Of a stretch of DNA of 35,213 bases, positions 1 to 35,213 are shown in pieces. The stretch covers positions 1 to 35,213 of the forward strand of contig JAJPKH010000219.1 of the NCBI GenBank assembly GCA_021323795.1, given 5' to 3'. The first letter of the stretch is position 1. The number at the start of each line of letters is the position of its first letter. Position numbers and translations under genes: made by a program. Under the pieces are notes generated by a model, which saw only the letters and a program-made list of their open reading frames with translations, was not told where the DNA came from and ran no database searches. This DNA is from Acidiferrobacteraceae bacterium. GTDB taxonomy: Bacteria; Pseudomonadota; Gammaproteobacteria; Acidiferrobacterales; Sulfurifustaceae.

Positions 1-398
1 ACTTCGAGCGACCCATTGGTGCGCTTACCGAGCAATTGAAAATCTTTGTCGTAAAGGGCGATTTGCACCAACCCACCGCCGAGATCCGAGCCGGTGTAGT
101 AGTTCCATGCCCTATCAAGCGCTCTAGGACGGTGATCGAGACTCCGGTTCTTATTCCCGTTTCCCGGCAACGTTTCTTCGGCGATTCCCTGAACCGTCGC
201 CTCGGCCTCGCGATTCAACTGTTCCTGCATGATCCTTGCCGCGAGGTGCAGACGCTCATTGAGCGCCGCCCGCGCCGTATCGTAGGCATGATCGCGGTAA
301 ATGCGGCTGCTGACCAAGGCGATGCCGATCGAAAGGACGCCCATCACCATCAGAACCAACATGGCGCTCGCCCGCATCGATATGCGATTCAATAGCAT
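1..398 (-). CDS. N-terminal part of a membrane-anchored signalling/sensor-like protein, truncated by the left window edge
   Basis: Minus-strand reading from ATG at 398-396 is open to position 1: MLLNRISMRASAMLVLMVMGVLSIGIALVSSRIYRDHAYDTARAALNERLHLAARIMQEQLNREAEATVQGIAEETLPG...WNYYTGSDLGGGLVQIALYDKDFQLLGKRTNGSLEV. It has one N-terminal TM helix followed by a periplasmic helical region, as in sensor kinases, MCPs or GGDEF proteins. It is absent from the ORF track because it has no stop in the window. Confidence 0.75.
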   Translation of the reverse strand, partial: MLLNRISMRASAMLVLMVMGVLSIGIALVSSRIYRDHAYDTARAALNERLHLAARIMQEQLNREAEATVQGIAEETLPGNGNKNRSLDHRPRALDRAWNYYTGSDLGGGLVQIALYDKDFQLLGKRTNGSLE

Positions 399-564
399 CG
401 ACTTTTACCGTATGACCCGCGTCGCTATATTGGTGAACCCTGTGCCTGTTTTCTTGCAATTCCAATGCCATTCCCGAACTAATTTGAGGCGGAATTCAAT
501 GACTTATTCTTTGTCCGGCTAGCCAAATATGAGCCCTTTGCTGCGTCTAGAAACCTAAAAATCG

Positions 565-1467
565 TTGCAGCCACAGAATGTTATGGAGAAGTGGGTCATC
601 GGCGTTTTAGATCGAATCGAGGCGACAACGGGGCGCCGAACGCGGCTCTACAGCGCACGAACCGTGAGTGGCGGCTGCATAAACAGGGCAGTTGTCCTTG
701 AGGGGAACGGCGACGCGTATTTCGTGAAATCCAATGCCGCGGAACGCCTGGATATGTTCATTGCGGAGGCGGAGGGGCTGCGGACATTAGCCGCGACTCG
801 TATCGTCGCGGTACCGGTACCTATATGTTGGGGCATCATTGAGGATCGCGCCTTTCTCGCCCTCGAATACATGCAACTCGGGGAAATAAACGGCGCGGTC
901 TACGGAGACCTCGGCCGTCGTCTCGCCGCTCTGCATCGCGTGACTCAGCCGCGATACGGCTGGCATCGCGATAACACGATTGGCTCGACACCTCAGCCGA
1001 ACGCTCTCGCGGATACATGGACCGAATTTTTTCGCGAACGGCGCCTGGGACATCAGTTCGGGCTTGTTCGCCGCAATGGCCATCACCGGCTTGCGACCAA
1101 GGGGGAGCGCCTTCTTGATCGCTTGAGCCAGTTCCTTACCGACCACGCCTGTGTTCCCTCTCTTTGCCATGGGGATCTCTGGGCCGGAAATGTAGGCACG
1201 ACGGCACAAGGAGAACCGGTGGTTTTCGATCCTGCCATTTACTTCGGCGACCGCGAGACTGATCTCGCAATGACGGAACTGTTCGGCGGCTTTGCGCCTT
1301 CGTTCTATGCCAGGTACCGGGAAGAGTGGCCGCTCGCTCCGGGATACGAGACCAGGCGGACGCTGTATAACCTCTATCACGTCCTCAATCATGTGAACTT
1401 GTTCGGGCAAAGCTATCTGCTGCAAGCAGAGCGAATGGTCGACCAGCTACTCGCCGAAGCCGGCTGA
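565..1467 (+). CDS. Fructosamine kinase family protein
   Basis: 300 aa; kinase-like fold motifs SGGCINRA, YFVKSN, LALEYM, LCHGDLWAGNVG and FDPAIYFGDRETDLAMTELFGGF are typical of the fructosamine/ketosamine-3-kinase family. TTG at 565 or ATG at 583 is the start. Confidence 0.88.
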   Translation: MQPQNVMEKWVIGVLDRIEATTGRRTRLYSARTVSGGCINRAVVLEGNGDAYFVKSNAAERLDMFIAEAEGLRTLAATRIVAVPVPICWGIIEDRAFLALEYMQLGEINGAVYGDLGRRLAALHRVTQPRYGWHRDNTIGSTPQPNALADTWTEFFRERRLGHQFGLVRRNGHHRLATKGERLLDRLSQFLTDHACVPSLCHGDLWAGNVGTTAQGEPVVFDPAIYFGDRETDLAMTELFGGFAPSFYARYREEWPLAPGYETRRTLYNLYHVLNHVNLFGQSYLLQAERMVDQLLAEAG

Positions 1468-1509
1468 TGAGTTATTGAAGAGGACGTTATCGTCATCGAA
1501 GCTCGACCT

Positions 1510-1923
1510 GTGCGTGTTTCCGCCGGAATTGTAATCGCGCGTTGCGAGGCAAACGTCTATCGCTATTTGCTGCTGCGCGCGTATCGTTATTGGGACTTTC
1601 CCAAAGGCCTGGTGGAACCCGGAGAAGCGCCGCTCGACGCCGCACGACGCGAGGCGCGCGAAGAGACGGGAATCGGCACTTTAGATTTTCCCTGTGGTGA
1701 ACAGTACGTGGAAACCAAACCCTACCGAGGCGGAAAGATAGCGCGCTATTACCTCGCGGTCGCGTCGACGGCGGAAGTCACGCTCAAAGTTAACCCTGCC
1801 CTTGGACGTCCAGAACATCATGAATACCGGTGGGTCGATTATCAGGCGGCGCACGGTTTGCTCGGGCCGCGCGTGCGCGCTGTCCTCGATTGGGCGCACA
1901 AACTGCTTGGCGAACGCTGCTAG
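1510..1923 (+). CDS. NUDIX hydrolase (diadenosine tetraphosphatase-like)
   Basis: 137 aa; Nudix box GLVEPGEAPLDAARREAREETGIG; GTG start. Confidence 0.88.
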   Translation: MRVSAGIVIARCEANVYRYLLLRAYRYWDFPKGLVEPGEAPLDAARREAREETGIGTLDFPCGEQYVETKPYRGGKIARYYLAVASTAEVTLKVNPALGRPEHHEYRWVDYQAAHGLLGPRVRAVLDWAHKLLGERC

Positions 1924-1924
1924 C

Positions 1925-3559
1925 TTAACTTTCGGCGGGATTGCGCTCTTGGCCTTCGCCCCCCTTCGGGCCGGGAGCAAGCTCCACTTCTACTCGATTA
2001 CGTCCCAGACGTTTGGCTCGATAAAGCGCGCGGTCAGCGCGATCCACGAGCGTCGTATGAGCATCGCCGGGAACGTATAGCGTCAAACCCGCGGAGAAGG
2101 TCGGGATACGCATGGTCTTGCCGTCGAAGTTACAAGTCACCTCTTGCGCCCGACCCCGCACCTTGCTCAGCGCCGCGATGGCTCCGTCCAGCGACGTGTT
2201 CGGCAGCAACACGGCGAATTCCTCGCCGCCATAGCGCGCCACCAAATCATGATGCCGCAGGATGGAAAGCACATTGGCGGCGTACGACCGCAGCACTTCG
2301 TCCCCGGCGGCGTGACCATGGGCGTCATTGATGGCCTTGAACTCATCCAAATCGAGCAGCGCGAGCGCGAGCGGAAAACCGTAGCGCTGCGCCCTCCCTA
2401 TTTCGTCCTGAAGGCGGCGCATGAAGGCCCGCCGGTTGGGCAGCCCGGTATATTCGTCCGTGAGACTCAACAAACGAACCTTGTTCAGCTCGTCGCGGAG
2501 ACGGTCGCTGTCGGACTTTATGAGTCGCAGGAACTCGCTGGTGCGGCGCAACTTACTATCGAGCGAGCGATGTCCGTGAATCAACTCCTCGATACCGCCG
2601 ATGAGAATTTGCCGCAATGTTTCTATTTCCTGCCCGCTTTCCGCCTGCTGCAACGCGTTTAGTTCTATTTGCAGCAGCGCGCCGAATTCGCGATTTTGCG
2701 CGATCGCTTCGGTCACATTCTGCGAGAACGCCTCCTGCAGCTTGGCGATCTCGCCGCGCTTGCGGTCGAGGTGGAGCCGATAGGCGGAATTGACGCGCCG
2801 TTCGATCTGCGACGGGCCGGGTACCGAGAGTTGTTGTTCTGCCGAGGTGTTTTTGTTTTCCTTATTTTCGTTCTCGTCCTTCTCCAATTTGGCGCCTGGG
2901 GCGAGCATGGTTTGTCCGTGCGTATCTTCGGGCTTGAGCGGCACACGGGGAGGACTCTGCTTCTCGGGTACGGCTGCCGATGCAACCCCGCCGCGTAACA
3001 ACTCGTCCAGAATGTCGCTTAACGGGAGCTCCTCCGGCTTCGCCGGACTCGACGCGAGAGACTCGGGCGGCTCCTTTTCCTGGATAGGCGGAGCCGCCGG
3101 AGCGCTGGCGTCAAGGGACAGGGTGTCGGGCGCCGTGCCGAGTAGCGCCTGGCGCAGCTCCGTTAACTTGGCGTTTATCTTGTTAACGTGCGCCAGGGTA
3201 GGATTCGAAGCATAGGCATCCAGCAACAGCCGCAGCAGCATGCCGTAAACCGCTTGCACGTTTCGATGCGCGGATTCCTGTTCTTTGAGTAGTTGGGATA
3301 TTTGCCCATAGATAACTACTCCGACCGGGGTCTCTTTGAGCCCCTCGAAAACCGCGAGCATGGAAGACTCCGGCTTCGCGTCGTCCGCGTCCGTTGTGCC
3401 GGCCGTCAAACTTACCCCCTCGACGCGGGCACGCGACCACCTGCGTGCTTCACTGTCGCGAAACATTGTTTCTTGGTGATTCCCCTGCCTACGACAGCGA
3501 CCTGTCGCGGCCCTCCCTTGCGTGCGGATGACTCTACCCCGGCACTTTTGAAATAACAA
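1925..3559 (-). CDS. GGDEF-domain diguanylate cyclase, soluble, with a long N-terminal region
   Basis: C-terminal GGDEF domain with LTDEYTGLPNRRAF, LLDLDEFKAINDAHGHAAGD and RHHD-LVARY-GGEEF (active site plus RxxD I-site). The true start may be ATG at 3466. Confidence 0.88.
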   Translation of the reverse strand: MLFQKCRGRVIRTQGRAATGRCRRQGNHQETMFRDSEARRWSRARVEGVSLTAGTTDADDAKPESSMLAVFEGLKETPVGVVIYGQISQLLKEQESAHRNVQAVYGMLLRLLLDAYASNPTLAHVNKINAKLTELRQALLGTAPDTLSLDASAPAAPPIQEKEPPESLASSPAKPEELPLSDILDELLRGGVASAAVPEKQSPPRVPLKPEDTHGQTMLAPGAKLEKDENENKENKNTSAEQQLSVPGPSQIERRVNSAYRLHLDRKRGEIAKLQEAFSQNVTEAIAQNREFGALLQIELNALQQAESGQEIETLRQILIGGIEELIHGHRSLDSKLRRTSEFLRLIKSDSDRLRDELNKVRLLSLTDEYTGLPNRRAFMRRLQDEIGRAQRYGFPLALALLDLDEFKAINDAHGHAAGDEVLRSYAANVLSILRHHDLVARYGGEEFAVLLPNTSLDGAIAALSKVRGRAQEVTCNFDGKTMRIPTFSAGLTLYVPGDAHTTLVDRADRALYRAKRLGRNRVEVELAPGPKGGEGQERNPAES

Positions 3560-3688
3560 CTGACGAGGTACGTCACCCGACCAACGCGCCTCGATGCCGC
3601 ACGGAGTTTATCCAATACACCAACTGTTAAAGCTAACGCTTTGCTCCGTTGAGTGGCGCGTCGTGAGGAACAAACGCGAAACCTTCGA

Positions 3689-4753
3689 TCAACGATGGTA
3701 GGCCGTGCTTAATTCATGTACGGCGTCGATCAGTACACCGACCTTGTCCGGCTCGATATCGGGAGTAATGCCGTGTCCGAGATTAAACACGTGCCCGCTT
3801 CCGTTCCCAAAACGCTCCAGGCCCTTAGCCACCTCCGCGCGTATCGCTTGCGGTGTGCCATAAAGCGCCGCGGGATCGAGATTGCCCTGTAGCGCCACGC
3901 GATCACCGATGCGCCGGCGCGCTTCCCCGAGATCGGTTGTCCAATCAATCCCGACAGCATCGGCGCCACTGCCGGCAATCGCCTCGAGCCACTGACCTCC
4001 GCCTTTCGTGAAAACGATGACGGGAACATGGATTCCGTTGGCACCGTCTCGTACAGCCTTAATGACGTTCGTAACGTAGTCGAGCGAGTACGCCAGATAA
4101 GCATGCGCCGATAGCATTCCGCCCCAGGTATCGAAGATCATGAGCGCTTGCGCGCCGGCGGCGACCTGCGCTTGAAGATAGCGACTCACCGCGCGCGCCA
4201 AAATCTCGAGCAGGCGGTGCAGCACGTCGGGTGCCTGGTAAAGCATGCGCTTGATGTGCGCGAAATCCCGGCTTCCTCCGCCCTCCACCATATAAGTGGC
4301 CAAGGTCCACGGGCTTCCTGCGAAACCAATTAGCGGGACGCGGCCACTCAGTTCGCGCCGAACGGCTCGAACGGTATCCATTACGTACCGCAACTCGGCT
4401 TCCGGATCCGGCACGCTCAGACGATCGACGTCGGCACTGTGGCGAATCGTCCGAGTGAACCGTGGGCCTTCGCCTTCGAGGAACTGCAGGCCCAGTCCCA
4501 TGGCGTCGGGAATCGTCAGAATGTCGGAGAAAAGTATGGCCGCGTCGAGTGGGTAGCGATTGACCGGCTGCAACGTCGCTTCGCAGGCAAGCTCCGGCGT
4601 CATGCACAAGGTGCGGAAATCACCCGCGCGGGCGCGCAGTTCCCGATATTCCGGCAAATACCTACCGGCCTGGCGCATGATCCAGACCGGAGTGACGTCG
4701 ACCGGTTGGCGCGCCAGAGCGCGCAGGAGGCGATTGTTTTTCAGCTCATCCAT
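3689..4753 (-). CDS. hemE: Uroporphyrinogen decarboxylase
   Basis: 354 aa, [41 protein letters not shown]; full-length HemE motifs. Confidence 0.97.
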
Positions 4754-4830
4754 TCGAGTTTTCGCCGAAATAACGGAAGGCCGCCCATTAAGGGCCGTAG
4801 CGACCCTTTCCTTCTTTCAGCGGCGGCGGA

Positions 4831-6276
4831 TTACGGAAGAGGGGCCGGCAGATCGGAAGCGCCCATGAGGTACTGATCCACCCCGCGCGCGGCGGAGCGG
4901 CCTTCGGCGATCGCCCAGACGATGAGCGACTGGCCGCGCTGCATATCGCCCGCCGTAAACACGCCGCGAACGCTCGTCATCCAGTTCGCATCCCGCCACA
5001 CGTTGCCGCGCTCGTTAAGCTTGACACCCAATTGCTGCAACATGCCCGCTTTTTCCGGGCCGACGAATCCCATGGCGAGCAACACCAGATCCGCCTTCAG
5101 GGTGAACGCGCTTCCCGGGATTTCCTTTATCGTGGGGCGGCCGTTTTCCAGCACCGTCTGGACTTTGACGAGCTCCAGCGCGATCACGCGACCACTTTCT
5201 CCGATGAAACGCCTGGTCGATACCGCGTACACGCGTTCCACGCCTTCTTCATGGGCGGAGGCAACACGGTAAATGACAGGCCACTGCGGCCACGGGTTAT
5301 TCTCCGCCCGGTGCTCCGGAGGGCGCGGCATGATCTCAAGCTGATGCACACTCGCCGCACCCTGGCGATTGGCCGTGCCCAGGCAGTCGGCACCCGTATC
5401 TCCGCCGCCGATAATGACCACGCGCCTGCCTTTGGCGTCGATACGTTTGTCCGCGGGGACTTGGTCGCCTTCGCACAGCCGATTCTGCTGCGGCAGGTAC
5501 TCCATCGCGAAGTGAACGCCTTTCAACTCGCGTCCGGGCACCTTCAGATCCCGTGGCTCGGTCGCCCCGCCGGTCAACACGATGGCATCGAAGTTGTCGC
5601 GTAATTCCTCGACGGGCACGTTCACGCCGACGTGCGCGTTCACCCGGAACTCGACGCCCTCGCCTCTCATCTGCTCGAGGCGCTGATCGAGGACCTTCTT
5701 CTCCATCTTGAATTCCGGGATGCCGTAACGCAGCAGGCCGCCGATGCGGTCGTCACGCTCGAATACGCTCACTTGATGGCCGGCGCGTCGCAGCTGCTGG
5801 GCTGCCGCCAAACCGGCCGGGCCGGAACCGACCACGGCGACTTTCTTGCCGGTTTCGACTACGGGCGGGAGCGGCTTAACTTTGCCGTCCTGCCATGCGT
5901 GCTCGGCGATCGCGAGCTCGATGGCCCGGATCGTTACCGGATCATCGTTGATGCCAAGCACGCACGAACCTTCGCACGGCGCCGGACAAAGGGTGCCGGT
6001 GAACTCAGGAAAATTATTGGTCTCGTGCAGGCGATCGATCGCGTCTTGCCAGCGGCCGCGATAGACGAAGTCGTTCCAATCGGGAATCACGTTACCAAGC
6101 GGGCAGCCCTGATGGCAAAACGGAATGCCGCAATCCATGCAGCGCGCGCCCTGCTTCTTCAGCTCGTCTTCCGGATACGGCCGCATGACCTGCTTCCAGT
6201 CACGCACACGCTCCGCGACCGGCCGATACGGCTGCTTGGCGCGTTTGAACTTGACGAAGCCTTTGATATCACCCAT
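4831..6276 (-). CDS. gltD: Glutamate synthase small (beta) subunit
   Basis: 481 aa; N-terminal Fe-S cysteines ([17 protein letters not shown]), [27 protein letters not shown](P)-binding GGGDTGADC. Its start overlaps the gltB end. Confidence 0.96.
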
Positions 6277-9200
6277 GCGCCGCGTCCATCACCGCCTGGT
6301 CTTCAGGCACGCCGGTTTCACGCGCCCGGCGGATGGCCGCGAGCACTTGCTTGTAATCCTTCGGAATGACCTTGATGAACTTGGCCTGTGACGCTTTCCA
6401 GTGATCGAGCAGTTTCTGGGCCACCGCCGAGTTGGTGTAGCGCACGTGGTCCTTCAGCATTTCTTTCACTTCATCGGCATCGTCACCGATCAGCGACTCA
6501 AGTTCGATCATCTCCATGTTGCAGCAGCGCTTGAAGTTGCCGTCCACGTCGAGCACGTATGCGATGCCGCCCGACATGCCCGCCGCGAAGTTACGGCCGG
6601 TCTTTCCGATCACGACCACGCGCCCGCCGGTCATGTACTCACAACCGTGGTCGCCGACCCCTTCAACCACGGCGTAAGCGCCGGAGTTGCGCACACAGAA
6701 ACGCTCGCCGGCGACGCCGCGGAAATACGCTTCACCGCTGGTGGCGCCGTAGAGGGCGACGTTGCCGATAAGGATGTTTTCCTCCGGCACGAACGTCGAC
6801 TGGCGCGGCGGATAAATCGCGATCTTGCCGCCTGACAGGCCTTTACCGACGTAATCGTTGGCGTCGCCCTCGATCGTGAAGGTGATGCCCTTCGGCAGGA
6901 ACGCGCCGAAGCTTTGACCCGCTGAACCATTGAAGTGAATACGAACGGTATCTTCCGGCAGCCCTTGCGCGCCATAACGCTTGGTGACTTCATATCCCAG
7001 GATGGTGCCGACCGTGCGGTTGACGTTTTTGATGGGCAGAATGATGTCGACCGGCTTCTTCTTTTCCAGCGCCTCCTGGCACAGCGGCAGGATCGTCGTG
7101 CGGTCGAGCGACCTTTCGAGCGCGTGATCCTGCGCGCGCACGCAGCGGATCGCGACCTCGTTGCCCATCTTCGGTTGATACAGAATCTTGGCAAAATCAA
7201 GCCCGCGCGCCTTCCAGTGCTCGACCGCCGGCTTAACGTTCAGCCGATCCACGCGCCCGATCATTTCCTCCATCGTGCGGAACCCGAGCTGCGCCATGTA
7301 CTCGCGCACCTCTTGCGCCACGAAGCGGAAAAAGTTGACGACGTGATCCGGATTGCCGGCGAATTTCTTGCGCAGCTCCGGATCCTGCGTAGCGATACCG
7401 ACCGGGCAGGTATTGAGATGGCAGACGCGCATCATGATGCAGCCGAGCACGGTGAGCGGCGCGATGGAAAAGCCGTACTCTTCCGCGCCGAGCAGCGCGG
7501 CGATGACGACATCGCGGCCGGTCTTCATCTGGCCGTCGGTCTGCACGACGATGCGGTCGCGCAGCTTGTTCATGACCAGCACCTGCTGGGTCTCGGCGAG
7601 ACCGAGCTCCCAAGGCAACCCGGCATGTTTGATCGAGGACAACGGGCTCGCGCCCGTACCGCCGTCATGTCCCGATATGAGCACGACGTCGGCGTGCGCC
7701 TTGGCGACACCCGCGGCCACGGTGCCCACCCCCACCTCGGAAACGAGCTTCACGTGAATTCGCGCTTCGGGGTTCGAATTCTTGAGGTCGTGAATGAGCT
7801 GCGCCAAGTCCTCGATCGAGTAAATATCGTGGTGCGGCGGCGGCGAAATCAGGCCGACCCCGGGCGTCGAGTGACGTACTTTGGCGATGGGGGGATAGAC
7901 CTTGTGCCCGGGCAGCTGCCCGCCTTCGCCGGGCTTCGCCCCCTGCGCCATCTTGATCTGCAAGTCGGTGGCGTTCACCAGATAGTGGCTGGTAACGCCA
8001 AAACGCCCGGACGCGACCTGCTTGATACGTGAATTGCGCACCGTTCCGTATCGTTCCGGATCTTCGCCGCCTTCGCCGCAGTTCGAGCGAGCGCCGATTT
8101 TGTTCATCGCGAGGGCAAGCGCCTCGTGCGCCTCGATACTGATCGAACCGTACGACATCGCACCCGTCGCGAAGCGCTTCATGATGGCTTCGACCGATTC
8201 CACTTGCTCGATCGGAATCGCCTGCTCGGCCGGCTTGAGGTCCATCAAGCCGCGCAGGGTCGCGAGATGGCGGTTGTTCTCGTCGCACAGCTTGGAGAAT
8301 TCCTTGAAGAGCACGTAGGAGTTGGAGCGCGTGGCATGCTGCAATTTGGCCACCGTGTCCGGGTTGAGCATGTGGACCTCGCCATCGCGGCGCCACTGAT
8401 ACTGCCCGCCCCAATCGAGATCGGGCGGTCCCACCGGACGATCGGGATAGGCGCGATGATGCCGCAGCGACGCTTCTTGAGCGACCACATCGATGCCGAT
8501 GCCGCCCACTCGCGACGCGGTGGACGTGAAATACTTTTGCACGAATTGCTGCTCGAGGCCTATCGCCTCGAAGATTTGCGCCGCCCGATAGGATTGAATG
8601 GTGGAGATGCCCATCTTCGAGATCACCTTGACCACGCCCTTATTCAGCGCCTTGATGTAGTTCTTTACCGCTTGCGCGTGATCGACGCCCTTGAGCAGTC
8701 CCTGGCGGATCATGTCATCGAGCGTTTCGAAGGCGAGATACGGGCAAACCGCGCCGGCGCCGTAACCGAGCAGCAGCGCCATGTGATGCACTTCGCGCGG
8801 CTCGCCGGTCTCGACGACCAGTCCCACGCGCACGCGCGATCCCTCCCGCACGAGGTGATGGTGAACCGCCGCCGTGGCGAGCAGCGCGGGAATCGGAATG
8901 TGTTCCGCGTCCACGCCGCGGTCGGAAAGAATGATGAAGCTGTGGCCCTGCGCTATTGCGTCCGTCGCCTTGCGACACAATTCCTCCAGCGCCTTGGCCA
9001 GTCCGGAACCGCCGGAACCGGCCGGGAACAGCATCGGCAGCGTCGTGGTACGAAAACCGTTGTGGCGCAGATGCCTGATCTTCTCGAGCTCCTCAAGACC
9101 CAGGATCGGCGTCTTCAGCTTCAGCAAGCGGCAGCTCTCGGGGCCCGGTTGCAGCAGGTTGCCTTCCGGCCCGATCGGCGTCTCGATCTGCGTAACGAGC

Positions 9201-10816
9201 TGCTCGCGAATCGCATCGAGCGGCGGGTTCGTCACTTGCGCGAACAGCTGCTTGAAGTAGTCGTAGAGCAGTCGCGGGCGCGCCGACAGCACGGCGAGCG
9301 CCGCGTCGTTCCCCATCGAGCCGACGGGCTCTTCTCCCTTTTCGGCCATCGGCGCGAGCAGAATGCGCAAATCCTCGTGTGTGTAGCCGAAGGCCTGTTG
9401 GCGCGCGAACACCGTGGCGTGATCGGGCTCCGGAACGTGGGGCGGCTCGGGCAACCGGCTGAGGGGCACCATGTTTTCGTCCAGCCACTTCTTATACGGC
9501 TGCGCGGAGCTGTAGCGCTTCTTGAGCTCGGCATCCTCGATGATGCGGCCCTCGCGCGTGTCCACCAGGAAGATCCGGCCGGGGTGTAAACGCTCCTTAA
9601 TGAGGACGTTTTCCGGCGGAATGTCGAGCACCCCGACTTCGGAGGCCATCACGACCAAACCATCCTTCGTTACGTAGTAACGCGATGGGCGCAGGCCGTT
9701 ACGGTCGAGCACGGCGCCGATCACGCTGCCGTCGGTAAAGGCGATCGAGGCAGGACCGTCCCACGGCTCCATCAAGCAGCCGTGATACTCATAGAACGCC
9801 TTGCGCTCTTCCTCCATGGTTTCGTGCCCGCTCCACGCTTCCGGAATCATCATGAGAACCGCGTGCGGTAATTCGCGCCCCGCCATATGGAGGAACTCGA
9901 GGACGTTGTCGAACGCCGCGGAATCGGAGCCGCCTTCGATGATGATGGGAAAAATTTTCTTGAGATCCTCGCCGAACAGCGGCGAAGAGCACAGCGCCTC
10001 GCGGGCGCGCATCCAGTTGATATTTCCGCGCAGCGTGTTGATTTCGCCGTTGTGCGCGAGTTAACGGTACGGATGCGCCAGCGGCCAGGAAGGGAACGTA
10101 TTGGTCGAGAAGCGCGAGTGCACCAGTGCCAGTGCGGATTCGATCAACGGGTCGGAAAGGTCGGGATACATGGGCCGTAGCTGGCTCGGCGTGAGCATGC
10201 CCTTGTAAACCAGCGTGCGCGCCGAAAGGCTGGGTATGTAGAACAGCCGCTTTTCGCTCAGGTCGGATTTTGCGACCGCGTGCTCGGCGCGCTTGCGGAT
10301 GACATAAAGTTTGCGCTCGAATGCGGCGTCATCGACCACGGTCGCCGCCCGGCCAATAAAGATTTGCTTGAATGTCGGTTCCGCCGCGCGCGCGCTCGGG
10401 CCGAGCGCCGAGTCATCGGTTGGAACATCGCGCCACCCGAGCACCGCCTGTCCTTCTTCCTTGGCAATCTGTTCGAGCAATGTCTGGCAGCGCTGCGCCT
10501 GCGCCGGATCGCGCGGCAAAAACACCAAACCGGCGCCGTAGTGCTTATGGTCCGGCAGCTTTAGGCCGAGCTTGCCGCATTCACGCAGAAAAAAGGCGTG
10601 CGGCATCTGAACCAGGATTCCGGCGCCATCGCCCGTATTTTCTTCGCAGCCGCACGCACCCCGATGCTCGAGATTCTTAAGGATGGTCAGCGCCTGCGTG
10701 ACAATGGCGTGCGACTTGCGCCCCTTCATGTCGACGACAAAGCCGACGCCGCAAGCGTCGTGCTCGCGCGACGGATCGTACAGGCCGTTTAGGTCTCGCT
10801 CTTCGTACTGATTCAA
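6269..10816 (-). pseudogene. gltB: Glutamate synthase large (alpha) subunit interrupted by an in-frame TAA (10061-10063); the two open parts are 10061..10816 and 6269..10012
   Basis: 251-aa N-terminal piece (MNQYEERDLNGLYDPSREHDACGVGFVVDMKGRKSH...FSTNTFPSWPLAHPYR*) and 1247-aa C-terminal piece are in the same frame. The bridging codons read [16 protein letters not shown]. No frameshift is needed. Confidence 0.93.
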
Positions 10817-10892
10817 GTTAGATCACCAATTCGGTCGTCCCCGTCCCATATGCCGGGGAGAACCGTAAAAACAGCGGCCAAAGGGGGGAAAA

Positions 10893-10921
10893 AGTATACC
10901 GATGAGGGGGAGGGGCTTCAA
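10893..10921 (-). promoter_or_regulatory. Candidate sigma-70 promoter for gltBD
   Basis: On the minus strand TTGAAG (10921-10916), 17-bp spacer, TATACT (10898-10893), upstream of the gltB start at 10816. Confidence 0.5.
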
Positions 10922-10998
10922 TGGAAGGCAGACGGCCGAATCTGCTCGGCGGAGAATCGCCCGGAAATTTTTGCCGCTCGTCCTATCGGGGCGAGACC

Positions 10999-12186
10999 CT
11001 ACACGGCGTCCCAATCCTTAGAATTGAGCAGGCGAGCATGTTCGCGTATGGCGTAACGATCCGTCATTCCCGCGATGTAATCGGCAATGATTCGCGCGCG
11101 GCCGGCCTCCCCCTGCTCGCGCGCGTGATTCAGGCGCTCCTGATATTCGGCCGGCAGCAACTGTGGGCTTTCCCAGAACACGGCGAACAGTTCCCGCACG
11201 GTTTTCGCCGCCCGCGCACTCATCTCCTTTACGCGCGGGTGCGCATAAAGGTTCTGCCGCAGGAAACGCTTGAGGGCAAAAATGCGCTCCTGCATCGGTC
11301 CGCTGTAGCCAACCAGCGGATGGGATTGGCGACGAACGGCGGCGATGTTCTCGACGCCGGAGCTCGCAATGAGCCTTTGGCTCTGCTCGATCATATCGGT
11401 AACCATCATATCGATCATGCGGCGCACGGTTTCATGAATCCGCCGCCGGACCGGCAGATCCGGATAGCGCCTCACGACCTGCTCGTACGGATCGGCGAAT
11501 AACCCGACCTCCCGCAACTGCTCGATCGTCAGCAGCCCCGAGCGCAGCCCATCATCGATATCGTGGTTGTTATAGGCAATCTCGTCGGCAAGGTTGGCCA
11601 CTTGGGCCTCCAAGCCTGGCTGCCCTTTCTCGATAAAACGACGACCGAGTTCGCCCAGCAGGCGCGCGTGCTTGACGGAACAGTGCTTCAGAATTCCTTC
11701 ACGGGTTTCAAACGTGAGATTTAGGCCGGCGAAGTCCGCATATCGCTCCTCGAGCACTTCGACGACACGTAGTGACTGAAGATTGTGCTCGAAGCCGTCG
11801 TACTCGCGCATGCATTCGTTAAGCGCATCCTGGCCGGTATGCCCGAACGGCGTGTGGCCGAGATCATGCGCGAGCGCTATTGCTTCGGTCAGATCCTCGT
11901 TGAGGGCCAAGGCGCGCGCGATCGAGCGCGCAATCTGCGCGACCTCGATGGAATGGGTAAGGCGCGTACGAAACAGGTCGCCCTCGTGATTGACGAAAAC
12001 TTGCGTTTTGTATTCGAGGCGCCGGAAGGCGGCGCAATGAATAATGCGGTCACGATCGCGCTGGTACTCGCTCCTGTATCGCGGGGCCGGCTCCGGGTGC
12101 ACCCGTCCGCGCGAGTGCGCTTCCGTCGCCGCGTAAGGCGCCAAGACGTTAGGCATGGAGCGCGGACATGATGTACCGGATGACAT
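10999..12186 (-). CDS. dgt: Deoxyguanosinetriphosphate triphosphohydrolase-like protein (HD domain)
   Basis: 395 aa; HD motifs [54 protein letters not shown]. The start may be the internal ATG at 12156. Confidence 0.92.
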
Positions 12187-13272
12187 CTATTGAATCCGAA
12201 CGTGTGCGGCGATGGTCTGATCCAACACGGGCGAAGGATAGTCGGCTGTCACTACGGCTTCGCCGATCCGCTTCAACAACACAAGCCGCAGCCTGCCGCT
12301 CTCCACCTTTTTATCCATCTCCATGAGGGTGCGCAGCTGTTCATTATCAATCCCGGGAGGCGCTCGGTCCGGCAATTGTGCCATTTTGATCAAAGAGCGT
12401 ATTCGACTCGCCTCGTCCTCGGCCAACCACCCCAGACGGCGGGAAAGATCGGCCGCCATCGCCATGCCCGCGGCGATTGCCTCGCCATGCAGCCAGCTAC
12501 GGTACTCCGTCGCCGTCTCGATCGCATGCCCGAAGGTGTGGCCGAAGTTGAGTACCGCGCGCAGACCGCTTTCTCTTTCGTCCTTGGCCACGACTTCGGC
12601 TTTATTGCGACAGGAATGCTCGATCGCATAACTCAACGCCTCCGAATCGCGCGCCAGCAAGCGCGGTAAATTTTTCTCGAGCCAGACAAAAAACTCCGCA
12701 TCCCGGATTAGCCCGTACTTGATGACTTCCGCGATACCTGCCTTCAATTCGCGATCAGGCAGCGTGCGAAGCGTATCGGTGTCGATGATGACGGCCTGCG
12801 GCTGATAAAAGGCGCCGATCATGTTCTTACCGAGCGGGTGATTGACGCCGGTTTTGCCCCCGACGGAGGAATCGACCTGCGCCAGCAAGGTCGTCGGGAT
12901 CTGAATGAATGGCACGCCCCGCTGGTAGCAGGCCGCCGCGAATCCCGCCATATCGCCTATCACTCCCCCGCCGAGCGCGAGGATCATCGTGCGTCGGTCG
13001 CAACGCGCCTGCAGGAGCGCGTCGAATATGCGCGCGACAACTTCCAACGTCTTGTACTGTTCCCCGTCCGGAAGGATAACCTCCAGCGGCTGCCTTGCGG
13101 CGGCGACCGATCGCACCTGCGCCAAGTAAAGCGGGGCCACGGTTTCATTCGTGACGATAGCCACTCGCCGCTGCTCCAGATGCGGCGCCAGCAGATCGGC
13201 GCGAGAAAGCAGCCCCGATCCGATGCGAATAGGGTAGCTGCGCTCCCCGAGCTCAACTCGTAGCGTTCTCAT
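12187..13272 (-). CDS. aroB: 3-dehydroquinate synthase
   Basis: 361 aa; [61 protein letters not shown]. Confidence 0.97.
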
Positions 13273-13795
13273 CGCCTTTCCACGATCGAATCTTGGCCGC
13301 GACTTCGTGAGCCACGATCGGCGGCGCGCGATGATCGGTTACGGCAACCACATCCGCGGTTGAAAGGTAGAGAGGCTCGCGTACGCGCATGATCTCTTCA
13401 AACTTCACCCTACGTTCACCCTCGCGTAACAATGGCCGGCTGCGGTCTCGATGGGTGCGCGCCACCAACGCGTCGATCGGCGCTTGCAAGTACACCACGA
13501 TACCTCGTTTCTTGAGCAACGCGCGATTGGGTTCGGCGAGCACCGCACCGCCGCCCGTGGCCAGCACGACGTTATCGCGGCCAGTCAGCTCTTCGAGTAC
13601 CGCCGATTCGCGGCGTCGAAACCCCTCCTCCCCTTCGATCTCGAAGATCAGGGAAACGCTGACACCCGTCCGGCGCTCGATTTCGTGATCGGAGTCGAGG
13701 AAGTCTTTGTGAAGGAGCTCGGCCAGTTGTCGCCCGATGGTCGATTTGCCCGCGCCCATCGGGCCGATCAAGAAGACCCGGCCGGCTTTATCCAT
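13253..13795 (-). CDS. aroK: Shikimate kinase
   Basis: [28 protein letters not shown] (Walker A), [20 protein letters not shown] use the internal ATG at 13795; the track's longer start (13951) would overlap pilQ. Confidence 0.95.
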
Positions 13796-13828
13796 GGCAT
13801 CGGTATGCCAGCAAGCCGGCGGGAAATC

Positions 13829-13855
13829 AAGATAGCGGCGCGCCGCCGCTATCTT
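13829..13855 (-). other. Intercistronic perfect hairpin (12-bp stem, 3-nt loop) at the pilQ stop
   Basis: AAGATAGCGGCG (13829-13840) / CGC loop / CGCCGCTATCTT (13844-13855). The downstream U-tract on the minus strand is short (CTTGATTTCCC). Confidence 0.75.
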
Positions 13856-16401
13856 TAGCGCAGAGTTAGGTTTTCGGAAACGATGCGCGGGGTGAGAAAG
13901 ATCAAAAGCTCGGTCTTGTTGTCGCGTACGTCCTTGGTCTTGAACAGCCATCCGAGCAGCGGTATGTCGCCAAAGAACGGGACCTTGGTGATGGTGTCGT
14001 TCTTGTCCTGCTCGTAGATGCCGCCGATGACGACGGTTTCGCCGTTATCGAGCAACACGCTCGTGTCAATCTCCTTTACGTTGAGCAGTCCCTGCACCGA
14101 GTCAGCAAAATTGTCTTTGGTAATGTTGACGTCAAGATTGACGCGGTCATCCGGCGTGATCTGGGGCGTGACTTCCAGTTTTAAAGTCGCCTTTTTCGTG
14201 ACCACCGAACCTACACCGAGCACGGAGGTTGTGAATACCCGCTCCTGGCCCTGCTCGATCTTGGCTTTCTTTTGATTGGCCGTGATAACTCGCGGGCTCG
14301 ATATAATCTTGCCGTTGCCTTCTTGTTCTAATGCGGACAGCTCGAGGTTCAGCAGATCACCGCTCGATCCGAGTTTCGCGAGGGTGAAGCCGATAGACGC
14401 GGCGGGGGTACCGCCTACGCCGGTAGAAGCAAGGTTTACGTTGAGCCCGGTAGCATTAGCGCCCAGCGTCCCCGCCGTTATTATGCCGCTCGAATCTTCG
14501 ATGGTACCTGAGACCGCGCTGTCCCGCTGTCCCGCTGGATTTCCCAAGTTTGCCTTCTTTACGCCGAAACGTACGCCCAATGACCGGGCGAAATTATCGG
14601 TGGCCTCCACAAGCCGTGTTTCGATTAGTACCTGTCGGACCGGCTGATCAAGCTTCAGAATTAGTTTGCGGATTTCGCGAATTTTGCCCGGCGTGTCTTG
14701 GATAAGCAGAGAATTCGTGCGCGCATCAACGGTGACCTGACCGCGTGGCGACAGCAGCGAGTTCGAGTCCGTCGCCGCCTGCACGGAACCCCCGGTAGCA
14801 CTCGCGCCGAAAACAGGATGCTGCCCGGCACCGGCTGTTACCGCCTTGATGGACTTCAGTAATGTCGCAATATCGTCGGCTTTCGCATAGTTGATTTGGA
14901 CGAGCTCGGATACCAGCGGTTCGAGTTCAATAAACGATTTCGCCGACTCGAGCGCCGCCTTTTCTTTCGCAGCCACTTCCGTCGCCGGTGCGACCGTGAC
15001 CACGTTGCCTTTGCGTCGCACCGCGAGATTCTTCGCGTCCACGATCAAGTCTAGCGCCTGATCCCACGGCACATCTTTCAAACGCAGGGTCAAGTTGCCC
15101 CTGACGGTATCGCTGACGACGAAATTGAGGCCCGTGAAATCCGCGAGCACTTGGAGGGCCGCGCGCACATCGATATTCTGGAAGTTGAGCGACAGCTTCT
15201 CGCCCGAATAGCCGAATTCGTCCACCTTCTTCTCATCCGGCTTCTCTATCACCGGCTTGATACTGATAGTGAATACGTCTCCTGTCTGATAAGCGACATG
15301 CTCATATTTTCCCTTGGGGGTGATGACCATGCGCGTATTGCGGCCCTGCCCGAATGTGTCGATGGTTTGTACCGGCGTCGCAAAATCCACCACGTCTAGT
15401 CGGCGTTGAAGATCATTCGGAACGGACGTGTTCAGGAAATCGACGAGGATTTCGCCCGTTTGCTCGCGTATATCCACACCTACGGTCGGATCCGACAATT
15501 TAATGATGATCTTGCCGTCCGCCTGGGGTCCGCGCCGGAAATCTATGCTCTTCAAACTGTATTTCCCGCTCACGCGGGTACTCGCGAAGTGCGTCGTCTT
15601 CGCCGACTCCGCCGCCGCTGCGCCGGGCGCATTGACGGTGATCACGTAATTATTGTTGTCGATGGCGGCGGTATAGCCGACCGGCTTAATTAAGCTCAAC
15701 ACGACGCGCGTGCGGCCTTCGGACTCGATCGCGGCAACGCTCGAAACGGCCCCTTCCCGCACGGGCACACTCTTGTTCGGCATCGTCACGCGGGTAGCGG
15801 GGAAGTCGAGCGCGACGCGGGCGGGATGGGTGATCGAAAACGTACTTGGCTCGCTCGGCCGATTGGCCATTCGCACCACGATTTGGATGCGATCACCCGG
15901 CAACTTGGCGTACACGATGTCTTTGATCTCGTTCAGCGGCGGCGCCGGAACCTTGGCTTCCACTGCCGGAGGAGCGGCATCGGCTTGCGCTTGTTTCGTC
16001 TCCGCCGGCTCGACGATTGCAGTGTACCCGAACGGCGCCTTCTCCAGGCGCAACTGGCCGGGCTGCTCCAGCACAATGTCTACATTCGCCGTGGTGCCAT
16101 CCGGAGCCATTGACGGATAAACGCCTTTTACGTATTGCTGCCCCTGTAAGTCGGACGCCTGCGAACCGAGCTTGGTTTCAGGAAAACTGACCCGCAGCCA
16201 TTGTCCGTTTTCGCGCGTCTCAACTTTGTATTCCGCGTCTCCATTCAACGAAATTTTTACCGCGGGGCTCGCCGTTCCGGCTGACCACGACAGCGACTCG
16301 ATTTCCGCGGCAGCGGCGAGCTGCGCCAGCAACGCGAGCGGCAAACACCAGAAGCCGATATAGGAGCGCCCTATATTTCGAATCATGGTTCGTCTGTGCA
16401 T
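13855..16401 (-). CDS. pilQ: Type IV pilus secretin PilQ
   Basis: 848 aa; signal peptide, AMIN-like N-terminal region, STN/secretin N domains (LSLNFQNIDVRAALQVLADFTGLNFVVSDTVRGNLTLRLKDVPWDQALDLI), C-terminal secretin domain (ETVVIGGIYEQ, VPFFGDIPLLGWLFKTK). Confidence 0.96.
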   Translation of the reverse strand: MHRRTMIRNIGRSYIGFWCLPLALLAQLAAAAEIESLSWSAGTASPAVKISLNGDAEYKVETRENGQWLRVSFPETKLGSQASDLQGQQYVKGVYPSMAPDGTTANVDIVLEQPGQLRLEKAPFGYTAIVEPAETKQAQADAAPPAVEAKVPAPPLNEIKDIVYAKLPGDRIQIVVRMANRPSEPSTFSITHPARVALDFPATRVTMPNKSVPVREGAVSSVAAIESEGRTRVVLSLIKPVGYTAAIDNNNYVITVNAPGAAAAESAKTTHFASTRVSGKYSLKSIDFRRGPQADGKIIIKLSDPTVGVDIREQTGEILVDFLNTSVPNDLQRRLDVVDFATPVQTIDTFGQGRNTRMVITPKGKYEHVAYQTGDVFTISIKPVIEKPDEKKVDEFGYSGEKLSLNFQNIDVRAALQVLADFTGLNFVVSDTVRGNLTLRLKDVPWDQALDLIVDAKNLAVRRKGNVVTVAPATEVAAKEKAALESAKSFIELEPLVSELVQINYAKADDIATLLKSIKAVTAGAGQHPVFGASATGGSVQAATDSNSLLSPRGQVTVDARTNSLLIQDTPGKIREIRKLILKLDQPVRQVLIETRLVEATDNFARSLGVRFGVKKANLGNPAGQRDSAVSGTIEDSSGIITAGTLGANATGLNVNLASTGVGGTPAASIGFTLAKLGSSGDLLNLELSALEQEGNGKIISSPRVITANQKKAKIEQGQERVFTTSVLGVGSVVTKKATLKLEVTPQITPDDRVNLDVNITKDNFADSVQGLLNVKEIDTSVLLDNGETVVIGGIYEQDKNDTITKVPFFGDIPLLGWLFKTKDVRDNKTELLIFLTPRIVSENLTLR

Positions 16402-16424
16402 TGGATTCCTACCTGTCGCGGTCT

Positions 16425-16949
16425 TTATTGTTCGGCAAGCGCGACGCTGGCCTCGCGCTCAACCCAGTCTCCCAACGTTCCCTGTACCAGCTCTACCAGA
16501 TTGATTTTGTCTTCGGTTATGCGCGTGATTGTCCCGAAGTTCTGACCCATGTGATTGCCGATCCCGGCGCGATGCACCGTGCCATCCGGCGCCTGAATCA
16601 CCGCCCACGCCTGTTTGCCGCGCGCCAATGTTCCGACCATTTTGAGGGCGTCGAGCGGAAACTCTTCGAGCGGTTCTTTACGCCGGTTCATGTCCGGTCT
16701 TGGGCCGTTTCCGGCAACTGCTTTGGCGTCTTGCGTCCTGAGATTAAAGGCGGCAAACGGATCCGCGAGCTTGGCTGCCGCATAAGCAAACGGTTCTTGC
16801 GTTTTTATCTCCGGCAGCGGCTCCACCTTGGGAGTCTTGCCCGCGTGCGCCGTTGCGACAAATTGGCGCAGGTCGTCCATCCCATCGTCCCCACATGCCG
16901 ATAGCATGGATCCTAAAATTCCGATCATGGCGAGGCGAGTAATTCTCAT
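16425..16949 (-). CDS. pilP: Type IV pilus assembly lipoprotein PilP
   Basis: MRITRLAMIGILGSMLSACGDDGMDDLRQFV... (lipobox LSAC), GTLARGKQAWAVIQAPDGTVHRAGIGNHMGQNFG; lies between pilO and pilQ. The track start is 16985. Confidence 0.93.
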   Translation of the reverse strand: MRITRLAMIGILGSMLSACGDDGMDDLRQFVATAHAGKTPKVEPLPEIKTQEPFAYAAAKLADPFAAFNLRTQDAKAVAGNGPRPDMNRRKEPLEEFPLDALKMVGTLARGKQAWAVIQAPDGTVHRAGIGNHMGQNFGTITRITEDKINLVELVQGTLGDWVEREASVALAEQ

Positions 16950-16971
16950 AGACGTGGCCACACCCTCCTCG

Positions 16972-17592
16972 TTACTTACCGCCACGCCGCGGTTTCGGCG
17001 GCGCCTGTTGCACCTGCCCCGCGTCCAGATAGCGGTAGGTACGTGCCGTCGCTTGCATGGAAAGCCGGCCGCCCTGCGCTGACGTAATAGAGATATCGCC
17101 GAAGGTGACGATACGCGGCAAAGCCGCCACGTCGCTCACGAATTGTGCGAGCTCGTGGTACGAGCCGGTTACCTGAAGACTGATCGGCAGTTCCGCGTAG
17201 AAATCCCGCGGTTGCTCCTTTTCCGGCCGAAATAAGCTAAATTCCAATCCACGTCCGAGCCCTGCCTGCGTGATATCGACGAGCAAATCCGGGACTTCCG
17301 TGGTGTTTGGAAGCTGGCGGAGCAAGCTGCCGAACGTCTGCTGCATTTCTTCCATCTGCTTGCGGTACAAGTCGATGTTCAGCGCAAGCAGTTTTTTGTT
17401 GAGATAGGTTTCACGAAGCGTTTGCTCTTCGTCCTGCGCGCGGGAGCGTTGTTCCAGCTCGTCCGCGATCACGAACCAATAGCCGGCGCCGAGAATAAGA
17501 AAAGCGATAACGGCGATGCCGACAATCTTGACGGGCAGCGGTAACGCGGCGATGTTCTTGACATCGATATTTCTCAGCTCGTCGAGCGTCAT
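16972..17592 (-). CDS. pilO: Type IV pilus inner membrane protein PilO
   Basis: 206 aa; single N-terminal TM, coiled coil, LRQLPNTTEVPDLLVDITQAGLGRGLEFSLFRPEKE...FYAELPISLQVTGSYHELAQFVSDVAALPRIV. Confidence 0.94.
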   Translation of the reverse strand: MTLDELRNIDVKNIAALPLPVKIVGIAVIAFLILGAGYWFVIADELEQRSRAQDEEQTLRETYLNKKLLALNIDLYRKQMEEMQQTFGSLLRQLPNTTEVPDLLVDITQAGLGRGLEFSLFRPEKEQPRDFYAELPISLQVTGSYHELAQFVSDVAALPRIVTFGDISITSAQGGRLSMQATARTYRYLDAGQVQQAPPKPRRGGK

Positions 17593-18170
17593 GTGCCCGC
17601 CCCGCCCGTGCTTGCCGCTTCTTTCTTCGCCACGTTTTTCACTTTCAACGAAAACTCGCTGACGCGGTTGCCGCCGCGCTGACGAACGTTTATAACTTCA
17701 AGCTCGGGATCCGAAAACCACTCTGAAGCGGCGAAGTTCCGCATGAGCGCCGAGACGCGCGCATTCGACTGCGCGACGCCCGTCAAAGCCATGCTCGACC
17801 CGCCGGTCTGTTTGATTGTCAAAAGCTGCACCCCGTCCGGAACGCGGCGCACCAGCTCGTCGAACACGCGCACGACGCGCGTCCGATCCGCCTGCAATTG
17901 CTGGATGACATTCATGCGCGCTATCAAGTCTTGGCGCCGCTTCTTGAGCTCCGCCACTTCCTTGATTTGCTGCTCGACCTTGGCAATCTCCTGCTTCAAA
18001 AACTCATTGCGCTTGGTTTGGGTTTCGATCAGCGCGCTTACATGTATATGCGCGTAAAAGACGATCACGATCATCAAGACCCAGGCGCCGATCGCAATCG
18101 TGAGCAGCTGCCGGTCCTGCTCGCGGCGGCGCATTTCCCGCCACGGGAGGAGGTTAAGACGAGTGCTCAT
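17589..18170 (-). CDS. pilN: Type IV pilus assembly protein PilN
   Basis: MSTRLNLLPWREMRRREQDRQ... TM, coiled coil, LVRRVPDGVQLLTIKQTGGSSMALTGVAQSNARVSALMRN. Start taken as ATG at 18170. Confidence 0.94.
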   Translation of the reverse strand: MSTRLNLLPWREMRRREQDRQLLTIAIGAWVLMIVIVFYAHIHVSALIETQTKRNEFLKQEIAKVEQQIKEVAELKKRRQDLIARMNVIQQLQADRTRVVRVFDELVRRVPDGVQLLTIKQTGGSSMALTGVAQSNARVSALMRNFAASEWFSDPELEVINVRQRGGNRVSEFSLKVKNVAKKEAASTGGAGT

Positions 18171-19246
18171 GCGTCGAAGCTCCGCAAAGCAAGCCCGCAT
18201 GCGATCATCAGAGAGGGCGCATCGTTACTGAGAAGCTGCGGCTTGATGCGCGAGGAAATCGACATATTGGCAAAAGGATTCGCGACCATCGCCGGTACGC
18301 CGATTCGAGCCGCTACCAGCTCATCGATACCGGGGATCTGTGCACAGCCGCCGGCGAGCAACAATTGATCGACGCTGTTGAAGGGGCTCGAGGAGTAGAA
18401 AAACTGAAGCGCGCGCATGATTTCTTGACACATCGCTTCCATGAACGGGCGCAGCACGTCGGTTTGAAAGTTGTCGGGTAAGCCACCCTGTTTTTTGGCG
18501 AGACCCGCTTCTTCATAGGACAAACCGTAGCGGCGCTGAATCTCCTCGGTTAACTGGCGTCCGCCAAAAGTGTGATGGCGCGTGTAAACCGAGCGATTGT
18601 TGTGCATGACGTTGATGGTGGTCGTCATCGCACCTACATCCACGATGGCAACCGTTTTTTCCATGCCGCCGCCCGGCATATGATTCGCGATGAGAGCATA
18701 AGAATGCTCCATCGCGTAGGTTTCGATGTCCACCACGCTCGGCGTCAACCCGCGGCCTTGTATTACGGCGAGATAGTCGTCTACGACTTCCTTGCGACAC
18801 GCCGCCATAATGACGTCTACTTCGGTCGGGTTCGGTTCGGCCGATTCCAACACTTGGTAATCGAGGTTTACTTCGTCGAGCGGATAGGGGATGTAGTGGT
18901 CCGCCTCCATCTCGATTTGCATCTTCCGCTCCTGATCGCTCAGGTTCGGCGGCATCTTGATGATCTTCGTAATAACGTTGGCGGCCGGCACGGCTACCGC
19001 CGCGTGCTTAAGGCGCGTTCCCGAACGCTTAACCGCGCGCTCGACCGCTTCAGCCACCTGCTCGACCTCGGTGATGGCATGCTCGACGACGGCGTTCTGC
19101 GGAAGCGGCTCGACTGCGTAACGTTCAACGCGATACTGTTCGCCTTCTTTGCTGAGCTCGAGAACTTTCACCGCGGACGAACTGATATCGATGCCCACCA
19201 GCGGCGGCTGTTTTCGCGCGAACAATATTTCGGCGAGTCCTCGCAC
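18167..19246 (-). CDS. pilM: Type IV pilus assembly ATPase-fold protein PilM
   Basis: 359 aa; LVGIDISSSAVKVLELSK, AVAVPAANVITKIIKMP, IVDVGAMTTTINVM, LLLAGGCAQIPGIDELVA. Confidence 0.96.
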   Translation of the reverse strand: MRGLAEILFARKQPPLVGIDISSSAVKVLELSKEGEQYRVERYAVEPLPQNAVVEHAITEVEQVAEAVERAVKRSGTRLKHAAVAVPAANVITKIIKMPPNLSDQERKMQIEMEADHYIPYPLDEVNLDYQVLESAEPNPTEVDVIMAACRKEVVDDYLAVIQGRGLTPSVVDIETYAMEHSYALIANHMPGGGMEKTVAIVDVGAMTTTINVMHNNRSVYTRHHTFGGRQLTEEIQRRYGLSYEEAGLAKKQGGLPDNFQTDVLRPFMEAMCQEIMRALQFFYSSSPFNSVDQLLLAGGCAQIPGIDELVAARIGVPAMVANPFANMSISSRIKPQLLSNDAPSLMIACGLALRSFDA

Positions 19247-19310
19247 GACTTTCCCCTTCGATTCAGACGCCTAGAACGGATATTGATAATGTGGGTTAAT
19301 GGCTATACGA

Positions 19311-19340
19311 ACTATAGACCATAGAATTTCGAAGTGACAA
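19311..19340 (-). promoter_or_regulatory. Candidate sigma-70 promoter for the pilMNOPQ operon
   Basis: On the minus strand TTGTCA (19340-19335), 18-bp spacer, TATAGT (19316-19311), upstream of pilM; each hexamer matches consensus at 5/6. Confidence 0.5.
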
Positions 19341-19424
19341 ATGAACTCGGGGCGCTTCAGCGTTTCATATATACTTCGCCCAGCGTGCGTTTTTTCCGCC
19401 TAATTTGCTTAACTGTCTCGCCTC

Positions 19425-21983
19425 ATGGATAGCCCCCCCGGCGTAGATCGTCCCCCCGGCCTGTTCGACCGACTATCGGCCCATCTGCCCCGCAGACGGT
19501 GGCAATTGATCGTGGCCGCCTTGTTGGGGCTGCTGGCCACCGGCGTCATCGTCGTCGCGATGATCGCCTTGGCGCTGCTTCCCACGCTTCCTCCTATCAC
19601 TCAGCTGGCCGACGCCGAGCTCAAGGTGCCGTTGCGGGTCTACACGGCGGACGGCGAGCTGATCGCGGAGTTCGGCGAAGAGAAGCGCATTCCGGTAAAA
19701 ATCGACGCCGTGCCGCCGCAGCTCATACAAGCGATCCTCGCCGCCGAGGATCATAACTTTTATCAGCATCACGGCGTCGACATTCTCGGTCTGCTGCGCG
19801 CCACTTGGTACAACTTCCGCACGAAAAGCTCGGGCCAAGGCGGCAGCACCATAACGATGCAAGTGGCGCGGAATTTTTTCCTTAGTCCCGAGAAAACCTA
19901 TACCCGTAAGCTGAAGGAACTGCTGCTTGCGTTCAAAATTGAGCGCGAGCTCTCGAAGGATCAGATTCTCGAACTCTATATAAACAAGATTTTTCTGGGA
20001 CATCGCGCGTACGGCTTTGCCGCGGCGTCGCAGGTCTACTACGGAACGACGCTCGACAAGCTGACACTCCCCGAGATCGCAATGCTCGCCGGCTTGCCGA
20101 AGGCGCCTTCGCGGGACAATCCGCTCAGCAACCCGCGGAGCGCGCTGGAGCGCCGCGACTATGTGCTGCGGCACATGCAGAATATTGGCTACATCGACGA
20201 GGCGACGCTCGATCAAGCGATCAAAACGCCGTTGACCGCAAGTCGACATGTGGTCCGGTATTCACTCGATGCACCGTATGTCGCCGAGATGGTGCGGCAG
20301 TACATGTTCCAGACGTATGACGAAAAGGCGTACGCCGGCGGATTTCACGTCTACACCACGCTCCTAAGTAAGCATCAGCGCGCGGCCAATCAGGCACTGC
20401 GTCAAGCCTTGCTCGAATACGACCGGCGCCACGGTTACCGCGGGGCGGCGGCGCACGTTTCGCTGCACGAAGCCCCGGACATGGATCGGTTGGATGACGC
20501 GCTCAAGGACTACCGCGTGGTGGGCGATTTGCTGCCAGGGATCGTAACCGACGTGGCCGAACGGTCCGCGTCGGTTTACACCCAGGACGGAACGGTGGTC
20601 GAGATCGACTGGGCGGGTCTTTCGTGGGCGCGTCGATACGTGAATGAAAACACCCTCGGCCCGGTCCCCACAAACGCGGGCGACGTCTTACAACGCGGCG
20701 ACGTGGTTTACCTCGAACCGGTGGAAGAGGCAGCCGGCGGTTCGGAGCCGCGTTGGCGCTTGGCTCAGATCCCTTTGGTCGCTGGGGCACTCGTGTCGCT
20801 GCGTCCCAAGGACGGCGCGATTCTCGCTCTTACGGGCGGTTTTGACTTCTACCACACGAGCTTCAACAGGGCGACTCAGGCCGAGCGCCAGCCGGGATCC
20901 GGTCTGAAACCCTTCGTTTACGCGGCCGCCTTGGAAAAGGGCTTCACGCCCGCCAGCACGGTCAGCGGAGCTCCGATCGTCATCGAAGACGTAAACCTCG
21001 AAGATGAGTGGCGGCCGGAAAACTACACCCGCCAGTTTTTTGGCCCGACGCGTCTGCGCAAGGCGCTCGCGCTCTCGCTCAATCTCGTGTCCGTGCGTTT
21101 GGTGCGCGCTATCGGCCCCGCCTACGCCGCGCAGTACCTGACACGCTTCGGATTCGAAGCCGAAAAACTTCCGAAGAACCTTTCGATTGCGCTCGGCAAT
21201 GCCTCGGCTACACCGCTGCAAATGGTTTCCGCTTTCGCCGTGTTTGCGAACGGCGGCTCGCGTGTCCAGCCGTACTTCATCAGCCGCGTGGAGGATGGCC
21301 GCCACAATTTGTTGGAGCAGGCTAATCCACCCGTCGCGTGCTCGGATTGCGACGTCCCGCGCGATGACGGCGCTCGCAAAGTAACCCTTAATGCTTCCGA
21401 GCCAAAGGCAGCGGAAAAACCCGAGCCCTCTATAGCGCCCCGTGTGGTAAGCCCGCAAATCAGCTTCCTCATAACGAGCATGATGCAAGACGTGATTCGC
21501 GAGGGAACGGCAACCGCGGCGAAGGTGCTCGGCCGCAAAGATCTCGCCGGAAAAACCGGCACCACCGACGAATACCGCGACGCGTGGTTTTCGGGCTTCA
21601 ACAGCGACATCGTCGCTACCGCCTGGATTGGCTTCGATCAATCCACCCCGCTCGGTCGCGGAGAGGCGGGAGGGCGCGCCGCCCTACCGATGTGGATCAA
21701 CTATATGCGCGTGGCGCTCGAAGGAATTCCGGAAAAGCCGCTGATTCCACCGGAAGGAATCGTGAAGTCCTATATCGACATGGAATCCGGAGCGCGCGTA
21801 GCGGCGCTCGGTCCCAACACGATGGAAGAGTATTTTATCGAGGGCGCGGAAGGCGGAAATGCGGCAGGCGTGACGGAGACGACGCCGGCTTCCCTGGGCG
21901 GGGCAACGGTACAAACGGCCCCGCCGGCGTCCATTCCGCCCGCGCCGCCGGATGCCGAGAAACTTCGAGAGAAGCTCTTCTGA
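19425..21983 (+). CDS. mrcA: Penicillin-binding protein 1A (bifunctional transglycosylase/transpeptidase)
   Basis: 852 aa; GT51 motifs ILAAEDHNFYQHHGVD, GGSTITMQVARNFF; transpeptidase motifs RQPGSGLKPFVY, KTGTTDEYRDAWFSGF; diverges from pilM as expected. Confidence 0.96.
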   Translation: MDSPPGVDRPPGLFDRLSAHLPRRRWQLIVAALLGLLATGVIVVAMIALALLPTLPPITQLADAELKVPLRVYTADGELIAEFGEEKRIPVKIDAVPPQLIQAILAAEDHNFYQHHGVDILGLLRATWYNFRTKSSGQGGSTITMQVARNFFLSPEKTYTRKLKELLLAFKIERELSKDQILELYINKIFLGHRAYGFAAASQVYYGTTLDKLTLPEIAMLAGLPKAPSRDNPLSNPRSALERRDYVLRHMQNIGYIDEATLDQAIKTPLTASRHVVRYSLDAPYVAEMVRQYMFQTYDEKAYAGGFHVYTTLLSKHQRAANQALRQALLEYDRRHGYRGAAAHVSLHEAPDMDRLDDALKDYRVVGDLLPGIVTDVAERSASVYTQDGTVVEIDWAGLSWARRYVNENTLGPVPTNAGDVLQRGDVVYLEPVEEAAGGSEPRWRLAQIPLVAGALVSLRPKDGAILALTGGFDFYHTSFNRATQAERQPGSGLKPFVYAAALEKGFTPASTVSGAPIVIEDVNLEDEWRPENYTRQFFGPTRLRKALALSLNLVSVRLVRAIGPAYAAQYLTRFGFEAEKLPKNLSIALGNASATPLQMVSAFAVFANGGSRVQPYFISRVEDGRHNLLEQANPPVACSDCDVPRDDGARKVTLNASEPKAAEKPEPSIAPRVVSPQISFLITSMMQDVIREGTATAAKVLGRKDLAGKTGTTDEYRDAWFSGFNSDIVATAWIGFDQSTPLGRGEAGGRAALPMWINYMRVALEGIPEKPLIPPEGIVKSYIDMESGARVAALGPNTMEEYFIEGAEGGNAAGVTETTPASLGGATVQTAPPASIPPAPPDAEKLREKLF

Positions 21984-22612
21984 TGGGAGCTCGTTCAGGT
22001 GCGCGCCACGGCAAGGCGGCGGTGCGGGGAGAAGAGCAAAAACGCTTGCGCATCGCGACCGAGGCGGCGCGAATCATGGCAGAGGAGGGCGTGCGCGATT
22101 TCCAAATCGCCAAGCGCAAGGCGGCGGCGCGCTTGAACCTCTCGGAAATACGGCATCTGCCCGGCAACGAGGAAGTGCAAGCGGCGCTTTCCGAACATCT
22201 ACAGCTGTTTCATAACGCCGAGCTTGCCCGCAATACCCGGCGACTGCGCGAAATCGCCGTCGAAGCCATGCGATTTCTTTCGGCATTCGAGCCCCGTCTC
22301 GTGGGCGCGGTTTTGAGCGGCACGGTGACGCCGACCTCGGAAATCCAGCTCCACTTGAGCGCGGACTCCTCGGAACAAGTCGGATTATTTCTCCAGGAGC
22401 ATAAAATTCCTTACCGCCTTGGCGAACGCCGTGTCCGCTTCGGCGGCGATCGCTACAGGAATGTCGCCACCTACCACTTCACGGCCGATCAAGTGGCCGT
22501 GGAGCTTTGCGTATTCGACCCACGCGCGGCGCGAGAGGCGCCGCTCAGCCCCGTGGATGGGCGGCCGATGCGACGCGCTAATCTAAAAGAAATGGAAGAA
22601 CTGCTCGCTTGA
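21983..22612 (+). CDS. Conserved uncharacterised protein, possibly nucleotidyltransferase-like
   Basis: ATG at 21983 overlaps the mrcA stop (TGATG) and shares the frame of track ORF 21584..22612. MGARSGARHGKAAVRGEEQKRLRIATEAARIMAEEGVRDFQIAKRKAAARLNLSEIRHLPGNEEVQAAL...FEPRLVGAVLSGTVTPTSEIQLHLSADSSEQVGLFLQE...PLSPVDGRPMRRANLKEMEELLA. Confidence 0.8.
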   Translation: MGARSGARHGKAAVRGEEQKRLRIATEAARIMAEEGVRDFQIAKRKAAARLNLSEIRHLPGNEEVQAALSEHLQLFHNAELARNTRRLREIAVEAMRFLSAFEPRLVGAVLSGTVTPTSEIQLHLSADSSEQVGLFLQEHKIPYRLGERRVRFGGDRYRNVATYHFTADQVAVELCVFDPRAAREAPLSPVDGRPMRRANLKEMEELLA

Positions 22613-23638
22613 CTAGCCGGTGGATAGCTGCATCCCCACGCGGTTCCCGCCGGTGGCCTTGGCACTTTGAAGCGCCGCTTCCGCCGCCTTTAGAAAAGTC
22701 GCGGCGTCGGTCGATGGCTTGAACTGCGCGGCCCCGACCGACACCGTCAGCGACGGCAGAATGCTTTCATCGGACATGAGCACGACCGCTTCGCTTATCG
22801 CGTGCCGCACCCGTTCAGCCACCAGGCACGCGCCGGTCACGTCGGCCTCGGGTAAAACGACGGCAAACTGCGCCGGTCCATAACAGGCGATCAAATCCGT
22901 CGGCCGCACGCTGTTGATCAGCGTCTGCGCGACCGCATACCGGGCATGATCGCCGGCGGCATGGCCAAAGTCTTCCGTATATTTCGCGTAGCCGTCGATC
23001 TCCAAAAGCAGCAAACTGAGCGGTGCGTTACCCATGGCGCTGCGCGTGATTTGACGCGGCAGCATTGAGTCCAGCCACACGCGGTTGTGCAAACCGGTGC
23101 TTTCATCGAGCGTCGCGTGGCGCTTGTACGAGGTCTTGAGCTCCGCGCTCGCACCGATCGTTCCGCCGGTGCGAAGACGCTCCGCCAGGAGTGAGAGCCA
23201 ATTACGCGCCGTTTCATGCGAGGCGCCGATCAGCGCCCACGCGGTCTTACGGTCGACAACCAGCAAGCGCGTTGGCTCGGCGGCGGATACGGTCCAGTTG
23301 ACCACCGCTTCCTGCAGGAGAAACAGTTCACCGATGCTGTCACCCGCGGTGACAAACATGTCTGGAACCGTGGATGACGGATCCTGCATTTGCAGGCGGC
23401 CGCTCAGCACGAGATAGAGCGTCTGGCAGGATTCGCCGGCGCGCAGCAATACTTCACCGGTCGCCAGCACCCGGACGGGGCAGTCGGTTAGCAGCGGTAC
23501 GATCGTTTCCTGGTGCGCGCCTTTCAGTAAGGCGACACGTGCGAGCTCCTTCCGCGAAAACCGAATAGACGCCGACGCCCGGGCTTCACGGCGCAGATCG
23601 GCGAAACTCTTATTGGCGTGACTCATTACTTTGCTCAC
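22613..23638 (-). CDS. Cyclic-nucleotide-binding domain plus degenerate GGDEF domain protein
   Basis: N-terminal cNMP/CRP-like fold (TGEVLLRAGESCQTLYLVLSGRLQMQ...GDSIGELFLLQEA), C-terminal GGDEF-like domain (LDESTGLHNRVWLDSML, LLEIDGYAKYTEDFGHAAGD, RPTDLIACYGPAQFAVVLP). The start may be ATG at 23626. Confidence 0.85.
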   Translation of the reverse strand: MSKVMSHANKSFADLRREARASASIRFSRKELARVALLKGAHQETIVPLLTDCPVRVLATGEVLLRAGESCQTLYLVLSGRLQMQDPSSTVPDMFVTAGDSIGELFLLQEAVVNWTVSAAEPTRLLVVDRKTAWALIGASHETARNWLSLLAERLRTGGTIGASAELKTSYKRHATLDESTGLHNRVWLDSMLPRQITRSAMGNAPLSLLLLEIDGYAKYTEDFGHAAGDHARYAVAQTLINSVRPTDLIACYGPAQFAVVLPEADVTGACLVAERVRHAISEAVVLMSDESILPSLTVSVGAAQFKPSTDAATFLKAAEAALQSAKATGGNRVGMQLSTG

Positions 23639-23782
23639 GGGGTTATCGCGAGTTAAAGCAAGCTTGATGCCAGTGACGACTGGGAGGCGCGCCGTAAACC
23701 CGACGCCGAATAACGTGAAGCATCACTTCTCGGCGTAGCGGCGTGCCGGTAGAATCCGCCGTCCGTTTGTCGAAAAGACCAC

Positions 23783-25543
23783 TTGAAACACCATCTTGAG
23801 AGTCTGATCTCCCAGGCGCTGGGGAACCTAAGAAAGGAGGGCGTGCCGCTCCCCGATCCGCTCCCTGCTGTTGAAGTCGATCGCACCCGTGCCAAGGAGC
23901 ATGGCGATTTTGCCTGCAATATTGCGCTCAGCCTTGCCAAGGCGGCCGGCGTCAAACCGCGGGCGCTCGCGGAACGTATCGTCGCGGCTCTCTCGCCCTC
24001 CGAACAAATCGCTCGCATTGAAGTCGCCGGCCCCGGCTTCATCAATTTTTACTTGCGTCCCGACGCCTTGCATGACGTCGTGAACTCGATTTTGTCGCAA
24101 GGCTTTAATTACGGACGCAGTATGGTCGGCGCGGGTCGCCGGGTACAGGTGGAGTTCGTTTCGGCGAACCCGACGGGCCCGCTGCACGTCGGCCACGGCC
24201 GCGGCGCAGCCTACGGCGCCACGGTGGCGAACCTCCTCGACGCCGTCGGCTTCAAAGTACACCGCGAGTACTACGTGAACGACGCGGGACGCCAAATGGA
24301 CATCTTGGCAACGAGCGTATGGCTGCGTTATCTCGAACGCTGCGGCGAGACGTTTCAATTCCCGAGCAACGGCTACAAGGGCGAATATGTTTACGACATC
24401 GCCGAGACGCTGCGCCAAAAACGCGGCGACGCGTATCGCCAACCGTCCAGTATGGTATTCCCAGGGATTCCTGCGGACGAACCACAAGGCGGCGATAAGG
24501 AAAAACATATCGACGCTCTCATCGGCCGCGCGAAACAGTTGCTGGGCTCCCAACGCTACGGCGAGGTGTTCGATTTGGGACTGCAGGTGATCCTCGATGA
24601 CATCCGACAGGATCTGGAAGAATTCGGCGTCGTGTATGACCAATGGTTCTCGGAACGGTCGCTCACGCAAAACGGACTGGTCGACCGTGCGATCGAGCGG
24701 CTGAAGCAAAGCGGGCACGTTTACACGCGCGAAGGCGCGCTCTGGTTCCGTTCGACCGATTACGGCGACGAGAAAGACAGGGTGATCGTGCGCGAGAACG
24801 GTCAGAAGACCTATTTCGCTTCGGATATCGCCTACCACATGGACAAGTTCGACCGAAACTTCGACCGGGTCATCGATGTGTGGGGCGCGGATCATCATGG
24901 CTACGTGCCGCGCATCAAAGCCGCGCTTGCCGCGCTCGGCGACGATCCCGCCAAACTCGACGTGCTGCTGGTGCAATTCGCGATTCTTTACCGCGGCGGC
25001 GAGCGGGTGCAGATGTCCACGCGCTCGGGCGAATTCGTCACGTTGCGTGAACTGCGGCGCGAAGTCGGCAACGACGCGGCGCGTTTTTTCTATGTGCTAA
25101 GAAAATGCGAGCAGCACATGGACTTCGATCTGGATCTCGCCAAGTCGGAGTCGGCGGACAACCCGGTGTATTACGTCCAATACGCGCACGCGCGGGTGTG
25201 CAGCGTCTTCAAGCAAATGAAGGAAAAAGGCATCGCGCACGACCGCGAAAACGGCGACCGCCACTTGTCGCGGCTTTCCGAGGAGCACGAGAAGGGACTC
25301 ATCGGGCGACTCGCGCGATACCCGGAAGTGGTGGAGGCGGCGGCGCTCGCGCACGAGCCCCATCAGCTCGCCCATTTCCTGCGCGAAGTCGCCTACGATT
25401 TCCATACGTATTACAACTCGCATACGTTTTTGGTCGAGGAGCCGAACCTGCGCGACGCGCGGCTCAATCTGATCGAAGCGACCCGGCAGGTGATTGCCAA
25501 CGGTCTCGGCCTCCTCGGCGTGTCCGCGCCGCAGAGCATGTAG
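23783..25543 (+). CDS. argS: Arginyl-tRNA synthetase
   Basis: 586 aa; [30 protein letters not shown] (HIGH-type), [39 protein letters not shown]; probable TTG start. Confidence 0.97.
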
Positions 25544-25546
25544 CGG

Positions 25547-26116
25547 ATGGCGCGCGCGCGGGCCGCAGCGAGAGGCGCGAAGAAGCGTTTGCCCGGCTGG
25601 GTCATTTTGCTGCTGGGGCTCGCGCTCGGTGTCGCCTCTGTTCTTATTACGCAGCTTGTTATCAAGCGCTCGGGCTCCAACGACGGGTTGGCGGGATTAT
25701 TCGCGGCGAAAGCGAAACGGGTCGAGCAGCAGCCGGCGAAACGCCCGGAGCCAGCCGTCGCCAGACCCAAGCTCGATTTCTATACCGTGCTGCCCGAAGT
25801 CGAAACCGTGCTGCCCGACCGTGGACGCGCCAAGCCGACCAAGGCCGAACGCCCGGAGGAGGGCGCGCGCTACATCCTGCAAGCCGGTTCGTTTGCAAAC
25901 TTTCAGGAAGCCGATCAGCTAAAGGCCAAGCTGGCGTTACAGGGACTACAGGCGCAAATCCAAAAGATCACAATCGAAGGCAGGGGAGAGTACTACCGGG
26001 TGCGTCTCGGCCCTTACGAAAGGCTGGAAGCTCTCGACGCGACGAGTCTGGAGCTGAATAAGCTCGGGTTGAAACCGATTCGCCTGAAGCTCAAGAAAGA
26101 CGCGGGCGCCGGATAA
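25547..26116 (+). CDS. SPOR-domain membrane protein (FtsN-like)
   Basis: 189 aa; N-terminal TM (GWVILLLGLALGVASVLI), linker, C-terminal SPOR repeat RYILQAGSFANFQEADQLKAKLALQGLQAQIQKITIEGRGEYYRVRLGPY. Confidence 0.9.
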   Translation: MARARAAARGAKKRLPGWVILLLGLALGVASVLITQLVIKRSGSNDGLAGLFAAKAKRVEQQPAKRPEPAVARPKLDFYTVLPEVETVLPDRGRAKPTKAERPEEGARYILQAGSFANFQEADQLKAKLALQGLQAQIQKITIEGRGEYYRVRLGPYERLEALDATSLELNKLGLKPIRLKLKKDAGAG

Positions 26117-26146
26117 GAGCGCCGTCCGCGACCGGCGCAACCCGCC

Positions 26147-28030
26147 TCAGTCCTCGAGATAGGTGTATCCCTCGAGACCCGCGCTCAGCTCTTTGAGGAA
26201 GCTCTCACGACGCTCGCGATCGAACCCGCTCGCGCGGTCGACTTTCTCGCGATAGGCCGCGAGCAAATCTTCCGGGTCGAAGTGCACGTAACGCAATACC
26301 GAGTCCACGGTGTCGCCGCGGCGGGGCGCGACCAGCGTATGACGACCGTCGGGCAGCAGCTCGACGTGGACCGAATCCGTATCACCGAAGAGATTGTGCA
26401 TGTCGCCGAGGATTTCCTGGTACGCGCCGACGAGAAAAATGCCAAGCAGGTACGGCTCGTTCCCGCGCGGCGCATGAAGCGGCAAAGTCGTGTCGACGCC
26501 TTCGGCGTTGACATAGAGATCGATACGTCCGTCCGAATCGCACGTGATGTCCTGTAATACGGCGCGGCGCGTCGGCGTCTCGCCCAGGCGATTCAACGGC
26601 ATCACGGGAAAGATCTGATCGATCGCCCAATGGTCCGGCATCGATTGAAACAGCGAGAAGTTGCAGAAGTACTTGTCCGCAAGCTTCTCGTTCAGCTCAT
26701 CGAGTACCTCCCGATGCGCCTTGGCGCCCGGCTCGAGCAGCTCGCGGACTTTCCGGCAAATGGCGAAATAGATCTGCTCGACGCGCGCACGCTCGGCCAA
26801 TGACAAGACGCCGTGATTGAACATGCCTTGGGCCTGCGAGAGGTAGTAAGCGCCGTCGTGATACGCCTCGATGGCCGAGCGATTGGAGATGTTGGCGTAG
26901 GCCTGCCACATGTCGCGAATCAACGGCGGCTCCTCCGGGCGCGCCGGCGGAAGCACGCCGGCGCCCGGCGCCTGCTCGCACTCGACCACATTCGTAATCA
27001 ACACCGCGTGATGCGCCGTGAGCGCCCGGCCGGACTCGCTCACGATGTCGGGATGCGGCAGGTCTTTTTCTTCGCAAATTTCCGCCAACGCGTACACGAT
27101 GTTGTTCGCGTATTCGCCCACGGAATAGTTCGTCGAGCAGAAGCTGCGCGAACGGGTACCCTCGTAGTCGACGCCGAGGCCGCCGCCGACGTTCACGACT
27201 TTGATATCCGCCCCGACGGCACGGAGCTCCGCGTAGTAACGCGCCGCCTCGCGCATGCCGGACTGGATGTGCTGCACGTTCGCGATCTGCGAACCCATAT
27301 GGAAGTGAATCATCTGCAGCGCGCCGACCAAACCCGCTTCACGCAGCCGCCCACAAGCTCGAAGCGCTTCGGACGCCGTGAGCCCGAACTTCGACTTCTC
27401 GCCTCCGGTGTTCTGCCATTTGCCGGCGCCGATCGAGGCCAGCCGCACGCGCAGTCCGAGAAGCGGCTCGATCCCGAGGCTCTTCGACTCCTGAATCACC
27501 AGCTCGAGCTCGGACAGCTTTTCCACGACGATATGCACCCGATGCCCGAGCGCCTTGCCAATAAGGGCGAGCCGCACGTATTCGCGGTCTTTGTAGCCGT
27601 TGCAGACGATGATGCCGTGCGGGCGCGACCGGGCGATGACGGCGAGGAGTTCCGGCTTCGAGCCGGCCTCGAGCCCGATCCGATCCCCGCCATGCTCGAG
27701 CAGCGCGTCGACCACGCTGCGCTGCTGGTTGACTTTTATCGGGTAGACCGCGGTGTAGCGACCACGAAACCCGCGTTCGGACGCCGCGGCGTCGAAGGCG
27801 CCGCAAAGTTCCTGCACCCGATGCTGCAGGATGCCGGAAAACCGCACCAGAACGGGCAGCGTCAGGTCGGCCGCCCGGAACTCGCGGGTCAGCTCGAAAA
27901 GATCGACGGTCTGCGGCGAATTTGGATCGGGCCGCGCGACGAGATGGCCGCGCTCATTGATGTCGAAGTAGCCGTTGCCCCAGTGGGCGATGTTATAAGC
28001 GTCGCGGGCTTTGGAGATGCTCCAGCTCAT
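26147..28030 (-). CDS. speA: Biosynthetic arginine decarboxylase
   Basis: 627 aa; YPIKVNQQRSVVDALLEHG (PLP lysine), FHMGSQIANVQHIQ, NVGGGLGVDYEGTRS, CDSDGRIDLYV. Confidence 0.96.
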   Translation of the reverse strand: MSWSISKARDAYNIAHWGNGYFDINERGHLVARPDPNSPQTVDLFELTREFRAADLTLPVLVRFSGILQHRVQELCGAFDAAASERGFRGRYTAVYPIKVNQQRSVVDALLEHGGDRIGLEAGSKPELLAVIARSRPHGIIVCNGYKDREYVRLALIGKALGHRVHIVVEKLSELELVIQESKSLGIEPLLGLRVRLASIGAGKWQNTGGEKSKFGLTASEALRACGRLREAGLVGALQMIHFHMGSQIANVQHIQSGMREAARYYAELRAVGADIKVVNVGGGLGVDYEGTRSRSFCSTNYSVGEYANNIVYALAEICEEKDLPHPDIVSESGRALTAHHAVLITNVVECEQAPGAGVLPPARPEEPPLIRDMWQAYANISNRSAIEAYHDGAYYLSQAQGMFNHGVLSLAERARVEQIYFAICRKVRELLEPGAKAHREVLDELNEKLADKYFCNFSLFQSMPDHWAIDQIFPVMPLNRLGETPTRRAVLQDITCDSDGRIDLYVNAEGVDTTLPLHAPRGNEPYLLGIFLVGAYQEILGDMHNLFGDTDSVHVELLPDGRHTLVAPRRGDTVDSVLRYVHFDPEDLLAAYREKVDRASGFDRERRESFLKELSAGLEGYTYLED

Positions 28031-28304
28031 GGGTGGCGTCGGTTTAGCGAAGGCGAAATTATGGAGTAAATCGCACCGCGAATAAAACGTTCAGTAAAGT
28101 GCAAAGACAAATTTTCGGCGGATTCGCTTCTTGGTTGTCATGCATACACGAACCCGACGCTCCGAAGCGCGAACGCGGGCCGCCCCGACATCCCGTCTCT
28201 CGCCATATCAGTACGGCGCGAGACGCGGCGAACCCGCCCGACCTTTTGCTTCGGCATGCGCTTCGGTATCGTGACGCCTTTCATCGGAACGCTGGCAAAA
28301 AGAA

Positions 28305-29156
28305 ATGGCACTCGACCACACGTGGTACACCGAACAATGGGCCGAACAAGGCGCGGCGATCTCGCTCAAGATCCGTGACAAGGTGCACGACGAACAATCG
28401 ACCTATCAGCGCATCGAGATTTACGAGACCGAGACTTTCGGCACGCTCATGACGCTCGACGGGCTCGTGATGGTGACGGACCGCGACAACTTCATTTATC
28501 ACGAGATGATGTCGCACCCGGCGCTGTTCACCCATCCGAATCCCCGGCGCGTGTTGATCATCGGCGGCGGCGATTGCAGCACGCTGCGAGAGGTTTTGAA
28601 GCACTCCACCGTGGAACTCGCGGAGCAGGTGGAGCTCGACGAGCGCGTCACGCGCGTCGCCGAAAAGTTCTTTCCCGATCTTTGCGCGTCCAACGACGAC
28701 CCGCGCGCGCGGCTGCACTTTGCCGACGGCATCGAATGGGTCGCGCGCGCCGCGCCGGGCTCTTACGACGTCATCATCATCGACTCCACGGACCCGGTCG
28801 GCCCCGCGGCCGGTTTGTTCTCGGAGACTTTCTACCGCGACTGCCTGCGGGCGCTCGGCAAGGACGGCATCGTGGTCGGTCAGAGCGAATCGCCGTTATT
28901 TCACGCGGAACTGATACGCTCCGTGCACCGCGCCCTGCGTTCGGCGGGTTTTCGCGACGTCCTGACGCTCAACTTTCCCCAATGCACCTACCCGTCCGGA
29001 TGGTGGAGCGCGACACTCGCAGGCAACGGCCGCCCGCTCGCTACATTTCGTGAAGACGACGTCGCGGCCAAACGCGTTTCGACGCGCTACTACAACCGCG
29101 CTATTCACACCGCCGCGCGCGCGGCTCCGCAGTTCCTCGACGAATTGTTACGCTAG
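28305..29156 (+). CDS. speE: Spermidine synthase (polyamine aminopropyltransferase)
   Basis: 283 aa; YQRIEIYETETFGTLMTLDGLVMVTDRDNFIYHEMMSHPAL, VLIIGGGDCSTLREVLKH, IIIDSTDPVGPAAGLFSETFY. Confidence 0.96.
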   Translation: MALDHTWYTEQWAEQGAAISLKIRDKVHDEQSTYQRIEIYETETFGTLMTLDGLVMVTDRDNFIYHEMMSHPALFTHPNPRRVLIIGGGDCSTLREVLKHSTVELAEQVELDERVTRVAEKFFPDLCASNDDPRARLHFADGIEWVARAAPGSYDVIIIDSTDPVGPAAGLFSETFYRDCLRALGKDGIVVGQSESPLFHAELIRSVHRALRSAGFRDVLTLNFPQCTYPSGWWSATLAGNGRPLATFREDDVAAKRVSTRYYNRAIHTAARAAPQFLDELLR

Positions 29157-29174
29157 GACGGCAGAGATGCGGCA

Positions 29175-29203
29175 ATAAAAAAGCGGGCGCCCGCAGGCGC
29201 CCG
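29175..29203 (-). terminator. Rho-independent terminator for the glnK-amtB transcript
   Basis: Stem CGGGCGCC (29184-29191)/GGCGCCCG (29196-29203), loop CGCA, followed on the minus strand by a T-rich tract (aataaaaaa on plus). Confidence 0.85.
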
Positions 29204-29231
29204 AACCAGCTTGCTTGCAACTACGTGCCCA

Positions 29232-30677
29232 TCAAGTGTTGTAAGCGGTCTCGCCGTGTTCCGTGACGTCCAGACCTTCGCGCTCGGCTTCTTCGGCCGG
29301 CCGCAGGCCGATGGTCCAGTCGATCAACTTGAAGAGCACGAAGGCCACCGCGCCGGACCAAACGAGCGTGGTTCCAACGGCCCACAGTTGGCTGATCAAC
29401 TGCCCCGTGGCGTCGAAGGCGGCGACCGCGTTCTTCTCGTAATCGAAGATGCCGGTACCGCCGAGCGCCGGATTGACGAACACGCCCGTCAGGATCGCGC
29501 CGGTGATACCGCCGATGCAGTGAATGCCGAAGGCGTCGAGCGCGTCGTCATAGCCGAACTTGTGCTTGAGCCAGGTAACGGCCCAGAAGCATATGAGGCC
29601 GGCGGCAACGCCGATCACGAGGGCGCCGCCCACGCCGACGAAACCCGATGCCGGGGTAATTGCGACCAATCCCGCAACCGCGCCGGACACCGCACCGAGC
29701 ATGGAAGGCTTGCCGCGCAGCAACCACTCGACAAACATCCACGTCAGTGCGGCGACCATGGTTGCGAACATCGTATTCACCAGGGCGATAACCGCGCCGC
29801 CGGCGGCTTCCAGGTTGGAGCCGGCGTTAAAGCCGAACCACCCGGTCCATAGCAGGCAGGCACCGATCATCGTCAGCGGCAGGTTGTGCGGCGGCATGGC
29901 GGTGCGCGGAAAGCCGATGCGCGGCCCGAGTGCCATCGCCGCCATCAACCCGGCGATGCCCGAGTTGATATGCACGACGGTACCGCCGGCGAAATCGATG
30001 GCGCCTTTACCGAACAGGAAACCGGACGGATCGCCGTAGGCAGACGGGCCGCCCCAGAACCACACCATGTGCGCGATCGGCGCGTAAGAAAAAGTGAACC
30101 ACAGCGCCGAGAACACCAGCACCGCCGAGAACTTAATGCGCTCGGCGTAGGAACCGGCAATCAGCGTCGTTGTAATCGCCGCGAACGTGAGCTGAAACAT
30201 CGCGAACACGAGCTCGGGGATGGCGACACCTTTGGTGAAAGTCTCCGACATCGAATCCGGCGTGATTCCTTTCAAAAATACTTTGTCGAACCCGCCGATG
30301 AAACTGTTGAGCGACCCGCCCGCGGAGAACGCGAGGCTGTATCCATACAGCACCCACAGCACGCCGATCAAACAGAAGACGGCGAACACATGCATCAACG
30401 TGGACAGCACGTTCTTCGAGCGCACCAATCCGCCATAGAAGAGCGCCAGGCCCGGAACGGTCATCAGCAGGACGAGGACGGTGGAAACCATCATCCAGGT
30501 GGTGTCGCCCTTGTCGACTTTCATCGCCGGGGTCGCCGGCGCAGTGGCCGCGGCAGGCGCCGCGGCGGGCGCCTGGCTCGGAGGTTGGTCCGTCGCGGAC
30601 CCCGTCGCCGGCAACACGGCGAGCAGCGCCCCGAGCAGGGCACCCATTAGTGCCATTCTTGAGATCAACATTTTCAT
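29232..30677 (-). CDS. amtB: Ammonium transporter AmtB
   Basis: 481 aa; signal peptide plus Ala/Pro-rich N-terminus, LALFYGGLVRSKNVLS, FSYAPIAHMVWFWGG, DAFGIHCIGGITGAILTGVF. Confidence 0.96.
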   Translation of the reverse strand: MKMLISRMALMGALLGALLAVLPATGSATDQPPSQAPAAAPAAATAPATPAMKVDKGDTTWMMVSTVLVLLMTVPGLALFYGGLVRSKNVLSTLMHVFAVFCLIGVLWVLYGYSLAFSAGGSLNSFIGGFDKVFLKGITPDSMSETFTKGVAIPELVFAMFQLTFAAITTTLIAGSYAERIKFSAVLVFSALWFTFSYAPIAHMVWFWGGPSAYGDPSGFLFGKGAIDFAGGTVVHINSGIAGLMAAMALGPRIGFPRTAMPPHNLPLTMIGACLLWTGWFGFNAGSNLEAAGGAVIALVNTMFATMVAALTWMFVEWLLRGKPSMLGAVSGAVAGLVAITPASGFVGVGGALVIGVAAGLICFWAVTWLKHKFGYDDALDAFGIHCIGGITGAILTGVFVNPALGGTGIFDYEKNAVAAFDATGQLISQLWAVGTTLVWSGAVAFVLFKLIDWTIGLRPAEEAEREGLDVTEHGETAYNT

Positions 30678-30689
30678 TCGTGCATCCCC

Positions 30690-31070
<381 letters not shown>

Positions 31071-31073
31071 TCA

Positions 31074-32189
31074 CTAGAACTTGTATACCGCCTCGAGCCC
31101 GTAGAAGTTTTGCTTGTCGGTCGTGCCGCTACCCTTCGTGAACACCTGTTTGTTCGAATCATCCGTGCGGTACTCGGCGCGCAGCTCGAAACCTTTCGCG
31201 ACCATGTAGCCGACGGTAACGGTGCTTTCGCTCAGTTTTTGCGAACCGGTCGTGCAGCTCGTGCGGAAACAGTTCTTGTCGTCAAACGACTCGACGCGCA
31301 GCGAACCGCGCAACTTGTCGGTAAACGCATAGTTCGCGTACGCCGCCACGCCGTTCCACTTGGCCTTGCCGCCGCCTGCCGCTCCGTGCTCCTGATCGCC
31401 GCTGTCGTAATTCAGCACCAAGGTGAGGGCATCGGTGACATTGAAGGTGCCGACGACATCGACGAGATTGCGCGTGCCGACCGCCGTTGTTCCGGCCTCT
31501 TCGCCCGAGTAAAACGCCGCGGTCAATCCCAGCATCTTGCTGGGATTCGCCGCCACACCGAGCTCGATCGTCTTTGCATCCGCGCAATTCGCACCGACGC
31601 AATTGCCGGACGCGGATTCCTTCACCACGTCCCATCCGTTGTTGACACCGGCCGTGAACTTAAGAGCGTCGCTGACCGGAATGGTCGCGCGTAGCCCGGT
31701 ATGGGTCACTGGAATAGCGAGCGTATAGAGGAGCGAGCGCGAAATGTTGGCGTTGCTGGGCGCCTGCGGCACCTCGGCGCCCGCGATAGTGGTAAATTTT
31801 CCGGCCATCACCGTCACAGCGCTCGTCGCATACTGCGCATACGCTTGCAGCAAATCGAACTCGGTGCTGTTCCAGCCTTTTGCATGATTGAACTCGACAT
31901 CCTTGCCCGCCATCATTTCGAGCATCCCGCCCGCACCGGTCGCCGGTAAATAGGAAACAGCGAGATCGGCCGCGTTCGGGGTGAAAGCATTCTTCTCCGT
32001 GGTATTCGCCTGGTACATCGGCGGGCTGGTATCGAAGTTGGTGTAAGTCGCATCGAGGTAGCCGGTGACGTCGATGCCCGACGCCTTCAGTACCTCTGCG
32101 AGCGTGGGCGCTTTTTCGGCCGCGCCGGCGGCGGACCAGACGGCGGCGGCCGCGCTCGCCATCAACAATTTCTTACTGAGCTGCTTCAT
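31074..32189 (-). CDS. Outer-membrane beta-barrel porin-like protein
   Basis: 371 aa; signal peptide MKQLSKKLLMASAAAAVWSAAGAAEKAP, alternating beta-strand pattern, C-terminal ...NFYGLEAVYKF ending in aromatic F; SD AGGAG upstream. Confidence 0.85.
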   Translation of the reverse strand: MKQLSKKLLMASAAAAVWSAAGAAEKAPTLAEVLKASGIDVTGYLDATYTNFDTSPPMYQANTTEKNAFTPNAADLAVSYLPATGAGGMLEMMAGKDVEFNHAKGWNSTEFDLLQAYAQYATSAVTVMAGKFTTIAGAEVPQAPSNANISRSLLYTLAIPVTHTGLRATIPVSDALKFTAGVNNGWDVVKESASGNCVGANCADAKTIELGVAANPSKMLGLTAAFYSGEEAGTTAVGTRNLVDVVGTFNVTDALTLVLNYDSGDQEHGAAGGGKAKWNGVAAYANYAFTDKLRGSLRVESFDDKNCFRTSCTTGSQKLSESTVTVGYMVAKGFELRAEYRTDDSNKQVFTKGSGTTDKQNFYGLEAVYKF

Positions 32190-32302
32190 TGTCGTTCTCT
32201 CCTGGATGGTTCAGTCATCTTGATAATCGAGGACGCCGGTTCTTGCCGAGCACGCGTGGCAATTTCCCCCGCAGATACCTACTCGTGCTTGCCCCGCCGG
32301 AG

Positions 32303-32318
32303 AGCAGTTTCTGTGCCA
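32303..32318 (-). promoter_or_regulatory. Candidate sigma-54 (RpoN) promoter for porin-glnK-amtB
   Basis: Minus strand TGGCACAGAAACTGCT against consensus TGGCACGNNNNTTGCW: 10 of 12 defined positions match, with correct GG-GC spacing. Lies about 115 bp upstream of the porin ATG. Confidence 0.75.
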
Positions 32319-32411
32319 GGAAAATTTACGATCCACTATAGTCACTTACGCATGAGCCATCGCGGCTCGGCCTCGATCGTGCACCAACATGAATTCCCTC
32401 GGAATCGTGAT

Positions 32412-32428
32412 TGCACCGGTGAGGAGCA
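32412..32428. promoter_or_regulatory. Candidate NtrC binding site
   Basis: TGCACC-GGTGA-GGAGCA against NtrC consensus TGCACY-N5-GGTGCA (one mismatch). A TGCACCA half-site starts exactly 32 bp away at 32380. Confidence 0.6.
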
Positions 32429-32678
32429 CGCCCCGGCTTTGATTGCGCGCAGTCATCGCGCGTCCGAGCAGATTCCGGCAATCGCGAACGCGCTCCGCCG
32501 GCACACGTCTTTGCACAGCGTGTGATGATGGCGAACCCGGGTTGTGGAGAGGTGGCCCGAACACGCATAGAGTTGTTCGGTCACTCCGTATTCGCTTGGC
32601 AACGACAGTCACCGACCGCTCCGCCCGGTTCGGCGTTGTCGGCGCTGCTGTTATACTGCGCGGGCGGGGGAATACACG

Positions 32679-32918
32679 GTGAATCCGAAGCTTGCAGATG
32701 AAATCTTTTCCGCGGTAGCGCGCGTGTTACCGCGCTCGCCTGCTGATCTCGAACGCAACGTAAAGGCCGCGCTCGCCGCGGTGTTCGACCGGCTCGATCT
32801 CGTGACACGCGAAGAGCTAGAGGTGCAAGAAGCGGTGCTTCAGCGCACGCGCGCGCGCCTCAAAGAAATGGAGCAAAGAGTTACGGCCCTCGAGCGCCGG
32901 GCGGCCGCCAAAGAATAA
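32679..32918 (+). CDS. ubiK: Ubiquinone biosynthesis accessory factor UbiK (YqiC/BMFP family)
   Basis: 79 aa; MNPKLADEIFSAVARVLPRSPADLERNVKAALAAVFDRLDLVTREELEVQEAVLQRTRARLKEMEQRVTALE; GTG start. Confidence 0.88.
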   Translation: MNPKLADEIFSAVARVLPRSPADLERNVKAALAAVFDRLDLVTREELEVQEAVLQRTRARLKEMEQRVTALERRAAAKE

Positions 32919-32946
32919 GAACGCACAAGCGCAAAGGGGAAAGGGA

Positions 32947-34455
32947 ATGGCTCTTGCCGTCGTGCATAGCCGCGCTCAAGTGGGAATCGACGCGCCGGCC
33001 GTCACCGTGGAAGTTCATCTCGCCAACGGTTTGCCAAACCTCTCCATTGTCGGCCTGCCCGAAACTGCGGTGAAAGAAAGCAAGGACCGCGTTCGCGCGG
33101 CGCTGCTGAATGCGCACTTCGAGTTTCCCGCCCGACGCGTCACCATCAATCTGGCACCCGCGGACCTCCCTAAAGAGGGCGGCCGCTTCGACCTGCCCAT
33201 CGCGCTCGGTATTCTCGCTGCTTCAGGGCAGATGCCGGCCGCGGAGCTCGACGGCTACGAGTTTGTGGGCGAACTGGCGTTAACCGGAAAGCTGCGCCCG
33301 GTGCGCGGCGCGCTGACGGCCGCTTTAGCTGCCCGTGCGACCGGCCGCACCTTGGTTGTTCCTGCGGCTAACGGACCCGAGGCCGCGCTCGTTGAAGGCG
33401 TGACGGTGCTCGGCGTGCGTCACCTCCTGGACGTCACGGCCCACCTCGCGAAAGACAAGCCGATCGAACCCGTGGTCTTCCACCGTTCGGCGGCAGACCA
33501 TTCCGAGACACCGGACTTGAGCGACATTCGGGGACAGCAGCGCGCCAAACGCGCGCTCGAAATCGCCGCGGCGGGAGGTCACAGCCTGCTGCTTATCGGC
33601 CCGCCCGGCGCAGGCAAGACGATGCTCGCCATGCGTTTGCCGGGCATCCTGCCGCCGCTCACCGACGATGAAGCGCTCGAGATCGCCGCTATTCAGTCGG
33701 CGCACCGAGGCTTCGCCGTCGATCGGTGGCGGCAGCGGCCGTTCCGCTCGCCGCATCACACCGCCTCGGGCGTCGCGCTCGTGGGCGGCGGCAGTCATCC
33801 GCGGCCGGGAGAAATATCGCTCGCGCACCGCGGCGTTTTGTTTCTCGACGAGCTGCCGGAATTCGACCGCGCCGTATTGGAGGTACTCCGCGAGCCGCTC
33901 GAGTCGGGCGCCATCACCATTTCGCGCGCGGCGCGGCAGGCGGAATTCCCCGCCCGCTTTCAGCTCATCGCGGCCATGAATCCATGCCCGTGCGGTTTCC
34001 TCGGCGACGCGAGCGGGCGCTGCCGCTGCACCGAGGACCGGGTCCGCGGCTATCGCGCCCGCATCTCGGGACCGCTGCTCGATCGAATCGATTTACACGT
34101 CGATGTGCCGGCGGTGCCGCGCGAGCTGCTCCTCGCGCGCGGGCCGCATGACGGCGAGAGCTCGGTGGTCGTGCGCGAACGGGTAATCGCCGCGCGTACG
34201 CGCCAACAGGCGCGCGGCGGCGCCAACCACGCGCTGAGCAACAAACAGATCGAAGACCATTGTCGCCTCGATCGGGAGTCGCAGCAGCTGCTCGAACAGG
34301 CCATCGCGCGATTAGGCTTGAGCGCTCGTGGCTATCATCGGATCCTCAAGGTCGCGCTCACTATCGCTGACCTCGCGCGCTCGGACGCGATCTTGCCGTC
34401 ACATATCGCCGAAGCGATTCAATATCGCGCGCTTGATCGGCCCACCGTCAATTGA
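32947..34455 (+). CDS. comM: YifB/ComM family Mg-chelatase-like ATPase
   Basis: 502 aa; SIVGLPETAVKESKDRVRAALLNAHFEFPARRVTINLAPADLPKEGGRFDLPIALGIL, GPPGAGKTMLAMRLPGILP, FRSPHHTAS, AAMNPCPCGFLGD. Confidence 0.95.
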   Translation: MALAVVHSRAQVGIDAPAVTVEVHLANGLPNLSIVGLPETAVKESKDRVRAALLNAHFEFPARRVTINLAPADLPKEGGRFDLPIALGILAASGQMPAAELDGYEFVGELALTGKLRPVRGALTAALAARATGRTLVVPAANGPEAALVEGVTVLGVRHLLDVTAHLAKDKPIEPVVFHRSAADHSETPDLSDIRGQQRAKRALEIAAAGGHSLLLIGPPGAGKTMLAMRLPGILPPLTDDEALEIAAIQSAHRGFAVDRWRQRPFRSPHHTASGVALVGGGSHPRPGEISLAHRGVLFLDELPEFDRAVLEVLREPLESGAITISRAARQAEFPARFQLIAAMNPCPCGFLGDASGRCRCTEDRVRGYRARISGPLLDRIDLHVDVPAVPRELLLARGPHDGESSVVVRERVIAARTRQQARGGANHALSNKQIEDHCRLDRESQQLLEQAIARLGLSARGYHRILKVALTIADLARSDAILPSHIAEAIQYRALDRPTVN

Positions 34456-34466
34456 TCCACAAAAAG

Positions 34467-34490
34467 AAAAGCGGCCGGGAGGCCGCTTTT
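34467..34490. terminator. Bidirectional Rho-independent terminator between convergent comM and the cytochrome c gene
   Basis: AAAAGCGGCC-GGGA-GGCCGCTTTT perfect inverted repeat with A and T tracts on either side. Confidence 0.9.
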
Positions 34491-34512
34491 CGGTGCTTCA
34501 ACGTGACGTCGG

Positions 34513-35001
34513 TTACTTCGCTTTCGACACCATGTAGTCCACGGCCGCTTTAACGTCCGCGTCCGGCAAAGAGGCGTTTCCGCCTTTGGGCGGCATGAAG
34601 CCGGCCTTGCCTTGGAATCCCTTGATCGCGTGATCATGTAACGTCGCAACACCTTTGGCGATGCGGTCCTTCCACGCCGCCTTGTCGCCGAACTTCGGAG
34701 CGCCCGCAACCCCCATGGCGTGACAAGCCGCGCAGGTAGTGTCATAAACGGCTTTGCCTTTGTCCTCACCGGCCGCGTTCGCCGTCGCGATGACGCTCAG
34801 GCCGCCACCGCTGGGAGCGGGCGCCTGTCCGATATTCACTTCACCAATCGGTTTGATTCGTTCCGCCACCGCTTTGGTGTCCGGAACTTCCTTCACGTGC
34901 TTGCCGCCCACTACATTGGCCAAGATAACCAGCACGATGGTGAGCGCGACTAACGCGCCGATGAGCCCAGAGAACAATTTCAAAAATTCCCGGTCGTTCA
35001 T
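34513..35001 (-). CDS. Cytochrome c5-like, membrane-anchored monohaem c-type cytochrome
   Basis: 162 aa; N-terminal TM, haem motif CAACH, distal GKAGFMPPKGGNASLPDADVKAAVDYMV. Confidence 0.9.
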   Translation of the reverse strand: MNDREFLKLFSGLIGALVALTIVLVILANVVGGKHVKEVPDTKAVAERIKPIGEVNIGQAPAPSGGGLSVIATANAAGEDKGKAVYDTTCAACHAMGVAGAPKFGDKAAWKDRIAKGVATLHDHAIKGFQGKAGFMPPKGGNASLPDADVKAAVDYMVSKAK

Positions 35002-35132
35002 TGCTTAACCTTCTAAAATTAGTTGGAGTTAATTCCCCGCCCTGACGGACGGACCCGAAATTCCAGCGTAGTATAGCCTGCCACATAGACGCTTAGGCAT
35101 ACCCCGGGTATCCTTGGCGCCCCCGAATATCC

Positions 35133-35209
<77 letters not shown>

Positions 35210-35213
35210 TACA

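Follow-up and report, generated by a model that had tools for sequence, protein, structure and literature searches.

A protein that joins a cyclic-nucleotide-binding (CNB) domain to a GGDEF domain with a decayed active site raises the question of what, if anything, such a protein still binds. We asked this of an open reading frame at 22613..23638 on the minus strand of the window, by which we mean the whole 35,213-nucleotide stretch of DNA analyzed here. The frame codes for 341 amino acids from a GTG; translation probably starts instead at the ATG at 23626 (codon 5, four codons after the GTG), which would give 337 amino acids, since MSHANKSFADLRREAR and the MDQSKKTFEDMRREAR of the nearest homolog (L032) line up position by position. 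Pfam recognizes a CNB-like domain (PF00027, cNMP_binding, 48.3 bits; residues 56-137, 23228..23473, minus strand), which was found again in the genome search and which AlphaFold2 models as a beta-roll, and a GGDEF domain with a degenerate catalytic site (PF00990, 99.9 bits; residues 175-333, 22640..23116, minus strand), which is also seen by AlphaFold2 and Foldseek. Nothing else in the protein is matched by Pfam, and no DNA-binding domain is among the matches, in agreement with a sequence-only reading of this DNA that had described the protein as lacking one. A transcription factor of the CRP/Clp type is not what we find: Pfam matches no C-terminal HTH, and the C-terminal half is a GGDEF domain by both Pfam and AlphaFold2.

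The structure was predicted with AlphaFold2 as a single chain, from an alignment of the window protein with sequences of related loci. With a mean pLDDT of 91 and a pTM of 0.61, the model has two confident domains in an uncertain relative arrangement. The best Foldseek matches are GGDEF structures, many of them c-di-GMP-bound (WspR, DgcB, PleD, 3ign), and the rmsd to c-di-GMP-bound 3ign is 1.6 over 167 columns.

To compare individual residues, we used a PleD profile alignment that begins at residue 289 in native numbering; the offset is 114, no gap is needed, and each motif meets its PleD counterpart. Nine of 11 catalytic or substrate residues (the list of PMC12943098 plus E371) are replaced: L294S, D327E, F331Y, K332A, N335T, L347R, E370A, E371Q and R446G. 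Only D230 and K327, the equivalents of PleD D344 and K442, are retained. Four of the replacements (D327E, F331Y, K332A, N335T) fall in the metal/substrate segment EIDGYAKYTEDFGHAAGD (22949..23002, minus strand), which keeps D344 and which the sequence-only reading had quoted correctly as altered, and two (E370A, E371Q) lie in the active loop, which is GPAQF (22865..22879, minus strand) and not GG[D/E]EF. With D327, E370, K332 and N335 turned into E, A, A and T, the window protein is predicted to have lost diguanylate cyclase activity.

The inhibitory site (I-site) is in a different state. In PleD it is formed by R359 and D362 of the RxxD motif, by R390, and by R313 of the partner protomer (PMC7288161, PMC12943098). 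All four are present in the window protein as R245, D248, R276 and R199. The primary motif, RPTD (22895..22906, minus strand), had been noticed before at these coordinates, exactly five residues from the loop; the site proves fuller than that claim, since the third residue of the same protomer (R276, 22811..22813, minus strand) and the secondary, partner-side arginine (R199, 23042..23044, minus strand) are also there. The second I-site arginine of WspR, R198, aligns with M202 of the window protein rather than with R199. We considered whether this mismatch breaks the site and rejected it: the PleD R313 position is occupied by R199, and second I-site arginines at differing sequence positions do the same job, with arginines enriched at either one (PMC8041772).

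How informative is such a motif? Many degenerate GGDEF domains have been called receptors merely for their RxxD, which is present in most GGDEF domains anyway. In the genome from which the window comes, 21 of the 22 canonical GGDEF domains examined carry it. RxxD alone is thus weak evidence, and after this control we rejected it as sufficient for calling a receptor; since GGDEF domains of all kinds so often carry the motif, its conservation could also be partly structural. The decisive question therefore becomes whether the motif is retained once catalysis has been lost. Among degenerate GGDEF domains of other proteins, RxxD is found in 10/17 and lost in 7/17, against 24/24 in degenerate CNB-GGDEF proteins (Fisher p 0.0009, with a small and non-random control set).

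The CNB-GGDEF family itself was assembled by whole-genome searches of relatives, the order and the class, which gave 65 full-length homologs with an assignable class (41 active-like, 24 degenerate) and one more that was intermediate. Among the degenerate homologs, the catalytic residues are largely gone: E370 is kept in 0/24, E371 and K332 in 3/24 each, D327 in 7/24 and N335 in 9/24. The I-site residues are kept almost throughout (R359 and D362 in 24/24, R390 and R313 in 23/24). The sequence-only reading had named orthologs lacking RxxD as a finding that would count against it, and there are none among the degenerate homologs. The complete four-residue site occurs in 22/24 degenerate and 28/41 active-like members, and R313 in particular is kept more often in the degenerate ones (23/24 versus 29/41, p 0.02).

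When the tree was computed with the motif columns left out, 22 of the 24 degenerate homologs, all of the same order, fell into one clade (25 rows, SH-aLRT 95); the rest of this clade consists of two active-like members and a row that was not classed. L223 and L224, from other families of the class, lost their active sites separately on this tree and still keep RxxD. We counted changes on the smallest set holding the 22 degenerate members (23 rows, a total of 14.6 substitutions per site). R359 and D362 do not change at all, and a single change is seen at each of R313 and R390, while the eight catalytic columns tested change 8-13 times and the median over all 161 GGDEF columns is 8. All four I-site columns rank among the 13 most constant of the 161. 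Such a pattern is expected if selection preserves the binding of a ligand by the I-site, and is not expected from drift in a dead domain. What is remarkable in these sequences is the absolute retention of RxxD through the decay of the active site, not RxxD itself.

The genes around the CNB-GGDEF gene make it possible to follow this decay at a single locus. The order pilQPONM / mrcA / orfX / CNB-GGDEF / argS / SPOR protein is common to G001, G007 and G009 and is partly kept in G011 and G038; the copy in G006 lies at another location. At the syntenic position, the G011 copy (L034) has a canonical GGEEF loop and all catalytic residues intact. The loops of the others are GGQEF in G038 (L037), GGGKF in G007 (L036), GGGQF in G009 (L035), GAGQF in G001 (L033) and GPAQF in the window. 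We thus regard the active-looking and dead forms as positional orthologs in an enzyme-to-pseudoenzyme series, in which L034 is canonical, L037, L036 and L035 are partly altered, and L033, L032 and the window protein are dead. The comparison of these loci shows that the ancestors of the window protein at this position were active CNB-GGDEF enzymes. Active-looking homologs that match it over their whole length include L034, at the same mrcA-orfX position, L040, L041, L044 and others; unlike the window protein, they keep the whole set of D327, K332, N335, D344 and GG[D/E]E. With active-looking and dead orthologs sharing one locus in related bacteria, it becomes possible to tell selection on the I-site apart from inheritance and to test the conversion from enzyme to receptor stepwise.

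Within this conserved neighborhood, orfX (21983..22612, plus strand; 209 amino acids, of unknown family) lies between mrcA and the CNB-GGDEF gene and is convergent with the latter, with the stop codons adjacent. It is 54-70% identical across five syntenic loci and has no Pfam match. In the window, the conserved order, which several relatives share, runs over 13855-28030 (pilQPONM / mrcA / orfX / CNB-GGDEF / argS / SPOR / speA), placing a protein of c-di-GMP type near type IV pilus genes. A functional link to type IV pili through the nearby pilMNOPQ is only an idea, and we leave it at that because the neighbors may simply reflect an old conserved gene order and because the G006 copy lies elsewhere.

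Our preferred reading, to which we give a probability of roughly three in four on the strength of residue patterns and of analogy to studied proteins, is that the window protein is a pseudo-diguanylate-cyclase, which would bind c-di-GMP at its intact I-site rather than make it and whose GGDEF dimer would be clamped by the ligand. Two kinds of precedent bear on this. In WspR, PleD and DgcR, c-di-GMP dimers bridge two GGDEF domains, from the RxxD of the first to an arginine of the second (PMC2270323, PMC8041772), and WspR remains able to bind added c-di-GMP when its active site is dead (GGAAF; PMC2270323). In addition, PelD and BcsE have naturally dead GGDEF domains that use the I-site to bind c-di-GMP (PMC2170427, PMC7439463). 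From PleD, WspR, DgcR, PelD and BcsE we infer both c-di-GMP binding and the cross-linking of domains. The ample c-di-GMP machinery of the same genome, which has matches for 41 GGDEF, 23 EAL and 8 PilZ domains and in which the window protein is the sole CNB-GGDEF protein found, also counts in favor of a receptor.

In the mechanism we propose, the window protein would be soluble and would bind c-di-GMP as an intercalated dimer at the GGDEF I-site, with R245, D248 and R276 contributed by one protomer and R199 by the other. Because the I-site residues come from both protomers, the ligand would hold the homodimer's pair of GGDEF domains clamped in one orientation. This reorientation could pass through the helical linker to the CRP-like CNB domain, or could be read jointly with it. 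The CNB domain is probably a platform for dimerization or protein contact rather than a sensor of cAMP or cGMP, given that it has lost the arginine that would bind the phosphate.

CRP and mycobacterial Pat hold the cyclic phosphate with an arginine that lies in the phosphate-binding cassette. The corresponding cassette of the window protein, GELFLLQEAVVNWTV (residues 103-117, 23288..23332, minus strand), was aligned to the PRTATV of Mt Pat and to the family; it keeps GE, and the arginine is replaced by V113. The cassette column has arginine in 0/65 family members, and basic residues are entirely lacking from the stretch between E104 and V117 of the window protein. The sequence-only reading had suggested that the CNB domain binds cAMP or cGMP while the GGDEF domain binds c-di-GMP, making the protein an integrator of two ligands. 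Pfam does recognize the CNB domain, GE is kept in the cassette, and XC_0249 of Xanthomonas campestris, a protein of related architecture, binds cGMP at 0.29 uM (PMC3770947). However, the cassette arginine missing here and from 65/65 members is kept by XC_0249 orthologs (HARSAG), and in the alignment the window protein lacks the N145/E146 segment with which XC_0249 reads guanine. A source of the second ligand is also hard to find. We detected no class III (PF00211) or class I nucleotidyl cyclase in the window's own genome, whose completeness of about 90% keeps this from being proof, and no class III cyclase in G001 (98% complete) or G006 (99%), the genomes of the nearest homologs. We thus consider a two-ligand integrator quite unlikely; of the earlier proposal, the candidate c-di-GMP receptor stands, as a putatively dead GGDEF domain with a complete I-site under apparent selection, and the cAMP/cGMP half lacks support. 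The protein is a cautionary case, in that a Pfam cNMP_binding match should not be taken for evidence of cAMP or cGMP sensing. The loss of the cAMP-type arginine across the family might instead be taken to mean that the CNB domain, like that of the CRP-like regulator Clp, is itself a c-di-GMP site, whether or not the I-site also takes part, and CRP-family proteins can indeed bind c-di-GMP (PMC8547461 and papers cited there). No specific sequence feature points that way, and a pocket lacking any basic residue from E104 to V117 speaks against it, making this very improbable.

Two further explanations were weighed. The protein could be a pure scaffold, in which neither domain binds a nucleotide, only protein contacts matter, and RxxD has a structural role. 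XC_0249 influences pilus motility by way of a protein contact for which enzymatic activity is not needed (PMC3770947), and the type IV pilus genes pilMNOPQ are close by in several relatives. A structural role, however, leaves the joint retention of four scattered I-site residues unexplained. XC_0249 orthologs have alanine at the R359 position yet a normal GGDEF domain, and 7/17 other degenerate GGDEF domains have lost RxxD. A scaffold of this kind therefore seems unlikely to us. The GGDEF domain could also remain a residual cyclase, or a regulatory domain that binds GTP or GDP. Enzymes with AGDEF and SGDEF loops can be active (PMC3974145), and the equivalents of D344 and K442 are kept; against this, in the known active non-canonical enzymes the third position of the loop is still D and the fourth still E, where the window protein has A and Q, and the changes D327 to E, K332 to A, N335 to T and R446 to G would add to the damage. 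We regard residual activity or GTP/GDP binding as very improbable.

If the window protein is indeed a pseudoenzyme receptor for c-di-GMP, how does it relate to known systems? The closest known protein is XC_0249, a CNB-GGDEF protein that is an active cyclase stimulated by cGMP, with contacts that include E90, H98, N145 and E146 (PMC3770947). Like the window protein, it has a CNB domain followed by a GGDEF domain and no DNA-binding domain. Two other Xanthomonas genomes hold likely orthologs of it (L212, L213), which the family profile recovered as distant relatives. In these the CNB arginine is conserved, the GGDEF domain is active and RxxD is absent (AEGD/ADGD), so that the window protein is the opposite on all three counts; no counterpart of XC_0250, the guanylate cyclase linked to XC_0249, was found here.

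PelD of Pseudomonas aeruginosa offers a different likeness. Its GGDEF domain is dead, and RxxD together with R402, comparable to R276 here, binds c-di-GMP (PMC2170427). PelD serves the production of Pel polysaccharide and has a catalytic core with deeper alterations (PMC7439463), whereas the partner domain in the window protein is a CNB domain and no output system is adjacent. BcsE, which acts in cellulose secretion, similarly combines a decayed catalytic core with a retained, c-di-GMP-binding RxxD (PMC7439463), but has other partner domains and another operon context. In Bdellovibrio, Bd1971 joins a CNB domain to a domain of c-di-GMP enzyme type; that domain is EAL and not GGDEF, and the protein is reported to be an active phosphodiesterase that senses cAMP (PMC6717892). 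A GGDEF receptor that works through its I-site is therefore known, and the new elements are the CNB partner and the enzyme-to-receptor series at the level of the locus.

It is tempting to speculate that signal flow has been reversed in this lineage. In the ancestor, the CNB domain would have been the input and c-di-GMP the product; in the present clade, which sits at a conserved chromosomal locus, the I-site would be the input and the CRP-like domain the output, with catalysis and the usual cyclic-mononucleotide site both gone. We put this forward tentatively, at less than even odds. If true, it would be a c-di-GMP receptor architecture that we did not find in the literature searched.

Several other GGDEF proteins came to light along the way. 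A second one on the contig (1925-3559, minus strand) has a SiaD-like C-terminal half, a GGEEF loop and an RHHD I-site, and by its motifs looks like an ordinary active cyclase. A group of longer CNB-GGDEF paralogs (L051, L052, L053, L176, L177, L216, L217; open frames of 371-405 amino acids) is still more degenerate, with loops such as NNRRF, KNRYI and NRGGCV, and RxxD is still present; in G001, G006 and G010 these coexist with window-type or related CNB-GGDEF proteins. Viral contigs scanned with the window protein gave no relative. A contig scan with the family alignment used the generic pattern D[EQP]xTGL[HY]NR[RVH] and brought up, for the most part, GGDEF proteins that are unrelated, so it was not used to define the family. 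Only L068 and L069 in it were both full-length and close, and more distant tandem pairs appeared in Treponema. Three Treponema loci (L077 at 5410-7538, L113 at 3679-5705 and L115 at 2245-5124) each hold two CNB-GGDEF-like genes side by side. The first kind combines RxxD with an SGDEF-like or AGDEF loop, and its neighbor has KSNE[TV] and lacks RxxD; the two possibly form a pair of enzyme and pseudoenzyme.
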